A stretch of 64,000 nucleotides of DNA from Bacteroidota bacterium (GTDB lineage Bacteria > Bacteroidota > Bacteroidia > Flavobacteriales_D > Crocinitomicaceae), in the NCBI GenBank assembly GCA_024280295.1, contig JAJRQK010000029.1, positions 1 to 64,000 on the forward strand. The letters are read 5' to 3'. Below, one piece after another: positions 1-64,000 of the stretch. Position 1 is the first letter of the stretch. Each line of letters opens with the position of its first letter. The notes under the pieces are model-generated. The model was not told the DNA's origin, made no database searches, and worked only from the letters and a program-made list of their open reading frames with translations. A program made the translations under genes and the position numbers.

Positions 1-1049
1 AATATTGCCAGATTAAAATTGATTTCGCTGTTCATCACAGCTTTGTGTAAAGTTTAAACGGTAAACTATGAGCGCTTGGCTTTAGATTTTGACACTTCGG
101 TAAAAAAGGATTCTAATCTACGTCGCATTCAGCGGTTTTTTGCTAGTTATTTTTTAGACCATGACTCGGTTGCAAAGCTTATTTTCAAGCTTCTCCCCAA
201 ACAGGATAAATATGAACTTACTCTAGATAGAACTAACTGAAAATTTGGAGAAGCAAATATCAATATTCTCGTTTTAGGAGTTGTATATGATGGAGTTGCA
301 TTCCCGTTGTTATTCAAAATGATGGATAAATTTGGAAACTCAAATACGCTAGAACGAAAAGATATTCTTGATCGGTATGACAGCTTGTTTGGGTTTCAAA
401 CAATTGAAGTATTGGTTGCTGACCGAGAATTTGTAGGCTCTGAATGGCTTGGTTATTTGAATTTAAACCACATTCAATACCACATTCAATACCACATTCA
501 ATACCACATTCGTATAAGAGAAAATTTTGATGTAATCCTTGCTCGTAATAATAACAAAGTGAAGGCACGTTGGCTATTCAATGACTTGAAAATGGGACAG
601 TTTAAGCATTATCCGAAAATAGTGATCATAAACAAGGTTGCCTGTTACCTCTCGGCTAGTGTCATTAAATCTAAAACAGGGCATACTGAATATCAGTTTT
701 TGATTTCCTTTAATAATCCAACAAAGTCGGCAGAATGCTACAAAAGAAGATGGCAAATCGAAACCATGTTTAAAGCCTTGAAGTCAAGTGGGTTTAATCT
801 GGAAGACACACACACCTGAAAGATCCAGAGAGAATAGCCAAGTTTGTTTCGGTGGTCTTTATCGCTTTTTTGTGGTGCTACAAAGTTGGCATATACATCG
901 ATCGGTTCATGCAACCAATTAAAATTAAAAAACATGGCTATAGAGCCAAAAGTATATTTAAATATGGCCTCGAATTTATAGCGAACAGGTTGTTAAGCCT
1001 TCAAAATCAACCTAATGAAGATATTTTTAAGTTTTTATCATGTAGTTAG
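1..1049 (+). pseudogene. Decayed IS4-family transposase (5' end outside window)
   Basis: Conceptual translation in frame 1 gives an IS4-type DDE transposase. LTLDRTN (about nt 217-237) carries the first Asp, VLVADREFVG (about 409-438) the second, and the YKRRWQIETMFKALK block near nt 740-785 the Glu of the Y-R-E-K signature. The frame is destroyed by TAA at 55-57, by TGA at 238-240 (exactly where the family has Trp after DRTN), and by a +2 slip in an (AC)n run near 805-816. That slip moves the reading frame into the segment 819-1046, which encodes the C-terminal tail (LKDPERIAKFVSVVFIAF). A 12-bp tandem expansion also lengthens the central region. The element cannot be autonomous. The left end lies outside the window, and I could not identify the right inverted repeat or a target duplication. 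Confidence 0.9.
469..511 (+). repeat. 12-bp tandem repeat inside transposase remnant
   Basis: The unit CACATTCAATAC occurs three times (469-480, 481-492, 493-504), followed by the partial copy CACATTC (505-511). It encodes repeated HIQY in frame. Because the unit is a multiple of three it keeps the frame, and it probably arose by slippage in the already inactive gene. Confidence 0.9.
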
Positions 1050-1200
1050 AGATAAAATACTAAAAGCTAACGCGTATTAATGAATTCAATGATGTTGTCT
1101 GCGCTATATAGAGGAGTATAGTTAATAGCTAGTTATTAAATTAAGCCACTCTAAATGTACTTGATTCATCTTGCAACATAATTCTAGAACCTAAGTTTAG

Positions 1201-2895
<1,695 letters not shown>

Positions 2896-3160
2896 TTGAA
2901 AGAAGATCACAGGATAAAGTAGACGTGAAGATAAGAAGGCTGCAAATTTAGTGTCAATTGTTTTTATGACGGAATACAATTCATTATCCATTTTATTAGA
3001 ATGATGTTAATTCTCGAAGCAATTTTGTGCTAGTGGTAGGAGTGACATCCTTTTGCAATGAGGACTGAGCCTAGCGAAGTTCGAATTGTAAAAGATACAA
3101 CGGATAACACGCTCGAGCACCCAATAGCTAAAAATCTAATGATTCAATAATTCAAATTAC

Positions 3161-3168
3161 TATCTTCG
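3161..3168 (+). promoter_or_regulatory. -7 box 4 nt before the M61 peptidase start
   Basis: TATCTTCG (one mismatch to TAnnTTTG) ends 4 nt before the ATG at 3173. If used, transcription would start at or next to the start codon and give a leaderless mRNA. Confidence 0.4.
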
Positions 3169-3172
3169 CTTC

Positions 3173-4882
3173 ATGGTTCAATTTACTTTTGGATGTAAAA
3201 ATCCCAATCTTCAATATGTTCAAATAGCGGCAATTTTTGATACATCTTCTGATGTTACCGAAATTCAATTGCCAAGTTGGAGGCCAGGACGTTATGAATT
3301 GGCAAATTTCGCAAAGAATATTCGAAATTTTCGTGTTTTTGATGATACGAATTCAGTTTTGCATGTAATCAAATTAACGAAAGATTCATGGTCAGTTGAG
3401 ACAGCTTTGACCAAGAGCATTCGGGTGGAATACAATTTCTATGCAAATGAATTGAATGCTGGATCTACATTCTTAGACAATACACAGTTGTATGTGAACC
3501 CTGTAAACTGCTGCGTGTTTACTGAGGCAACCTATAATGAAGAGGTAGAAGTGATTTTGGATATTCCAAGTGAATGGCAAGTTGCATCATCCTTGACTAA
3601 GAAAGGGGCGAACTGGTGTGTGGAAAATACAGAGGAGTTATTGGACACCCCTTTTATTGCTTCATCCAAGTTACAGCATCAGTCTTATGAGTGTGCTGGA
3701 ATCCTTTTCCATGTTTGGTTTAATGGTGAAGTGAAACCTGAATGGGATCGATTGATCAATGATTTTAAAGCATTCACAGAATTACAGATTGCCCGTTTCA
3801 CAGAATTTCCAGTTCAAGAATATCATTTCTTAAATCAAATTTTGCCAGTTAAGACATATCATGGTGTTGAACATCAAAAATCAACAGTGATATCATTGGG
3901 CCCTTCTTATGAAGTTTTTAAATCACTATACGTTGAATTACTGGGTGTTAGTTCGCATGAGTTATATCATACTTGGAATGTTAAAGCGATCCGGCCAATA
4001 GAAATGTACCCATACAAATTCAGAGAAGAGAATTATTCCAAACTGGGTTATATCTGCGAGGGAGTTACCACATATCAAGGTGATTTGATGCTCTACAAAA
4101 GTGGTGTTTATGATGAGACTCAATATTTAAAGGAAATCACGCAACAAGTTCAGCGCCATTTTGACAACCCTGGTCGGTTTCATTATTCGGTTGCTGATTC
4201 TTCTTTTGATACATGGCTAGATGGATATGTGCAAGGTGTGCCAGGACGTAAAGTTTCAATCTATACAGAAGGATGTTTACTAGCATTTTGTACTGATGTT
4301 CTGATTAGTCGTGCTTCTGACGGGAAAAATGGTTTAGATACTGTAATGCGCAGATTGTACTTTGATATTGCACTGAAAGGGAAGGGTATTTCTGAAAAGG
4401 ATTATCAGTCCGCAATTGAAGAGTCTGCAGGCATCTCATTTCAACCATTTTTTGATAGTTTCATTAATGGAACCAGACCGTATGAGTCAATTCTAATAGA
4501 CTGCTTTGAATCAATTGGCTTGGAGATGGATCATACTCCATCATCAAAATATTCTGAAGGTCGGCTTGGGTTTAAAGCACTAAAGTCGGGTAATGACTTC
4601 ATCGTAAAAGCAATGTACCCTGGAGGACCTGCTGAGATGGGGGAATTAATGCTCGAAGATATAATTACAGGCATTAACGGTTATTCTTGCGAAGGAGAGC
4701 TGAATAAATGGCTTAATTATTTCGATGACGATGTTAAGATACTGTCAATTAATCGCGGTGGACGAGTGTTTGAAATTGAATTGCCAATTTTAGATCGTAA
4801 CTCCTATATGACATATACGGTTCGTAAGATGGAAAATCGAGATGTGAATCAAGTGAGAGCATTTGATAAATGGAAGCGTTAA
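3173..4882 (+). CDS. M61 family metallopeptidase with PDZ domain
   Basis: A 569-residue member of the glycyl-aminopeptidase-like M61 family. The zinc site is HELYHTWN (H262, E263, H266) with the third ligand Glu296 in CEGVTTYQGD, about 30 residues downstream as in the family. An N-terminal all-beta domain precedes it (1-165). A PDZ domain occupies about 470-540 (MYPGGPAEMGELMLEDIITG). I see no signal peptide, so a cytosolic location is inferred; many relatives are periplasmic. It releases N-terminal residues from peptides, but substrate specificity cannot be read from sequence. It stands alone between an ABC-F gene and a convergent thioredoxin-like gene. Confidence 0.9.
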   Translation: MVQFTFGCKNPNLQYVQIAAIFDTSSDVTEIQLPSWRPGRYELANFAKNIRNFRVFDDTNSVLHVIKLTKDSWSVETALTKSIRVEYNFYANELNAGSTFLDNTQLYVNPVNCCVFTEATYNEEVEVILDIPSEWQVASSLTKKGANWCVENTEELLDTPFIASSKLQHQSYECAGILFHVWFNGEVKPEWDRLINDFKAFTELQIARFTEFPVQEYHFLNQILPVKTYHGVEHQKSTVISLGPSYEVFKSLYVELLGVSSHELYHTWNVKAIRPIEMYPYKFREENYSKLGYICEGVTTYQGDLMLYKSGVYDETQYLKEITQQVQRHFDNPGRFHYSVADSSFDTWLDGYVQGVPGRKVSIYTEGCLLAFCTDVLISRASDGKNGLDTVMRRLYFDIALKGKGISEKDYQSAIEESAGISFQPFFDSFINGTRPYESILIDCFESIGLEMDHTPSSKYSEGRLGFKALKSGNDFIVKAMYPGGPAEMGELMLEDIITGINGYSCEGELNKWLNYFDDDVKILSINRGGRVFEIELPILDRNSYMTYTVRKMENRDVNQVRAFDKWKR

Positions 4883-4976
4883 TTCTCAATATACCATTCT
4901 GAAAATTGATCAATTCAAGTGTGTGATATAGTTCTAGCTGTCTTTTCGAAGACGCTCATTGTCATTTAAACATTAA

Positions 4977-5357
4977 TCATCGTTTCCAAGGAAGCCGAAA
5001 AATGCTTGTGATCTCTTTTGAATCTGCTGTTTCTTGCGTGTAGTCGAGTAGTGGAAATAGACGCTTTTCGATTTTTTCTTGCTTGATCACACCTGTCTTT
5101 TTATCTACCAATTTCCCTTTTACAAAGAAAAGTAATGCAGGAACTCCCATTACTTTGTATTTCTTCGCAATTGGCATGCTTTCGTGCGCGTTCAGATCGA
5201 AAAATGAGTAGATATCAACGTTGTCATTTGCAGTTTTTTCGAAAATAGGAGCGAGTGTAGTACAGTTCGGGCATGAATTAGTGTAGACTTTTATAGCAAC
5301 GGGTTTAGGACTATCGAGGACTTTCTCCTGAAAATTTTCTTCATTTACATTTTCCAT
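4977..5357 (-). CDS. Thioredoxin-like protein
   Basis: A 126-residue single-domain thioredoxin fold with active-site motif CPNC (C29, C32) instead of CGPC. It keeps the cis-Pro region (GVPALLFF) and the downstream Gly/Lys pattern. It has no signal peptide or membrane anchor, so it is probably a cytosolic disulfide reductase or a thiol carrier with an altered redox potential. The C-terminus (about 100-126) extends past the usual thioredoxin end. A 17-bp palindrome lies at 5389-5405, 31 nt upstream of the ATG. Partner proteins cannot be predicted. Confidence 0.82.
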   Translation of the reverse strand: MENVNEENFQEKVLDSPKPVAIKVYTNSCPNCTTLAPIFEKTANDNVDIYSFFDLNAHESMPIAKKYKVMGVPALLFFVKGKLVDKKTGVIKQEKIEKRLFPLLDYTQETADSKEITSIFRLPWKR

Positions 5358-5388
5358 TATTAATTGGACGGATTAGGAGTTTATCTCT

Positions 5389-5405
5389 TTCAAATCTGAT
5401 TTGAA
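5389..5405. promoter_or_regulatory. 17-bp palindrome upstream of the thioredoxin-like gene
   Basis: TTCAAATC-T-GATTTGAA: two perfect 8-bp arms around one base, located between the divergently positioned end of the 5437-5931 gene and the start of the thioredoxin-like gene. It could be an operator. On the minus strand it contains CAGATTTG, a near match to a -7 box. Confidence 0.4.
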
Positions 5406-5436
5406 TAAACTTTCAAAGTGGTTTACAAATACTCTA

Positions 5437-5931
5437 TTATCCTTGGCATATTGTCAGAAGATACGTTCGGACAATTTCTGCTTCTTCTTTGGTTTTTAGT
5501 CCGTAATTTCTACCTCTCTTTACATAAATAAGTAGTGCAGGTTGTTCTGTTACCTTATTCTGACTTATTCGTATTTGCTTATATTTTTCGCTTGTGAATG
5601 TGTTAAAATAGGATCCTTTGTTACATTTGGATGTATCGCAATTAGAATTATTAAATGTTCTTGAAAGTCCTTGGTGTACTTGAAGAGTTAGTGGTTCTTC
5701 AATTCCAGGAATCGTTATTTTTTTAAACTTCCATATATAGCCTTTTCTTTTCATTTTAGGAAAATGAGAAAATAATGAATCAGCAAATGCATTTGAGTCA
5801 TTGCCTGTAATTTGAAAATTGCGACCTCCTCCAGTTATAAGTTCGGTCATCTTGCATTGATCTATGTTTTGAGCGTTAGACAAATTGACAGATGATAGTA
5901 TGAAGCAAAGAATTATGAGTGAGTTTTTCAT
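5437..5931 (-). CDS. Secreted protein of unknown function
   Basis: 164 residues beginning with a clear Sec signal peptide (a KNSLIILCFILSS-like hydrophobic run, predicted cleavage after SNAQ near residue 21). The mature part has four cysteines (CKM near 26, CDTSKC near 100, and one near the C-terminus, TICQG), which fits a disulfide-stabilised periplasmic or extracellular protein. I recognise no domain. It lies 79 nt upstream of the thioredoxin-like gene on the same strand, so the two may be co-transcribed. A functional link through disulfide chemistry is only a guess. Confidence 0.7.
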   Translation of the reverse strand: MKNSLIILCFILSSVNLSNAQNIDQCKMTELITGGGRNFQITGNDSNAFADSLFSHFPKMKRKGYIWKFKKITIPGIEEPLTLQVHQGLSRTFNNSNCDTSKCNKGSYFNTFTSEKYKQIRISQNKVTEQPALLIYVKRGRNYGLKTKEEAEIVRTYLLTICQG

Positions 5932-6049
5932 AGCGTTAAATTTGCCACATAACGAAACTGTAGTTTTGGGTTACATTTTATATTGACTGTCCTACTTGCT
6001 ATTTTCTTTTGGCAGATTAATTATTTCAAACCCGAAAAGGTTTAAATTC

Positions 6050-6073
6050 ATCAGTAGAATACCAGCTACTGAT
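6050..6073 (-). terminator. Weak hairpin after xdhC
   Basis: ATCAGTAG (6050-6057) and CTACTGAT (6066-6073) form a perfect 8-bp stem with an 8-nt loop just past the xdhC stop. There is no T tract on the minus strand, so intrinsic termination is uncertain. Confidence 0.35.
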
Positions 6074-6083
6074 TTGATTGTTT

Positions 6084-7025
6084 TTAACTTCTGTTTTTGA
6101 CTTTAATAACTTCTGCCATTACACTTATTGCAATCTCCATGGGTGTTTTACTTGCAATTTGAAGGCCAATTGGTGCATGAATAGTATCTAACTTAGATTG
6201 CGTGACACCTTCGGAATTCATTTCCTTGAAAAGAGTTTTTATTTTTTCTTTGCTTCCCATCATTCCAATGTACTTGAATTCTTTGTCAAGTAATTGTGTT
6301 AATGCAACTTTATCCGTTCGGAAACCAAAAGACATCAGTACGACATATTTGTTTAAACCTGAATCTAAATAATTTCCAATTTCACTATAATCTGGAATAA
6401 ATGTTGTCGAGTAGTTTTTGGATTTAGGTAAGGTGTTAAGGTCTTTCCGTGTTTCATAAATGTGGACATTGAACTTAAGCTGGATTGCTAATCTTGACAA
6501 TGCTTCACTTACATGACCTCCACCAATAATATGCAATTCTGGAGCTGCTAATAATTGTTCACGAACCTCCCATTGATTTCCATTGACTTTAATAGAAATA
6601 GGCGTTTCAAATTCAATGTTTTTCTCCAATTTTAATCCATCATTACTGAGAATTAGCAGATCCCCTTTTGCAGGAGAAGAAAGTTGACGAATATGTGAAC
6701 TAGTGTCCTCAGTGAGAAGATAGAACCCGATAGATTGCTCTCCCGAACAGATCATTCCAGATTTATCACTTGGAATATTACTCTTGTGTATCTGCCTTTG
6801 AACAAAGGGAGAGAAAGAAGTTTCTTTCAATTTAGTTTTACAAAGTTCTACAAGTTTATGTTCCATTGGTCCTCCACCAATTGATCCATGTAGCATTCCT
6901 GACTTACTGACAAACATTTTAAATCCTTGTCGACCAGGACTACTTCCTTCACTACTATGAACATACATCAAGGCAACTGGGTTTCCTTTGGATAATTCTG
7001 TGAATATTTCCCTCCAAAATCCCAC
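6084..7025 (-). CDS. xdhC: XdhC/CoxI family molybdenum-cofactor insertion protein
   Basis: A 313-residue XdhC family protein. The N-terminal XdhC/CoxI domain (1-120) includes the characteristic SSEGSSPGRQGFKM and GSIGGGPMEHKLVE segments. The C-terminal Rossmann-like domain starts at LHIIGGGHVSEALSRLA (about 163-180) and includes MMGSKEKI. XdhC binds molybdenum cofactor, promotes its sulfuration and delivers it to xanthine dehydrogenase. It is the last gene of the guaD-xdhA-xdhB-orf166-xdhC operon, starting directly after the stop of orf166, which supports the role. The gene name follows family and context. Confidence 0.92.
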   Translation of the reverse strand: MGFWREIFTELSKGNPVALMYVHSSEGSSPGRQGFKMFVSKSGMLHGSIGGGPMEHKLVELCKTKLKETSFSPFVQRQIHKSNIPSDKSGMICSGEQSIGFYLLTEDTSSHIRQLSSPAKGDLLILSNDGLKLEKNIEFETPISIKVNGNQWEVREQLLAAPELHIIGGGHVSEALSRLAIQLKFNVHIYETRKDLNTLPKSKNYSTTFIPDYSEIGNYLDSGLNKYVVLMSFGFRTDKVALTQLLDKEFKYIGMMGSKEKIKTLFKEMNSEGVTQSKLDTIHAPIGLQIASKTPMEIAISVMAEVIKVKNRS

Positions 7026-7526
7026 TTAGAACCAGGTTTCACTGAGTGAATAATAGATTGCCATTAATCCTGAAAAGATAGCACTAGCAAGAAAACGATG
7101 TTTAAGAGATACTTTATTTTGAATTAGGTAATTGGCCAATAAAGATATTGGAATGTTTATAGCAAATGAAATCAGGGCTGTCATCATTATTCCCCAACTG
7201 ATATTCTCGTAGTTTCCACTCAGTAATTGGATGAACAATATGTGTCGTGCGATCCAGATAGGATTAAAGAATAGCATCGCCATGGATGCTCGAATGAATG
7301 CATTTTTCCCTGTTCCTGTTGATGGTACTTTTCGATCTATCCATCTAAAATAGTTCGGAATCTCTAATGTGTAAATTGTAGCACCAATCAGCATGATTCC
7401 AACAATCCGAATCCAGTTTAAGTCTGAAAAATCAAGCCCATTCGTGATGAGAACGGCAATGGTGTCGCCTGCGGAGTAGATTAGGCCTCCTTTGATAATA
7501 TTCGATCGCTTGTATTCGAATGCCAT
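7026..7526 (-). CDS. Four-helix membrane protein in the purine catabolism operon
   Basis: 166 residues with about four hydrophobic segments (about 12-30, 38-58, 83-103 and 110-165, the last probably two helices). Motifs such as YSAGDTIAVLI and the Arg/Gly-rich IRIVGIMLIGATIY vaguely resemble Mpv17/PMP22-type proteins, but I cannot confirm this. It sits between xdhB (3-nt gap) and xdhC (no gap), so it is translationally embedded in the xanthine dehydrogenase operon. A role in purine or urate movement, or in membrane support of the pathway, is inference from context only. Confidence 0.75.
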   Translation of the reverse strand: MAFEYKRSNIIKGGLIYSAGDTIAVLITNGLDFSDLNWIRIVGIMLIGATIYTLEIPNYFRWIDRKVPSTGTGKNAFIRASMAMLFFNPIWIARHILFIQLLSGNYENISWGIMMTALISFAINIPISLLANYLIQNKVSLKHRFLASAIFSGLMAIYYSLSETWF

Positions 7527-7529
7527 AGA

Positions 7530-9782
7530 TTACTTGCTATACAATCCCATTAGGACTTTCTCATGGGTAAATGGAGCGTCGAATGCCAATTTCGCCTTTG
7601 GATTAAACGCTTGAACTGCATTATTGATAGCGAAATATGCTCCAATTCCATACATTAATGGCGGTTCACCAACAGCTTTTGATTTAAGCACAGCCATATC
7701 TGTTCCACTTGTTTCAACATGTTCTACAATGACTTCTTTTGGAATGGAATAAATATCGGGAACTTTATAGGTTGAAAGTGAATTAGAGAGTAATCTACCT
7801 TGATTGTTGTAACTCAACTCTTCCATTGTCATCCACCCAATCCCTTGAATTAGGCCTCCTTCAATTTGACCTAGATCAACTGATAGATTCATCGATTTGC
7901 CAAAGTCGTGGACTAGTTTCACAGAATCAACATCATAAGTTCCTCGAAGACAATCAACCGTAACTTCGGTTAAAGCGAGACCAAACACATGATAAGCGAA
8001 TGGGTGTCCTTTCTCCGTTTCTTTATTATAATGGATTTTAGGAGTGGCGTAATGTCCATTCTCCGTTAAGCAAACACGTTCTAAAAATGCTTGATCAACG
8101 AGTTCATTCCAGCTTATTCCAGCATCGTTTCCATTTGAAAGAATTCTATTCGATTTGAATTCAATGTGTTTTGTGGAAACGCCAAGTTTTTTTGCTGCAC
8201 TTTCTTTGAGGCGATCTGTTAATGCATTACACGCTTTCTGAAGTGCTTTCCCATTCAAATCTGCAGTTGCACTTGCCGCTGTGGGAGATGTATTTGCAAC
8301 TCTAGTTGTGTTAGTTGATTCTAATCTGATACGAGAAGGATCAATAGAAAAGGCTTGTGCTGCGATTTGTAACATTTTGGTATTCACACTCTGTCCCATT
8401 TCAACTGCGCCTGTACTTATTCCAACGCTTCCATCGCTATAAATATGAACGAGTGCGCGTGCTTGATTCATCGGTGTCTTGGTAAATGATATTCCAAATG
8501 AAATAGGCATAAGCGACATCCCTTTCTTAGATGCATGATTAGTTGTGTTGTAATCTGTTATACGATTTTGGGTTGCTGCAATATCAAATTTAGTATCAAC
8601 TGTATTCCAACAATTGGTTAATTCTACACCATCTGCTATTTGACCATAAGGGAATTCGTTTCCATCGACGATTAGATTCTTTCGCTGGATTTCGTATGCA
8701 GGTATTCCTAGTTTATTGGATGCATGCATTATCGCTGATTCAATGACAAACATTCCTTGCGGTCCACCAAATCCTCTAAATGCAGTATTGGGAGGTAAAT
8801 TTGTTTTGCAGCTGTATGCTTTTACTATAATGTTTGGAACGAAGTAAGAATTTGTTGCGTGAAACAATGTTCGTTCCATTACTGCTGGAGATAGATCTGC
8901 CGCAGCTCCCGCATTTTGAAAAAAAGTCGCCTCATAGGCAATGATTTTCATATCTGAATCAAAGCCGATTTTATAATCAGACGAGTAGGGGTGACGTTTG
9001 CCTGTCATTTTCATATCGTCCATTCTGTGAAGAACAACCTTGACAGGTTTATTGGTGATTTGAACACCAAGAGCAGCCATAACCGCCCAAGGAGTTGCTT
9101 GATCTTCTTTGCCACCAAATCCACCACCGAGGCGAACCACATCAACTTCTAAGTTATGCATTCCGACTTGAAGGACTTTTGCCGCTGTACGTTGAACTGC
9201 TGTCGGTCCTTGCGTTGATGATGAGATTTTAATATTTCCGTTCTCAAGCGGAACAGCGTATGCTCCTTGAGTTTCAATGTATAAATGTTCTTGCCCCCCT
9301 GTATCTGCTGTTCCCTCGAAAATATGTGTGCAATTCGACCAGCTATCCTCTACGTTTCCAAGTTTGAATGTCCTTGGGGGGAAAATCAATTCTCCTTTTT
9401 CCTGCGCTTCTCTTGGATCGACAATAATTTCTCTTTCGGTGAATGCTATTTCAATTAGTTCACGTGCATGAAATCCAATTTCTTCACTTTCTGCTAGTAT
9501 TAGTGCAATCGGTTGACCTTGAAAATGGACTTCTGATTTAGCAAATAGTGGCTCGTCTGGAAAGATTCCACCAATTTGATTTTCACCAGGAATGTCTTTG
9601 TAGGTCAATATTCGATGAACTCCTACTAATTTTAGTGCTTTACTGTAATCAATAGAATCAATTGTTCCGTGAGCACAACTAGAATTGAAAATTACTCCAT
9701 AAAGAGTTCCATTAATTGTTGGGATATCGTCTAAATAGATAGATTTCCCTGTAACGTGTCCTTCAGAATCAATGTTTTTCAT
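7530..9782 (-). CDS. xdhB: Xanthine dehydrogenase, molybdopterin-binding subunit
   Basis: The 750-residue large (Moco) subunit that hydroxylates hypoxanthine and xanthine to urate. Active-site signatures of the xanthine oxidase family are intact: GGQEHLYIET (substrate Glu), RLGGGFGGKE, the substrate-binding Arg336 in TAFRGFGGPQG, GAVEMGQ for the cofactor, and the catalytic Glu706 in GEPPL. The FRGFGG arginine and the QEHLYIE glutamate favour xanthine dehydrogenase over aldehyde oxidase or CO dehydrogenase. The ATG overlaps the xdhA stop by 4 nt (ATGA), indicating translational coupling. The enzyme is cytosolic and pairs with the XdhA-type subunit encoded upstream. The gene symbol follows the common bacterial two-subunit nomenclature. 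Confidence 0.93.
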   Translation of the reverse strand: MKNIDSEGHVTGKSIYLDDIPTINGTLYGVIFNSSCAHGTIDSIDYSKALKLVGVHRILTYKDIPGENQIGGIFPDEPLFAKSEVHFQGQPIALILAESEEIGFHARELIEIAFTEREIIVDPREAQEKGELIFPPRTFKLGNVEDSWSNCTHIFEGTADTGGQEHLYIETQGAYAVPLENGNIKISSSTQGPTAVQRTAAKVLQVGMHNLEVDVVRLGGGFGGKEDQATPWAVMAALGVQITNKPVKVVLHRMDDMKMTGKRHPYSSDYKIGFDSDMKIIAYEATFFQNAGAAADLSPAVMERTLFHATNSYFVPNIIVKAYSCKTNLPPNTAFRGFGGPQGMFVIESAIMHASNKLGIPAYEIQRKNLIVDGNEFPYGQIADGVELTNCWNTVDTKFDIAATQNRITDYNTTNHASKKGMSLMPISFGISFTKTPMNQARALVHIYSDGSVGISTGAVEMGQSVNTKMLQIAAQAFSIDPSRIRLESTNTTRVANTSPTAASATADLNGKALQKACNALTDRLKESAAKKLGVSTKHIEFKSNRILSNGNDAGISWNELVDQAFLERVCLTENGHYATPKIHYNKETEKGHPFAYHVFGLALTEVTVDCLRGTYDVDSVKLVHDFGKSMNLSVDLGQIEGGLIQGIGWMTMEELSYNNQGRLLSNSLSTYKVPDIYSIPKEVIVEHVETSGTDMAVLKSKAVGEPPLMYGIGAYFAINNAVQAFNPKAKLAFDAPFTHEKVLMGLYSK

Positions 9783-11173
9783 ACTAAATCTTTTAGCGTT
9801 AATTGATTCGGGAATAATTTGATGAAATGCGCATAGAATAACTGTCGGAGAAGAAGCCGTTTGTATTCTGCTGTCCCTCTAACATCTCCTATCGGACTAA
9901 TTTCTTGCTGCATGATTTCGTTTGCTTCAATGATCGTTTGCGCGGTTAGTTGCTTTCCCGTTAAGAATGAACATGTTTTATCAAGAGAAATAGGGGTAGG
10001 GCCAACTCCACCTGCTGAGATGTAGGTCTCATTAATAATTCCATTTTCAATAGAGATCATTGCTGCGGAATTAACAGTGGCAATGTCTAAATGAATACGT
10101 TTACTTACCTTTTCAAGATTGAATAGACTTGTTTTTGAAGGTGCTTTGAATGTAATTTCTGTGATCATTTCACCTTCATTAAGATCGATGTCTTTGTATC
10201 CTCTGTAGAATTTTTTCAGTTTTATCTTTCGCTGATTAGTATCTTTTGTCAATGTAATTGATGCATTCAAGGCGATAAAAAATGCGGTAAAATCTCCAAT
10301 TGGTGATGCGTTCACAAAATTCCCAGCAAATGTTGAAATATTTCGAATTGGGGAGGATGAAACAAGCTTGATGTGTTCTCTTAATCGTGGGAAAAATGAT
10401 TTGATTTCTTCAGATTCTAAAAACTCAGTTACAGTTGTGCCAGAACCGATGTGAATTGTATTATTCTCAGTTCCAATAAATCGAAGCTTACTCAGTTGAG
10501 AAATATGTATTGCGTCATCATCAATTAATTCTAAGTGTTTTTGGACGTAGAGATCGGTTCCTCCTCCAATGATCCTTATGTTTGAATTAATCGTAGGCTT
10601 CTTAATGTCTTGCAGGCGTTCAACAATTGTCTTGAAATATGTTGGGATAAATTTATTTTTTATAAGCCAATTTATTGGATTCGAAAGTGGTTTCGAAGCT
10701 AAATCAAAAGTGATTTTTTCTGCTGCTCTTTCTATGGACTTATATCCAGTGCATCGGCAGATGTTTCCGTCAATTGCAGTTATAGCATCTTGGTAGGTTG
10801 CTGCTTTATTGGCGAGGCAAAAACCAGATAATGAAACGACAAAACCAACGGTGCAAAATCCGCATTGGGTTCCCGACTCATTGATCATGTGTTCTTGAAC
10901 AGGACTTAGTTCTTCCATGTTCAAGCCTTCGATTGTGACAACATGTTTTCCTGCAATGTTTCCAATTGGAGTGAGGCAAGATGTTACTTGCTCGTATAAC
11001 ATTATTCCATCAGTGATTTTACCTATTAGTACGGTGCATGCACCACAATCTCCTTCACGACAACCGATTTTAGTTCCTGTTAATGTCTTGTGGTAACGCA
11101 CGTAATCGAGTAGGAGAGACCCTGAAGGAAAATCCGTTTCAATTAGTTCATTATTTAAGAGGAAACGGATCAT
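9779..11173 (-). CDS. xdhA: Xanthine dehydrogenase, Fe-S/FAD subunit
   Basis: A 464-residue fusion of [2Fe-2S] and FAD domains. Cluster 1 ligands are C38, C43 and C46 (GCREGDCGACTV) plus C66. The second, helical cluster domain has TQCGFCTVGF and CRCTGY. The FAD-binding domain begins near residue 195 (IRIIGGGTDLYVQ) and contains SSPIRNISTFAGNFVNASPIGD. A CO_deh_flav_C-type domain closes the protein. It passes electrons from Moco through the Fe-S clusters to FAD and NAD. The start overlaps the guaD stop by one base (TAATG), and its stop overlaps xdhB by 4 nt. It is full length with no missing ligands seen. Confidence 0.93.
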   Translation of the reverse strand: MIRFLLNNELIETDFPSGSLLLDYVRYHKTLTGTKIGCREGDCGACTVLIGKITDGIMLYEQVTSCLTPIGNIAGKHVVTIEGLNMEELSPVQEHMINESGTQCGFCTVGFVVSLSGFCLANKAATYQDAITAIDGNICRCTGYKSIERAAEKITFDLASKPLSNPINWLIKNKFIPTYFKTIVERLQDIKKPTINSNIRIIGGGTDLYVQKHLELIDDDAIHISQLSKLRFIGTENNTIHIGSGTTVTEFLESEEIKSFFPRLREHIKLVSSSPIRNISTFAGNFVNASPIGDFTAFFIALNASITLTKDTNQRKIKLKKFYRGYKDIDLNEGEMITEITFKAPSKTSLFNLEKVSKRIHLDIATVNSAAMISIENGIINETYISAGGVGPTPISLDKTCSFLTGKQLTAQTIIEANEIMQQEISPIGDVRGTAEYKRLLLRQLFYAHFIKLFPNQLTLKDLV

Positions 11174-11646
11174 TAATATTCAGTTTTTAGTGTGCTATCA
11201 CTCCATTTTTTGAAAACTTCAATAGCTTCATCTCTTAAGAGTTGAATCGTTGGGAGAGATCTTTTTTCGTTCGGTACAGCAATTTCTTCGTAGATGAAGT
11301 CATCATCGAAATTGATATCAGCAGCGTCTTTCTTTGTATTGGCAAAATAAATCTTAGCAGGACGCGCCCAGTAAATGGCACCAAGACACATCGGGCAAGG
11401 TTCACAACTACAATAGATTTCGCAACCGTCTAGTTGGAAAGTTCCGAGTTTGGTACATGCTTTTCGAATCGCAACAACTTCAGCATGAGCAGTCGGATCA
11501 TTGGAGCTTGTTACTTCATTTCCTCCACTAGCAATGATTTCACCGTTTTTTACAACTACAGCACCAAATGGCCCACCTTTGCCTGATTCAACATTTTCGC
11601 GAGAGATTCTAATTGCCTCTCGCATAAATTCTTTTTGTTTTTCCAT
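11173..11646 (-). CDS. guaD: Guanine deaminase (CDA-fold)
   Basis: 157 residues, the length of B. subtilis-type GuaD. The zinc and catalytic site is intact: H54-A-E56 and PCPMC with C84 and C87. The C-terminal segment (DFIYEEIAVP and following) matches the domain-swapped tail of GuaD rather than a tRNA adenosine deaminase. It converts guanine to xanthine, the substrate of the xanthine dehydrogenase encoded immediately downstream with a 1-nt overlap, which strongly supports guanine over other nucleobases. First gene of the operon; I found no convincing promoter in the 220 nt upstream. Confidence 0.9.
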   Translation of the reverse strand: MEKQKEFMREAIRISRENVESGKGGPFGAVVVKNGEIIASGGNEVTSSNDPTAHAEVVAIRKACTKLGTFQLDGCEIYCSCEPCPMCLGAIYWARPAKIYFANTKKDAADINFDDDFIYEEIAVPNEKRSLPTIQLLRDEAIEVFKKWSDSTLKTEY

Positions 11647-11870
11647 ATTAGTAAGGGCCGTTGATGACCAGAATAAGTCTTGTTTGAACTTAAAATTACT
11701 AAAATGATTTGGTTGAAGATCACGTTATCACTGAAAAAACTAAGCAATAATTCCGTGAGGTGTTAACAAGAGAAATGAACTTGTTATGGATTGCTTCATT
11801 AAAACGGTTTAACGCATTTTTAAATTCTATTAGTCAAAAAAAAGGTTACTGTTGTGAGCCCCGATTCTTT

Positions 11871-14210
11871 TTAAAACTTATAGCTCAATCCTAAACTTGG
11901 AAGAATTGGAAACTGATCGATTTCTTCTCCTGTGATACGGTTTACGTAGAAAATATTTCTTCTGTCGTATGCATTAGTGATGGATCCTGTGACTTCAATA
12001 ATATCTCTATTTTTCAAGTTGAAACGCTTTTTCATAGTAATGTCGAGTCTGTGATAAAATGGCAATCTCTGACTGTTAAAATCCCCAAGGAAAGTTGAAA
12101 CAGTTGAAGGATTCGTTTGAGTGATTTCAGTTGTTACTCCACCAGAGAAATTCTCTTCTTGATAAAATCCACCTGTTGGTGTAAACGGAAGACCCGAACC
12201 TAAATTCCAGCGAACACTTACTTCAAAATCTTTCTTTTTTCCAATTAAATAAGTTCCAACTAGGTTTATGTTGTGCCGACGATCGAAGACAGGGAAGTAT
12301 GTCTGAAATCCATCCCATCGAGTGGAGATTCCGTATGAATAAACCCCCCAAAGAAACAATCGCGGTGCTGAATACTTCACTAAGAAATCAATTCCGTATG
12401 ATTCTCCATTTTCAAGGATGAAATCTTTTTTGAAAATGTCATCTATATCAGCAAACTCAGCAATGTCCTCATAAATCTTATTTTGATTTATATTACTCAA
12501 TTGTGAGAAGTATTTGTAATATCCTTCAATATTCACAGAAATTCTTTTGGTAACGTCAACCTCAATACCTCCTATGGCATGCCATGCATATTGTAATCCG
12601 TTCTTTGGAGTTTTTTCATTTTGGAATTGCGTTACAAACGTTTCTTGGACATTAGTTGGAGCAGAAAGTAATCCGTTGAATAAATTGACAATATCCTTAT
12701 CTGAAGAAGCTGAGGTAAAGTTTTGAGAGTACCTACCACCTGATACTTTTAATCGAACTTTATCTGTTGCATTGAATTTAAGTCCTAGGCGAGGTTCAGG
12801 AGAAATTGTTGCTAGTGATGGGTATGCTTGGAAGCGAATACTAGGTTGTACTACCCAACGAGTTGTTACCAATCGATAATTTAAATAGGTACCAATCTCA
12901 GTAGAGTAATTTTCATCTTCTATTGTCCTTCCTGCTTCATTGGTAGTTGCATAGTTTACTTTAAATCCACTCAAGTTAATTCCATAATTAAATTCTCCCT
13001 CACTCTTCAAAAAATAAGTAAAGTCGAAACCAAGATCAAAACCACCAATTGAACTTGTTCTTGGTTCAACTCCTATTTCAGAGAAAGAAGTCTTGTAGTT
13101 ACTTCCATTTACGTGACCTCTAACTAGAATTGGAGAACTAGATGGAACGAGTAGGAAATTGATTCCTCCACCAGATGATTGCCAATCTAAATCTGCAACA
13201 ACGTAGTTTACGCTATCTCTGTTATGGAATCCGAATGCACTGAACTTAGATCCACCGCTTCCCTTAAATGTCATTTTGCCATAAACATCAGTGAAGTTAA
13301 ATGGCATTCCATTCCCATTATTGATTCTTGGATACAAATCTTTCGAAGTATAATCCAATAAACTATGTTTTGCTGAGAATATGTATGATCCAGCTCTTGG
13401 TCCTCCATCTAGTGGCTTTTTTCCAATTGGACCTTCCAGTACTGCTTTTGCCAAAAATGGTGAGGCTGATATTTTCCCCCCAAATTTCTTACGATCTCCA
13501 TCACGGTAGGTAATATCCATAACAGATGATATCCGTCCGCCATATTCTGCATCAAAACCACCAGTGTGGATGCTTGCACTTTGGATAAGTTCCGTTTCGA
13601 ATACTGAAAAGAATCCAATTGAGTGGAACGGACTATATATTGTCATTCCATCAAGTAATATTTTATTTTGAATTGGTGTTCCACCACGAACGTATAATTG
13701 TCCACCTTGATCACCTGTGGTAGTGACGCCTGGAGTAACACTGAAAGCTCCAATAACATCATTTTCAGCTCCCATTCCAGGGATTCGTTCTAATCCTTTT
13801 TTATCAAGTCTGATTTCAGACATCATAATTTCATTTCGCTTACGCTTATCTTCTCCACGAACAATTACATCATCTATTTCTAAAACATCAGAGCGCTTTT
13901 CGAGGTTAAATTCAGCAGTGGTTATTCCGTCTGCTGAAGTAATACTAATGTTCTTATATGCAACTTTAAATTCGGCGTTTTGCACCTTAATAATATAGTC
14001 GCCCTTTGCGATTTTTGCAAATTGATAAAACCCGTTTTCTTTTGTTAAAGCCCCCTCGATGAGTGTGCTATCTGTTTTTAGTAGACGAACCTTTTCAAAT
14101 CCCATTGACTGACCAGTTTCATCATAGATAAATCCGCGAATTGTATGATTTTGAGAAAAAGCAATTGAGGAGAATGTCAATGCCAAAGATAGAGAAAAAA
14201 GAGCTTTCAT
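11871..14210 (-). CDS. TonB-dependent receptor-like outer membrane protein with CarboxypepD_reg domain
   Basis: The start is placed at the ATG ending at 14210, because this exposes a signal peptide (MKALFSLSLALTFSSIAFSQ); an in-frame ATG 31 codons upstream would hide it. After cleavage there is a CarboxypepD_reg-like beta domain (about 22-105, IRGFIYDETGQSMG), a plug domain (about 120-240, containing GDQGGQLYVRGGTPIQNKIL), then a beta-barrel ending in YKF, a typical C-terminal aromatic signal for BamA. The ligand is unknown. No SusD partner is adjacent, so glycan uptake is not indicated. At about 779 residues it matches receptor-only outer-membrane transporters of Bacteroidota. Confidence 0.88.
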   Translation of the reverse strand: MKALFSLSLALTFSSIAFSQNHTIRGFIYDETGQSMGFEKVRLLKTDSTLIEGALTKENGFYQFAKIAKGDYIIKVQNAEFKVAYKNISITSADGITTAEFNLEKRSDVLEIDDVIVRGEDKRKRNEIMMSEIRLDKKGLERIPGMGAENDVIGAFSVTPGVTTTGDQGGQLYVRGGTPIQNKILLDGMTIYSPFHSIGFFSVFETELIQSASIHTGGFDAEYGGRISSVMDITYRDGDRKKFGGKISASPFLAKAVLEGPIGKKPLDGGPRAGSYIFSAKHSLLDYTSKDLYPRINNGNGMPFNFTDVYGKMTFKGSGGSKFSAFGFHNRDSVNYVVADLDWQSSGGGINFLLVPSSSPILVRGHVNGSNYKTSFSEIGVEPRTSSIGGFDLGFDFTYFLKSEGEFNYGINLSGFKVNYATTNEAGRTIEDENYSTEIGTYLNYRLVTTRWVVQPSIRFQAYPSLATISPEPRLGLKFNATDKVRLKVSGGRYSQNFTSASSDKDIVNLFNGLLSAPTNVQETFVTQFQNEKTPKNGLQYAWHAIGGIEVDVTKRISVNIEGYYKYFSQLSNINQNKIYEDIAEFADIDDIFKKDFILENGESYGIDFLVKYSAPRLFLWGVYSYGISTRWDGFQTYFPVFDRRHNINLVGTYLIGKKKDFEVSVRWNLGSGLPFTPTGGFYQEENFSGGVTTEITQTNPSTVSTFLGDFNSQRLPFYHRLDITMKKRFNLKNRDIIEVTGSITNAYDRRNIFYVNRITGEEIDQFPILPSLGLSYKF

Positions 14211-14238
14211 AAGTACAAACCTTGCGTGTTCTAGTGCC

Positions 14239-14246
14239 CGAAGATA
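14239..14246 (-). promoter_or_regulatory. -7 box upstream of the TonB receptor gene
   Basis: The minus strand reads TATCTTCG, the same variant as at 3161-3168, 28 nt before the ATG at 14210. It supports the shorter start chosen for the receptor, because it lies inside the longer reading frame. Confidence 0.4.
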
Positions 14247-14320
14247 CAACAAAGCTTTAATTGAGATGTCAAAAAAGTATTGAAAGTCCTTAAAAGGTAT
14301 CAATCATTTAGTGAACGGTC

Positions 14321-15097
14321 TTAGGAGTGTTCTTGAGCTTTTGCTTTCTCCCAATATTCATCCATGAGTACAAGGTCTGAGGATGATAAACTCAAATCGT
14401 CAAGGTGCATCAAGTTCTCCATTGTTGTGAAACGCTTTATGAATTTCTGATTCGTACGTGAGAGTGCATCTTCTGGGTTTACACCAATAAATCGAGCATA
14501 ATTAATAAGTGAGAAAAGTACATCTCCAAATTCATCTTCAACTTTGACTATTGGAGATTTAGATTCGACTTCAACCTGAAGTTCATTCATTTCTTCCTCA
14601 ACCTTTGCCCAGACATCAGATCGTTTTTCCCATTCAAAGCCAATTCCTTTTACTTTTTCTTGTATTCTATACGCTTTTACTAATGCAGGCAATGAAGTTG
14701 GAACCCCTCCAAGTACTGATTTACGACCTTCTTTTAGTTTTAATTTTTCCCAATTTTGTTTGACTTCTTCTTCCGATTCAACCTTTGTATCACCATAGAC
14801 ATGTGGATGACGGTAAATTAATTTATCACAAATGGCATTTAATACCTCGGTAACATTGAAAGCATTTTTCTCCTCACCGATTTTACAATAGAAGACCATG
14901 TGAAGGAATAAATCACCAATTTCGCCTTTGAGCTCGTTCATATCATTTGCTGTGATTGCATCTGCTAATTCGTAGGTTTCTTCAATTGTTAGGTGGCGTA
15001 AAGATTCCATTGTTTGCTTTTGATCCCAAGGGCATTTCTCTCTGAGATCATCCATTATATTCAATAAGCGTTCGAATGCAACTAGTCTAGAATCCAT
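14321..15097 (-). CDS. mazG: Nucleoside triphosphate pyrophosphohydrolase MazG
   Basis: 258 residues with the two-domain MazG layout. The N-terminal domain has LREKCPWDQKQTMESLRH and the EETYELADAI metal-binding helix, followed by GEIGDLFLHMVFY. The C-terminal repeat has EEEMNELQVEVE and EDEFGDVLFSLINYARF. It hydrolyses non-canonical and canonical NTPs to NMP and PPi (house-cleaning and stress response). Length matches the full-size family. A -7 box (minus strand, 15109-15116) lies 11 nt upstream, divergent from the promoter of the 15162 gene. Confidence 0.95.
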   Translation of the reverse strand: MDSRLVAFERLLNIMDDLREKCPWDQKQTMESLRHLTIEETYELADAITANDMNELKGEIGDLFLHMVFYCKIGEEKNAFNVTEVLNAICDKLIYRHPHVYGDTKVESEEEVKQNWEKLKLKEGRKSVLGGVPTSLPALVKAYRIQEKVKGIGFEWEKRSDVWAKVEEEMNELQVEVESKSPIVKVEDEFGDVLFSLINYARFIGVNPEDALSRTNQKFIKRFTTMENLMHLDDLSLSSSDLVLMDEYWEKAKAQEHS

Positions 15098-15108
15098 CTT
15101 TTTACTTT

Positions 15109-15116
15109 CAAAAGTA
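15109..15116 (-). promoter_or_regulatory. -7 box for mazG
   Basis: The minus strand reads TACTTTTG, a perfect TAnnTTTG, 11 nt before the mazG ATG. It lies 32 nt from the divergent box at 15149-15156. Confidence 0.5.
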
Positions 15117-15148
15117 GAACTATTCTCGCAGGAGACCTTCGTTATTTG

Positions 15149-15156
15149 TAAATTTG
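15149..15156 (+). promoter_or_regulatory. -7 box 5 nt before the PagL-like gene start
   Basis: TAAATTTG ends 5 nt before the ATG at 15162, so the mRNA is predicted to be leaderless or to have a leader of a few bases. Confidence 0.5.
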
Positions 15157-15161
15157 CATTT

Positions 15162-16241
15162 ATGCTTTTTAGAATTACTTTAATTTTTACGTTTTACATC
15201 TTCTATAGCTATTCTCAGCAAACAGGGAATCGAGAGGTTTGGATTGATGGAAAAATGAAAGTTGGATTTTTAGCAGCTCATCGCCCAATTTTAGGACATT
15301 TAGCAGTAGAACATGCTTTTGCAGGTGAACTCAGTTATGTCATTCAAGGAAAAGGAGAGAATTTTTGGCATTCTGGATACAAGCTTCCTCGGTATGGTCT
15401 TACTGGATATTTTGGGTCTGCGGGAAACCGAAAGTTACTAGGATACTATGTAGGAGCATATACTTTTATTAATTTCCCGCTTATCCGAAAAAAGCATTAT
15501 TCATTCTCTTTGAAAACGGGAGCTGGATTAGCATACGGGACTAGAATCTATGATCAAGAGGATAATATATTGAGTATTGCACTATCATCACACATGAACT
15601 CAATGATAGTTTTGGGATTTGAAAATCGGTTTAAATTTCAAAATCACTCTGTTTCATTGGTACTAGAGATGACTCACTTTTCCAATGGTGCGATTAAAGT
15701 TCCTAACCTCGGACTGAATTTACCATTTCTCAGTGTGGGATATGGCTATAGAATTCAACAATCGAATTACTGTGATACTTGTGACATTGCTGGGCTTGCA
15801 TACAAATCAATTGAATATGGCGTAGTTGCGTATGGATCAGCTCAAGAACTTGTTCCAACTGGAGGTAAGAAATATAGAGTCTTTGGACTGAACATAGTCG
15901 GGCGGAAATATTTTTCTGGAAATTCAGGTATGGAAGTTTCACTCGATTTTATTTCGAAGCAGTCTACGTTAAACTATTATCCAGAAATACAAAAAACACA
16001 ATCTGAATTAATTCAAGTTGTACTATTTGCTGGTTATCTTCTTCCAATGAATGATTTTCAAATCATTGTTGGAATGGGTGGCTATTTGAGAGATAAGTTT
16101 AAGCCTGATGATTTATTTTATCATAGAGTAGGGATGAGATATATTTTTAAAAATGGAATTAATTTGAATCTGGTTCTGAAATCTCATTGGGCACGGGCAG
16201 ATTATGTTGAGTACGGAATTGGATATACTTTTACACGATGA
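15162..16241 (+). CDS. PagL-like acyloxyacyl hydrolase (lipid A 3-O-deacylase family)
   Basis: 359 residues with a signal peptide (MLFRITLIFTFYIFYSYS) and alternating beta-barrel strands. The segment THFSNGAIKVPNLGLN contains the His-x-Ser-Asn arrangement of PagL (H172, S174, N175), the catalytic His/Ser pair of lipid A 3-O-deacylases. It is longer than Pseudomonas PagL (about 170 residues), as is usual for Bacteroidota members, with an extra barrel-like half after residue 215. It is predicted to reside in the outer membrane and trim lipid A acyl chains. The stop overlaps the next gene by 4 nt (ATGA). Confidence 0.78.
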   Translation: MLFRITLIFTFYIFYSYSQQTGNREVWIDGKMKVGFLAAHRPILGHLAVEHAFAGELSYVIQGKGENFWHSGYKLPRYGLTGYFGSAGNRKLLGYYVGAYTFINFPLIRKKHYSFSLKTGAGLAYGTRIYDQEDNILSIALSSHMNSMIVLGFENRFKFQNHSVSLVLEMTHFSNGAIKVPNLGLNLPFLSVGYGYRIQQSNYCDTCDIAGLAYKSIEYGVVAYGSAQELVPTGGKKYRVFGLNIVGRKYFSGNSGMEVSLDFISKQSTLNYYPEIQKTQSELIQVVLFAGYLLPMNDFQIIVGMGGYLRDKFKPDDLFYHRVGMRYIFKNGINLNLVLKSHWARADYVEYGIGYTFTR

Positions 16242-16975
16242 AATCACTACTTTTTATATCGCTTGGGTTGATCTTTATTTCATGCAAAAAAGCTGAGAAT
16301 CGATCCTGTTTCAAGAGTAATGGACAACAAGCAACTAAAATAGTTGAATTAGAAACCTTCAATCGATTGGAATTAGGACCTCATTTGAAGTATGTATTAG
16401 TTCAGGATACAGTTGAGAAAATAGTTATTTCTGGAGGAGAAAATTTACTCAACTTTGTAACCTCTAATATATCTAATGGTGTTTTGACTATTGAAAACAC
16501 GAATGAATGTAATTTTCTAAGAAGTTATAAGCAGGATATTGAGGTTGAAATCCACCTTAAAAGTATTTCGTACATAATTTTTGAAGGTACGAAGGATTTG
16601 GTATGCCAAAATCAACTAAATCTGTACAGTCTTATTTTTGTCATTCGAGATGGAGCTGGTCACTGTTCACTTAATGTGAAGTGTAAAAAACTTGATATAG
16701 ATGTAACCAATGGTTGGGGGAATTTCGATGCTAGTGGTCAAGTTAATTATTTGCGAATGGACATAAGATCGAATGGTCATGGGAGTACGTACAACCTCAA
16801 TGTTATAGATTCATTGAACATTATCTCAACAAGCTCGGAATTAGTTAAAATTAATCCAAATGGAGTTCCCCTTCGCGCAGAATTATCTTCTTATGGGAGT
16901 GTTTGGTATATAGGAAACCCAACATCAATTGAATATAATCGCTATGGAGATGGTGAATTGGTCAATAAGAACTAG
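16238..16975 (+). CDS. GIN-domain (DUF2807) lipoprotein
   Basis: 245 residues with a lipobox ending at C16 (GLIFISC). The body consists of short repetitive beta strands typical of the Head GIN / DUF2807 fold (FNRLELGPHLKYVLVQ, then several short beta turns), predicted to form a right-handed beta-helix on the cell envelope. The start codon overlaps the PagL-like gene stop, so the two are translationally coupled and may act together at the outer membrane. The biochemical function of the family is unknown. Confidence 0.75.
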   Translation: MKSLLFISLGLIFISCKKAENRSCFKSNGQQATKIVELETFNRLELGPHLKYVLVQDTVEKIVISGGENLLNFVTSNISNGVLTIENTNECNFLRSYKQDIEVEIHLKSISYIIFEGTKDLVCQNQLNLYSLIFVIRDGAGHCSLNVKCKKLDIDVTNGWGNFDASGQVNYLRMDIRSNGHGSTYNLNVIDSLNIISTSSELVKINPNGVPLRAELSSYGSVWYIGNPTSIEYNRYGDGELVNKN

Positions 16976-16985
16976 CAATTATTCG

Positions 16986-16993
16986 TATTTTTG
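16986..16993 (+). promoter_or_regulatory. -7 box for the small Cys-rich membrane protein
   Basis: TATTTTTG, a perfect TAnnTTTG, 17 nt before the ATG at 17011. The sequence TATTTTTGTAGTAAATA is nearly identical to that upstream of the rhodanese gene (41336-41352). Confidence 0.5.
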
Positions 16994-17010
16994 TAGTAAA
17001 TATTTCAATT

Positions 17011-17214
17011 ATGGATTTAGTTCTTCTCACGATCGGATTATTGGCGTTGGCATTTGGTGGCATCGCAATTAAAATTTGGGCCAAGAAAGGAGGTGAATTT
17101 TCGGGTACTTGTGCAAGTAACAATCCTTTACTTCAAGAAGAAGGTGCTTCCTGCGGATTATGTGGAGCTAGCCCAGAAGAAAAATGTAAGTCAGATTCGA
17201 CTTCAGCAGCTTAA
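17011..17214 (+). CDS. Small Cys-rich membrane protein
   Basis: 67 residues: one N-terminal transmembrane helix (about 3-24) followed by a hydrophilic tail with four cysteines in the order C34, C49, C52, C60 (TCAS, CGLCG, EKC). Short proteins with this pattern are widespread and uncharacterised in Flavobacteriia. The CxxC pair could bind metal or be redox active. It has its own -7 box and ends 3 nt from the convergent ACT-protein gene. No functional assignment is possible. Confidence 0.72.
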   Translation: MDLVLLTIGLLALAFGGIAIKIWAKKGGEFSGTCASNNPLLQEEGASCGLCGASPEEKCKSDSTSAA

Positions 17215-17217
17215 TTT

Positions 17218-17880
17218 CTACGCCCCTCTTTTGAGTTGCATCAATATTTTAAAAGCTTCGTCAATATCATCGGAATGTACAATGGCGGTAAATTCATTTG
17301 CAGTAGAAACAACCTGTACGATGTTAATTCCTTCCCAAGCAAGATGCTTTAATATATAGTAGTATACTCCATAAGTCTCTATATTTGCAGAGGGTAATTT
17401 TACTGTAATTGATGATAAATTTAAGTTTTGAGCTTTGAACGTCTCATTTGTAAAAAATCGTTTAGACTCTTCGGTATATTTTGCATTTAGAATGTAAGTT
17501 GTCTCTGTTATCCCTTTACAAAGAGTGAAAAAGCAATCTTTATCTTCTTGAAGAAATTGAATTAAGTTTGATTGCGATCTTTGAATGGTTTCAGAGTTCT
17601 CTATTGTAAAATCGATTAAATCGCTCCGAACTAAAAAATCTCCAATTCCACCAATGACGTTGTTGATTTTCACATCAACTTTGTGGTAGATCCCAGGTGA
17701 CATTCGCTTAATAGCCATTACGATAGCACCTTCCTTAATGTCTTTGTTCGTTGCTTTTTCGATTTCAGGTTTAATCTTTCTAGCTAGAGCGGAAATGTTA
17801 ATTAAATCTTCGGTCATCGCCTCTCTTAAGAAGGGGCTCCTATTAATAATGTCTTCAGTAATTTTACTTATTGAGCTCAT
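17218..17880 (-). CDS. ACT-domain protein (aspartokinase-like regulatory module)
   Basis: 220 residues without a kinase domain. The N-terminal part (1-75) is helical and includes a DUF-like segment (DIKEGAIVMAIKRM). The C-terminal half has ACT-like beta-alpha-beta units (ITVKLPSANIETYGVYYY, GINIVQVVSTANEFTAIV) resembling the paired ACT domains of aspartate kinase. It probably binds a small ligand and may be regulatory. It follows cmk with an 83-nt gap on the same strand. The ligand and target are unknown. Confidence 0.7.
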   Translation of the reverse strand: MSSISKITEDIINRSPFLREAMTEDLINISALARKIKPEIEKATNKDIKEGAIVMAIKRMSPGIYHKVDVKINNVIGGIGDFLVRSDLIDFTIENSETIQRSQSNLIQFLQEDKDCFFTLCKGITETTYILNAKYTEESKRFFTNETFKAQNLNLSSITVKLPSANIETYGVYYYILKHLAWEGINIVQVVSTANEFTAIVHSDDIDEAFKILMQLKRGA

Positions 17881-17963
17881 AGTGAATACTTGGGTACGAT
17901 GGCAAAATAAGCATAATTAGGTGGAAAAAGCAATTTTATGTTATTTAATTAACAAAAAGTGTT

Positions 17964-18662
17964 TTATGCTAAATAAGTGACCGCTTTTTCAACCAATTCA
18001 AGAGCAACTTCAAGTTGTTGTTCCCTATTCATTTCAGAATTATCAATAACTATGGCGTCTTCAGTTTGGGTAAGTGGACTTTCTTTTCGAGTACTATCAA
18101 TGTGGTCTCTTCTGGTCAAATTAGTTTCAACTTCTTTTCGGCTTGATTTCATCCCTCGATATAGCAATTCTTGATACCTTCGTTCAACGCGAATTGACAT
18201 TTCTGCTGTTATAAACAGTTTTAATTCAGCATTTGGAAAAACTACTGATCCTATATCCCTTCCATCCATTACAATTCCCCCACTTAGTCCCATCGTTCTT
18301 TGTTGAGCGACAAGAATTTCTCTCACTTCTTTGATCGCAGCTACGGGGGAAACAAAATTTGATATCTCTAGTGTTCTAATCTGTTGCTCAACATTTTCAC
18401 CATTCAAAATTAACTCTGGAATTTTTGTCTCAGGATTGAGCTGGAATTTCAGTTGAATACTTTCAAGGCTATGAATAAGCATTCGTCGGTTAATTTCTTT
18501 GTTGACAATACAACCAGTTCGAATTGCATGAAGTGTTACACCACGATACATTGCACCAGAATCAATAAACACGTAATGCAATTCTCTCGCTAACTCTCTA
18601 GCAAGTGTGCTTTTTCCGCAAGAAGAAAAACCGTCAATGGCTATCGTAATTTTGTCACTCAT
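17964..18662 (-). CDS. cmk: Cytidylate kinase
   Basis: The start is placed at the ATG ending at 18662 (MSDKITIAIDGF), giving 232 residues. The longer frame begins inside the terminator hairpin of the upstream gene. The P-loop is GFSSCGKS (11-18), followed by IDSGAMYRGVTLHAI for CMP binding, DGRDIGSVVFP in the NMP-binding region, and the LID arginines (RRYQELL, LTRRDHIDSTR). It phosphorylates CMP and dCMP with ATP. Full length. Its neighbourhood with porQ recalls an arrangement I remember from other Flavobacteriia. Confidence 0.95.
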   Translation of the reverse strand: MSDKITIAIDGFSSCGKSTLARELARELHYVFIDSGAMYRGVTLHAIRTGCIVNKEINRRMLIHSLESIQLKFQLNPETKIPELILNGENVEQQIRTLEISNFVSPVAAIKEVREILVAQQRTMGLSGGIVMDGRDIGSVVFPNAELKLFITAEMSIRVERRYQELLYRGMKSSRKEVETNLTRRDHIDSTRKESPLTQTEDAIVIDNSEMNREQQLEVALELVEKAVTYLA

Positions 18663-18700
18663 GATCCTTACAAAGAAAAGGAATAAATTTGTTTTTGCAT

Positions 18701-18735
18701 AAAAAAAGGTGTCCGAATCAACGGGCACCTTTTTT
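18701..18735 (-). terminator. Strong bidirectional-type terminator hairpin
   Basis: A-tract plus GGTGTCCG (18701-18715), loop AATCAA, CGGGCACC plus T-tract (18722-18735). The stem is perfect except for one G-T pair and is flanked by A7 on one side and T6 on the other, so it can terminate either strand. It lies 22 nt past the stop of the minus-strand barrel gene and separates it from cmk. Confidence 0.9.
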
Positions 18736-18757
18736 ATAGAAAAATTATTTCTGCTTA

Positions 18758-19615
18758 CTAGAAGTAGAAAGACATTCTTAATGTACCAGTTGGTCCGAAC
18801 ATTCCTGAGTTATCAGTACCCAAAACAAATGCTGATCCTTTAGCTACTGTTAAGTTAGTTGCATCTTCAAGTGCATCACCTGCAGCGTTAACTTGTTTAG
18901 TTACGTTAGATTCTTCTCCTGTAGTTGTAAGACCAAGTCCCCATCCGAACTCACCACCTACTGCCAATTTTGGCAATACGAAGTATTCAGCTCCAATAAA
19001 TCCTCTCAATCCAAACATAACTCCACCTTTTCGCTCTGTGCTTAAGATATCAGTTGATCCATCAACAGCGTTATTTTGTGTTGGGATAACAGTGAAGCTG
19101 TGAGCATTAGCATAAGTGTAAGTCTCTTTAGCTCCTCCACCGAAACCGATTCCAACCTCAGCTCCATAGAATCCTTGAAGACGAGTAGAACCTTTACGCC
19201 ATTCCATACCACCCATAAGCATGATTTGGTTTGTTGTAGTTTTCTTCTCATCAATAACTAGTGCACCACTTGCAACTGCAAGTCCTGTTGCTGCATCTAA
19301 TTCTGCAGTGTAAGCTCTCTCAGTTGTAGAACTCATACCGATGTTGATACCTCCTCTGTAAGCCATATCGCTTGCAGTGAAATACTTACCTGTAATTGTG
19401 TTGTTACCATTCAAGAACGCCCATGATCCGCCTGCTGGTGTACCAATAGAACCGAAGAGTCCTTGAACATAATTTAATAACGGTGTAGCATCAATAGAAA
19501 CTGACCAGTCTCCTGATTCTGGTAAGTAAGACTCACCTTTCTTTGATGTAAGGTCTTGAGCAAATGTTGCTGATGTTCCAATAAGAACTGCAACTGCTAA
19601 AATTGACTTTTTCAT
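18758..19615 (-). CDS. Outer membrane beta-barrel protein
   Basis: 285 residues with a signal peptide (MKKSILAVAVLIGTSATFAQ) and a Gly/Thr-rich body of amphipathic strands ending in RMSFYF, a C-terminal aromatic BAM signal. Codon usage looks more regular than in neighbours and a strong terminator follows, which fits a well-expressed structural porin or OmpW/OmpA-barrel-like protein, but I recognise no specific family. A monocistronic unit between porQ and cmk. Confidence 0.8.
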   Translation of the reverse strand: MKKSILAVAVLIGTSATFAQDLTSKKGESYLPESGDWSVSIDATPLLNYVQGLFGSIGTPAGGSWAFLNGNNTITGKYFTASDMAYRGGINIGMSSTTERAYTAELDAATGLAVASGALVIDEKKTTTNQIMLMGGMEWRKGSTRLQGFYGAEVGIGFGGGAKETYTYANAHSFTVIPTQNNAVDGSTDILSTERKGGVMFGLRGFIGAEYFVLPKLAVGGEFGWGLGLTTTGEESNVTKQVNAAGDALEDATNLTVAKGSAFVLGTDNSGMFGPTGTLRMSFYF

Positions 19616-19738
19616 AAAAATATAAATTGTTTGGTTTGTGCTAATGTACTCATCTTTTCGAGAAAGGTTTCAAAAAAAAGTAAACATAGCTTCGTTCATA
19701 AGATGTGGGGTTCTCGGAATCTAAGGCATTCACTGGGC

Positions 19739-20779
19739 TTAACGCCTCCAGTTGGATAGATTTGAGCTAAGTGTTAAAATGTTGTTAAAGCCTGCTTGAG
19801 AATAAATTACAAAGCCATAATCCAACTTAAATTTACTAAAATGCAAACCTAATCCAAAGGACAAGCCCGCAGCTCCTGGTCGTGCAGCTAGTCCTAACTC
19901 TTTTCTTCGGTGATAATCGAAGGCCATTCGAAAATGTACAACATTTGTAAAATCCATTTCTAATTGATAGGTGAGATGTTGACCAACTTTCTCAAAAAAA
20001 CCTGCCTTAGGAACTGGGATTGTATCACCGCTTAATGGATCAATTGTTGGTTTGAGGTTTGGATCGAGATAAGTTATATCCCAATTGTTTAAGTGATGGG
20101 CAAGAAGTGTCAATCGAAATGGAGCATGTTTTAATTTGTAAGCTCCTGCTAACTGGAATTCTACGGGTAATGCCGAACGATTATTCGATGTGTGAGATTT
20201 GAATTGGTAGCCGAAATTTTTCACGTTGGCTGTAACAACGATTCCTTTTTCTTCATTTTTGAATGTTCCTGCCAAGTCGATGCTTCCTCCAAATGCAGTA
20301 TATGTCTCAAGTTGAGAATAAATGATGTTCGCCTTAACTCCAACAGATATTCTGGGGTTTATTGCTTTACCGTAGCCTACTCCTCCAATCATTTCTACAG
20401 GACTAAAAGTTCCTTCACTTGTCCCGTTGATGGAGGTTCTGTCAAATTTACCATAGCTGACATATTTAATATAACCGACCATTGATCCATTCTCAGGATT
20501 CTTTAATCCAAATCCGTAATTGAACATACCATAGTTTACTCCTCCTGCTTGTAAAGACTGGTTGACACTAATTCCTTTGTTCATTTTGGAGTTTATCATT
20601 GATGGATTTAGAACTCCAAGATTGATGTCATCTCCATACCCAGTAAGAAAATCGCCTCCTAAACTTGCATTGTGAGCATTATACATTAAATTTAAGAAAG
20701 GAAATGCATTCTCACCTCCAGTTTGAGCGTTAATAGCCGTACTCAGAATAGTAGATGCAAGAAGAAGTTTAATTTTCAT
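19739..20779 (-). CDS. porQ: Type IX secretion system protein PorQ
   Basis: The start is placed at the ATG ending at 20779, giving a signal peptide (MKIKLLLASTILSTAINAQ); an in-frame upstream ATG would mask it. The mature N-terminus GGENAFPFLNLMYNAHNASLGG matches the PorQ family opening, followed by a barrel of FadL/PorV-like type ending near WRR. In Porphyromonas and Flavobacterium, PorQ interacts with PorZ or affects T9SS cargo release. Nearby cmk is consistent with the family's usual surroundings as I recall them. It shares the strand with the upstream phosphodiesterase (57-nt gap). Confidence 0.82.
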   Translation of the reverse strand: MKIKLLLASTILSTAINAQTGGENAFPFLNLMYNAHNASLGGDFLTGYGDDINLGVLNPSMINSKMNKGISVNQSLQAGGVNYGMFNYGFGLKNPENGSMVGYIKYVSYGKFDRTSINGTSEGTFSPVEMIGGVGYGKAINPRISVGVKANIIYSQLETYTAFGGSIDLAGTFKNEEKGIVVTANVKNFGYQFKSHTSNNRSALPVEFQLAGAYKLKHAPFRLTLLAHHLNNWDITYLDPNLKPTIDPLSGDTIPVPKAGFFEKVGQHLTYQLEMDFTNVVHFRMAFDYHRRKELGLAARPGAAGLSFGLGLHFSKFKLDYGFVIYSQAGFNNILTLSSNLSNWRR

Positions 20780-20836
20780 AATGCTGTAACGGAAAGTAAA
20801 GTGAAAAATTTTAATCACAATGTATAATTAACAAAT

Positions 20837-21334
20837 TCATGCGCGATTGCCCAATTCTATGACCTCTAAATCGTGTAATCGATCACCTGTAACTGAAAAC
20901 CGTAGTAACGTCTTTACTTGATGAAAACCTTTGTATCCACATGCTCCGGGATTCATCCATAGCATTTTATATTGGGGGTCTTGCTTAACAAGAAGAATGT
21001 GCGAGTGACCACAAATAAATACTTTTGGAATACCATTTTGAAGTTCCTTATATGCTGGTTTACTATACTTACCCGGCTTCCCTCCAATATGCGTCATTAG
21101 AATTTCCGCATCCTCACATTTAAAACGTAAAAATTCCGGGAATTCAAGTCGCACCTTGGCATCATCAATATTACCATATACACCACGTAGAGGTTTAAAT
21201 TTTCGGAGTTTATCTATCACAGATACATCGCCAACATCACCAGCATGCCATATTTCATCAACATCCTTGAAGTAATTATATATTTTGGGATCGATATACC
21301 CATGGGTGTCAGACATCAGTCCAATGCGCATCAT
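20837..21334 (-). CDS. YfcE/MJ0936-type metallophosphodiesterase
   Basis: 165 residues with all calcineurin-like metal motifs: SDTHG (D-x-H), WHAGDVGD (GD-x-x-D), VYGNID (GN), and GHSH near residues 112-115. Small enzymes of this type hydrolyse phosphodiesters such as bis-pNPP; the physiological substrate is unknown. The ATG overlaps the lycopene cyclase stop by 4 nt, so it is translationally coupled to a carotenoid gene, an unexpected pairing. The fold assignment is secure, the role is not. Confidence 0.88.
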   Translation of the reverse strand: MMRIGLMSDTHGYIDPKIYNYFKDVDEIWHAGDVGDVSVIDKLRKFKPLRGVYGNIDDAKVRLEFPEFLRFKCEDAEILMTHIGGKPGKYSKPAYKELQNGIPKVFICGHSHILLVKQDPQYKMLWMNPGACGYKGFHQVKTLLRFSVTGDRLHDLEVIELGNRA

Positions 21335-22011
21335 TTCAATCTCATTTTTTGAATAATTTCAAATGTAACTATACTTGCTACAATCAATGAGAATCCATCG
21401 AGAATTTCTTCTAATGGAAGAGTTCCAATTTGAATTGAATGTTGTTGGCTTTCGTCATGCCAAATTGGAAATGAACTTCCTAATTCACCGATTAAAATCA
21501 ACCTAGTTATTATATATGGCAGAATGCATAAAATAATTGTAATTCCGATTTTGTTCAAATTCCCGAATATCCCCCAAGCTATTATTGATGCAGTTGTTAA
21601 ACAGAGAACAGTTATAGTGTAATAACCGGATGTGTCAGTGCATACAATATAAAGCATGAAAAGAGCTATAATAATCCGAATTGAATGATTGAGTATTTTA
21701 AAACCCCTCTGTTTATACCATAACTTAGAGAGTTCATAAATGAAAATTACAAAGAATGAAAATGAGAAGTAGAATAAAATTTCTTCAATTGGAATACTAA
21801 ATATGAACAGGCCTAGTGTGAAATCTTGGTTGACCCCAATTATGCCATAGTGGGTGAGGAATACACTCATTGTGCAAGTGATTGCAACGATTATTGATGA
21901 AGCGATCATTGCTGGTTTCCATATTTTGATAAATCGAATTCGCTTACCAAAGCTTAATCCCATGACAACAATCAACAATAAAATTCCTTGAAATAAATAC
22001 AGATAACTCAC
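21331..22011 (-). CDS. Lycopene cyclase (fused CrtYcd type)
   Basis: 226 residues with about six or seven transmembrane helices in two tandem halves. Each half carries the diagnostic acidic motif: IPIEEILFYFSF (about 72-84) and LPLEEILDGFSL (about 196-208). These match the P-(I/V/L)-E-(E/D) signatures of the heterodimeric and fused CrtYc/CrtYd cyclases found in Bacteroidota. It converts lycopene ends to beta-ionone rings in the inner membrane. The gene follows idi by 10 nt. The second motif reads EEILDG instead of the more usual ED-x-x-YG. Confidence 0.85.
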   Translation of the reverse strand: MSYLYLFQGILLLIVVMGLSFGKRIRFIKIWKPAMIASSIIVAITCTMSVFLTHYGIIGVNQDFTLGLFIFSIPIEEILFYFSFSFFVIFIYELSKLWYKQRGFKILNHSIRIIIALFMLYIVCTDTSGYYTITVLCLTTASIIAWGIFGNLNKIGITIILCILPYIITRLILIGELGSSFPIWHDESQQHSIQIGTLPLEEILDGFSLIVASIVTFEIIQKMRLK

Positions 22012-22021
22012 GAGATGAAAA

Positions 22022-22534
22022 TTAATGAATTAACTCGTTCTTTACACGGTCAAAAATAATTTTAAACCAGATAGTGTAATTACTCGGATTTGATTTTATA
22101 TCGATTTCTAAATCTGAGATTGGCATATATTTCCAATCCTCCACCTCTAAACTATTTGGTGAAGGCACACCAGAATAAGATCCAATGATCACATGGTCCA
22201 GTTCATGTTCAATAAGATTGTTGTCTAGTTCAGCTTGATAGATGAACGAAAACAAACTTTTAAGTTCTGTGGTAAATCCCATTTCCTCGTGAAGTCTTCT
22301 GGTGCCAGCTTCAAGTATAGTTTCGTCAAGTCGAGGATGGCTGCAACACGTATTTGTCCAAAGTCCACCAGAATGATACTTCGAAGATGCACGCTTTTGA
22401 AGCAACAGCTCTTGATTCTCACTAAAAAGGAAAATCGAAAATGCACGGTGCAGTAATCCCTTTTTATGGGCTTCCATTTTTTCCATTTCCCCTATAGGAT
22501 TATCTAGTTTATCAACGAGAATGACATTTTCCAT
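22022..22534 (-). CDS. idi: Isopentenyl-diphosphate delta-isomerase (type I)
   Basis: 170 residues of the Nudix-fold type I isomerase. CCSHPR contains the catalytic Cys and a metal His; RRLHEEMGF is the Nudix-like helix with metal glutamates; IEHELDHV supplies the second catalytic Glu. It interconverts IPP and DMAPP, feeding isoprenoid and carotenoid synthesis, and heads the idi-lycopene cyclase unit. It is divergent from meaB with 41 nt between starts; minus-strand CATTTTTG at 22555-22562 is a near -7 box. Confidence 0.95.
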   Translation of the reverse strand: MENVILVDKLDNPIGEMEKMEAHKKGLLHRAFSIFLFSENQELLLQKRASSKYHSGGLWTNTCCSHPRLDETILEAGTRRLHEEMGFTTELKSLFSFIYQAELDNNLIEHELDHVIIGSYSGVPSPNSLEVEDWKYMPISDLEIDIKSNPSNYTIWFKIIFDRVKNELIH

Positions 22535-22575
22535 TGTTTAAATGATGGGTTCCATACAAAAATGGGAAAGAAATA

Positions 22576-23673
22576 ATGAATTATGGCTATTCGCTTAATA
22601 CAATTACCTTTGAGATGTATTCCTTCTATATGAAAGAAAAAAAAATCGAAAATTGGATTAAGAAGAAAAGGGACCGTCGCCTAAAAATGACCCCTCCTGA
22701 AATATATGAGGGAATTATTGCGGGTAATTTAACTGCCCTCAGTTCTGGGATAACACTTGTAGAGAGTCAACATTCTGATCATCGACAACTAGCAAATGAA
22801 TTGATAAAGCTTTGTTTGCCTCATTCTGGGAATTCTATTAGAGTTGGGATTACGGGCGTTCCTGGAGTTGGTAAGAGTACATTTATCGAAGCGTTTGGTA
22901 AGGAACTTTCTGATCATGGTGAAAAGATTGCTGTTCTTGCTATTGATCCATCTAGTGGTGTTTCGGGGGGGAGTATTCTTGGCGACAAAACTCGTATGAA
23001 TAAACTTTCAGTTAACAAAAATGTATTCATTCGTCCGTCTGCTGCTGGTTCAACATTAGGAGGAGTTGCAAGAGCGACGCGTGAAAGTATTCTGCTTTGT
23101 GAGGCTGCTGGGTTCACTTATATTCTTGTAGAAACTGTTGGTGTTGGTCAATCCGAAACGATGGTGAAGTCAATGGTTGATTTTTTTCTGTTATTGATGC
23201 TTTCTGGAGCGGGAGATGAACTTCAGGGAATTAAGAAAGGAATTATGGAAATGGCAGATGCGCTATTAATTACCAAAGCCGATGGAGATAATATCTTGAA
23301 ATCGAAGAGCGCAGCTCGTGAGTATAAAAACGCACTTCACTTATTTCCTGCAAATTCAAATAATTGGATTCCAAAGGTGTACACGTGTAGTGCAATGACA
23401 GGTAATAATATCGATAAAACTGTTAATCTAATTACTTCCTATAAAAATCATGTCACACTAAATGGCAGTTTTAATCAAAACAGACATGAACAGGACAAAC
23501 AATGGTTAAATGAAACGATCAAAGAACTCATATTGAATGATTTCTATTCTGATGTTGAACTTCAAACTGAAGTATCAAGAATTGAACAAATTGTACTCGA
23601 AGGGAAACTAACTTCCTTTCAAGGTGCTGAAAAAATACACAGATTATACTTAAATAAAAATGGGAAGATATAA
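22576..23673 (+). CDS. meaB: Methylmalonyl-CoA mutase-associated GTPase MeaB
   Basis: 365 residues of the MeaB/ArgK G3E-type GTPase family. Walker A is GVPGVGKS (94-101, K100); the switch and base-binding motifs include IDPSSGVSGGSILGDKTRM, ETVGVGQSE and TKADGDN (NKxD equivalent). It protects and loads adenosylcobalamin-dependent methylmalonyl-CoA mutase. The mutase genes are not in this window, so the chaperone is unlinked. The first 35-40 residues are not typical of the family; a start at the internal Met18-19 or Met38 is possible. The 3' end overlaps the next gene by 14 nt. Confidence 0.93.
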   Translation: MNYGYSLNTITFEMYSFYMKEKKIENWIKKKRDRRLKMTPPEIYEGIIAGNLTALSSGITLVESQHSDHRQLANELIKLCLPHSGNSIRVGITGVPGVGKSTFIEAFGKELSDHGEKIAVLAIDPSSGVSGGSILGDKTRMNKLSVNKNVFIRPSAAGSTLGGVARATRESILLCEAAGFTYILVETVGVGQSETMVKSMVDFFLLLMLSGAGDELQGIKKGIMEMADALLITKADGDNILKSKSAAREYKNALHLFPANSNNWIPKVYTCSAMTGNNIDKTVNLITSYKNHVTLNGSFNQNRHEQDKQWLNETIKELILNDFYSDVELQTEVSRIEQIVLEGKLTSFQGAEKIHRLYLNKNGKI

Positions 23674-23881
23674 GGTTGAAGCGTTTAAAATTGACGGAGA
23701 TTACATCGAATTAGTTCAGTTATTGAAGGCAACGGGAGTAGCCCAAACTGGGGGGCATGCTAAAATGATCGTTGCCGGTGGGGATGTATTTAGAAATGGG
23801 GAAGTTGAACTTAGAAAACGGGCAAAATTGATTGTTGGGGATCGTATCGAGGTCGGTGATAACGTGTTCAATCTTGAATAG
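23660..23881 (+). CDS. S4-domain RNA-binding protein (YbcJ-like)
   Basis: 73 residues forming one S4 domain: IELVQLLKATGVAQTGGHAK, then the basic VFRNGEVELRKRAKL and a short beta tail, matching the small YbcJ/RQC-like S4 proteins. Predicted to bind structured RNA, probably rRNA. It overlaps meaB by 14 nt in another frame, so it is coupled to it in expression without an obvious functional link. Confidence 0.85.
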   Translation: MGRYKVEAFKIDGDYIELVQLLKATGVAQTGGHAKMIVAGGDVFRNGEVELRKRAKLIVGDRIEVGDNVFNLE

Positions 23882-23940
23882 ATAGTGTGTCAACTTTATC
23901 ACTGGAAGATGTCAGTAAACCTATCGATGGACCGATTTTC

Positions 23941-24465
23941 TTAAAATAATTCTTGAAGCTCCTTTTTTAATATTTCTACCGCAATTTCAGATGGTAATTT
24001 GCCAACTTCACCAACAATCTCGAAAATTTTAGAGGATAAATCAAGTGCCATTGATGTTGGTTCCATCTGCTTGCCTGCTAAATGAATGATTTTAAGCGTT
24101 TCTTCTTTCGATTTTTTCACTAATTCCCATGCGGCTGGTGAGATAAATAATTGTTGAGCAATGTTGTGCTCGTATTCTTCGCGAATCGCGTCCAAAAGTT
24201 TTACTTGCATTGCCATAGCAGGTAATCCTGGGTTTTGATGACGCATCACTAAACTATTAGGATGAATTCGTTCCATAAGTAAAACCGATCGCTGGTATGC
24301 TTCGACACGTGATGGTAAGAAGAATTTTTGACGTTCGCGTTTCAATTCAATATGCGCTGCACGTAGTTCTTTCTCTCCAGATTTCTTCAAGAAGAAATAA
24401 GCCATTATTAACACAGCAGCTGCTGGAACGATGATTAGGACTACTTGTAAGATCAAATTTGTCAT
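23941..24465 (-). CDS. Conserved membrane-anchored protein of unknown function
   Basis: The start is set at the ATG ending at 24465 (MTNLILQVVLII) because a -7 box (24485-24492, minus) lies 19 nt upstream, inside the longer frame. This gives 174 residues: one N-terminal transmembrane helix (about 3-25), then a basic helix (KELRAAHIELKRERQKFFLP) and a largely helical cytosolic domain to the end. It looks like an uncharacterised family conserved in Bacteroidota. No catalytic motif is visible, and function is unknown. Confidence 0.75.
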   Translation of the reverse strand: MTNLILQVVLIIVPAAAVLIMAYFFLKKSGEKELRAAHIELKRERQKFFLPSRVEAYQRSVLLMERIHPNSLVMRHQNPGLPAMAMQVKLLDAIREEYEHNIAQQLFISPAAWELVKKSKEETLKIIHLAGKQMEPTSMALDLSSKIFEIVGEVGKLPSEIAVEILKKELQELF

Positions 24466-24484
24466 AGATATCAGTTGTTGGATA

Positions 24485-24492
24485 CAAATATA
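24485..24492 (-). promoter_or_regulatory. -7 box for the anchored protein gene
   Basis: The minus strand reads TATATTTG (perfect TAnnTTTG), 19 nt before the ATG at 24465. It decides the start codon in favour of the shorter form. Confidence 0.5.
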
Positions 24493-24579
24493 GAATTCTA
24501 TCTTGTTCAAAAGTAACATCAACAGTTGATTTTACTTCTATCGAAAACCTTATTTTAGCCCTAAATTGAATTGATTTAA

Positions 24580-26118
24580 ATGACAGCTGGATTAATAATT
24601 ACTGTTCTCGTAGTCTACTTTCTTATTCTAATTGGGATCTCCTATTTTACATCTCGAAAAGCGGATAATGATTCGTTTTTTACAGGAAATCGAAAATCTC
24701 CATGGTACATCGTTTCATTTGGTATGATCGGGGCTTCATTGAGTGGTGTCACCTTTATTTCGATTCCTGGATGGGTAGGAAATGATGCTAATCAGTTTAG
24801 TTACATGCAAGCTGTTTTTGGTTATTTGGTAGGTTATTTTATTGTTGCTTATGTCCTACTTCCCTTGTTTTATAGGATGAATGTCACTTCAATCTATGAA
24901 TATCTCAAGGATAGGTTTGGCTTCTGGAGTTATAAAACGGGTGCATTTTTCTTTATGATATCGAGAATCATTGGTGCATCTGTTCGACTATTATTAGTGG
25001 CAAATGTACTGCAATCAATCTTGTTTGATGAGTGGGGAATTCCATTCGAAGTTACAGTAGTGATCTCAATTCTTTTAATTTGGATTTATACGAGTCGCGG
25101 CGGTATTAAAACAATCGTTTGGACGGATACTCTGCAAACAGCCGTTATGTTAGCCTCGGTGTTTGTGACAGTTTGGTTTATCAGTGATGCACTGGAATTG
25201 CCTTCTGGAAAAGGACTTATTTCAGCCGTGAGTGAGTCAAAATATTCGCAGATTTTCTTCTTCGATGATTTTATGAGCAAAAACTATTTCTTAAAGCATT
25301 TCTTCGGAGGAATGTTCATCACAATTGGAATGACGGGACTCGATCAAGATATGATGCAGAAGAATCTAAGTTGTAAAAACATCAAGGAAGCGAAGAAAAA
25401 TATGATCAGCATGGCATTTGTTCTTGTAGCTGTAAATCTTGTCTTTTTAGTATTAGGGGCTTTGCTCTATATGTATGCAGAAGCAAAATTGCCCGAAGTT
25501 TCATCGGCTATTGCAGTAAAAGACTTGGGGGCTGACTTGTTATTTTCATCTGTTGTTCTGAGTGATGGCATAGGGCCCGTTATTGGTGTTCTATTTCTTC
25601 TAGGGTTGATTGCCGCGGCCTATTCCAGTGCTGATTCGGCATTAACATCTTTGACAACTTCCTTTTCCATTGACTTCTTGAGGTTGAAAGAGAAACGAAA
25701 GGCAGAACAAGAACGTACAAGAAGAATAGTTCACGTTGCTATGTCGATTGTTTTGATTTTAGTAGTTATCTTACTAGATCGAACTACTGACAGAACTGCA
25801 ATTGACCTTTTAATGACATTTGCTGGGTTTACATACGGACCGTTAATCGGAATGTTTTTCTTTGGAATCATCGTGAAACGTCATGTAAATGATATTCGAG
25901 TTCCACTAATATGTATCATTTCCATGATTGGCACGTTCTTTCTATGGTACTTTTCTTATGGTGGACCTGGAATCGAGGAAGGTCAATCTGGAGTTTTTGG
26001 AATGTATGCGATTGGGTATGAGTTGATACTTATGAATTCAATTATTACTTTTATTGGACTCATGGTTGTTTCGAATAAACAGGTTCCGCAAATTGAATTA
26101 GATCAAGTAAAAAAATGA
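24580..26118 (+). CDS. Sodium:solute symporter (SSS family)
   Basis: 512 residues with about 13 transmembrane helices in the LeuT-like SSS fold. Family marks are the N-terminal YFTSRKADNDSFFTGNRK segment, SLSGVTFISIPGWVG, RIIGASVRLL, YTSRGGIKTIVWTDTLQT and AAAYSSADSALTSLTTSFS (sodium-site serines near helix 8). The substrate cannot be deduced; related proteins carry sugars, proline, pantothenate or sialic acid. The stop overlaps the downstream GlmU-like gene by 4 nt, suggesting a sugar or sugar-derivative, but that is weak inference. Confidence 0.9.
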   Translation: MTAGLIITVLVVYFLILIGISYFTSRKADNDSFFTGNRKSPWYIVSFGMIGASLSGVTFISIPGWVGNDANQFSYMQAVFGYLVGYFIVAYVLLPLFYRMNVTSIYEYLKDRFGFWSYKTGAFFFMISRIIGASVRLLLVANVLQSILFDEWGIPFEVTVVISILLIWIYTSRGGIKTIVWTDTLQTAVMLASVFVTVWFISDALELPSGKGLISAVSESKYSQIFFFDDFMSKNYFLKHFFGGMFITIGMTGLDQDMMQKNLSCKNIKEAKKNMISMAFVLVAVNLVFLVLGALLYMYAEAKLPEVSSAIAVKDLGADLLFSSVVLSDGIGPVIGVLFLLGLIAAAYSSADSALTSLTTSFSIDFLRLKEKRKAEQERTRRIVHVAMSIVLILVVILLDRTTDRTAIDLLMTFAGFTYGPLIGMFFFGIIVKRHVNDIRVPLICIISMIGTFFLWYFSYGGPGIEEGQSGVFGMYAIGYELILMNSIITFIGLMVVSNKQVPQIELDQVKK

Positions 26119-27245
26119 AAATACGCTTACACGATAACGAAAAGCTAAAGGATTTTTATCCACTTACGATGACACGACCTGTTGGGAATCTTCGAATGGG
26201 GATTTTTACCAATGATGAGCGTTGGAAATTGTTGGCTCCAAAAGTTGACATTTCTTGGTCAAGTGAGTTAACATCCATTTCGAATAAGTTTATTGATGAT
26301 CGGTCGGGTATTCTCGTTAATGCCTGTGTTATTGCAACTAAAAATTTAGTGAAAACTGTGTTCGATCTTGCTCCAAATTCTCGCCTAATGTCTAGCGAAA
26401 CTTGGTTGGCAACAAATGGAACTGGAGAAATTACAGTTGAATATACAGCTGAAGAATTGGTCATTATTGAGCATCGTTGGCACTTATATCAAAAGAATGG
26501 AGTAGTGCTTGAGGCTGATTTTGATTTGATAAGTGATGGCCGAACTTCTCGACAATTATCTGCATCAAACACCATTATTGGAGATTCAACTAAAGTGTTT
26601 TTAGAGGAAGGAGCCAAAGTTGAAGCTGCAATTTTGAATACAACGAACGGACCGATTTATATTGGCAAGAATGCTGAAATAATGGAAGGTTCACTTGTTC
26701 GTGGACCTTTTGCAATGGGTGAAAACAGTGCACTTAAGTTAGGTGCCAAAATTTATGGACCCACGACTCTTGGACCACATTGTAAAGTAGGTGGGGAGGT
26801 AAATAACTCGATATTATTCGCTTATTCAAACAAAGGGCATGATGGCTTCCTTGGGAATTCACTCATTGGCGAATGGTGTAATATTGGAGCGGACACAAAT
26901 ACTTCGAATTTGAAAAATAACTACGGAATGGTGAAAAGCTACTCGTATGATTCAGAAAGACAAGAAGATACGCATACGCAATTCATGGGGTTAACAATGG
27001 GAGATCATGCAAAATGTGGTATCAATACCATGTTTAATACTGCTACTGTGGTTGGAGTCTCAAGTAACGTTTTCGGGGCTGAATTTCCACCTAAATTCAT
27101 TGATTCATTCCAATGGGGATCAGAAGGAGAGAAGTATGATTTCGATCGTGCATTGATCAGCGCAAATAATATGATGTCGCGTCGTGGATTAGCATTAACA
27201 GATGACGAAATTGCCATTTTAAGACAGATTGCTGACAAAGAATAA
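26115..27245 (+). CDS. GlmU-like sugar nucleotidyltransferase/acyltransferase
   Basis: 376 residues. The N-terminal part (1-150) is a divergent nucleotidyltransferase-like domain with FYPLTMTRPVGNLRMGI instead of the canonical LAAGxGTRM loop, so pyrophosphorylase activity is doubtful. The C-terminal half (about 150-345) is a left-handed beta-helix of hexapeptide repeats (IYIGKNAEIMEGSLVRGP and following; SILFAYSNKGHDGFLGNSLI), matching GlmU-family proteins of Bacteroidota. Translationally coupled to the symporter. The exact substrate is unknown. Confidence 0.82.
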   Translation: MKIRLHDNEKLKDFYPLTMTRPVGNLRMGIFTNDERWKLLAPKVDISWSSELTSISNKFIDDRSGILVNACVIATKNLVKTVFDLAPNSRLMSSETWLATNGTGEITVEYTAEELVIIEHRWHLYQKNGVVLEADFDLISDGRTSRQLSASNTIIGDSTKVFLEEGAKVEAAILNTTNGPIYIGKNAEIMEGSLVRGPFAMGENSALKLGAKIYGPTTLGPHCKVGGEVNNSILFAYSNKGHDGFLGNSLIGEWCNIGADTNTSNLKNNYGMVKSYSYDSERQEDTHTQFMGLTMGDHAKCGINTMFNTATVVGVSSNVFGAEFPPKFIDSFQWGSEGEKYDFDRALISANNMMSRRGLALTDDEIAILRQIADKE

Positions 27246-27395
27246 GACAAAATAGCAGTTATTTTTGACTGGCATAAGCTTTGAACAGCTATGTTTCAGA
27301 GGAAAATTAATGGAGAATAGATAAATCAGATGAAATTTCTGACACATTGACTGAATTAGACGCGATACTAAGTAGTCGTCAATTAGATAGATTTT

Positions 27396-29843
27396 ATGAG
27401 TGAAATTTTTAAAAAAAATATACTGAATTTTGCAGCTGAACTTGAAGCAGATGCAGAATTTATTCCGTTAATTACTGCGGAAGAGGAAGAGAATATGAAT
27501 AAGCAGAAGTTCCCTGATGAACTCGCAATTTTGCCTCTTCGAAATAACGTACTCTTTCCTGGAGTTGTAATTCCTATTACTGTTGGACGCGATAAGTCCA
27601 TTAAATTAATCCAAGACGCAAACAAAGGTTCCAAAATTATTGGTGTTGTTGCACAGAAGGATTCACAGAATGAACGGCCAGAATACGTTGATATGAATAC
27701 GGTAGGGACAGTAGCTCAAATCATTCGTTTGCTGACAATGCCAGACGGAAGTTCAACAGTGATCATCCAAGGAAAGCGTCGTTTTGAAATGGTTCATCCA
27801 ACGGAAACTGAGCCATATTTGAAGGCGAAAGTAAAGATGCTTGAAGAGCCTAAAGTTGATGAATCCAACCAAGAAATTAAGGTGATGTTCAAGTCGATCA
27901 AAGATTTGGCTCTTCAAATTATTGAGGAAAGTCCAAATATTCCTTCGGAAGCATCATTTGCAATTGGAAACATCGATAGCCCTACCTTTTTGGTCAATTT
28001 CGTGTCTTCGAATATGAATGCCGATGTGAAAAAGAAGCAAGGAATGCTTGAAGAATTAGATATCCGAAAGCGCGTGATGATGGTCTTGGAACATCTGACA
28101 CTTGAAGTGCAGATGCTTGAAATGCGAAATGACATTCACTCCAAAGTTCGTAAGGACATGGATCGTCAGCAGCGTGAGTACTTTTTACAGCAACAAATGA
28201 AAACCATTCAAGAGGAACTGGGTGATAATCCTCAAGAGCAGGATGTTGTAGAAATGAATAAGCGTGCAAAGAACAAAAAATGGGATGAGGTTGTTGATAA
28301 ATTATTCTTCAAAGAATTAGATAAACTTGGTAGAATGAATCCGCAGGGAGCCGAATATACTGTTCAGTTGAATTATTTGGATTTGATGCTCGATTTACCT
28401 TGGGGAGAATATTCAAAGGATAACCTCGATTTGAAACGCGCTCGGAAGATTTTGGAAAGAGATCATTATGGACTTGAAAAAGTAAAAGAACGAATCCTAG
28501 AATACCTTGCCGTATTAAAGTTGAAAGGAAATATGAAATCACCAATTTTGTGTTTTTATGGACCTCCTGGAGTTGGTAAAACTTCATTGGGAAAATCAAT
28601 TGCTGAGGCTTTAGGTCGAAAGTACATACGTATGTCGCTTGGTGGTTTACATGATGAGTCTGAGATTCGTGGGCACCGTAAAACATATATTGGAGCAATG
28701 CCAGGTCGTATTATTCAGAGCTTGAAAAAGGCTGAAAGTAGCAATCCTGTCTTTGTCTTGGATGAAATTGATAAAACAGGAAGAGGGACACACGGAGATC
28801 CTTCGTCTGCGCTACTAGAAGTTTTAGATCCTGAACAAAATCATGAGTTTTACGATAACTATATTGAAACGGAATATGATTTATCGCGTGTGATGTTCAT
28901 TGCAACTGCAAACAACTTAGGAACAATTCAAGGGCCACTACGAGATCGAATGGAGATCATTGAGGTAAATGGATATACGATTGAGGAAAAAATTGAGATT
29001 GCAAAACGTCACTTACTTCCGAAACAAATCAAGGAACACGGAATCACTAAGAAAGACATCTCCATCGATAAAAAGACACTTGAAAAAGTAGTTGAGGAAT
29101 ACACCAGCGAATCTGGAGTTCGTGGATTGGACAAGATGGTTGCAAAAGTTGTTCGAAATCGTGCACGACAAATCGCGATGGAGGAGAAATTCACGCCAAA
29201 AGTTACCACATCTGACTTGTTTGATATTCTAGGAGCAGGTAGAGGTAGAACGAAATATGATAACAATGATGTTGCTGGAGTTGTCACAGGACTTGCATGG
29301 ACAAGTGTTGGTGGAGATATTCTCTTCATTGAATCATCAATCACTAAAGGAAAAGGAAAGCTGACATTGACGGGAAACTTGGGAGATGTGATGAAAGAAT
29401 CGGCTGTTATTGCTTTAGAATACTTGAAAGCACACAGCACTTTAATAGGTTTAGAACAAGATGTCTTTGATAAGCACAACATTCATGTGCATGTTCCAGA
29501 AGGGGCAACGCCAAAAGATGGACCAAGTGCAGGTATTACAATGTTGACTTCATTGGCTTCTGTTTTCACGCAGCGTAAAGTGAAGAAGAACCTGGCAATG
29601 ACGGGGGAGATCACATTGAGAGGAGAAGTTCTTCCAGTAGGAGGAATCAAAGAGAAAATTTTAGCTGCTAAACGAGCTCGAATTAAGGAAATTATTCTTT
29701 GCGAGAAAAACCGAAAGGACATTGATGAAATCAAAGCAGGCTATCTGAAAGGATTGACATTTCATTATGTGAAAACAATGGAAGAGGTTCTTGAAATAGC
29801 ATTGACGAAACAAAAGGTAAAGAATCCGATAGAAATAACTTAG
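27396..29843 (+). CDS. lon: Lon protease (ATP-dependent serine protease)
   Basis: 815 residues with the complete Lon layout: LON substrate domain (about 45-240, LPLRNNVLFPGVVIPI), a coiled helical region, AAA+ module with Walker A GPPGVGKT (389-396) and Walker B VFVLDEIDK, and the protease domain with Ser711 (DGPSAG) and Lys754 (KEKILAAKR) as catalytic dyad, spaced 43 residues apart as in E. coli. An acidic N-terminal extension of about 40 residues precedes the LON domain; Met at about 35 is an alternative start. It degrades misfolded and regulatory proteins. A hairpin follows at 29866-29902. Confidence 0.97.
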   Translation: MSEIFKKNILNFAAELEADAEFIPLITAEEEENMNKQKFPDELAILPLRNNVLFPGVVIPITVGRDKSIKLIQDANKGSKIIGVVAQKDSQNERPEYVDMNTVGTVAQIIRLLTMPDGSSTVIIQGKRRFEMVHPTETEPYLKAKVKMLEEPKVDESNQEIKVMFKSIKDLALQIIEESPNIPSEASFAIGNIDSPTFLVNFVSSNMNADVKKKQGMLEELDIRKRVMMVLEHLTLEVQMLEMRNDIHSKVRKDMDRQQREYFLQQQMKTIQEELGDNPQEQDVVEMNKRAKNKKWDEVVDKLFFKELDKLGRMNPQGAEYTVQLNYLDLMLDLPWGEYSKDNLDLKRARKILERDHYGLEKVKERILEYLAVLKLKGNMKSPILCFYGPPGVGKTSLGKSIAEALGRKYIRMSLGGLHDESEIRGHRKTYIGAMPGRIIQSLKKAESSNPVFVLDEIDKTGRGTHGDPSSALLEVLDPEQNHEFYDNYIETEYDLSRVMFIATANNLGTIQGPLRDRMEIIEVNGYTIEEKIEIAKRHLLPKQIKEHGITKKDISIDKKTLEKVVEEYTSESGVRGLDKMVAKVVRNRARQIAMEEKFTPKVTTSDLFDILGAGRGRTKYDNNDVAGVVTGLAWTSVGGDILFIESSITKGKGKLTLTGNLGDVMKESAVIALEYLKAHSTLIGLEQDVFDKHNIHVHVPEGATPKDGPSAGITMLTSLASVFTQRKVKKNLAMTGEITLRGEVLPVGGIKEKILAAKRARIKEIILCEKNRKDIDEIKAGYLKGLTFHYVKTMEEVLEIALTKQKVKNPIEIT

Positions 29844-29865
29844 ATAAGTACGTATGTTATAATTA

Positions 29866-29902
29866 AAAGCGACGCTGAAGAATAAATCTCAAGCGTCGCT
29901 TT
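29866..29902 (+). terminator. Hairpin after lon
   Basis: AAAGCGACGCT (29866-29876) and AGCGTCGCTTT (29892-29902) form a perfect 11-bp stem with a 15-nt loop, 22 nt after the lon stop. The T tract is short, so efficiency may be modest. Confidence 0.75.
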
Positions 29903-30103
29903 ATCGAATCAACTTTATTATTTACTTCCTTTCTGGTTTGTGAAGCTTTTCTCTCGTTGTCTAAACTAAATTAAGCTGACAAGAACTGACTTCATGGTAT
30001 ATGTTCTATAAAATGATTAGATTTTAAAAAGTAACAAATTGCTACTTTGACTCTCAATATTTCAGTTTTTGAATTTTAATACCTTAACGTCTTAAAATCT
30101 AAC

Positions 30104-33100
30104 TTAATTCTCTTTCCAACTTTCATCTTTTCCCTTGATATACGGGACATTCGAAGCTTTTAACTTTTCTTCAATAGCTTTAACGCGAACGATCATGTCA
30201 TTCAGTGTGATTCTAAATTCGCCATACTCTTCTTCAGCGATTGCCTTGTACGTACGATGTGTTTTTGTCACTCCAGCTCGATTACTATTTATTTGATAAT
30301 CAACCATTCCAATTCTTCCAGAGATGCTAGGTTTTGTCTCAAATTCATGCGATGAACGAATTCCATCTCCCCAAAGAACCACACTTGCCTCATGGTATTG
30401 TTTTTTGAGTGATTCAACTTCCTTGAGCATACTCAAATCAGTTCCTGGATATTTCTTAATAGCAACTTCGATGTACTTGAGCTTGTCGTTGACTTCACTC
30501 ATCAATTTACCAGACCCACTAATTTGACGTGAAATTTCTGCAACTTCTTCTCTAAATTGAATCAATTCGTCAGTATTTTTATTTGGTAGTGCACGGTTGT
30601 TTAATGATTTGATCGTGAACTCAGTATTCGAGATCAATGTAGTTGTCACTCCATCTTTTAGTGTCATAATTTCAACGCTGTAAATACCTGGCGCAACGAG
30701 ATGACCTTCATCAGGACTCGAATAACGACCAACTTTAGGTTCTTTCAATTTTATTGGAGATGTAGTTTGTGTTTTCAAGTTCCAGGTTGTCCTATGAATT
30801 CCTTTAGATGGCTTAGTGATTAATCGCTTGATTTCTTTTCCACTGGTGTTGCGAATGATCCAAATAAGTTGTTTAGCATCTTCTAGTTTTTCAGTAGCTA
30901 AGGTTTCAAAGGTTGGATAATCAACTGGCTCACCTTCTTTTTCTTTCTTTTCTTGTCCCTTGATTCGAGCATCCTTGAGCATCGTTTCAGTTTCTTTGAT
31001 GTATAAAGAGAAGGTTGCACCGAATGTAGGATTCTTAGCATACCACATATTTGCACCTTGTGATCCAACGCCACTTAACCCTAATGGTGCAGCAGGAATG
31101 TAAACCAATGCATCCTTGATAGGGAAAAGATGGGCATCTTTATCAAGAATTTCTTTGGATATAGTTCGAAGCGGAGAATAATTGTCAAGAACGTAAAATC
31201 CTCGTCCAAATGTTCCTGCAATAAGATCATTCTCACGTTCTTGGATGTCTAAATCATACACTGCAATTGTTGGCAAACCAGCTAACTTTGTCCATGAATC
31301 GCCACCATCATTTGAGAAGAATGCTCCAAACTCAGTTCCTACAAAAAGTAAATTAGGATCGATGTGATCTTGTCGAATAGCAAATGCAGAACCTCTCTCA
31401 GGTAGATTACTCGAAATTGATATCCATGTCTTTCCTTGATCTGAACTTTTCAAAACGTAAGGTTTGAAATCGCCTGCTCTGTGATTATTAAAAATAGCAA
31501 AGACTACGTTTGCATCGTGAACACTTGCGGTAAGCATATTAACACGTGTGTTTTTCGGGACTCCTGGAAATGTGTTTGTTTTTGTCCAAGAATCACCATC
31601 ATTAGAAGTTGTTTGGATCAATCCATCATCAGTACCTGCATACAAAAGCCCCTTGGTTATTGGAGACTCGTCTAACGCAACTACATTTCCATAAATGGTT
31701 GTAGATTTATTTTTCATTACTGCATCAATAGACCAAACTTGATCCATTACCTCTAACTTATTTCGATCTATTTGTTGCGAGAGATCAGGCGAGATTACAT
31801 CCCAATCATCACCTCGATTTGAGCTTTTGAATAATTTATTTGCAGCAAAATAGATCGTTTTATTATCGTGTGACGATATAATTAATGGAGCATCCCAGTT
31901 CCATCGATATCCAGATTCACCCTTTCCAGGCATTGGTTGAATAGGTGTTTTTTCTCCTGATGTTTTATCATAACGGATTAACCAACCGTATTGTGCTTGT
32001 GCATAGCCAATATTTGGGTTGGTAGGATCAATGGCAGATTCAAAACCGTCTCCACCATTTGTAATAAACCAGTCTGAATTCAAAATTCCAGAATTGTTCA
32101 TTGTTGCTGCTGGGCCACCCATCGAATTATTATCTTGCGTTCCCCCATAAATGTTGTAAAATGGTTCAGCATTATCAGTTGCTACTTTGTAGAATTGAAT
32201 GATGGGTAGATTGTCATAGTACTTCCAGTCGGTTGCATGATTGTAGGTTTCATAAATTCCTCCGTCACATCCAACAATCCAATGGTTGGCATCATTTGGA
32301 TCAATCCATATACAGTGATTGTCAACGTGCTTTTTTGATTCTCCAGTTTTCTTGAATGTTTTTCCGCCATCTACGGAGTGATGTAGCCAAGTATTCATAG
32401 AGAATATTTTGTCAACATCTGTTAAGTCACAAATGATTTCTTGGTAGTAGTTTCCACTTGTCTTATAATCTGACATTTTATTCCAATTCTCACCTCCGTT
32501 TGTTGATCGGTAAAAACCTGCTTTGTCTCCGCGGGCTTCAACTATTGCAAATACGTAATCTGGGTTTACTGGAGAGACAGCAATTCCTATTCGCCCCATT
32601 TTCCCTTCTGGAAGTCCCTTATTAATTTCTTTCCAAGTTTCTCCACCATCAGTTGATTTGTAAATTCCAGACTCTGGCCCACCACCAATGTAGGTCCATT
32701 CTCTTCTTCTGCGTTGATGAGCTGAAGCATATAAGATCATCGGATTTGATGGGTCAATCGCAATTTCTGCAATTCCTGTGTGCTCTGAAATTTCTAATGT
32801 CTGCTCCCACGTTTCTCCACCATCAGTTGATCTATAAACGCCGCGTTCACCTCCTTTGCTCCAAACTGGTCCGTAAGCAGCTACCCAAATAGTGTTTTCA
32901 TCTGTTGGGTGGACAATAATTTCCCCAATATGCTCTGAGGTTTTCAGTCCCATGTTTTTGAATGACTTGCCACCATCCACAGATTTATAGACACCATCTC
33001 CATAAGCAACAGAACGTTGGTTGTTGTTTTCACCAGTTCCTACCCAAACGGTATTAGAATTACTTGGTGCCAATGTAACACAGCCAATTGAATATGAATC

Positions 33101-33376
33101 GTAGCTATCAAAAATTGGGGAGAACGATGTTCCATGATTCGTTGTCTTCCAAACTCCCCCAGAAGCTGCTGCGACGTACCATATATTATGATTTGTTGGA
33201 TGAACGGCAATATCTGAAATTCTCCCGGATGTTAATGCAGGACCAACCATTCTGAATTTGAGTCCACCTACTATTGAAGATTCAATTGCAGATTCATCCT
33301 CTGCTTTATCTTTTTTGCGTTGTGCAGATACATTGAGGGTTGCAAGAATAAATAAGGAAAGAAGTATCGTTTTCAT
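30104..33376 (-). CDS. Secreted BNR/sortilin-like (Vps10-type) repeat protein
   Basis: The start at the ATG ending at 33376 exposes a signal peptide (MKTILLSLFILATLNVSAQ). About 1090 residues. The first 730 residues contain many Asp-box/BNR motifs of the S-x-DGG-x-TW type (YKSTDGGETWKEIN, YRSTNGGENWNKM, KSSDQGKTWISIS), building one or two beta-propellers like Vps10/sortilin or xyloglucanase-type folds. The C-terminal 300 residues hold an Ig-like stretch and helices. No T9SS sorting domain is present. Ligand or enzymatic activity is unknown; homologues are sometimes called glycosyl hydrolase without evidence. It is convergent with lon. Confidence 0.82.
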   Translation of the reverse strand: MKTILLSLFILATLNVSAQRKKDKAEDESAIESSIVGGLKFRMVGPALTSGRISDIAVHPTNHNIWYVAAASGGVWKTTNHGTSFSPIFDSYDSYSIGCVTLAPSNSNTVWVGTGENNNQRSVAYGDGVYKSVDGGKSFKNMGLKTSEHIGEIIVHPTDENTIWVAAYGPVWSKGGERGVYRSTDGGETWEQTLEISEHTGIAEIAIDPSNPMILYASAHQRRRREWTYIGGGPESGIYKSTDGGETWKEINKGLPEGKMGRIGIAVSPVNPDYVFAIVEARGDKAGFYRSTNGGENWNKMSDYKTSGNYYQEIICDLTDVDKIFSMNTWLHHSVDGGKTFKKTGESKKHVDNHCIWIDPNDANHWIVGCDGGIYETYNHATDWKYYDNLPIIQFYKVATDNAEPFYNIYGGTQDNNSMGGPAATMNNSGILNSDWFITNGGDGFESAIDPTNPNIGYAQAQYGWLIRYDKTSGEKTPIQPMPGKGESGYRWNWDAPLIISSHDNKTIYFAANKLFKSSNRGDDWDVISPDLSQQIDRNKLEVMDQVWSIDAVMKNKSTTIYGNVVALDESPITKGLLYAGTDDGLIQTTSNDGDSWTKTNTFPGVPKNTRVNMLTASVHDANVVFAIFNNHRAGDFKPYVLKSSDQGKTWISISSNLPERGSAFAIRQDHIDPNLLFVGTEFGAFFSNDGGDSWTKLAGLPTIAVYDLDIQERENDLIAGTFGRGFYVLDNYSPLRTISKEILDKDAHLFPIKDALVYIPAAPLGLSGVGSQGANMWYAKNPTFGATFSLYIKETETMLKDARIKGQEKKEKEGEPVDYPTFETLATEKLEDAKQLIWIIRNTSGKEIKRLITKPSKGIHRTTWNLKTQTTSPIKLKEPKVGRYSSPDEGHLVAPGIYSVEIMTLKDGVTTTLISNTEFTIKSLNNRALPNKNTDELIQFREEVAEISRQISGSGKLMSEVNDKLKYIEVAIKKYPGTDLSMLKEVESLKKQYHEASVVLWGDGIRSSHEFETKPSISGRIGMVDYQINSNRAGVTKTHRTYKAIAEEEYGEFRITLNDMIVRVKAIEEKLKASNVPYIKGKDESWKEN

Positions 33377-33494
33377 AAAATTCAAAATTTTAGACTGACA
33401 AAATAAGTATTTCGCTTGAATTCATTGTGCCGAAATGCTAGAAGGAAGTGATCTGAGATAAGTGGTATTTACTTATTAAAATTTAAATATCTAT

Positions 33495-33522
33495 AAAACT
33501 TTCAGTAAGTATTGAAAGTTTT
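33495..33522. promoter_or_regulatory. Inverted-repeat operator in front of the GbsR/MarR-type gene
   Basis: AAAACTTTCA (33495-33504) and TGAAAGTTTT (33513-33522) are perfect 10-bp arms around an 8-nt spacer, ending one base before the -7 box at 33524. The position between the -33 and -7 regions is ideal for repression by the winged-helix regulator encoded just downstream (autoregulation), which is inferred. Confidence 0.78.
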
Positions 33523-33523
33523 G

Positions 33524-33531
33524 TATATTTG
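33524..33531 (+). promoter_or_regulatory. -7 box for the GbsR/MarR-type operon
   Basis: TATATTTG, a perfect TAnnTTTG, 13 nt before the ATG at 33545 and directly after the inverted repeat. Confidence 0.6.
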
Positions 33532-33544
33532 AGAAGAAATAACG

Positions 33545-34048
33545 ATGATGGAATTAAAAGAAGCAAGACAAGAATTTGTTCAGCTATGGGGGAACTTTGG
33601 TTCTCAGTGGGGAATAAATAAGACAATGGCACAGGTTCATGCGTTGCTATTGACAAGCGAAGATGCCTTAAGTACAGATGATATAATGGAGCATTTAGCT
33701 ATTTCAAGAGGTGGGGCTAATATGAACTTACGTGAATTAATGGTTTGGAACTTAGTTTACAAAACATCATTCCCTGGTGATAGAAAGGAATTTTTTGTAG
33801 CAGAGAAAGATATGTGGGAAGTTGCAAAACGAATCACACGTGAAAGAAAAAGAAGAGAAATTGAACCTTTGATGCTTCACCTAAATCGACTTAAAAATGT
33901 CGAAGAAAAGGGTGTTCATGCTGATAATTTTACTGGAATGGTTAATGACATTGAGCGTTTGGTAGGCAGAATGGATAAAGCCTCAGAGACACTGATGAAG
34001 ATGGAGGAGAATGCATTTTTTGGTGCATTTTTGCGCTTGCTCAAATGA
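33545..34048 (+). CDS. GbsR/MarR-family transcriptional regulator
   Basis: 167 residues with a winged helix-turn-helix in the first 95 (MAQVHALLLTSEDALSTDDIM then LAISRGGANMNLRELMVWNL), typical of the GbsR branch of MarR proteins. The C-terminal half is a helical dimerisation region. In B. subtilis GbsR senses choline; the effector here is unknown. Two genes follow on the same strand (DUF4166 and an SDR epimerase). The perfect inverted repeat at its promoter is the best candidate operator and suggests that it controls this operon. Confidence 0.88.
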   Translation: MMELKEARQEFVQLWGNFGSQWGINKTMAQVHALLLTSEDALSTDDIMEHLAISRGGANMNLRELMVWNLVYKTSFPGDRKEFFVAEKDMWEVAKRITRERKRREIEPLMLHLNRLKNVEEKGVHADNFTGMVNDIERLVGRMDKASETLMKMEENAFFGAFLRLLK

Positions 34049-34103
34049 GTTGGTGCTTTTTTCTGCATTTTAAGTTTCATTAATTATTGAAAATACTAAA
34101 AGT

Positions 34104-34787
34104 ATGGAATCAATATTCAAACAGAAAATGGGAAGTGATTTTGAAAAATTACACCCGAAAATTCAACAACAATTTGGAGTAAATAGTGATGATCGAATAG
34201 CATCAATTGGAGTAGGGATTATGGAGAAAATATGGCATGGGCGATTTTACATTTTGCCAATTCTTTATCTTGGAAGACTTAGAAACATCCTGTTTCCAGA
34301 GACTGGAAACAGGATTCCGTTCTCATTGGAAAGTTATGCGTACAAGGATAGTTTTGGAAGGGAGACCGTATCTCTTATTCGTAAGTATCAATTCTCTAAG
34401 AAAGTTCGTCGCTTTGATGAAACGATGATTTTGAGTAAAACAAAACGAAAATTAGTGTCATATCTTGGCACTCACCAAAATTTTGCTATTGATGTAGATG
34501 TTTCTGTTGCGGAGAATGGCGGAATTAGGTTTCGATCTGGTCAGATGCGTTTTTACCAAGGAATAATTGGTTTCGTTTTTCCGAAGTTTTTATACGGAGA
34601 GGGGGATATCTGTGAGTGGTATGACGATAATGCGAAAAAATACAAAATCTCAGTAGAGGTGAAAAACCGATTCTGGGGGAAGTTTTTCGGCTATAAAGGA
34701 ACTTTTGATGTTGGATATATGGAAGTGAATTCTAAGGATGACATTCCTAAGGATGCAATGCCGTTGCATGAAGAAATAAGAGAATAA
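34104..34787 (+). CDS. DUF4166-like protein
   Basis: 227 residues, no signal peptide or transmembrane helix. The opening FEKLHPKIQQQFGVNSDD and beta-rich body (FSLESYAYKDSFGRETVSLIR; FRSGQMRFYQGIIGFVFPK) match my memory of the DUF4166 family, often linked to SDR epimerases. Function unknown. It starts 55 nt after the regulator and ends 14 nt before the epimerase, so the three genes probably form one transcript. Confidence 0.7.
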   Translation: MESIFKQKMGSDFEKLHPKIQQQFGVNSDDRIASIGVGIMEKIWHGRFYILPILYLGRLRNILFPETGNRIPFSLESYAYKDSFGRETVSLIRKYQFSKKVRRFDETMILSKTKRKLVSYLGTHQNFAIDVDVSVAENGGIRFRSGQMRFYQGIIGFVFPKFLYGEGDICEWYDDNAKKYKISVEVKNRFWGKFFGYKGTFDVGYMEVNSKDDIPKDAMPLHEEIRE

Positions 34788-34801
34788 TTGAAACTGAACT
34801 T

Positions 34802-35719
34802 ATGAAAAAGGAGAAGATAGTAATCACAGCTGCTAATGGTTTTCTAGGAAAGGAATTAAGTGAATATTTTAAAAATCGATATGAGGTCATCGGTCTAGTT
34901 CGTAGTCCGCAGAAAGTTCCAGATGGAATTTCTTATGTCCTTTGGGATGGCAAAACACTTGGAGATTGGCAACAGGCGTTGGAAGGCGCACTTTGCATAA
35001 TCAACCTTGCAGGGAGCTCTGTTGATTGTCGTTATACGGAGAATAACAAGCGTGAAATTTTCAATTCTAGGACAGAGAGTACTATCATAATTGGACAAGC
35101 GATTGATTTATGTTCAAAGCGACCATCGGTTTGGATGAATGCGGCTAGTGCAACAATTTATCGTCATTCTGAGGATGTTCCAATGACAGAGAGTCGCCAT
35201 GAAATTGGCTCTGGATTTTCGGTTGATGTCTGCCAGAAATGGGAAAAGACATTTTTCGATTTCACTTATGTTGATGTTCGACAAGTTGCATTGAGGACTA
35301 CAATTGTTCTTGGTGAAAATGGTGGTGCTTTATATCCGATGAAACAACTCGCGAAGTTTTTTATGGGAGGAAGGCAGGGAAAGGGAACTCAAATGTTCTC
35401 ATGGATACATGTTCAAGATTTTTGTAGTGCTGTTGAGTTTATCTTGTGCAACTCTAAATTAACTGGTCCAATTAATATGGCTGCACCTTTTCCGCTTACC
35501 AACACCAGTTTCATGCATACACTTCGGAAGTCGGTCGGTAGATCATTTGGAATACCAATCCCGAAATTCTTACTTGAGTTTGGAGCTAGAATAATTAAGA
35601 CAGAAACAGAGTTGATTTTAAAGAGTCGTTTTGTGATTCCCGAAAAGCTAAATGATGCAGGATTTAATTTTGAGTTCCCTACTTCAGAAAAAGCATTAGA
35701 GAACTTATTATTGGATTAA
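34802..35719 (+). CDS. TIGR01777-type SDR family NAD(P)-binding epimerase
   Basis: 305 residues of an extended SDR. The Rossmann nucleotide motif appears as ITAANGFLGKEL (the usual GxxGxxG is eroded to A-A-N-G-F-L-G). INLAGSSVDCRYTENNKREI is the family mark, and a C-terminal DUF1731-like tail (RSFGIPIPKFLLEFGARII) follows. Relatives include YfcH. Substrate unknown. Third gene of the GbsR-type operon, 14 nt behind the DUF4166 gene; the three probably modify a common envelope or lipid metabolite, which is inference. Confidence 0.87.
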   Translation: MKKEKIVITAANGFLGKELSEYFKNRYEVIGLVRSPQKVPDGISYVLWDGKTLGDWQQALEGALCIINLAGSSVDCRYTENNKREIFNSRTESTIIIGQAIDLCSKRPSVWMNAASATIYRHSEDVPMTESRHEIGSGFSVDVCQKWEKTFFDFTYVDVRQVALRTTIVLGENGGALYPMKQLAKFFMGGRQGKGTQMFSWIHVQDFCSAVEFILCNSKLTGPINMAAPFPLTNTSFMHTLRKSVGRSFGIPIPKFLLEFGARIIKTETELILKSRFVIPEKLNDAGFNFEFPTSEKALENLLLD

Positions 35720-35873
35720 GTAATTTATCTTGATCATAGAATTGTTAGAAGATGATTATTTTGCTAAATTCATTGACACTGTAGAGTGTAACCTTTCTCA
35801 TTTTTTCTCGATATACTTAAATAGGTACGGAATTTGTTTCCATCCTACCGTTTAAACCTTTACGTTGATCTGT

Positions 35874-37913
35874 ATGAAAAAACTTTACATTGTTGCGCTG
35901 TTTATCGGGACTGCCTTTCTATCAAACTCTCAAGAGGAAGCGGAAGCTTGTTTACCCCCATCTAAGAAGACCTTAAAATATATTAAAGCTGCAATCAGTG
36001 CACCAGATAGTAGAACTGCCGCTGAAAATTTTAATGCTGCCTTAGAGTCTGATGATGAAAATGCAACAGTGTACTACGAATTTGCAATGTACACCTATCA
36101 AAATGGACTTGATTACTATGAGCGAAGTCCTAATCCTTCACTTGGTGATAGAAGTTTTAAAAAGGCAGAGTCATTGTTTCAAAAAACATTGGAATTATGC
36201 GACGATTACCATGCGAATTGCACGTATTATCTTGGAGTTATTAATTACACACAAAAGGAGGTTTCCACAGCTGTCGAATGGTTCAAGAAATTTAGAGATT
36301 ATGAGCATTCTGATACTGATCGATATTCAAATGATTTCACGAAAAAATTAGCGGATGTAAATGAAGTCTTGGGTGATCTTGAGGCAGATGCTGAACTTCA
36401 GACTAAAAAAGTGCCTTTCGAGCCAAAAATCGTAAAGAATGTTAGCACGAGTGATGATGAATATTTTCCAATGATTACTCCTGACAATGAGTTTATGTTT
36501 TATACTAGAAAGCTAGATGTTGGTAACCAAGGAATAGTATCAACAAACATCGTAGAGCAATTTACTAGTTCGAGAAGACCGACTGTCTCATCAGATTTTA
36601 ACGGAGGAGATGCACTGCCACTGCCATTCAATACCGGTGATTTTAGAAGTTATGGTGCTGCAACCTTATCTGTGGATAATAAAGAAATGATTTTCTGTGG
36701 TTGCAAAGATATTTCAGTGAGTGGACAAGCCTATGTGAATTGTGATTTATACACATCTACTTTTGTGACTTCAAATACGCGTGGATTGGCTTACGAATGG
36801 AGTGAACCAGTAAATATGGGGGAAGGAATTAATGGACAAAGTCGATGGGATGCACAACCTTCTCTTTCTGCGGATGGAAACACACTGTATTACACAATTA
36901 ATGGTCCGAAAACAAGAAATAATGATATCTATGTAGCCAAACGAAATGAGGATGGAACATGGGGTGATTCTCGCCCTTTTGATGAAATAAATACAGCAGG
37001 AAAGGATAAAAGTCCGTTTTTACATCAAGATAGTGAGACGCTCTATTTTGTGTCTGAATGTTCCAAGGACCGTTCTGGAATTGGCGGATTAGATATTTTT
37101 TACATCCGTGAACAAAACGGTGTATGGACAGAGCCAAAGAATATTGGTTATCCAATCAATACGAAAGATGATGAACTTGGATTATTTGTCTCAATAGATG
37201 GTGAAATTGCCTACTATTCATCACACCAAGGTGGAAGGTGGAATATCTATTCTTTTCCATTATATGAAGAAGCTCGACCGCAAGCTGTAACAATATTAAA
37301 AGGGAATTTAACCGATGATAATGGTGAGCCTGTTGGTGATGCTGTTATTGAAGTTGTTTATGAAGGATCAGATGAAGTGACTAAAGTAAAGGTCAACGGA
37401 GATGATGGTAAGTTTGCAGTAATTGTAAAAAAGGATATTCCAGGAGATCTATTGTTAACTGTTAAAAAGGAAGGTCATGCTTTTGATGCTCAAGTAATCA
37501 AGCAGGCAAAGATTAAAGAGATGACAACTGTACGGGAGACAGAATTGAAAGTACGCGAGTTAAACTTGGGTTCATCTTATACACTTGATGATATCTTATA
37601 TTCAACTGCGAGTTCTACAATGACAGGAAATTCTAAGTTTATTCTCAAAGGGTTTGCTCGGTACTTAGATCAGAACCCAGCATTAACTGTAATGATTCAA
37701 GGTCATACCGATGATGAAGGAGATGCGGATAGAAATCTCAAATTGTCTGATGATCGTGCTAAGCGTGTAATGAATTATTTGATTTCTATTGGTGTAGATG
37801 AGAGTCGTTTGAAGGCAAAAGGTTATGGCGAAACACTGTTTAAAGTTCCGAATACATCAGCTGTAAATCGAGCAATCAACCGAAGAACTGATTTCGTTAT
37901 TGAAGGGATGTAA
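35874..37913 (+). CDS. PorE-like OmpA-family protein (TPR-PD40-CRD-OmpA)
   Basis: The start at 35874 gives a signal peptide (MKKLYIVALFIGTAFLSNSQ). About 679 residues in four parts: a TPR-like helical domain (about 40-165); a PD40/WD40-like propeller (about 185-470, FPMITPDNEFMFYTRK, LSADGNTLYYTING); a carboxypeptidase-regulatory-like beta domain (about 475-545, LKGNLTDDNGEPVGDA); and an OmpA C-terminal peptidoglycan-binding domain (about 570-680, IQGHTDDEGDADRNLKLSDDRA in two overlapping motifs, then NRRTDFVIEG). This is the architecture of PorE, which anchors the T9SS to peptidoglycan. Paralogues are common, so the exact T9SS role is unproved. Confidence 0.85.
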   Translation: MKKLYIVALFIGTAFLSNSQEEAEACLPPSKKTLKYIKAAISAPDSRTAAENFNAALESDDENATVYYEFAMYTYQNGLDYYERSPNPSLGDRSFKKAESLFQKTLELCDDYHANCTYYLGVINYTQKEVSTAVEWFKKFRDYEHSDTDRYSNDFTKKLADVNEVLGDLEADAELQTKKVPFEPKIVKNVSTSDDEYFPMITPDNEFMFYTRKLDVGNQGIVSTNIVEQFTSSRRPTVSSDFNGGDALPLPFNTGDFRSYGAATLSVDNKEMIFCGCKDISVSGQAYVNCDLYTSTFVTSNTRGLAYEWSEPVNMGEGINGQSRWDAQPSLSADGNTLYYTINGPKTRNNDIYVAKRNEDGTWGDSRPFDEINTAGKDKSPFLHQDSETLYFVSECSKDRSGIGGLDIFYIREQNGVWTEPKNIGYPINTKDDELGLFVSIDGEIAYYSSHQGGRWNIYSFPLYEEARPQAVTILKGNLTDDNGEPVGDAVIEVVYEGSDEVTKVKVNGDDGKFAVIVKKDIPGDLLLTVKKEGHAFDAQVIKQAKIKEMTTVRETELKVRELNLGSSYTLDDILYSTASSTMTGNSKFILKGFARYLDQNPALTVMIQGHTDDEGDADRNLKLSDDRAKRVMNYLISIGVDESRLKAKGYGETLFKVPNTSAVNRAINRRTDFVIEGM

Positions 37914-37920
37914 GGATGGA

Positions 37921-38643
37921 TCAATACTTATTCTTAGAAAAATTCAAATCAACGAATCCATCAATTCCAGGTATCTTCCCTCTATCTGAATATTGCCAAT
38001 GAATGATGCAATCGTCCTTTAATCGAGACTCTTTTTTACTATAACTTGCAATCCAAAATTGGTGTCCATCGAATTCACCATGAAATTTAGTTTTGTAAAA
38101 ATGGTACGATGTATAAATTATAGGCTTTTCACCTGTCATTACTTCTACTTTCTTGAGCCAGATTTTCATTCCTTTAATTAACTGCTTATCTGAAGATCCT
38201 TCTGTTTCAACATCGAGAACAGGAGGAAGGGAGATTGAACTCTTTGAGTAGCAGCTTACAAAATGTTCGGCCTGTGAGAATGCATCCAATCGAGGAGCGA
38301 AAAAGTGATATGCTCCATTTTTAATGTTAAGTCGTTCTAGGTTCTTGCGATGATTTTTTGCTAATGGATCGATGTAAGTCAAACCTTCAGTCGATTTGTA
38401 ATAGACAAAAGAAACGACAGAGTCTAGTGATTCAGCGAGGATGCCCCAGTCAATCTTATTCTGATAGTGTGATATGTCTATACCATGCGATTGAAAGCCA
38501 TCTGGTAATTTTCCTAGCACCTCTGATTCAATAACTGGGTTAGTAAAATTTTGAATTGAGTAATAAGTGGCAACGCCTATTAGTAGAACTATTAGAGTCC
38601 ATTGAATTTTAAGCTTTCTCGGTTGTCTTTTCTTTCTACTCAA
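37921..38643 (-). CDS. GH25 family lysozyme (muramidase)
   Basis: 240 residues with an N-terminal transmembrane or signal-anchor helix (about 14-30) after a basic start. GH25 catalytic features: GIDISHYQNKIDW (first Asp), FVYYKSTEG, and PPVLDVETEG (Asp-x-Glu pair). The fold ends with HWQYSDRGKIPGIDGFVDLNFS, the usual last strand. It cleaves the MurNAc-GlcNAc bond of peptidoglycan, probably in own-wall turnover or exported. Convergent with the PorE-like gene, the stops being only 7 nt apart. Confidence 0.9.
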   Translation of the reverse strand: MSRKKRQPRKLKIQWTLIVLLIGVATYYSIQNFTNPVIESEVLGKLPDGFQSHGIDISHYQNKIDWGILAESLDSVVSFVYYKSTEGLTYIDPLAKNHRKNLERLNIKNGAYHFFAPRLDAFSQAEHFVSCYSKSSISLPPVLDVETEGSSDKQLIKGMKIWLKKVEVMTGEKPIIYTSYHFYKTKFHGEFDGHQFWIASYSKKESRLKDDCIIHWQYSDRGKIPGIDGFVDLNFSKNKY

Positions 38644-38657
38644 ACTATTCTAAAACT

Positions 38658-38690
38658 AAAAAAGTCCCAGCGATATGCCGAGACTTTTAA
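38658..38690 (-). terminator. Intrinsic terminator after rplS
   Basis: On the minus strand AAAAGTCTCGGC, loop ATATC, GCTGGGACTTTT form a 12-bp stem with two G-T pairs, followed by further Ts (38658-38663 in plus orientation). It lies 20 nt past the rplS stop. Confidence 0.85.
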
Positions 38691-38709
38691 AATATAGTTA
38701 GAATATCGA

Positions 38710-39063
38710 CTAAACGACAGCTCTTTTCTCTTTAATACGAGCAGATTTACCTGTTCTTTCTCTAAAGTAGAAGATGCGAGCTCGACGCACAGCACCTTTC
38801 TTATTGATCTTAATGCTTTCAATTAGTGGTGAAGCAACAGGGATGATACGTTCAACACCAACATTACCAGACATCTTGCGAATTGTAAATGTTTCTGTCA
38901 TTCCAGATCCTTTACGCTGTATCACAACTCCTTGGAATTGCTGAATACGCTCTTTGGTTCCTTCTTTAATTTTGTATGATACTGTTATTGTATCTCCACT
39001 TTTGAAATCTGGAAGATTATTTTCTGCAATAATCTCTTTTTCAAGTTCTTTTATAAAATCCAT
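38710..39063 (-). CDS. rplS: 50S ribosomal protein L19
   Basis: 117 residues, full-length L19: FKSGDTITVSYKIKEGTKER, QQFQGVVIQRKG, FTIRKMSGNVGVERIIP and GAVRRARIFYFRERTGK are all in family order. It sits at the 30S-50S interface. It is monocistronic here, separate from the rpsP-rimM-trmD group seen in many bacteria, with its own strong terminator. Confidence 0.98.
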   Translation of the reverse strand: MDFIKELEKEIIAENNLPDFKSGDTITVSYKIKEGTKERIQQFQGVVIQRKGSGMTETFTIRKMSGNVGVERIIPVASPLIESIKINKKGAVRRARIFYFRERTGKSARIKEKRAVV

Positions 39064-39247
39064 GTCGCTAAAATTCTAATTCAACCGCTTAAAACGGGGT
39101 GCAATATTACGAATAATATCCGAAATTTCACGTTTATTCTCGAAATTTTTGACAAAATTAAGGCATTTTTTTCAATCCACTTACATACTTGGTGCTGTTG
39201 CTTCGAATTATTCCGAAAATAACTATTCTGCTTGCTTGATTATTCAG

Positions 39248-39255
39248 TAAATTTG
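39248..39255 (+). promoter_or_regulatory. -7 box for panB
   Basis: TAAATTTG, a perfect TAnnTTTG, 17 nt upstream of the ATG at 39273. No clear -33 element at standard spacing. Confidence 0.5.
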
Positions 39256-39272
39256 CATTAAAACATTAGAAA

Positions 39273-40088
39273 ATGTCAGTTCACAACGACGTAAAGAAAG
39301 TAACTACTCATGTCCTCCAAAACATGAAGGATAATGGTGAGAAAATTTCCATGCTCACAGGATATGATTATTCAATGGCTCGAATAATAGATGGTGCCGG
39401 AATCGATGTGATATTAATTGGTGATTCTGCATCAAATGTCATGGCGGGACATGAAACAACTCTTCCAATAACACTTGATGAGATGATTTATCATGCGTCA
39501 TCTGTAGTCCGAGCTGTTGATCGTGCACTCTGTGTCGTTGATATGCCATTTGGAACGTATCAAGGTAATTCCAAAGAAGCACTATCAAATGCGATTCGAA
39601 TTATGAAGGAGTCTGGAGGACACGCTGTTAAACTTGAAGGTGGGAAAGAAATCATCGAATCGGTAAATAGAATCCTTTCCGCGGGTATTCCAGTTATGGG
39701 ACACCTCGGACTTACTCCGCAATCAATTTATAAGTTCGGAACTTATGTCGTTCGAGCAAAGGAGGATGAAGAGGCAGAAAGACTAATCTCAGATGCTAAA
39801 CTTCTTGAAATATCAGGTTGTTTCGCAATTGTTCTTGAGAAAATCCCTGCAGAACTTGCAACTCGTGTAGCAAAAGCAGTAAAAATACCAATCATAGGGA
39901 TTGGTGCTGGAAATGGCGTTGATGGTCAAGTATTAGTTGTACATGATATGCTCGGAATTAATAACGAATTCAACCCACGTTTCTTGAGAAAGTATGCAAA
40001 CCTCCACAAAGAAATGACAAGTGCTTTTCATTGCTATATTCACGACGTGAAATCAGGTGATTTCCCAAATGTGGATGAGCAGTATTGA
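39273..40088 (+). CDS. panB: 3-methyl-2-oxobutanoate hydroxymethyltransferase
   Basis: 271 residues of PanB, which makes ketopantoate from 2-oxoisovalerate and 5,10-methylene-THF in pantothenate/CoA synthesis. Signatures: [33 protein letters not shown] (metal Asp), [26 protein letters not shown], and the catalytic-Glu segment [10 protein letters not shown]. Full length. It has its own -7 box and is followed by a pseudouridine synthase gene; panC and panD are not in the window. Confidence 0.96.
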
Positions 40089-40184
40089 TTGAACTGTTGG
40101 ATTCAAAGAGATCTAGTGCTTATATTCAAAGCCTTTGATTAAGTGAATCCCATCAGTCAAAATGAACTATTAGAACAATCTATA

Positions 40185-40937
40185 ATGAACGAATCCAAGA
40201 ATCTGAAAATCCAAAAAAGCAGTAATCAAGTAGCCGAAAATTCTACCCCACGCTTTCCTATCGTTCTCCATGAAGACAATCACACGATCGTAGTTAATAA
40301 ACGTTCTGGAGATATTGTTCAGGGTGATAAAACGGGAGATGAGCCATTGTCAGAACAGATCAAACGATTCTTGAAGAAGAAATACAGCAAGCAAGGAAAT
40401 ATATTTTGTGGTGTAGTACATCGGTTAGATCGACCTACTACAGGAGTGCTGGTTTTTGCGAAAACTAGTAAGGCAATTGGTCGATTGAATACTCAATTCA
40501 GAGAGAAGCAAACGAAAAAAATTTATTGGGCAATCGTTGAGACTAAGCCAGAGAATAATTCTGGGCAATTATCTCACTATCTTAAGAAGAACGAGAAGCA
40601 AAATAAGTCCTACGCAAGCGATACAGAAACAAAAGGTTCTAAGCTCGCGATTTTAAATTACAAGTTAGTTGCGTCTTCGGATAAATACTTTCTGCTTGAG
40701 ATCGAGCTAGAAACAGGGAGACACCATCAAATTCGATGTCAATTAGGTACTATTGGCTGTATAATTAAAGGTGATCTTAAATACGGTGCTAAACGATCTA
40801 ATAAAGATGGGTCAATCTGTTTGCATGCGCGAAGTCTTACTTATTCACATCCCACTACAAAAGAAGAAATCAAAATAGTTGCACCAGTACCTAAAGACCC
40901 ACTCTGGGATTATTTCGAGAAAAATAACGTTAGTTAA
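40185..40937 (+). CDS. RluA-family pseudouridine synthase
   Basis: About 250 residues. Core motif HRLDRPTTGVLVFAKT carries the catalytic Asp, preceded by VLHEDNHTIVVNKRSGDIVQGD and followed by LLEIELETGRHHQIRCQL, all diagnostic for the RluA/RluC/RluD family. There is no S4 domain. It isomerises uridine in rRNA or tRNA; the target site is not deducible. The ATG at 40185 is preferred; an in-frame GTG at 40143 would add 14 low-complexity residues. Confidence 0.9.
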   Translation: MNESKNLKIQKSSNQVAENSTPRFPIVLHEDNHTIVVNKRSGDIVQGDKTGDEPLSEQIKRFLKKKYSKQGNIFCGVVHRLDRPTTGVLVFAKTSKAIGRLNTQFREKQTKKIYWAIVETKPENNSGQLSHYLKKNEKQNKSYASDTETKGSKLAILNYKLVASSDKYFLLEIELETGRHHQIRCQLGTIGCIIKGDLKYGAKRSNKDGSICLHARSLTYSHPTTKEEIKIVAPVPKDPLWDYFEKNNVS

Positions 40938-41335
40938 CTCTTTAAATTCCAGTAACCTGTATGGATTGAAATCTATTGCTAGTTATATTCTTTTGTCCTT
41001 TCCTTATCTCTATAATTCGGTTTTGTGTTTCGCACCCTTGTGGTCAGTTAATAAACCTCATCAGGTTTAATTAATTCCACCTTTGGATCATTAGCCTTGA
41101 ATTTAGCACCATTTTATACTGCTCTATTTATAAAGAAAAAAATACATCTCTCACGAATGGATTGAACTCTGTTGTTGCTCTTCTTTTTTGAACGTGCGAG
41201 CAAACTAGATAGACAAGGAAGGTAATTTAACTTTATTGATAAGGCAAGACTCATTCTTGTAATTAAGTCGACTAATCTTCCAAGATTAGAAAGGTCTATG
41301 TAACAATTGGTACATTCTAATCGAAACAACTAACT
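40938..41335. other. Intergenic region without a convincing gene
   Basis: About 400 nt between the pseudouridine synthase and rhodanese genes. It holds two small inverted repeats: TAAACCT-CATC-AGGTTTA (41052-41069 region, a possible weak terminator without T tract) and the near-perfect palindrome CTAATCTT-CC-AAGATTAG (41272-41289). Short open frames here have no family features. No RNA gene is recognised. Confidence 0.6.
41272..41289. promoter_or_regulatory. 18-bp palindrome upstream of the rhodanese gene
   Basis: CTAATCTT (41272-41279), CC, AAGATTAG (41282-41289): perfect 8-bp arms, 46 nt upstream of the -7 box at 41336. A possible activator or repressor site; no regulator gene is adjacent. 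Confidence 0.35.
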
Positions 41336-41343
41336 TATTTTTG
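41336..41343 (+). promoter_or_regulatory. -7 box for the rhodanese gene
   Basis: TATTTTTG, a perfect TAnnTTTG, 11 nt before the ATG at 41355; same context as at 16986-16993. Confidence 0.5.
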
Positions 41344-41354
41344 TAGTAAATAAA

Positions 41355-41618
41355 ATGAAAAAAATTATGGATTTTACATTAGTAGACGTTCGTTCAGTCG
41401 GTGAATTTATGGGTGGAAATGTTACAGGATCAGTTAATATTCCATTGGATGAGATTGTAGCTAGAGAAGAGGAAGTTATGGGTTTGAAACAGCCAGTTGT
41501 ATTTTGTTGTGCAAGTGGAAATCGTAGTGGAAAAGCAACGGATTATTTTAAATCTAAAGGGTTGGAATGTGAAAATGGCGGAGGCTGGATGGAAGGGAAC
41601 CAAAGAGTGAACGGCTAA
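41355..41618 (+). CDS. Rhodanese-like sulfurtransferase (single domain)
   Basis: 87 residues, cytosolic. Rhodanese features: LVDVRSVGEFMGGNVTGSVN (substrate-side Asp/Arg/Glu), IPLDEI and the active-site loop CASGNRS with Cys52 and Arg57. A small GlpE/PspE-like enzyme moving sulfane sulfur, or a redox/arsenate-type single-domain protein. Two in-frame Met codons (1 and 5) are possible starts. It is upstream of, but probably not in one unit with, the tandem-repeat protein. Confidence 0.88.
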   Translation: MKKIMDFTLVDVRSVGEFMGGNVTGSVNIPLDEIVAREEEVMGLKQPVVFCCASGNRSGKATDYFKSKGLECENGGGWMEGNQRVNG

Positions 41619-41708
41619 TAAATTGTATTCTTGGTAGTCACGTTTATTCTGTCTTAAATAACTTGATGGTAATTTTTACTAGCTTTAGGTCATACTAAAA
41701 ATACAGAA

Positions 41709-42047
41709 ATGAAAAAAATTATCTTAAGTGCATGCCTTACCTTAGTGTATATTTATACAGCAAAAGCTCAATCTATCTATGTCGTTGATTACGAATCAAG
41801 AGCAGATGTAAAGGTATATGTTGTTGATTACGAGTCTCTCGCAGATTTACTTGTTTATAAGCAAGACTATGAATCTAGGGCCGATGGAAATGAAGGAGAT
41901 TGGTATTTTGTTGATTACGAATCTCGTGCAGATGTTAAAATTTATTTCGTGGACTATGAATCTCGAGCTGATGTTAAAATTTACTATGTGGATTATGAAT
42001 CAAGAGCTGGATGGAAGAATAGTTCTAAGAAACATTTGATGCAGTAA
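41709..42047 (+). CDS. Secreted tandem-repeat protein (DUF6150-like)
   Basis: 112 residues with a signal peptide (MKKIILSACLTLVYIYTAKAQ). The rest is six copies of a 12-14 residue unit with consensus (I/V)Y-x-VDYESRADVK; the third copy is followed by a short insert (NEGDW) and the last ends in AGWK. The six DYES.A motifs are at roughly residues 25, 38, 51, 68, 81 and 94. Alternation of aromatic and charged residues suggests a small beta-repeat, perhaps a solenoid. I recall a similar family, DUF6150, in Flavobacteriia; function unknown. A terminator follows directly. Confidence 0.8.
   Translation: MKKIILSACLTLVYIYTAKAQSIYVVDYESRADVKVYVVDYESLADLLVYKQDYESRADGNEGDWYFVDYESRADVKIYFVDYESRADVKIYYVDYESRAGWKNSSKKHLMQ
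41775..42024 (+). repeat. Six protein-coding tandem repeats
   Basis: Six copies of about 36-51 nt encoding xYxVDYESRAD. Codons for the same residues differ between copies (for example TCAAGAGCA, TCTCTCGCA, TCTAGGGCC, TCTCGTGCA), so the repeats are old at DNA level but conserved in protein, indicating selection. Confidence 0.8.
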
Positions 42048-42069
42048 TAATACTAATTAGTAGAATGAT

Positions 42070-42095
42070 CCCTTGTGCTGTGCGGAAGGGTTTTT
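42070..42095 (+). terminator. Intrinsic terminator after the repeat-protein gene
   Basis: CCCTTGTGC (42070-42078), loop TGT, GCGGAAGGG (42082-42090), then T5. The stem has one G-G mismatch and one G-T pair. It lies 23 nt after the stop. Confidence 0.75.
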
Positions 42096-42188
42096 CTATT
42101 TTCTAAATTAAAGGCAAAATAGGCTAATTAAATTTTATGTCAATGATCAATCGGCTTCTATTTTGTAACTCTTGTTTGTCTGAATAGA

Positions 42189-44087
42189 TTATTTGCGAAC
42201 AACTAGAATCCTCTCAGCACCAACTTGCAGAACATAAGTCCCTGAAGTAAGTTCTTCGGTGTTAATTTTCAGTTGATTTTCTGCAATTCGATGTATAGAA
42301 ACACTTCCTGTATAGTCTTGACCTTGAATAGAGTATATGTTGATTGTTGTAACATCAATATTTCCATCTACAGTAATGTTATTCTCAAATGGATTCGGGT
42401 AAATATGAAGATCCTTCGTTAAATTAGTTTTAATATACTGAACACCTGAGTAAGCAAATTCTCCATTCAAATCAATTTGTTTTAGTCTGTAGTAGCCACC
42501 ATCAATCAATGGATAACGATCGCTATACTGATAATTGATTCGGGATGCGGAATTCCCTGCTGCTTCAACCGCTCCAATTTGATGCCAATTTATGTCATCT
42601 CCAGATCTTTCAATCGCAAAAACATCACTCGATTGTTCCGAACTTGTTGCCCAACTCAACAGAACTTCTTCTTTGTCTTGTTCTGCATTGAATGAAATTA
42701 AGGATATAGGAAGTAAAATGTAATTACATGGAAGTCCAAATTCATTACCCCAGACATAATTCACATAGTTTGGATTGTCAATATAAGGATTTCGGTTCCC
42801 TTGAATTGCATAAACCGCGTTGTTACGGTCAATTTCTTTTTGGCTTACAGGATCGGCTGCATGCCATTGAAGCATAAGTGATAATCCCCATGGATCAATG
42901 CTTGGATAGGTGCTCGGATCTAAAAAGCAATCTCCGCGAGCATTTATTGGTGCCCAAGCTACCATGTTGTGTTCGTAACGTGTAACAAAATAGAAGTAAG
43001 TTCGCGCATAATCTCCTTTGTACTCATCAATTGGCTCAAAGTAATTAATTCCACAGGGTTGTGCACCGTTTGTTCCAAGCATCACCCCGTTAGACCCTGT
43101 TGTTGTTGCAGTTGTTACTATCCCAGGGGGGTAATTACTCTTGGAGGTATTTAGAGATCTGTCAGAGGGGTAAATATGATGCATGTCAGTATTCTGTGTG
43201 TCTGCTAATGCAGTACCGCCTCCCCACCAAGATCGAGGAACAGTATGCTCTCGATTGTAGCAGTTTCCTTCACCGCCTGGGCAAGATCCTTGGTCTCTAT
43301 TAGAGCAATGATCATACTCAAATTCTCCTGTTCCTGCAGGGATATCTGTAAACATATCCCAAACTATTGTTGCTGTATTTGCATCATTTCTTCTTCGATC
43401 GGTATGTAATATTGCATCCCAAACATCATAAAGAGAAGAGGAATATCTAATTCGATCAGGTTGGGCTGAAGTTAAGTTATGCAATTCTGACTTCAGCGGT
43501 GCACAATCAATGCCTATAGTTATCCCCGCATAGTAATCACCTTCTATGTGAATATCATCTATACGGTACGTTTTTGCAGATGAAGAAAGCCCCGTATATC
43601 TAAATGCAAAGTATACACTTGCACCTGTTATTGCACTAATATCCAAAGCTGGATGTCTTTGAAATATGTTGTTGGATATGCAACTCGTGGCGTTAAAGTC
43701 AACAACATCTAATTGAATTTGAATCCAAGTTCCAGAAGTTACATCAGCTGATGTACCTCCTCCGTTATAGTTTGCTGAATACCATAATTCAATTAAATTA
43801 CCAGCGAAGTTGTCATTGTAGTCAAACATAAAATACTCATTCCCTTGCGCATCCATATTAATAGAGGGTGAGATTAACCAATCGAGATCGTTGCCTCCAC
43901 CAAATCCATTCATTTCCATATAACCAGCAGTTGCAGTCCATTGATCGGTAGCATCACTTTGATCAACCGCGTTCCAAGATCCAATTCCGCCATTAAAATT
44001 TTCGGCATGTATGATCACTTGGGCAGAAATTTGATCTGAAAAAATGAAAAATAATGATATAAGTAGGAGTCGGTAATCTAGTTTCAT
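42189..44087 (-). CDS. T9SS-exported endonuclease I family nuclease
   Basis: The start at the ATG ending at 44087 exposes a signal peptide (MKLDYRLLLISLFFIFSD). About 632 residues: an N-terminal cleaved-adhesin/MAM-like jelly-roll domain (about 25-190, HAENFNGGIGSWNAVDQ); an endonuclease I domain (about 195-450) with YNREHTVPRSWWG and TDMHHIYPSD, the metal-binding His/Asn region; a linker with a fibronectin-like segment (LLSWATSSEQSSDVFAIERS); and a T9SS type A sorting domain (about 555-632, IYPNPFENNITVDGN). It probably degrades extracellular DNA. The 192 nt upstream up to the copper region contain no other gene. Confidence 0.9.
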   Translation of the reverse strand: MKLDYRLLLISLFFIFSDQISAQVIIHAENFNGGIGSWNAVDQSDATDQWTATAGYMEMNGFGGGNDLDWLISPSINMDAQGNEYFMFDYNDNFAGNLIELWYSANYNGGGTSADVTSGTWIQIQLDVVDFNATSCISNNIFQRHPALDISAITGASVYFAFRYTGLSSSAKTYRIDDIHIEGDYYAGITIGIDCAPLKSELHNLTSAQPDRIRYSSSLYDVWDAILHTDRRRNDANTATIVWDMFTDIPAGTGEFEYDHCSNRDQGSCPGGEGNCYNREHTVPRSWWGGGTALADTQNTDMHHIYPSDRSLNTSKSNYPPGIVTTATTTGSNGVMLGTNGAQPCGINYFEPIDEYKGDYARTYFYFVTRYEHNMVAWAPINARGDCFLDPSTYPSIDPWGLSLMLQWHAADPVSQKEIDRNNAVYAIQGNRNPYIDNPNYVNYVWGNEFGLPCNYILLPISLISFNAEQDKEEVLLSWATSSEQSSDVFAIERSGDDINWHQIGAVEAAGNSASRINYQYSDRYPLIDGGYYRLKQIDLNGEFAYSGVQYIKTNLTKDLHIYPNPFENNITVDGNIDVTTINIYSIQGQDYTGSVSIHRIAENQLKINTEELTSGTYVLQVGAERILVVRK

Positions 44088-44339
44088 ATAATTGTTTTTA
44101 GCACATATACAATGTCGTGAATAATTGCCAATCACACAAATCAATCATTATGTTTTCGACGAATGATAATTTCACCTCGTTGCTCGAAGATAAAGCCTAA
44201 AACGGTTAAATGTTAGATAACGCTTGGTAATAATAGAGTAAATATTAAGTGTCGAATTTTAGAATTTCTTCGACGAATTTAGTGGGTTAGGAATTCAATT
44301 CTTCATTAAATTAGCGCTTTTTGATTCAACTCTTATTTG

Positions 44340-44347
44340 TACTTTTG
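44340..44347 (+). promoter_or_regulatory. -7 box of copper unit 1, 4 nt before the start codon
   Basis: TACTTTTG, a perfect TAnnTTTG, ends 4 nt before the GTG at 44352, with TTTG at 44320-44323 as a -33 candidate (16-nt spacing). It rules out the in-frame TTG at 44337, which lies inside the promoter. Confidence 0.6.
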
Positions 44348-44351
44348 TATT

Positions 44352-44792
44352 GTGAACTTTCTGCTTACGTATTTACAAAGGTCTTTCTTAAGTCTATTGG
44401 CTTTATTGCTGTTTACTAATATGACTTTTGGTTTTGCTGTGGATTTCCACTTTTGTGGAGGTGAATATTACTCTGTTTCATTCTTTGGTGAACAGGCACA
44501 ATGTGGTATGGTAGAAGCTACATCAATGGAAACAGCACAATGCCAAAATGAACATGATCAAGCTTGTTCTAAGTCGTGCTGTGAGAATTCAACTTTTCTT
44601 CAAGATGGCGTGTTTCAAAATGAAGTGCTCTTGATATCTATCCCATTTGATTACTTCAACCTGAGTGATGATGTTTTTGATTTCTGCATAGAAAAGGAGC
44701 ATCTATACGTTTCTAGGTGTGAGAGTTATTTCTCACCTCCAGAATTTAATGACGGGCTCAATCCTGAGCTATTGCAAGTTTATTTAATCTGA
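44352..44792 (+). CDS. HYC_CC_PP-like small secreted protein, copper unit 1
   Basis: 146 residues with a GTG start chosen because the promoter overlaps the only longer start. Signal peptide of the type NFLLTYLQRSFLSLLALLLF followed by mature FHFCGG, then CGM, C(4)H-rich CQNEHDQACSKSCC and a C-terminal FSPPEFN. The pattern matches the HYC_CC_PP family (His-Tyr/Phe-Cys, Cys-Cys, Pro-Pro), small secreted proteins of Bacteroidota tied to metal efflux genes. It heads the MbnP/MbnH unit; a second copy (49189) heads the efflux unit. Copper binding is inferred from the Cys/His content and context. Confidence 0.78.
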   Translation: MNFLLTYLQRSFLSLLALLLFTNMTFGFAVDFHFCGGEYYSVSFFGEQAQCGMVEATSMETAQCQNEHDQACSKSCCENSTFLQDGVFQNEVLLISIPFDYFNLSDDVFDFCIEKEHLYVSRCESYFSPPEFNDGLNPELLQVYLI

Positions 44793-44850
44793 TAAATGCT
44801 TCTTTTAAAGCTATCGTCAAACTTTTTTTCACAATACAAATTTTAGAACT

Positions 44851-45825
44851 ATGAAATTATTTTCATTACTATCGATTATACTATTTTCAACTACTTTGCT
44901 TAATGCTCAAGTGGAAACAGAACTTCGAATTTATCATAAATTGGGGGCTCAAGAATTCCAAATGAATTCTACAACAACAAATAACACTGCTCAAGACTTT
45001 CAAGTAACACGTTTGTCTTATTATATGTCAGAATTCACTGTAGTGCATGATGGTGGTCAACAAACTATTATTAATGTTGATACCGTTGCGATAATACATG
45101 CAGACGCTGTTGGAGGATTCACAACTGTTCAATTGGGAAATTTAAATGTAACAAGTGTGGAGGCTATAAAATTTCACATCGGGGTTAGATCTCCTATTAA
45201 TACAAGTGATCCTGGATTGTTTTCAACGCCACATCCTTTAGCACCACAATCGCCATCGATGCACTGGGGTTGGTCTGCTGGATACCGTTTTGTTGCGTAC
45301 GAAGGTGTTGGTGGAAGTGGGTTTAGCCAAATGTTCCAAATGCATGGATTGTGGGATGCAAATTACTATGAGACAACCGTTACTGCGGCAGGTCAAGTAG
45401 TCGGAAGTACAATGTATATAGCTATTGAAGGTGATTACTCACGCGGAATGGATAATATTGATGTTGCTGCTGGGGTAATTGCACATGGTGTAAATCAAGA
45501 AGATCTTACACTTCTCCAGAACTTTAGAGATGTTGTGTACTCTGCGAGTTCTGCTACAATTACAGCTAACTTAGAGGATGTTTCATTTAATGGAAATTGG
45601 TCAGTTTATCCAAATCCAACTAAAGGAGAATTTAGCTTAGATATCGATTCTGACATTAATGTTAATCGTGTATCTGTTATTAATCTATTGGGTCATGAAG
45701 TTGTCTCAATCGATATTGCAATTGGGGATTCTCCATATATATCCTTGAATAATGCTGGGGTTTACTTCGTGAACTTGATGAATGGATCAACTATTCTTAG
45801 TACTAAACGTATTGTAAAGCAATAG
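44851..45825 (+). CDS. MbnP-like copper-binding protein with T9SS sorting domain
   Basis: 324 residues: signal peptide (MKLFSLLSIILFSTTLLNAQ), an MbnP-like beta domain (about 20-235), and a T9SS type A sorting domain (about 250-324, WSVYPNPTKGEFSLDIDSD). Family marks are FQVTRLSYYMSEF, the HPLAPQSPSMHWGWSAGYRF segment (H138, W139, W141) and MFQMHGLW. In methanotrophs MbnP binds copper after the partner diheme enzyme MbnH converts one Trp to kynurenine. The next gene (4-nt gap) encodes such an enzyme. The sorting domain suggests surface attachment or secretion, unlike periplasmic MbnP. Activity is inferred. Confidence 0.83.
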   Translation: MKLFSLLSIILFSTTLLNAQVETELRIYHKLGAQEFQMNSTTTNNTAQDFQVTRLSYYMSEFTVVHDGGQQTIINVDTVAIIHADAVGGFTTVQLGNLNVTSVEAIKFHIGVRSPINTSDPGLFSTPHPLAPQSPSMHWGWSAGYRFVAYEGVGGSGFSQMFQMHGLWDANYYETTVTAAGQVVGSTMYIAIEGDYSRGMDNIDVAAGVIAHGVNQEDLTLLQNFRDVVYSASSATITANLEDVSFNGNWSVYPNPTKGEFSLDIDSDINVNRVSVINLLGHEVVSIDIAIGDSPYISLNNAGVYFVNLMNGSTILSTKRIVKQ

Positions 45826-45829
45826 GACT

Positions 45830-46924
45830 ATGAACAAGATATTAATCGGTTTATTTCTTCTTGCTGGAGTCGTGATCTATTCGTGTAAGAAAACGGATCT
45901 AAGTAATGCACAAGGCGTTAAGTATGATCCAACACCGTATGTTTTGGATTTGGTGAATTCAACTTTGCCTGCTCCTAACCTTCCAGCGGATAATCCGTTG
46001 ACTAAAGCTAAAGTGGAATTAGGTAGAATGTTATTCTATGAGACAATGCTCTCATCTGATAACGCTGTTAGTTGCGCTAGCTGTCATATTCAAGGTGATG
46101 GATTCTCTGATCGCAATCAATTCTCCGTTGGAGTAGGTGGCGCAACAGGTGGTAGACAGGCAATGGCAATTTTTAATATGGCATGGCACGATAACCAATT
46201 CTTTTGGGATGGTCGTGCAGATTTATTGAGAGATCAGTCATTAGGACCAATCGAAAATCCGTTGGAGATGAATGAGACACTTGATAATGTTATCAAGAAG
46301 CTTTATACAAGTCAGATATACAAAAATCAATTCATGCGTGCATTTGGTGATTTTGAAATTACATCTGAAAAAATGTCGTTCGCAATGGAGGCCTTTATGA
46401 TGTCAATTATCTCGGATGATTCAAAATATGATAAATTTTTAATGGGAGAAGTTACATTGACTGAAAGTGAGGAAAGAGGCAGAGTTTTATTCTTTGCTGA
46501 TTACAACCCCTTCTTCCCTGAATTGTCTGGAGCTGATTGTGCACATTGCCATGCTGGAAATAATTTTGAAAATGATTTGTACATGAACAATGGTCTTGAT
46601 ACAGACGCTCAATTTGTTGATTTGGGTCGTGAAGATGCTACTGCAGATCTTGCTGACCGTGCAAAGTTTAAAGTGACGTCGTTGAGAAATATTGCAATCA
46701 CGGGGCCTTACATGCACGATGGCCGTTTTGAAACGCTTGAACAAGTGATTAATCACTACAATACGAGTATTCAATCTTCATCAACTGTTGATCCAGCCAT
46801 ATTAGGTACACAGTCTACAGGATTGATGTTGGATGCTCAAGAACAAGAAGATTTATTGAATTTCTTACATACATTAACGGATTATACTTATTTGAATAAC
46901 CCAGATTACTCAACTCCTTTCTAG
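45830..46924 (+). CDS. MbnH-like diheme cytochrome c peroxidase family lipoprotein
   Basis: 364 residues. The lipobox Cys19 (VVIYSC) predicts an envelope lipoprotein. Two heme-binding CxxCH motifs are present: CASCH (C82, C85, H86) and CAHCH (C237, C240, H241). FSVGVGGATGGRQAMAIFNMAWHDNQFFWDGRA and ITGPYMHDGRFETLEQVINHYN match the bacterial cytochrome c peroxidase/MauG superfamily. It is 4 nt behind the MbnP-like gene, the arrangement in which MbnH oxidises a Trp on MbnP; peroxide detoxification is the alternative. The high-valent heme role is not proved by sequence. Confidence 0.88.
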   Translation: MNKILIGLFLLAGVVIYSCKKTDLSNAQGVKYDPTPYVLDLVNSTLPAPNLPADNPLTKAKVELGRMLFYETMLSSDNAVSCASCHIQGDGFSDRNQFSVGVGGATGGRQAMAIFNMAWHDNQFFWDGRADLLRDQSLGPIENPLEMNETLDNVIKKLYTSQIYKNQFMRAFGDFEITSEKMSFAMEAFMMSIISDDSKYDKFLMGEVTLTESEERGRVLFFADYNPFFPELSGADCAHCHAGNNFENDLYMNNGLDTDAQFVDLGREDATADLADRAKFKVTSLRNIAITGPYMHDGRFETLEQVINHYNTSIQSSSTVDPAILGTQSTGLMLDAQEQEDLLNFLHTLTDYTYLNNPDYSTPF

Positions 46925-46967
46925 AGTGGAATAGGAATTTTACATTTTTATTAAGAAGAATAATACT

Positions 46968-49016
46968 ATGAAAAAAATTAAATTATTTATTGGATTTGCA
47001 GTTAGCTTACTGTCTGTAAATCAAGTAAACGCACAGTGTGCTGCAACAGAAGGGGAAGTTACTATTGTTGTGCACACAGATGCGTACGGCTATGAAGGTT
47101 ATTGGGAACTTGTCCCGTCAGGAAATGCTTGTGGTGTTGGAACTATTTTTTCTGGAGGTAATTCTGCTGTCGGATGTGGTGGTGCAGGAGCTCAAAATCA
47201 AACTCCAGGAGGTTATGGAAACAACTTGACAGTCACTGAAGGTCCTTGGTGTTTTATACTTGGTACTCAATACGATATCATCTTTGCTGACGATTGGGGT
47301 GATGGAGGTTTTGGATTTGATGTGCTAGTTAACGGTTTTCAAATCGAATCTTTCGATGGACTTGGTCTTGGAGGTACTTATACTTTTACTGTTGCAGAAC
47401 CTGATGCATATGATTTGAGTGTTTTTGGCTCAAACTTGTATAGTTACGTAACTACTGGTGCTTACACTTTGGAAGCAAGTTTATTTAATAATGGTACTGC
47501 AACTATCACAGGGTATGATTTGAAGTATTCAGTGGATGGAGGAACTTCTTCAACTTCTACGATTACGGGATCATCATTAGTGAATTTTGGTACTGAAACA
47601 GTAACACACTCCATCCCAATTAACATTGCAACAAATGGGGTCTATACAATCAAAATTTGGGCAGATAATTTGAATAGTGGATTTGGTGACCTCAATAATG
47701 CAAACGATACCTTAACTGTGCAAGTGGAAGCTGGACCTGGACGTCCAAATTATATTGATGGATACATTGGACAAACACCTGTTATTGTTCAAGTAGCTGG
47801 TGCGGCTGAACAGGTGAGTGATCCAACAGATTTAGATTTTCACCCTGTCCTATCTAACAATGAACTTTGGATTACAAATAGAGGCACAGAAAATTCTGGA
47901 GGAAGCACAGTAACTATTTTTGATGCTGGTGGAGGAACTCAAACTTCAACTTATAAGCAGGATGGAAATGCATGGCACTTTATGTCACTTCCAACAGGAA
48001 TTGCGTTTAGTCAAAATGGAAACTGGGCGAATTCACCGGGTGTATTTGATGCCAATCATAATGGAGGGGCAGCTTTCACAGGGCCAGCTCTATGGTCAAG
48101 TGATATGAGTATTTACGCAGAGCCTTCTGGGGGAAATGGAAGTCACCTCGACATGCTCCATGTAAGTCCATATTCTCAAGGTATTGCTGCTGAGAAAGAC
48201 AATGTTTTTTGGGTGTTTGATGGCAACACGAACGATCTAGTTCGCTACGATTTTGCTGCTGATCACGGACCTGGTAACGCAGATCATGCTGATGGAATTA
48301 TTAGAAGATATTCAGATGACGCAGTGGCGAAAGATCCTGCTGATGTAATTGTAAGTCACTTGGTTATGGATGAAAGTTCTCAATGGCTTTATGCTGTTGA
48401 TCACGGAAATCAACGTGTTATCAGAATTGATATCACTACGGGATCTGATGTTGGTGGAGCTCCTAATTATCCAGGAAATGAAGCTGTTGCTGAATATACT
48501 GAGTACACAGGGTATACGCAAGAAACAGTCGTTACTGGACTTGCTAAACCTGCTGGTATTGATATCATCGGAAACAGAATGGTTATTTCTGAATACCAAA
48601 CAGGTGAAATTGTGATCTATGATATTACAACACTTCCAGCTGTTGAGCTTGACCGTCTTTCAACGGGTATGTCATCTGTACAGGGGGTTAAAGTTGGACC
48701 CAGTGGTCGGATTTGGTTTGTGGATGGTGCTACAAATGGTGTTTATAAAATAGAAGCAAATCAACTTGGGTTCGATGAGCAAGAATTGTCATTCGAAATG
48801 TTCCCAAACCCAACTGCTGGAAATGTTTCAATATCTCTTCCAACGATACTTACGGGCACAGTTGAGGTTCGAGATCTTACAGGTAAAATTGTTTCTCAGA
48901 ATACAATCGATGGACAAAACATATCTCTTCAAGTTAACGCTGAGGCAGGAATTTATTTTGTAACGATCACTGTTAATGGTCAAATTTCAGAAGCTAAAAA
49001 ATTGATGGTCAAATAA
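46968..49016 (+). CDS. T9SS-exported NHL/propeller-type protein
   Basis: 682 residues. Signal peptide (MKKIKLFIGFAVSLLSVNQ), a disulfide-containing N-terminal domain (about 22-140, many Cys and Gly; DDWGDGGFGFDV), an Ig-like region (about 145-270), then a propeller-like part (about 280-600) with LPTGIAF, WVFDGNTNDLVRYDF and LAKPAGIDIIGNRMVIS as NHL-type strands, and a T9SS type A sorting domain (about 605-682, FEMFPNPTAGNVSISLP). The propeller contains several His (HFMSLP, SHLDMLHVSPY, DHGPGNADHADG). Last gene of unit 1; metal binding is possible but unproved. Confidence 0.8.
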   Translation: MKKIKLFIGFAVSLLSVNQVNAQCAATEGEVTIVVHTDAYGYEGYWELVPSGNACGVGTIFSGGNSAVGCGGAGAQNQTPGGYGNNLTVTEGPWCFILGTQYDIIFADDWGDGGFGFDVLVNGFQIESFDGLGLGGTYTFTVAEPDAYDLSVFGSNLYSYVTTGAYTLEASLFNNGTATITGYDLKYSVDGGTSSTSTITGSSLVNFGTETVTHSIPINIATNGVYTIKIWADNLNSGFGDLNNANDTLTVQVEAGPGRPNYIDGYIGQTPVIVQVAGAAEQVSDPTDLDFHPVLSNNELWITNRGTENSGGSTVTIFDAGGGTQTSTYKQDGNAWHFMSLPTGIAFSQNGNWANSPGVFDANHNGGAAFTGPALWSSDMSIYAEPSGGNGSHLDMLHVSPYSQGIAAEKDNVFWVFDGNTNDLVRYDFAADHGPGNADHADGIIRRYSDDAVAKDPADVIVSHLVMDESSQWLYAVDHGNQRVIRIDITTGSDVGGAPNYPGNEAVAEYTEYTGYTQETVVTGLAKPAGIDIIGNRMVISEYQTGEIVIYDITTLPAVELDRLSTGMSSVQGVKVGPSGRIWFVDGATNGVYKIEANQLGFDEQELSFEMFPNPTAGNVSISLPTILTGTVEVRDLTGKIVSQNTIDGQNISLQVNAEAGIYFVTITVNGQISEAKKLMVK

Positions 49017-49040
49017 GATAATCTTAATTTTATTGGTTAT

Positions 49041-49079
49041 AGGGATGGGAGAACGCCGAGTTTCTTCTGTCCCTTTTTT
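49041..49079 (+). terminator. Terminator of copper unit 1
   Basis: GGGATGGGAGAA (49042-49053), loop CGCCGAGT, TTCTTCTGTCCC (49062-49073), T6. All 12 positions pair, three as G-T. It separates the two copper units. Confidence 0.85.
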
Positions 49080-49176
49080 AGTATTAAACTTCTACTGGGA
49101 TCTACTTTTCATAAAGTATTTAGCAAAATTTAGGATTCCCAACTAGACTAAAGTTAGTTTTAAATAGATTATTGAT

Positions 49177-49184
49177 TATCTTTG
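49177..49184 (+). promoter_or_regulatory. -7 box of copper unit 2, 4 nt before the start codon
   Basis: TATCTTTG, a perfect TAnnTTTG, ends 4 nt before the ATG at 49189. Predicts a leaderless transcript, as in unit 1. Confidence 0.55.
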
Positions 49185-49188
49185 AATC

Positions 49189-49593
49189 ATGCTCAAGAGA
49201 ATTGTATCTAGTTTACTAATCTTAATTGTTCTAATTGGAACAGTTGGATTTAGCTATGATGCACACTTTTGTGGTGGTGATCTTGTAGATGACCAATTCG
49301 CATTTCTCACAGAAGATTTATCATGTGGAATGCCTACTGATGCTATGTTAAGCGACCATGACGTGAACATCTACGAATTGTGTTGTTCAAGTGAGCATGA
49401 GACGTTTCAAATAGATGATGATTTCGTTGACTATAAGTCAAGTCAACTAATTATTAATACCGATTTCAGCTTTCCACAAATTGAAATTGAATTCATCTCT
49501 ATTGTTAAGGAATCTAAGTATGAATTCTTTGGATATTCCCCTCCACCGTTTGACACGGATCGTGTCGTATTGAATCAATCTTTCTTAATCTGA
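49189..49593 (+). CDS. HYC_CC_PP-like small secreted protein, copper unit 2
   Basis: 134 residues: signal peptide (MLKRIVSSLLILIVLIGTVG), mature AHFCGG near residues 24-29, CGM near 49, LCCSSEHE, and a C-terminal SPPPFD. It has the same order of motifs as the protein at 44352 (HFCGG, CGM, CC, PP), so the two are paralogues of one family, although overall identity is low. It is the first gene of the RND efflux unit. A role as secreted metal sensor, chaperone or sink is inference. Confidence 0.8.
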   Translation: MLKRIVSSLLILIVLIGTVGFSYDAHFCGGDLVDDQFAFLTEDLSCGMPTDAMLSDHDVNIYELCCSSEHETFQIDDDFVDYKSSQLIINTDFSFPQIEIEFISIVKESKYEFFGYSPPPFDTDRVVLNQSFLI

Positions 49594-49674
49594 TTAACAT
49601 CTAGTTTATTCGCATTTGCGGATTTATAGGGCGTTTATACGTCCTAATTTTGATTACCAATTAATCTCAATTAG

Positions 49675-52600
49675 ATGTTAAATAACATAATAAAATTCTT
49701 TTTAGATAATAAATTAGTTGCTTGGATTTTACTCCTAATGTTTGTTGTATGGGGACTTGTAACTGCTCCTTTTGATCTAGGTGGTAACTGGCTTCCTAGA
49801 GATCCTGTCGCAGTTGATGCGATTCCAGATATTGGAGAAAATCAACAAATTGTATTTACAAAATGGATGGGACGATCACCACAAGATGTGGAAGATCAAA
49901 TTACTTATCCTTTAACTTCAGCACTGCTCGGAATTCCTGGTGTGAAAAGTGTTAGAAGTAATTCCATGTTCGGATTCTCAAGTATCTACTTGATTTTCAA
50001 TGATGATGTTGAGTTTTATTGGAGTAGAAGTAGAATCCTTGAAAAATTAAATTCACTTCAAGCAAATTTACTTCCTCCTGATGTGAAACCAAGTCTTGGG
50101 CCTGATGCAACAGCACTAGGACAGATTTATTGGTACACATTGGAAGGTCGCGATAAAGATGGCAATGTAACAGGAGGTTGGGATCAACAAGAATTGCGCT
50201 CCATACAGGATTTCGATGTCAAGTATGGTCTTCAATCTGCTGCAGGTGTATCTGAAGTTGCATCTATTGGTGGATTCGTAAAAGAATACCAAGTTGATGC
50301 TGACCCAGAATTAATGAGGGTTAATAATATTTCTCTTAGCGACTTAATGAAGGCCATCAAAGAAAGTAATCTCGATATTGGTGCTCAAACGGTTGAAATT
50401 AATATGGCAGAGTACTATGTTCGTGGACTTGGCTATGTCAAATCTATTGAGGACATTGAATCTAGTGTGGTGAAAGTTGTCGACAATGTTCCACTTCGTG
50501 TGAAAGATATCGCGCGAGTTCATCTTGGGCCTGCAACTCGAAGAGGAATATTAGATAAATCTGGATCACCAGCTGTTGGTGGGGTTGTTGTGGCGAGATA
50601 TGGAGCAAATCCCGTTGAGGTACTTAATAATGTGAAAGCGCAGATTGCGCAAATTCAACCTGGTCTCCCAAGTAAGACACTCGAAGATGGAACTGTTTCA
50701 CAAGTAACTGTTGTTCCTTTTTATGATCGATCTGAATTAATTGCTGAAACACTAGGTACACTTGAAGAGGCTTTAACTTTGGAGGTCTTGATCACAATTA
50801 TTGTGGTGATCTTAATGTTGCTTCACTTGAAATCATCATTACTCGTTGGTGCATCTTTACCAGTTGCTGTGCTAATGTGTTTCATTGCAATGCGCTATTT
50901 TGGCGTAGATGCTAATATCGTAGCACTGTCTGGTATCGCAATTGCCGTTGGAACTATGGTCGATATGGGAATTGTATTGAGTGAGAGTATGCTCACCCAC
51001 ATTAAATTGGCACCTCCTGATCAACCCATGAAGCAAACGATTTATTTGGCAACAACGGACGTTGCTTCTGCTGTATTAACTGCTGTGGCAACAACTATAG
51101 TAAGTTTTTTACCTGTATTTACGATGGAAGCATCAGAGGGTAAATTATTTAGGCCGCTTGCGTTTACAAAAACATTCGCACTCTTGTCTTCTGTGCTACT
51201 TGCAATAACTGTTGTTCCTCCAATGGCAGAACAGCTATTTAGAATTAAAAAACGGGGAAATTTATCGAGCTACGTATCTCATGGTTCTCTGGCATTACTA
51301 TCGATTATTCTACTCTTCACTTCCTACTCATATATTGGTCTTTTTGGTCTTGTGATTGGTGGTGGTGGCGCAATTTCTACTTATGTTGGCGATAAAAAAT
51401 CTGAATTATGGATGACGCGATTTAATTACATTAAAAATATTTTGTATGCGTTGATCGTTGGTTGGCTGCTCGCTAAAATATGGATGCCTCTTGGTGCTTC
51501 GCGTTCAGAGTTTGCAAATTTTGCATTTATAGTTGTAATCATCGGATCATTGATCGGGTCGTTCTATGTTGTAATCCACTTCTATGAAAGAATACTGAGA
51601 TTTTTACTCCGCGTTAAGTACGCCTTCATTGGCCTAATTATTCTAATAATGATTGCGGGTTACAGCATCTTCAAAAACACAGGACAAGAATTTATGCCTG
51701 CTTTAGATGAAGGATCATTCCTACTTATGCCAACTTCAATGCCACATACTGGAATGGAGATGAACGAAGTTAATTTGAGGCTGCTTGATATGTCCGTTTC
51801 TTCCATCCCTGAGATTGAAATGGTTGTCGGAAAGGCTGGGCGAGTGGAAAGTTCTCTGGATCCTGCTCCTATGTCGATGTATGAAAATATCATCGCCTAT
51901 AAATCTGAGTATATCACAAATGAGGAAGGACATCGCGTTCGATTCAAAATGACTGATAATGGTAATTATGCTCGTGATTCTAAAGGTGAGTTAATTGAAG
52001 ATGAAGACGGGACGTTTTTTAGGCAATGGAGAAAACATATAAAATCTCCGGATGATATTTGGGAAGAAATTGTAAAAGCTACAGACTTGCCTGGAATGAC
52101 TTCTGCGCCAAAATTACAGCCTATTGAGACACGATTAGTTATGCTTCAGACGGGAATGCGTGCACCAATGGGAGTGAAGGTGAAGGGCAAAAACTTGAAA
52201 GAAATTGAAGAGTTTGGCTTGAAACTAGAGATGTTCTTGAAGGAAGTCAAAGGAGTGAAAAAGAGTGCAGTCTTCGCAGATCGAATTGTAGGGAAGCCTT
52301 ACATGATGATCGATATCAAGCGGAATGAAATTAGTAGACATGGCTTAACTATTGTTCAAGTTCAAAATCAAATTCAAGCAGCTGTTGGTGGGATGATTAT
52401 GACATCTACAGTTGAAGGACGAGAGCGATACGGTATTCGTTTACGCTATCCAAATGAATTGAGAAACGATGCGGATAAGATTAAGAAAATATTGATTGCT
52501 TCACCAAGCGGAGCACAAGTTCCCCTTGGAGATTTGGTGGAAATAAAATATGAACAAGGCCCACAGTCAATTAAGAGTGAGGATGGTTTTTTAATTGGGT

Positions 52601-53373
52601 ATGTCTTATTTGACAAAGAAGATGGGTTTGCTGAAGTGGATGTAGTCAACAATGCACAGGAATACTTAAACAAGAAGATTGCTGCTGGTATTTTAGATGT
52701 GCCTTCTGGGATCAACTATAAATTTGCAGGTAATTATGAGCAGCAAGTACGATCAAATAAACGATTAGCACTTGTTCTACCAATTTCCTTACTGTTGATT
52801 TTACTCATCCTATATTTCCAGTTTAAGTCACTTATGACTTCCTTAATGGTTTTCTCAGGAGTATTTGTAGCGTTCTCTGGTGGATTTATCATGCTGTGGC
52901 TCTATGGGCAAAGTTGGTTTATGAATTTTGATTTCTTTGGTACAAATATGCACGATTTATTCCAAATGGGAAGTATCAACCTTAGTGTCGCCGTTTGGGT
53001 TGGATTTTTAGCCTTATTTGGAATTGCTACTGATGATGGGGTACTTGTTGCTACTTATCTCAAAAGTAGTTTCAAGAAGAACCATCCAACGAGTGTGCAA
53101 GGAATCCGAGATGCTGTTGTTGAAGGTGGAAAACGTCGAGTTAAACCAGCAATGATGACAACAGCTACAACTATTCTTGCTTTGCTGCCAGTATTGACTT
53201 CAACAGGTAGGGGAGCAGACATAATGCTTCCAATGGCAATTCCATCTTTTGGTGGGATGATTATTAACGTGATTACAATGTTTACAGTGCCCGTGATGTA
53301 TTGTCTATGGAAAGAGTTAAGGTTTAAATGGAAATTTGATAAACAAATAACAATTGAGAGCCATGAAAAATAG
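49675..53373 (+). CDS. cusA: Heavy-metal efflux RND permease, CusA-like
   Basis: 1232 residues, larger than E. coli CusA (1047) because of inserts after TM6-7 (about 525-650). RND marks: RSPQDVEDQITYPLTSAL, SNSMFGFSSIYLIF, AIAVGTMVDMGIVLSESML in TM4 with Asp430 and Glu437, and AGRVESSLDPAPMSMYE. The TM4 arrangement (VDMGIVLSE) is closer to Cu/Ag CusA than to CzcA (D-D-E). It exports monovalent metal from periplasm and cytoplasm using the proton gradient, with CusC and CusB encoded next. The 3' end overlaps the TolC-like gene. Metal assignment is by motif and context. Confidence 0.88.
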   Translation: MLNNIIKFFLDNKLVAWILLLMFVVWGLVTAPFDLGGNWLPRDPVAVDAIPDIGENQQIVFTKWMGRSPQDVEDQITYPLTSALLGIPGVKSVRSNSMFGFSSIYLIFNDDVEFYWSRSRILEKLNSLQANLLPPDVKPSLGPDATALGQIYWYTLEGRDKDGNVTGGWDQQELRSIQDFDVKYGLQSAAGVSEVASIGGFVKEYQVDADPELMRVNNISLSDLMKAIKESNLDIGAQTVEINMAEYYVRGLGYVKSIEDIESSVVKVVDNVPLRVKDIARVHLGPATRRGILDKSGSPAVGGVVVARYGANPVEVLNNVKAQIAQIQPGLPSKTLEDGTVSQVTVVPFYDRSELIAETLGTLEEALTLEVLITIIVVILMLLHLKSSLLVGASLPVAVLMCFIAMRYFGVDANIVALSGIAIAVGTMVDMGIVLSESMLTHIKLAPPDQPMKQTIYLATTDVASAVLTAVATTIVSFLPVFTMEASEGKLFRPLAFTKTFALLSSVLLAITVVPPMAEQLFRIKKRGNLSSYVSHGSLALLSIILLFTSYSYIGLFGLVIGGGGAISTYVGDKKSELWMTRFNYIKNILYALIVGWLLAKIWMPLGASRSEFANFAFIVVIIGSLIGSFYVVIHFYERILRFLLRVKYAFIGLIILIMIAGYSIFKNTGQEFMPALDEGSFLLMPTSMPHTGMEMNEVNLRLLDMSVSSIPEIEMVVGKAGRVESSLDPAPMSMYENIIAYKSEYITNEEGHRVRFKMTDNGNYARDSKGELIEDEDGTFFRQWRKHIKSPDDIWEEIVKATDLPGMTSAPKLQPIETRLVMLQTGMRAPMGVKVKGKNLKEIEEFGLKLEMFLKEVKGVKKSAVFADRIVGKPYMMIDIKRNEISRHGLTIVQVQNQIQAAVGGMIMTSTVEGRERYGIRLRYPNELRNDADKIKKILIASPSGAQVPLGDLVEIKYEQGPQSIKSEDGFLIGYVLFDKEDGFAEVDVVNNAQEYLNKKIAAGILDVPSGINYKFAGNYEQQVRSNKRLALVLPISLLLILLILYFQFKSLMTSLMVFSGVFVAFSGGFIMLWLYGQSWFMNFDFFGTNMHDLFQMGSINLSVAVWVGFLALFGIATDDGVLVATYLKSSFKKNHPTSVQGIRDAVVEGGKRRVKPAMMTTATTILALLPVLTSTGRGADIMLPMAIPSFGGMIINVITMFTVPVMYCLWKELRFKWKFDKQITIESHEK

Positions 53374-54601
53374 TAGAAAATTAATACTTGTGGTCGTCTC
53401 ATTTATTTGTGGATTATCACTTAATGCACAACCGCTTGATACCCTGCTTCGGGAAGTAGTCGAGAATAACCCTGAATTGAAAGCATTGGCGCTTGAATAT
53501 GAGGCAGAATTACTTAGAATAGATCAAGTCAGAGAACTTCCGAACCCTCAATTGGGTGTTGGAATTCCTATTTCACCACCAGAAACGCGATTAGGTCCTC
53601 AGATCCTAATGGTTAGCGCGAGCCAAATGTTTCCTTGGTTTGGAACGCTGGATGCGAAGGAAGAAGTGGTGATTAGCATGTCAAAAGTGCGTTACGAGAA
53701 AATATCAGCACTGCGACTTGTTTTGTTCAATAAAGTAAAGGTTGCCTATACAAAGATTGCATTTGTCGATGCCAAAATTATCGTAATGGATAGCATCATC
53801 GATCATTTTGAAGCACTTTCGAGAATTGTAATTGCAAGAGTAGAAACAAATGCAAGTTCAGCTGCAAATGTGCTTCGAATTCAGCTTCGAATTGATGACC
53901 TCAAACAGCAAATCAAGAAAATGAATTTGGAAAAACAATCTTTATATGCTGTGATCAACGGTATTACTAATGCCAACTTTGAAAAGGTTATTGAAGCTGA
54001 TCAACTTGACACTGGACCTCTATTATTAGTAGACACCGATCAAATACGACAATCTTTACGTGCTCATTATCCTTTAATGCTTAAAATTGATCAACAAATC
54101 GAAGTTTCAAAAGGTCGAACTTTACTAAATAAAAAGATGGGAAGCCCTTCGTTGGCATTTGGTCTTGATTATGCTTTAGTAAGTAAACGCACTGATGCTT
54201 CACCAGCAGGTAATGGACGCGATATTTTTGTACCCAAAGTAATGGTTAGTATTCCAATTTATCGGAAGGGGTTTAAGGCGAGAGATAAGCAAGAATTGTT
54301 GATTCAAGATGCACTCAATTTACACAAAGATGATTTAGAGAATCGAATTATTGCGGAAATCATTACACTAGAGACGGTTTTCAATCAAGGTCAACTCGAT
54401 ATAGAGTTGGCAAAAAGTCAACTTAAAACAGCCGATCATGTCTATTCAATAATCTTAACCGAATACAGTGTGAATGGACGAAACTTTGATGATCTACTCG
54501 AACTAGAGAATTTAATGTTGACATACAAATTGCAAATGATAAGCGGAATTTTCAACGCTACAAAAGCAGTGTTGGACATTGAAAAATACACGGACTTTTA
54601 G
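53363..54601 (+). CDS. TolC-family outer membrane efflux protein, CusC-like
   Basis: The start at 53363 gives a signal peptide (MKNSRKLILVVVSFICGLSLNAQ) and overlaps cusA by 11 nt; an in-frame TTG 9 nt upstream is unlikely. About 412 residues with two OEP repeats of long amphipathic helices (TLLREVVENNPELKALALEY and LRAHYPLMLKIDQQIEVSKG) and short beta strands. The outer-membrane exit duct of the tripartite pump. The mature N-terminus has no lipobox Cys, unlike E. coli CusC. Confidence 0.88.
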   Translation: MKNSRKLILVVVSFICGLSLNAQPLDTLLREVVENNPELKALALEYEAELLRIDQVRELPNPQLGVGIPISPPETRLGPQILMVSASQMFPWFGTLDAKEEVVISMSKVRYEKISALRLVLFNKVKVAYTKIAFVDAKIIVMDSIIDHFEALSRIVIARVETNASSAANVLRIQLRIDDLKQQIKKMNLEKQSLYAVINGITNANFEKVIEADQLDTGPLLLVDTDQIRQSLRAHYPLMLKIDQQIEVSKGRTLLNKKMGSPSLAFGLDYALVSKRTDASPAGNGRDIFVPKVMVSIPIYRKGFKARDKQELLIQDALNLHKDDLENRIIAEIITLETVFNQGQLDIELAKSQLKTADHVYSIILTEYSVNGRNFDDLLELENLMLTYKLQMISGIFNATKAVLDIEKYTDF

Positions 54602-54623
54602 TTGAGTTCTAAAAATAAATAAT

Positions 54624-56372
54624 ATGAAAAAGAATATAATTTTACCAGTAATAACGGCGCTTTCAGGAGTGTTGATTGGCTATTTCGTGTTGGGTGCTTT
54701 TTCAAGTGATGAAGTCACTGGAAAGACATCTAAAAGTGAAGAAAAGGCAGAAGAAATATGGACGTGTTCTATGCATCCTCAGATTAGAAAACCTGAACCA
54801 GGTGATTGTCCAATCTGTGGAATGGACTTGATTCCAGCGAAATCAAGTACAGGTGGAGATCCATTAGTATTTGAGATGAGCGAAGATGCAGTTCGTATTG
54901 CGAACATCCAAACGACTACTGTTGTAGGAAGTAGTTCATCTAATGGTGAACTAACACTCTCTGGAAAAATGAAAGTAGATGAAACTACTTCTTCGAGTGT
55001 TGTGACCCATGTTTCGGGAAGAATTGAACGACTTTATGTAAGCTTCACCGGAGAGCGAGTTTATGCTGGTCAACGTGTAGCGAGGATGTATTCTCCCGAT
55101 CTTATTACGGCTCAAAGAGAGCTGTTGGAGGCAAAGAAAATTGAGGACTTGAATCCTAGATTACTAGAAGCAGCTAAGAACAAATTGCGGTACTGGAAGA
55201 TTTCGGATAAAGTCATCGACAAGATTATTGAGAGTGGGAAAATTCAGGAGTATTTCGACATTCACTCGCAGCATTCAGGAGTGATTTCTAGAAAAATGGT
55301 ATCAGTTGGCGATTATCTTGGTCAAGGTGGCGCACTTTTCGAACTCCAAAATTTGAATAAATTATGGGCCGTATTTGATGTTTATGAGAATGATTTGAGT
55401 GCTGTATCAGTTGGAGATGAGATCAGTTTTACAACACCATCTCTTCCTGAAAAAGTATTTAAATCAAAAGTAACATTTATTGATCCTATCATAAACGCAG
55501 GTTCGAGAACTGCAGGGGTGCGCATGGAAATGAGGAATGGAGGAAAAGAATTGAAGCCAGACATGTTCATCACTGGCACATTGAAAACGAATAGAGTCAA
55601 TTCTTCAAAATCAAGTGTTCAAGTTCCAAAATCAGCTGTTTTATGGACTGGTGAACGTTCTGTAGTCTATGTGAAATTAGAAAATATGAGCATTCCTTCT
55701 TTCGAATTTAGAGAAGTAACAATAGGGGGAAGTATAGGTGATAATTACGAAATTCTTGATGGAGTGAAAGCTGGAGATAAGGTAGTTACTAAAGGTGCTT
55801 TTGTAATAGATGCTTCCGCTCAGTTAAACAATCAGGCAAGTATGATGAACCGAAGCTTGGTTGCTAATAATATTGAAACGAAAACAAAAGAGTCAAGTTT
55901 GGATTTCAAATCATCTACTCCAAAGAAATTCCAGTATCAGTTAGATAAAGTAATGGAGTTATATCTTTCAATTAAAGATGCACTCGTTGGTGATGAGTCT
56001 CATAAAGCAATGACACAAGCTAAATCATTGCTCCTAGCACTCGATAAGGTTGATATGATGCTCGTAAAGGATGATGCTCATATATACTGGATGAAGCAGC
56101 AAGTTGAGATTAAGAAGGAAAGTGAATCTATTTCGAAGAAGATGAATATTAAAGAACAACGAAAAAGCTTTGAGTCTCTATCTGAAGCAATCATCAAAGC
56201 TATGCAAGCTTTTGGTTCTAAGTCGACCCAGCTGTATGTCCAGAATTGTCCAATGGCAGCAGATGGCAAAGGAGCTAACTGGTTAAGTAAAAGTAATGAG
56301 GTATTAAATCCATATTATGGTGAACAAATGTTAACGTGTGGTTCAGTATTGGATTCAATAAAGTCAAAATAA
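54624..56372 (+). CDS. CusB-like periplasmic adaptor with heavy-metal-binding and DUF3347 domains
   Basis: 582 residues: N-terminal anchor helix (5-27); a heavy-metal-binding domain with WTCSMHPQIRKPEPGDCPICGMDL (C48, H51, C62, C65); a barrel-sandwich/HlyD adaptor core (about 100-400, VSGRIERLYVSFTGERVYAGQR); and a C-terminal DUF3347 domain (about 430-580) with NCPMA and a Met/Cys pair near the end (MLTCGS). CusB passes Cu/Ag to CusA. Having metal-binding domains at both ends makes this a self-contained metallochaperone-adaptor, replacing CusF. It lies between the CusC and HMA genes. Confidence 0.9.
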   Translation: MKKNIILPVITALSGVLIGYFVLGAFSSDEVTGKTSKSEEKAEEIWTCSMHPQIRKPEPGDCPICGMDLIPAKSSTGGDPLVFEMSEDAVRIANIQTTTVVGSSSSNGELTLSGKMKVDETTSSSVVTHVSGRIERLYVSFTGERVYAGQRVARMYSPDLITAQRELLEAKKIEDLNPRLLEAAKNKLRYWKISDKVIDKIIESGKIQEYFDIHSQHSGVISRKMVSVGDYLGQGGALFELQNLNKLWAVFDVYENDLSAVSVGDEISFTTPSLPEKVFKSKVTFIDPIINAGSRTAGVRMEMRNGGKELKPDMFITGTLKTNRVNSSKSSVQVPKSAVLWTGERSVVYVKLENMSIPSFEFREVTIGGSIGDNYEILDGVKAGDKVVTKGAFVIDASAQLNNQASMMNRSLVANNIETKTKESSLDFKSSTPKKFQYQLDKVMELYLSIKDALVGDESHKAMTQAKSLLLALDKVDMMLVKDDAHIYWMKQQVEIKKESESISKKMNIKEQRKSFESLSEAIIKAMQAFGSKSTQLYVQNCPMAADGKGANWLSKSNEVLNPYYGEQMLTCGSVLDSIKSK

Positions 56373-56399
56373 GTAATCAATAATCTAAAACAAATAAAT

Positions 56400-56747
56400 A
56401 TGAAAAAAGTAGTTTTAATGATCGGTGTAGTAGCACTATTATTCTCATGCGGAGAAGAAAGTACAGCTCAAGTTGGTGATGTAACAGAAGAATTTACGGT
56501 TTATGGAAACTGTGGAATGTGTGAGAAAACGATTGAAAGTTCGTTGGATGGCATTAAAGGCGTATCTTCAGCAGACTGGAACAAAGACAATGATCAGATG
56601 ACAGTGAGTTTTAATGCAGATGAAATTTCATTAGACGACATCAAACAAAAGATTGCGGATGTTGGATATGATAGTGATTCACATAGAGCTAAAGATGAAG
56701 TTTACAATAAGCTTCACGGTTGCTGCCAGTATGATCGACCTGAATAA
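56400..56747 (+). CDS. HMA-domain lipoprotein (metal chaperone)
   Basis: 115 residues with a lipobox ending at Cys17 (LLFSC) and a heavy-metal-associated ferredoxin-like fold (about 30-95). The binding loop is GNCGMCEKTIE (C38, C41), a variant of GMxCxxC with Asn-Cys-Gly-Met order. An extra CC pair near the C-terminus (HGCCQYD) may also bind metal. Probably a surface or periplasmic copper shuttle for the CusB-like adaptor encoded 27 nt upstream. Confidence 0.88.
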   Translation: MKKVVLMIGVVALLFSCGEESTAQVGDVTEEFTVYGNCGMCEKTIESSLDGIKGVSSADWNKDNDQMTVSFNADEISLDDIKQKIADVGYDSDSHRAKDEVYNKLHGCCQYDRPE

Positions 56748-56770
56748 TTTTTTTAAAAAAACAAGTGATT

Positions 56771-58246
56771 ATGAAAACTAAAATTAACCTTCTAGTATTT
56801 GCAGTGTGCGCTTCGTTTGGCTTGAATGCACAACAGGGCATCATCTGGGATTCTGAAATTACTGTTGCTGATGGAAGCGTCTATGGCAATGCACGTCCAA
56901 GAATTTCTCTTGCCACAAATGATGTTCCGTTGGTTTTATTTGGTGAGGCAGCTTCGGGACTCTTGTATGTTGCACGACTAAATGGTACAGTTTTTGGCAC
57001 GCCAACTGGAATTGTGCCAGCAGGAATGTCAACTTATTTAGCGAACTGGACGGGTCCAGATATTGGAACTGATGGTGATAATGTTGTTGTCGTATTTAAA
57101 GCGCAACCTTATACAACTGCTGATAACTATACTGTTCGTTCAACAGATGGTGGATTGACTTTTGCCGATACTGTTCGTGCTGATAGTCATGATGAAGGTC
57201 AAACATGGATGCCTGCATTAGATATGGATGATAACGGAAATCCAATCGTGACTTACATGACGTTTGATGCTTTTGGAGGAGATGAACGAATAGCTGTTGC
57301 TCAATCGTTGGATGGTGGTTTGTCATACCAGCCACAAGTTACAGCTACGGCAAGTGCACCTGGTGTTGCCTGTGATTGTTGTCCGCCAGAGGTGGTTTCG
57401 TCAGGGAATTATGTTCTTTCTGTTTTCAGAAACAATGAATCAAACATTCGTGATGGGTATGCAGCATTATCTGAAAATGGTGGAGCAACATTTACATCGA
57501 CGTTAAATCTCGACAATTTGGGATGGAATATTAATAGCTGCCCTTCAACAGGTTTACATGCTGTTATTATTGGTGATTCAGCTTATACTGTCTCTGCGTC
57601 TAAAGGAAGTGGAAAATACCGTGTTTATATCAGTTCAGTTGGATTGAATGGTGGACTTACTTTATCATCTGTATTGATGATGGATCCTCCTACCGATGGA
57701 CCTGGTGATACTCAAAATTATCCGCGAATTTCTGGAGCAAATGATACAATCGTAATGGTTTGGGAAGAGCGTGTTGCAGGTAATATGGATATTAAAATAG
57801 CAGTAACAACGGATGGTTTAGTACAAACAATTGTTGGGTACAAATCTGTGGTAAATGCAGATCCAACAGGTACTCAAAGTAAACCCGATGTAGTTTATAA
57901 GGATGGATATGTGCATGTTGTTTTCCAAGATTACAATTCGGGCAATGTGATTTATCGTCGTGGACTTGTTGCTGATGTAACAGGAGTGAATGAGAACAAC
58001 CTCCTAGGTCTTTCAATTGCACCTAATCCTGCGAAAGATCTTGTAACATTATCAGGAATTTCTCACAAGGAATTGCGTTCAATCGATATGATCAACCTCT
58101 TGGGCGAATCAGTTGAATGTTCTTTTGAATCAATGAATGGATTAATTTCTGTTGATTTGACTAACCTTGAATCTAAAGGAATCTATCTGATGAAGATAAC
58201 AGCTACAAATGGTTCTACCCATGTGGAGAGAATTGTAGTTCAATAG
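56771..58246 (+). CDS. T9SS-exported BNR/sialidase-like protein with CDCC motif
   Basis: The start at 56771 gives a signal peptide (MKTKINLLVFAVCASFGLNA). About 491 residues: a sialidase-type beta-propeller (about 22-415) with Asp-box-like VRSTDGGLTFADTV, AQSLDGGLSYQPQV and LSENGGATFTSTL, and a T9SS type A sorting domain (about 418-491, IAPNPAKDLVTLSGI). Between propeller blades a VACDCCPPEV segment (C201, C203, C204) stands out as a metal-binding motif. The arginine triad of true sialidases is not evident. Last gene of the copper efflux unit, so a surface copper-binding role is more likely than glycan hydrolysis, but this is inference. Confidence 0.82.
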   Translation: MKTKINLLVFAVCASFGLNAQQGIIWDSEITVADGSVYGNARPRISLATNDVPLVLFGEAASGLLYVARLNGTVFGTPTGIVPAGMSTYLANWTGPDIGTDGDNVVVVFKAQPYTTADNYTVRSTDGGLTFADTVRADSHDEGQTWMPALDMDDNGNPIVTYMTFDAFGGDERIAVAQSLDGGLSYQPQVTATASAPGVACDCCPPEVVSSGNYVLSVFRNNESNIRDGYAALSENGGATFTSTLNLDNLGWNINSCPSTGLHAVIIGDSAYTVSASKGSGKYRVYISSVGLNGGLTLSSVLMMDPPTDGPGDTQNYPRISGANDTIVMVWEERVAGNMDIKIAVTTDGLVQTIVGYKSVVNADPTGTQSKPDVVYKDGYVHVVFQDYNSGNVIYRRGLVADVTGVNENNLLGLSIAPNPAKDLVTLSGISHKELRSIDMINLLGESVECSFESMNGLISVDLTNLESKGIYLMKITATNGSTHVERIVVQ

Positions 58247-58268
58247 AAAGTTGAATAAGTATTGAAGG

Positions 58269-58297
58269 AAGAGTCTGCGAGAGTGGACTCTTTTTTT
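58269..58297 (+). terminator. Terminator of copper unit 2
   Basis: AAGAGTC (58269-58275), 10-nt loop, GACTCTT (58286-58292) running into T7. It lies 22 nt past the stop of the last copper gene and covers any short frame here. Confidence 0.85.
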
Positions 58298-58489
58298 GTG
58301 CCTTTACGCCCTTCATTTTTTTGTGCTTTTGTAATTTGTAATAACTGCAAAGCTGTGCGTGTGCTCCTAAGGTCGCAACCACCAGCTAGCATTTCTAGTC
58401 AAACCACATCAATCAGCTATCAAATTCCGTATGGGCAGGAGCGTTTACTGAAATCAATAGTGAAATGAGTAATAATCGCATAGTTTCTT

Positions 58490-59170
58490 TTATCTACAGA
58501 CCTTTTTAAAGTACATTTCAATCTGATCAATAAAAGCACTATCAATGATAGATGTCTTAACTGAAAATTCTTGATCTTTTACTCTTTTAACGTCAATAGT
58601 TTGATTCGCGGAGATGTATGGGCAGCTGAGAGCAGTTTCTCTGAGTGAATCTACTGTCTCATTTACTCCTGAGTGCACAGAAAAAGTATAGAGTTCTATA
58701 TTACTCTTCTTGCGGACATGTCTAATGACCGATGATCTAAGCATTGAATTTGGAATGTTAACGCGCTCACCATCATTGTTAATTACAACAGACTGTGCAA
58801 ACCCCAATGACTTTACACTACCTGCTAAGTCATTTAATGCAATCGTTTCTCCTTCTTTAACCTGTCCGCTTAATTTGATGATCACACCTGCAAAGACGTT
58901 GCTCCAAAATTTCCATCCTGTTAAGATTCCTACCAAGACAAGACTCAATGTTATCACAGCATTTACCCGTAATAACTCAATAAACAGTATTACTGAAAAA
59001 GCAATCCATACGATAAGTTGCGCTTTCATCCATCGATCTGCTAGTTTTATTCGATCGTTAATTAGTGGAATAACGTAATTATTCAAGATGTAGAATCCAA
59101 CCAATATTATTCCACCCAAGGCCACAAGTAGGAGCAAGTAATAAACATTGATATTGTTTGTGATTTCCAT
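58490..59170 (-). CDS. MscS-family mechanosensitive ion channel
   Basis: 226 residues. Three transmembrane helices (about 9-30, 45-65, 70-100) with the pore-lining TM3 (ITLSLVLVGILTGWKFW), followed by the MscS beta domain (VKEGETIALNDLAGSVKSLG, RVNIPNSMLRSSVIRH, an N-x-x-P-N-S-like strand). It is shorter than E. coli MscS (286), with a reduced C-terminal cage. Releases solutes on hypo-osmotic shock. The ATG is 3 nt past the stop of the wHTH segment of the transporter gene, so it is co-transcribed with it. Confidence 0.88.
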   Translation of the reverse strand: MEITNNINVYYLLLLVALGGIILVGFYILNNYVIPLINDRIKLADRWMKAQLIVWIAFSVILFIELLRVNAVITLSLVLVGILTGWKFWSNVFAGVIIKLSGQVKEGETIALNDLAGSVKSLGFAQSVVINNDGERVNIPNSMLRSSVIRHVRKKSNIELYTFSVHSGVNETVDSLRETALSCPYISANQTIDVKRVKDQEFSVKTSIIDSAFIDQIEMYFKKVCR

Positions 59171-59173
59171 CTG

Positions 59174-59449
59174 TTAGTTTAAAATTTTAATTTCTCTCAG
59201 CCACTGTTCAATATGTGGTCTAGCTGCTCTATCTAAAACAAAAGTCGAAGCAGATCGCTTGATCACAATTCCAGATTTCTCTAATTCTTTCAATGTTTCA
59301 AGTACCCATTCATCTCCGTTAAATAGCCTTTCAATATGTTGATTCTTGATTCTTCCATGAATAATCATCAAGTATAACAGCGTTTTCCATTTTGGATTAT
59401 CTACATCTGGAAATGATAGTGGAGTAGGGCGGTGCAATCGTAATTCGTC
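59174..59449 (-). pseudogene. Detached C-terminal winged-helix segment of the transporter-ATPase
   Basis: Directly after TAA 59450-59452 the same reading frame continues as DELRLHRPTPLSFPDVDNPKW for 91 residues to the next stop. It contains a winged-helix-like run (TLLYLMIIHGRIKNQHIE, LETLKELEKSGIVIKRSAST, FVLDRAARPHIEQWL). It has no ATG near its start; only a TTG at 59435-59437 could initiate it. It therefore looks like the last part of the upstream protein, separated by a nonsense codon, or a translationally coupled or readthrough product. Confidence 0.7.
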
Positions 59450-62400
59450 TTACCCATCTGATTCTATGCTTCTTGCCCAGATGTTAAGTGCAGTTCCGAC
59501 ATTTCCTTTTGAGCGTGAATAAATTTCACCAATGAATGAATCTGTTTTTTTAGATTCCATGCTCACAGCTTGATTCAAATAAGTTAAATCAACCACTGCT
59601 GTTTTATGACGTGCTAAAACAATTTCTTTCAGCTCAATTTTACTCAACGGTGGAACGATCACCGTAGCGATCAATTGTTTGGATAAAGCAGATGATTTTC
59701 GGATGATATCGAAACTGTGAATATTGCAAGATAGTATGAAGTAATGATTCGCCCCAAATTTCTTAATCAACTCAACAATATAATCGATAGCTTCATGTCC
59801 ATTTTCTGCTTTAATCCACCACTTCTCCAAATCATCGAAGATTATCGTTGTCCTAGTTTTAAGTTGACTTAAAATAAATTCTGCATTTCCGTTCATCCCA
59901 AATCCATTCTGGATGGCTGTGTTTACATCTTCTTTATCAAACGATTGCTGTTCAGGTGTCGAAATGTACGTTTTTGATCGTTTAAGATGTGTAGCTGAAA
60001 TACTCTCTATGAAGAATGATTTACCCGACATCGCTTCTCCTAGAACTAATATAGCACCTCCAATTCCATCATTTAAACGATCAATTCCACTTGAAACTGC
60101 ATTCAACTCCTTACTTCGATATTTGCTATCTACATTACCTAAATGACTTCCAGTGAATAATTTTTTATAGTAGAAAGGAAGAAGATCATCAACCTTATTA
60201 TTTATCTTCAACTCGTTAACGAAATGATTCGTGCGTTCAATATCATTTAGAAAATGACGGTGTTTCTCAATGAATTTTATACTATCTACATCTCGTTTAC
60301 GCTGTAGAATGAAATCATACAAACGATTGTAATTGCGTCGTACCGATTCTTTTTGCTTATCAAACCAGTTTTGTGATTTAGTCTTAATAACATGCTTGCT
60401 AATATTCGAATACGATTCAAATGAGTCGATAATCGTTCGAATGTGCAAGTTCATCAGTGTATTGTGAAGATGAATGTCCAAATCATACATAAATTGAGCT
60501 TTCATCTTTATTGTACTCACTGATGTGTCATCTAATCGAGTTTGAACTTGTAGTAAATTTTCTTGGTATTCATCACGGTTATTCTCATCGATAGGTTCGT
60601 TTAGAATATGCTTAACCAAACTTGATGAACTATACAGATCCTCGGCATTTTCTTCAAACATTTCTTCGAGATTGTCAACAGCCTCTTGGATAGGTGTTAA
60701 GTAGGTAGTGCGAATAATATAGCTTTGAATATCTGTTAATTTGGCATCAATCGTAGCGATATCATCATTTTGAACTTCGTCGAACTTATTATACGAATCA
60801 GAATTCATTAATTTTGTCACATTCGGACCGTCTTGAGCAATAGAGAGAATTTTATCCTCTTCTGATGCTAGTAGATCATGTATATCGAGGTGAATAACAC
60901 CTTCGGTTAAGAGGTCAATGGTCTTGTCAGAATAGTTCTCCAATTTATCACTTCCAATATGCTCAGTTACATGTTTCACTGAATCAATGAGTGAATTTAA
61001 GTTTGATCGCTGCGGATTAATTACCAATCGATCAAGCCTTGCTTTAATTTTTTCATTTATTGCAAAAACGGATAAACCTGCCGAGAAGAGTTTTAATCCG
61101 GATTCAAGTTGATTGTGAATGAGTCCTTGATTAGTCTTCCAAAACTCAGGGGAACTTGCAATACTTCTACTAATTTGCTTACGACCAATTCCTTTGACAA
61201 GATCCTTTTCAATTTTCAATGAATTGATAAATGATGGGCGTTCACATTCTGAAATAAGATCAATACATAATTCTCGTTCGAAACTATTTAGACTTAATTC
61301 GACAGATGTTTCAAGGTCAGCAGCACGACTCAATAATTTCGCTAAAAGAGAAGTTACGTTCATGTGGAATTCTTTAATAATCTCTGATTGATCCTCTTTC
61401 CCTTTGCTTATTTTTTCTACAAGATGTACTATACGTTCTTCAAGTCCATCAATCAATTGATTAACTAAGACATAAGATTGTACACCAAAACCTTTGAGAA
61501 CCGCGATCGTGTTTGGCTCAATCTTGTACCTAAATTGATATGATATTACTTTTTTCCAGCGTAAACTCTTTCGTTTGTTCTGAATTTTGAATGAAATTTT
61601 CTTTGGGGCAGAACTCAAGATCTGTTTTCGATCTGCGGTAAAGGATGAGAGACCTGAATTAAAACGTTTGGTCAATTCTGGAAGAGAATCCGTTCGCAAT
61701 TGAGTTGCAGAAACTTCCACCTTTGATAGATAGGATTGAAGATTCTGAACAATTTTAGAGGTGCTACTCGAATTTGTAATCGTGCCTATTAATTCGTCGA
61801 AATCCTTCTGGTAAGAATGAATGAGTTGATAATAGATAGTTGAAATGGGCCTGAATACCTCTTCACTCAAGGTGTTGCTTGACTCAGCAAGTCGCGCATT
61901 AAATTTCTTTACAGTATCATTAATTGTTTCGTATTCCGAGTTTGGAAGTGGTTTTAACTCTCTCGTTTTAATTTCAGCATTTGAATCTTTTTGCACGAAA
62001 TTTAGATCAAGTTTATTGAAATCATTAGAAGCCTTAACTAAAAGGGTAGAGCCAACGGTTTCAAACAATTGGTCAGTATTTAGAATGTACTCGGCTTGTT
62101 TATCCACTTTGACATCAGGAATTCCAATCAGAATTAAATCTGTTTTTGCGGACTGAAGCTCAATAATTCGATAAAATGATTTCTGCTCAACACCATTATT
62201 AATAATTTTGATTTCAGCATTTACCCGAAGTTTATCAGCAAGTTTTTGAATTTTTGAAGTAATAATAGTGTTATCAGCATTATTGTGATTCACGAATAAA
62301 ATTCGAATCTTAACCTTATCCCATTCACTAGATTGAGAAAGGAAACGAGCAATACTCAGCATCAGTTCAGCATTATTGCTATCCGTTTCTCGCCACCAGA

Positions 62401-64000
62401 GATCTAGCGTCTTATATTCGCCATAATGCGTTTGTAAATCGTAATCAAGATAAAGTAAATTGTAATCGAGGTGAATTAACTTCTCAGTCATTCGAGTGAA
62501 TTTTTCAGGTTCACTTGTGTTATGAGACCAATTCATCATTACTGTATTCGGTTCAATTCCAGTAAATCCGTAAGTAGCTGCAATATTTTCTATTCCTATG
62601 TATGTATCATCAACAGAGACGCGTCTGCCATAAATTCCGAGTTTATCAAGAACTTCGTCCTTAAAGGATTGTTTTGTTTTTGATGTATTAGATGAAGCAT
62701 CACCAATCGAAAGGTGGAAATCTGTTACTATTCCAGCTTGACCAGATATTGCTTTGCTGAGTTCTAATAATTTTGGGCGTTGATTCGATTCACCACTAAA
62801 GACAATCATATTTGGACTCCAAATCGATTTTGAAACCTGTTGAGCACCTAATCGTTTCAATCCTTTACTTACAATTTTCGACCAAACGCTTTCCCAGACA
62901 TCATTTGTTCCAATATCAATTTTCCGTCTTGAAAGCCAAAAGTAAAGAAGTCCAACAACTGCAAAGGCTCCAAACATAGCAATCATGTCTAATTTGAACA
63001 TTACTGCAAAACATGCAATAAATCCAATGAGTCCGATCCAACGTTTTACTTTAAAGGTAGGTTGAAAATCAGGATTTGCCCAACTCTCTAAAAAGAAGGA
63101 GATGTTTATGAATCCATAAGCTGTTAAGAAGAACATGGAAACTACGCGGGCAATGACATCTAATTCTCCAATTAATATTCCCGCTTCTGCAAACAGAAAT
63201 ACAAGAATCAATGCGTTTACAGGTTCATTACTTTTCCCTCTTCCTTTTCCAAAAATACGCGGTGTTACACGGTCAATGGACATCGCTTGAAGAATTCTCG
63301 GCCCACCTAGAATTCCTCCTAAGGCTGAAGATAGAGTTGCCCCCCAAACTCCAGCAACAACTAATGGAGCGTATGCTGCGATTTTCATCAATACATTGTA
63401 GTCTTCTTTTAGTAAATCTGAATTGACTGTGTAGGCGATAAAAATGGCAAGTCCAATGTAGACGATTAATCCAGTTCCAATTGCTAATAATGTTCCTCGT
63501 GGGATTGATCTTTTGGGATTCTTCAAATCACCAGACATGGCAATTCCAGCAGTGAAACCTGTAACGGCGGGGAAGAATATTGCAAATACAACCTCCATCG
63601 AAACGGATCCTTTCGTGGAAAACATACTTACATCTTTAGGCGCAAACTCGGAAGTTCCAAAGAAAATAGATACCAGTGAAATGATAATCGCAGCAAGAAT
63701 AAAAAACTGTGTCTTTAGTGCAAACGAAGTTGAAATCAGCGCTAACAAAGTTAATACAGCTAACCCGACACTTCCTGTTAAGCGCAAATCATTGATTGTT
63801 GTACCCCAACCAAGATAACTATTGAAGCTTTCAGCAAAACCAATAAGATAAAGTGCAATCGAGAAAGCAGTACCTATATATAAAGCAATACCGATTGCTC
63901 CTCCAATGGGAATGCCCATACTTCGAGATAGGACATAGTAAATTCCTCCTGCACCAATTTTTTTATCGGTTGCAACAGATGATACACTTAATCCTGTAGT
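59450..64000 (-). CDS. SLC12-type cation-chloride cotransporter fused to AAA-type ATPase (5' end outside window)
   Basis: More than 1516 codons; the frame is open to the right edge (TGLSVSSVATDKKIGAGGIYY precedes Met at 63919), so the start lies outside. Numbered from that Met: APC/SLC12-type transmembrane part (1-345); an SLC12-like cytosolic domain (367-600) with WSPNMIVFSGESNQRP, GIEPNTVMMNW and DLWWRETD (506) that mirror eukaryotic KCC/NKCC C-domains; a long helical, largely hydrophilic region (610-1270); a P-loop ATPase with Walker A GEAMSGKS (1294-1301) and Walker B IIFDDLEKW (about 1358-1366). It ends at TAA 59450-59452, in frame with a wHTH-like segment. Predicted K/Na-Cl cotransport regulated by ATPase activity; the regulation is inference. 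Confidence 0.85.
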   Translation of the reverse strand, partial: TTGLSVSSVATDKKIGAGGIYYVLSRSMGIPIGGAIGIALYIGTAFSIALYLIGFAESFNSYLGWGTTINDLRLTGSVGLAVLTLLALISTSFALKTQFFILAAIIISLVSIFFGTSEFAPKDVSMFSTKGSVSMEVVFAIFFPAVTGFTAGIAMSGDLKNPKRSIPRGTLLAIGTGLIVYIGLAIFIAYTVNSDLLKEDYNVLMKIAAYAPLVVAGVWGATLSSALGGILGGPRILQAMSIDRVTPRIFGKGRGKSNEPVNALILVFLFAEAGILIGELDVIARVVSMFFLTAYGFINISFFLESWANPDFQPTFKVKRWIGLIGFIACFAVMFKLDMIAMFGAFAVVGLLYFWLSRRKIDIGTNDVWESVWSKIVSKGLKRLGAQQVSKSIWSPNMIVFSGESNQRPKLLELSKAISGQAGIVTDFHLSIGDASSNTSKTKQSFKDEVLDKLGIYGRRVSVDDTYIGIENIAATYGFTGIEPNTVMMNWSHNTSEPEKFTRMTEKLIHLDYNLLYLDYDLQTHYGEYKTLDLWWRETDSNNAELMLSIARFLSQSSEWDKVKIRILFVNHNNADNTIITSKIQKLADKLRVNAEIKIINNGVEQKSFYRIIELQSAKTDLILIGIPDVKVDKQAEYILNTDQLFETVGSTLLVKASNDFNKLDLNFVQKDSNAEIKTRELKPLPNSEYETINDTVKKFNARLAESSNTLSEEVFRPISTIYYQLIHSYQKDFDELIGTITNSSSTSKIVQNLQSYLSKVEVSATQLRTDSLPELTKRFNSGLSSFTADRKQILSSAPKKISFKIQNKRKSLRWKKVISYQFRYKIEPNTIAVLKGFGVQSYVLVNQLIDGLEERIVHLVEKISKGKEDQSEIIKEFHMNVTSLLAKLLSRAADLETSVELSLNSFERELCIDLISECERPSFINSLKIEKDLVKGIGRKQISRSIASSPEFWKTNQGLIHNQLESGLKLFSAGLSVFAINEKIKARLDRLVINPQRSNLNSLIDSVKHVTEHIGSDKLENYSDKTIDLLTEGVIHLDIHDLLASEEDKILSIAQDGPNVTKLMNSDSYNKFDEVQNDDIATIDAKLTDIQSYIIRTTYLTPIQEAVDNLEEMFEENAEDLYSSSSLVKHILNEPIDENNRDEYQENLLQVQTRLDDTSVSTIKMKAQFMYDLDIHLHNTLMNLHIRTIIDSFESYSNISKHVIKTKSQNWFDKQKESVRRNYNRLYDFILQRKRDVDSIKFIEKHRHFLNDIERTNHFVNELKINNKVDDLLPFYYKKLFTGSHLGNVDSKYRSKELNAVSSGIDRLNDGIGGAILVLGEAMSGKSFFIESISATHLKRSKTYISTPEQQSFDKEDVNTAIQNGFGMNGNAEFILSQLKTRTTIIFDDLEKWWIKAENGHEAIDYIVELIKKFGANHYFILSCNIHSFDIIRKSSALSKQLIATVIVPPLSKIELKEIVLARHKTAVVDLTYLNQAVSMESKKTDSFIGEIYSRSKGNVGTALNIWARSIESDG

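Follow-up and report, generated by a model that had tools for sequence, protein, structure and literature searches.

An ATPase tail paired with an MscS-like protein and fused to SLC12 or antiporter proteins: a candidate ion and osmotic control system in bacteria

Introduction

Eukaryotic members of the SLC12 family of cation-chloride cotransporters (CCCs) are controlled by separate kinases, and the physiology of bacterial SLC12 transporters is little known. In the textbook view, membrane tension gates MscS channels. NLR-like ATPases, whose winged helix is regulatory, are known chiefly for their part in immunity and cell death. Two published accounts describe a further principle, namely the switching of ion transport by a nucleotide-binding cytosolic part: TrkA is an ATP/ADP-dependent cytosolic regulator of the ion channel TrkH (PMC6987127), and ion transport by Kef is switched by a nucleotide/ligand domain (PMC10224563).

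Here we analyse a locus in a 64,000-nucleotide stretch of bacterial DNA (hereafter the window) that shares features with all of these systems and differs from each. Like NKCC1 and KCC, its transporter has the permease, the C-domain, most of the Na+, K+ and Cl- site residues of NKCC1 and the R307/E389 gate pair, but it continues for 864 extra residues that include an ATPase. Its partner has the beta domain and fold of MscS channels, but is accompanied by an ATPase partner gene and has a TM3 that is not rich in Gly and Ala. The concept of a nucleotide-dependent cytosolic regulator is that of TrkH-TrkA and KefC, and trkH and trkA even adjoin one form of the system; however, the regulator there is a TrkA_N/RCK-type domain, whereas no Pfam match to an RCK/KTN (TrkA_N-type) domain was obtained in the window protein or the scanned tails. 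Finally, as modelled, the tail has the nucleotide-binding domain (NBD), lid and winged helix of STAND, NLR and Orc1/Cdc6 ATPases in the same order, but differs in its N-terminal helical stalk, often joined to an ion transporter, and in its MscS neighbour. STAND NTPases also bear a C-terminal repeat sensor; none is present in the model of the close relative L185, where the winged helix forms the C-terminus. In the open-access literature, as far as it was reached by full-text search, no description of an SLC12 or MscS protein with such an ATPase was found, and the observations below suggest a control system for ions and osmotic state that has yet to be described.

Results and Discussion

Domain architecture of the window protein

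The minus-strand open reading frame ends at 59450 and runs past the window end (64000) to a start 159 nt outside it, at contig position 64159; the full protein, including the part encoded outside, has 1569 residues. In it an SLC12 permease, the SLC12 C-domain, a long helical region and a P-loop ATPase follow one another from N to C in one chain (Table 1), as the earlier note had recognized from the sequence; TIGR00930, PF00324 and the two Walker motifs that the note had named bear this out. Its figure of some 880 residues beyond the SLC12 part comes close to the 864 of the open frame, but was meant to take in a winged-helix end that is not part of this chain: an in-frame TAA, which the note had missed, lies between ATPase and winged helix, and the two share a chain only in relatives. 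The MscS-like gene does begin 3 nt downstream, as claimed, but 3 nt past the stop codon of the winged-helix frame, beyond that TAA. About 930-1020 residues follow the SLC12 part in intact fused relatives, and the 44 other SLC12 fusions fetched are single chains of 1630-1705 residues.

Table 1. Features of the locus; residues refer to the 1569-residue protein unless stated otherwise
Feature	Residues	Position	Strand	Basis
SLC12 permease, start	1-53	past window end, contig up to 64159	-	
SLC12 permease	54-456	62792..64000	-	PF00324 2.3e-50; TIGR00930 1.1e-113; NKCC1 best PDB match; custom HMM 2-456
SLC12 cytosolic C-domain	457-705	62045..62791	-	TIGR00930 to residue 661; NKCC1/KCC alignments to 550-694; custom HMM
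Linker and long helical region	706-1297	60269..62044	-	AlphaFold model of relative L185; profile alignment
P-loop ATPase (NBD and lid)	1298-1569	59453..60268	-	weak AAA_16; PF00004 in relative L037; Foldseek
Walker A GEAMSGKS		60017..60040	-	motif; GxxxxGK[ST] in alignment A5
Walker B IIFDDLEKW		59819..59845	-	motif; Asp at fifth position in alignment A5
In-frame TAA between ATPase and winged helix		59450..59452	-	sequence; census rows
Winged-helix frame, 91 codons (59177-59449) and stop codon (59174-59176)		59174..59449	-	in frame after TAA; possible TTG start 59437
MscS-like protein: N-terminal helices, beta domain, alpha/beta domain	226 aa	58490..59170	-	PF00924 2.7e-9; AlphaFold; Foldseek

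For the frame beyond the TAA, dN to the nearest relative is 0.226, close to the 0.198 of the helical part (dS around the stop is saturated, leaving dN alone usable). Among the 77 and 53 matches listed in two censuses, a stop inside the profile match occurs in the window's own row only, and likewise in the census of its own family; counts from these scans (77-row, 53-row and 240-genome) are lower bounds, with at most 5-8 first-look candidates scored per genome. The stop could have arisen recently, could be tolerated or could stem from an assembly error.

The permease is closer to the CCCs than to other APC proteins: 32 distinct SLC12 sequences match at 1e-20 or better, while the next APC protein follows at 8.7e-7, and NKCC1 is the best relative of solved structure. 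The TIGR00930 match scores 381 bits against a model cut-off of 953, its best stretch placing residues 251-661 on model positions 374-819. This match and the NKCC1/KCC alignments extend into the CCC cytosolic C-domain, which a custom HMM recovers in 45/45 fused loci. With the NKCC1 ion-site residues given in PMC7889885 as the reference, the Na+ site (A610/S613/S614 = A274/S277/S278 in the window protein), the K+ site (Y383/P496/T499 = Y104/P197/T200) and the Cl- residues G500/Y686 (G201/Y348) are kept; all of these and L297 are retained in 9/9 sequences of alignment A4, the window included. NKCC1 N298, W300, M303, I501 and L502 are replaced by Thr, Leu, Ile, Phe and Thr, respectively. Judged by these residues, Na+, K+ and Cl- would be the ions carried by the SLC12 part.

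The ATPase tail

In the AlphaFold model of L185, which is 82% identical to the window protein, a disordered start is followed by long helices, with pLDDT mostly 70-97. This helical region can be profile-aligned with those of the other architectures described below, weakly for one class. Read by eye, the model then shows NBD, helical lid and a winged helix with the characteristic order of helices and strands. Profile matches to the ATPase are mostly below cut-off: AAA_16 at 0.0055 in the window protein, under the cut-off; nSTAND1, 3 and 5 below the cut-off in some members only; and AAA (PF00004) at 1.9e-4, above the cut-off, in the relative L037. The ATPase/winged-helix part of L042 gave one chance-level match (0.37) against sequences of solved structures. 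A comparison with viral structures gave mostly generic AAA matches. In alignment A5, 45/47 relatives have the Walker A pattern GxxxxGK[ST] and 41/47 the Walker B Asp at the fifth position. In L229 Walker A is disrupted (GCLGSGYS), in L187, L038 and L041 its final Ser/Thr is missing, and L130 and L132 carry Arg in place of Lys, so that hydrolysis is not universal.

In Foldseek searches with the predicted tail, the top matches are NLRs (a plant NLR first), PABY2304, Orc1/Cdc6 and RuvB (E 3.9e-6 to 3.5e-5), with poor superpositions (TM by query 0.13-0.22); ClpX, ClpC and proteasome ATPases are also on the list. At such low TM-scores, and with Orc and RuvB fitting about equally well, a STAND/Orc-like fold is the predicted assignment, with STAND as one candidate branch.

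The MscS-like partner and the exchange of transporters

The AlphaFold model of the MscS-like protein has a pLDDT of 90.6, and its best Foldseek match is MscS itself (6pwo, 3.2e-11, TM 0.40). E. coli MscS is longer than this 226-residue protein and has a Gly/Ala pattern in TM3. By eye, no Gly/Ala-patterned TM3 pore helix is present in the 42 rows of partners of the SLC12 form, which makes channel activity of the MscS-like proteins at SLC12 loci uncertain. Eight partners were scanned for PF00924: five pass the cut-off, L034 and L133 score under it and L134 gives no match. With only four PF00924 genes in the 3.46 Mb of the window's genome, chance adjacency of the MscS-like gene is unlikely.

Across 90 fetched loci, the MscS-like gene adjoins the ATPase/winged-helix tail on the same strand in 86 by script and 88 after inspection. 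The script finds it in 45/45 SLC12 fusions, in 6/6 antiporter fusions, in L129 and in 34/36 transporter-less tails; at L134 and L140 another ORF occupies the partner position. MscS lies upstream in eight loci (six by script, two by inspection), i.e., either gene order occurs. The named set, the best 80 of 558, was found with the full-length alignment A4 and patterns in the permease and is thus biased to SLC12 carriers; here fused loci with room have the MscS neighbour in 42/48 cases by script and 46/48 after inspection (it is absent at L210 and L237), whereas it accompanies none of the 20 short unfused SLC12 genes with more than 300 nt of room. Isolates with the SLC12 fusion and its MscS neighbour include Labilibaculum filiforme, Plebeiobacterium sediminum and Mangrovivirga halotolerans. 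These counts leave out five ORFs truncated at a contig end, the fused L208 and L261 and the short L192 and L199 (no room), and the long ORFs L225, L234 and L236, possibly broken fusions unmatched by the tail profile; neither L234 nor L236 has an MscS match, although there is room for one.

In the window's lineage, an NKCC-like SLC12 cotransporter carries the ATPase as its cytosolic end; elsewhere the tail lacks a transporter or forms the cytosolic end of a cation/proton antiporter near Trk K+ uptake genes. The antiporter was identified in L123 (PF00999, 7.2e-19), to which the other five are similar (6e-60 or better). TrkH (PF02386) and TrkA (PF02254) are encoded beside L123, the other five loci are similar, and L129 likewise has TrkA and TrkH. 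The antiporter fusions are preceded by a 414-422-residue ORF that by eye resembled another antiporter; it had no Pfam match in L123 and is not claimed as such. In the tree, the SLC12-less L042 and L043 nest among the SLC12 fusions (group SH-aLRT 96) with their MscS gene kept. Tails are sporadic in the window's own family (at least 18 of 240 genomes, its own included) and found in 48/92 genomes of another, f35, where a divergent kinase-like neighbour (labelled by eye) is common to 7/8 loci shown and the tail looks like it has a fixed chromosomal place.

The constancy of the tail-MscS pair in SLC12, antiporter and transporter-less forms suggests that the transporter is an exchangeable attachment: on these sequence comparisons, ATPase and MscS look like the core. 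The earlier view of the ATPase as an SLC12 tail therefore describes the fusion seen here, but SLC12 is one of several attachments to a pair constant over the 90 loci. That note had also named two outcomes that would speak against it, an SLC12 C-domain without a match and an ATPase encoded separately in all relatives; both were looked for, and neither is the case.

Proposed function and alternatives

From this architecture we infer gating, signal and ions. The ion and osmotic homeostasis role first suggested is plausible, and we lean, by a modest degree, toward a module for ion and cell-volume control, in which a nucleotide-switched regulator coordinates ion uptake with channel efflux. Its fixed core would be the STAND/Orc-like ATPase with its winged helix and the MscS-like channel protein. 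By analogy with NLR and Orc-type ATPases, NBD and winged helix could form an ATP/ADP switch, joined to the membrane proteins by the long helical stalk and contacting the MscS-like protein at its cytosolic alpha/beta domain. Depending on energy state, ionic strength or turgor, the switch might thereby permit either SLC12 uptake of Na+, K+ and Cl- or MscS efflux, but not both at once. In Fulvivirga, two loci have as neighbour an ORF of 111 aa that covers no more than the final third of the MscS-partner profile (model positions 154-233 and 159-231 of 234), as expected if the ATPase binds that domain; the channel part is gone from these ORFs, which counts against such a module. More tentatively, and with the balance slightly against it, the NLR-like (STAND/Orc-type) ATPase may be a plug-in controller of ion flux. 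Bound to an MscS ring at the cytosolic domain, it would open or close the ring according to its ATP/ADP state, and it would be fused to each lineage's own uptake or exchange system (NKCC-like SLC12, or a cation/proton antiporter with Trk nearby), thus placing import and emergency efflux under one molecule.

A plant NLR as top match and the potential of MscS to act as a pore evoke a suicide or anti-phage switch, in which the ATPase would open the MscS pore upon infection and kill or arrest the cell. We consider this improbable: PADLOC gave weak, local matches only (best 1.9e-4 to the mad8 model; SngB 4.7e-4), the tail is fused to ion transporters and lacks a repeat-type sensor, and its frequency and apparently fixed place in f35 are against it. 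An assembly, scaffold or turnover ATPase that places or extracts the transporter and the MscS-like protein, with an indirect effect on ion control, is unlikely to the same degree; the AAA-like P-loop, the long helical region, the non-universal nucleotide motifs, the cytosolic domain retained alone in Fulvivirga and the unfoldases on the Foldseek list would suit it, but the best folds are not unfoldases.

We give slightly less credence to a membrane-anchored gene regulator, in which the winged helix would bind DNA and the protein would make transcription responsive to ionic or osmotic state; the neighbouring MscS gene would be co-regulated. A weak match of the window's winged-helix frame to an HxlR-type HTH (0.027, under the cut-off) and the DNA-acting Orc1/Cdc6 and RuvB among the closest folds agree with it; against it, the top fold is that of NLRs, and over 47 relatives the net charge of the winged helix averages only +1.6 (range -4 to +7) and that of the recognition-helix segment -0.2. 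As no basic recognition helix was found in these relatives, a DNA-binding end was set aside, and a regulatory winged helix of the NLR/Orc type is more likely. Least credible is a decorative fusion, a passive SLC12 extension with MscS adjacency by operon inheritance, for although vertical inheritance would hold neighbours together in close relatives and the window copy has a stop in its tail, the adjacency persists across architectures, gene orders and transporter exchange, and short tail-less SLC12 genes are without MscS.

Conclusions

If the ion and cell-volume control module is real, the combination of SLC12, MscS and an NLR-like ATPase would be a new coupling of ion uptake and release. The swapping of the transporter between lineages around a constant ATPase-channel pair would constitute a natural experiment, and the coordination of solute uptake with efflux in bacteria would become open to direct tests in cultured strains.

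Domain architecture and ion sites of the SLC12 fusion

The gene under study codes for an SLC12 transporter continued by a long tail, and it is followed on the same strand by a gene for an MscS-like protein; their parts are collected in the table below.

Features of the SLC12–ATPase fusion gene and adjoining ORF (nucleotide positions in the window unless stated otherwise)
Feature	Position	Strand	Remarks
SLC12–ATPase fusion ORF	3′ end 59450; runs off the window end, start at contig 40:64159	-	1569 aa
SLC12 permease	residues 1-456	-	PF00324, 2.3e-50
SLC12 cytosolic domain	residues about 457-705	-	TIGR00930; NKCC1 alignment
Mostly helical region	residues 706-1297	-	
P-loop ATPase	residues 1298-1569	-	
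Walker A	60017-60040	-	within ATPase
Walker B	59819-59845	-	within ATPase
TAA ending the fusion ORF	59450-59452	-	frame stays open another 91 codons
Winged-helix-like piece	stop at 59174	-	91 codons, same frame, past the TAA
MscS-like protein	58490-59170	-	next ORF; 226 aa; PF00924, 2.7e-9

The fusion protein matches the model TIGR00930 at 1.1e-113 (381 bits, below the model's cut-off of 953 bits), and the closest solved structures of its SLC12 part are NKCC1 (SLC12A2), then KCC and NCC. The whole genome has four PF00924 genes. Beside the system, at 49675-56372 on the plus strand, lies a metal-efflux-type cluster comprising an AcrB-family pump (PF00873, 1232 aa) and a CusB/HlyD-type protein with a heavy-metal-binding domain (PF16576, PF19335), the two flanking a 415-aa ORF.

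We aligned the window protein to human NKCC1 and judged invariance in nine full-length fusion sequences, the window's included. The Na+, K+ and Cl- site and gate residues of NKCC1 named in PMC7889885 are mostly present and invariant in all nine: L297, A610, S613 and S614 correspond to L18, A274, S277 and S278 of the fusion protein, Y383, P496 and T499 to Y104, P197 and T200, G500 and Y686 to G201 and Y348, and R307 and E389 to R28 and E110. In the window protein N298, W300, M303, I501 and L502 are replaced by Thr, Leu, Ile, Phe and Thr, respectively; N298 and W300 make backbone contacts according to that paper. As the site residues are mostly kept, the SLC12 part is predicted from sequence to mediate Na+-K+-Cl- cotransport.

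A constant MscS-like partner and an exchangeable transporter

Comparison across genomes establishes the architecture, the conserved ATPase–MscS pair and the exchange of the transporter. A profile of the ATPase plus winged helix was positive in at least 74 of 395 genomes of a phylum sample, at least 53 of 299 of an order sample and at least 18 of 240 of the window's own family (the window's genome counted in each), and in 48 of 92 genomes sampled from another family, f35; these counts are lower bounds where first-look candidates were scored in part. We fetched 90 loci, namely the window, those of 10 tail-bearing relatives' genomes, 45 of the 76 remaining places in the phylum sample and another 34 from the order sample, the 45 and 34 having been picked before their neighbors were seen. 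The tail is fused to SLC12 in 45 loci and to a cation/proton antiporter in six (about 1500 aa), and has no transporter in 36. Three were left unclassified by our script: L132 and L138, which are over-extended ORFs, and L129, which has 11 predicted membrane helices, no transporter match in Pfam, and TrkA and TrkH genes upstream. The antiporter of one locus, L123, matches PF00999 (7.2e-19) and, weakly, the CPA2 model TIGR00932 (36 bits; cut-off 238); the remaining five are similar to it at 6e-60 or better, the antiporter part of L127 having no PF00999 match of its own. All six antiporter fusions have TrkH and TrkA genes downstream (by Pfam in L123, by similarity in the other five).

A same-strand MscS-like gene adjoins the tail in 86 of the 90 loci as scored by script: 45/45 SLC12 fusions, 6/6 antiporter fusions, L129, and 34/36 transporter-less tails (28 downstream, six upstream). 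The script misses L132 and L138, where the MscS ORF sits at the upstream end, overlapped by the over-extended tail ORF; in L134 and L140 (after a 749-aa tail) the neighbor is a different ORF of 185-187 aa with no MscS match. An antiporter gene comes after that ORF (PF00999 in L134). In one genus, g89, the tail is reduced to ATPase plus winged helix (298-413 aa when counted from its first start codon, or about 450-465 between stops), with the MscS gene still adjoining (L115, L117 and L178).

A second set, the best 80 of 558 confirmed loci retrieved through permease patterns, partly shares genomes with the first. Here the MscS gene was found in 42 of 48 fused loci with room by script and in 46 after inspection, which added L204 (past the break in its tail), L217 (past a start that is over-extended), L232 (offset -67 nt) and L247 (offset 181 nt); L210 and L237 have no MscS neighbor. 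The 42 include two Fulvivirga loci with a mere fragment, and L241, whose gene is in two ORFs. The same 80 hold a natural control, 22 loci with a short tail-less SLC12 gene of up to 757 aa (broken into two ORFs in L218): none of the 20 with more than 300 nt of room has an MscS match beside it. L234 and L236, long SLC12 ORFs unmatched by the tail profile, have room and no MscS gene, and were placed in neither count.

In the Fulvivirga loci (L240 and L257), 111-aa ORFs with no evident membrane helix lie just downstream of the fused gene, and match the 234-position profile of the MscS partner only at 154-233 (7.8e-7) and 159-231 (4.4e-5). Thus, only the C-terminal third of the partner is kept, and the channel part appears dispensable there; the most economical interpretation is that the ATPase would bind its MscS-like partner at the cytosolic domain.

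Seven loci (L107, L109, L110, L112, L116 and L118 of f35, and L120 of another family) have a similar gene after the MscS-like gene; the 549-aa product of the L107 copy matches peptidase family M49 (PF03571, 4.6e-18). Divergent from the tail gene in L106, at 4040-5350, is an N-acetylmuramoyl-L-alanine amidase (PF01520) gene; other f35 loci have ORFs of similar length and start at this position.

Predicted structures

The tail of the nearest relative (L185, 82% identity) was modeled together with 46 others (mean pLDDT 87.0, pTM 0.57). In a Foldseek search of the PDB, the plant NLR WRR4A came first (3.9e-6), ahead of the archaeal ATPase PABY2304 (1.1e-5) and, next, Orc1/Cdc6 and RuvB. TM-scores are low (0.13-0.22 by query, mostly 0.2-0.5 by target), and the matched part is taken to be the ATPase plus winged helix from its length (some 320-410 columns in the leading hits), the matches giving no query range. 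The model indicates the fold class of these proteins for the tail. Walker A reads GxxxxGK[ST] in 45 of the 47 tails, and the winged helix is not basic.

The window's MscS-like protein, modeled with 41 relatives (pLDDT 90.6), has N-terminal helices, the third kinked, a beta domain and an alpha/beta domain; its best PDB match is MscS (6pwo; 3.2e-11, TM 0.40), and other channels of the MscS superfamily come next. E. coli MscS displays a Gly/Ala pattern in its third helix, which was not found in that of the MscS-like protein; hence, its conductance is only putative.

The in-frame stop and the history of the tail

The TAA in the window is peculiar to it among the sequences compared. ATPase and winged helix are unbroken (1633-1692 aa) in the same-genus 82% relative and seven more relatives, the 44 other fused loci among the 90 fetched are all single ORFs of 1630-1705 aa, and only the window's row has a stop within the profile match among 77 phylum-sample and 53 order-sample rows. 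We used dN for comparison to the nearest relative, synonymous sites being saturated: permease and C-domain stand at 0.049 and 0.070, the helical part at 0.198, the ATPase at 0.158 and the sequence past the stop at 0.226. The last value being close to that of the helical part, the piece was evolving as a protein sequence until recently at least; the TAA may stem from mutation or misassembly, or mark a split that is tolerated. The tail of L204 is likewise broken near its end, into one ORF of 1509 aa and another of 148 aa, the latter (12518-12964) having one base in common with the stop codon of the former. A same-genus genome (G021) has only two pieces, on contigs 62 and 224: 63 residues matched at the N-terminus (83% identity) and, separately, 112 positions at the end of the tail profile. 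This copy may be decayed or fragmented.

A tree of 85 of the 139 tails (quick search, SH-aLRT support only, midpoint root) separates the SLC12 fusions (support 88, not starred) from the other architectures, except for the SLC12-less L042 (964 aa) and L043 (633 aa, truncated at the end of its contig). As these nest among the fusions (group support 96), they have probably lost the transporter while retaining MscS. The six antiporter fusions form a group of their own (99), with L129 outside. Profile comparisons of the helical regions, whose scores may be inflated by helical sequence, gave probabilities of 99.1% for the SLC12 versus the transporter-less form, 98.6% for the antiporter form versus either of these, and 99.3% for the transporter-less form versus the upstream-MscS class, against which the SLC12 and antiporter forms reached just 84.8% and 73.4%. 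SLC12 fusions also occur, among the best 80 of 558, under the names Chlorobiota, Calditrichota, Marinimicrobia, Gemmatimonadetes and SAR324; all these records are metagenome bins, so that transfer or misbinning is possible.

Novelty and proposed mechanism

Every part of the system falls in a known superfamily, and none of the known systems considered accommodates the whole. For the tails scanned, Pfam, NCBIfam and PADLOC offer no covering model, only partial ATPase matches, and full-text searches of an open-access library gave no account of such a system among the records listed; on genomic evidence, we regard it as categorically new. A conceptual precedent for nucleotide-switched ion flux is TrkA–TrkH, in which, according to PMC6987127, ADP closes and ATP opens TrkH; the RCK domain, as in TrkA, is absent from the tails scanned. 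We propose that the ATPase would act as a nucleotide switch coupling a transporter for uptake to a release path of MscS type, by way of the helical stalk and the cytosolic domain of MscS, and that the system may thereby serve ion and volume homeostasis.
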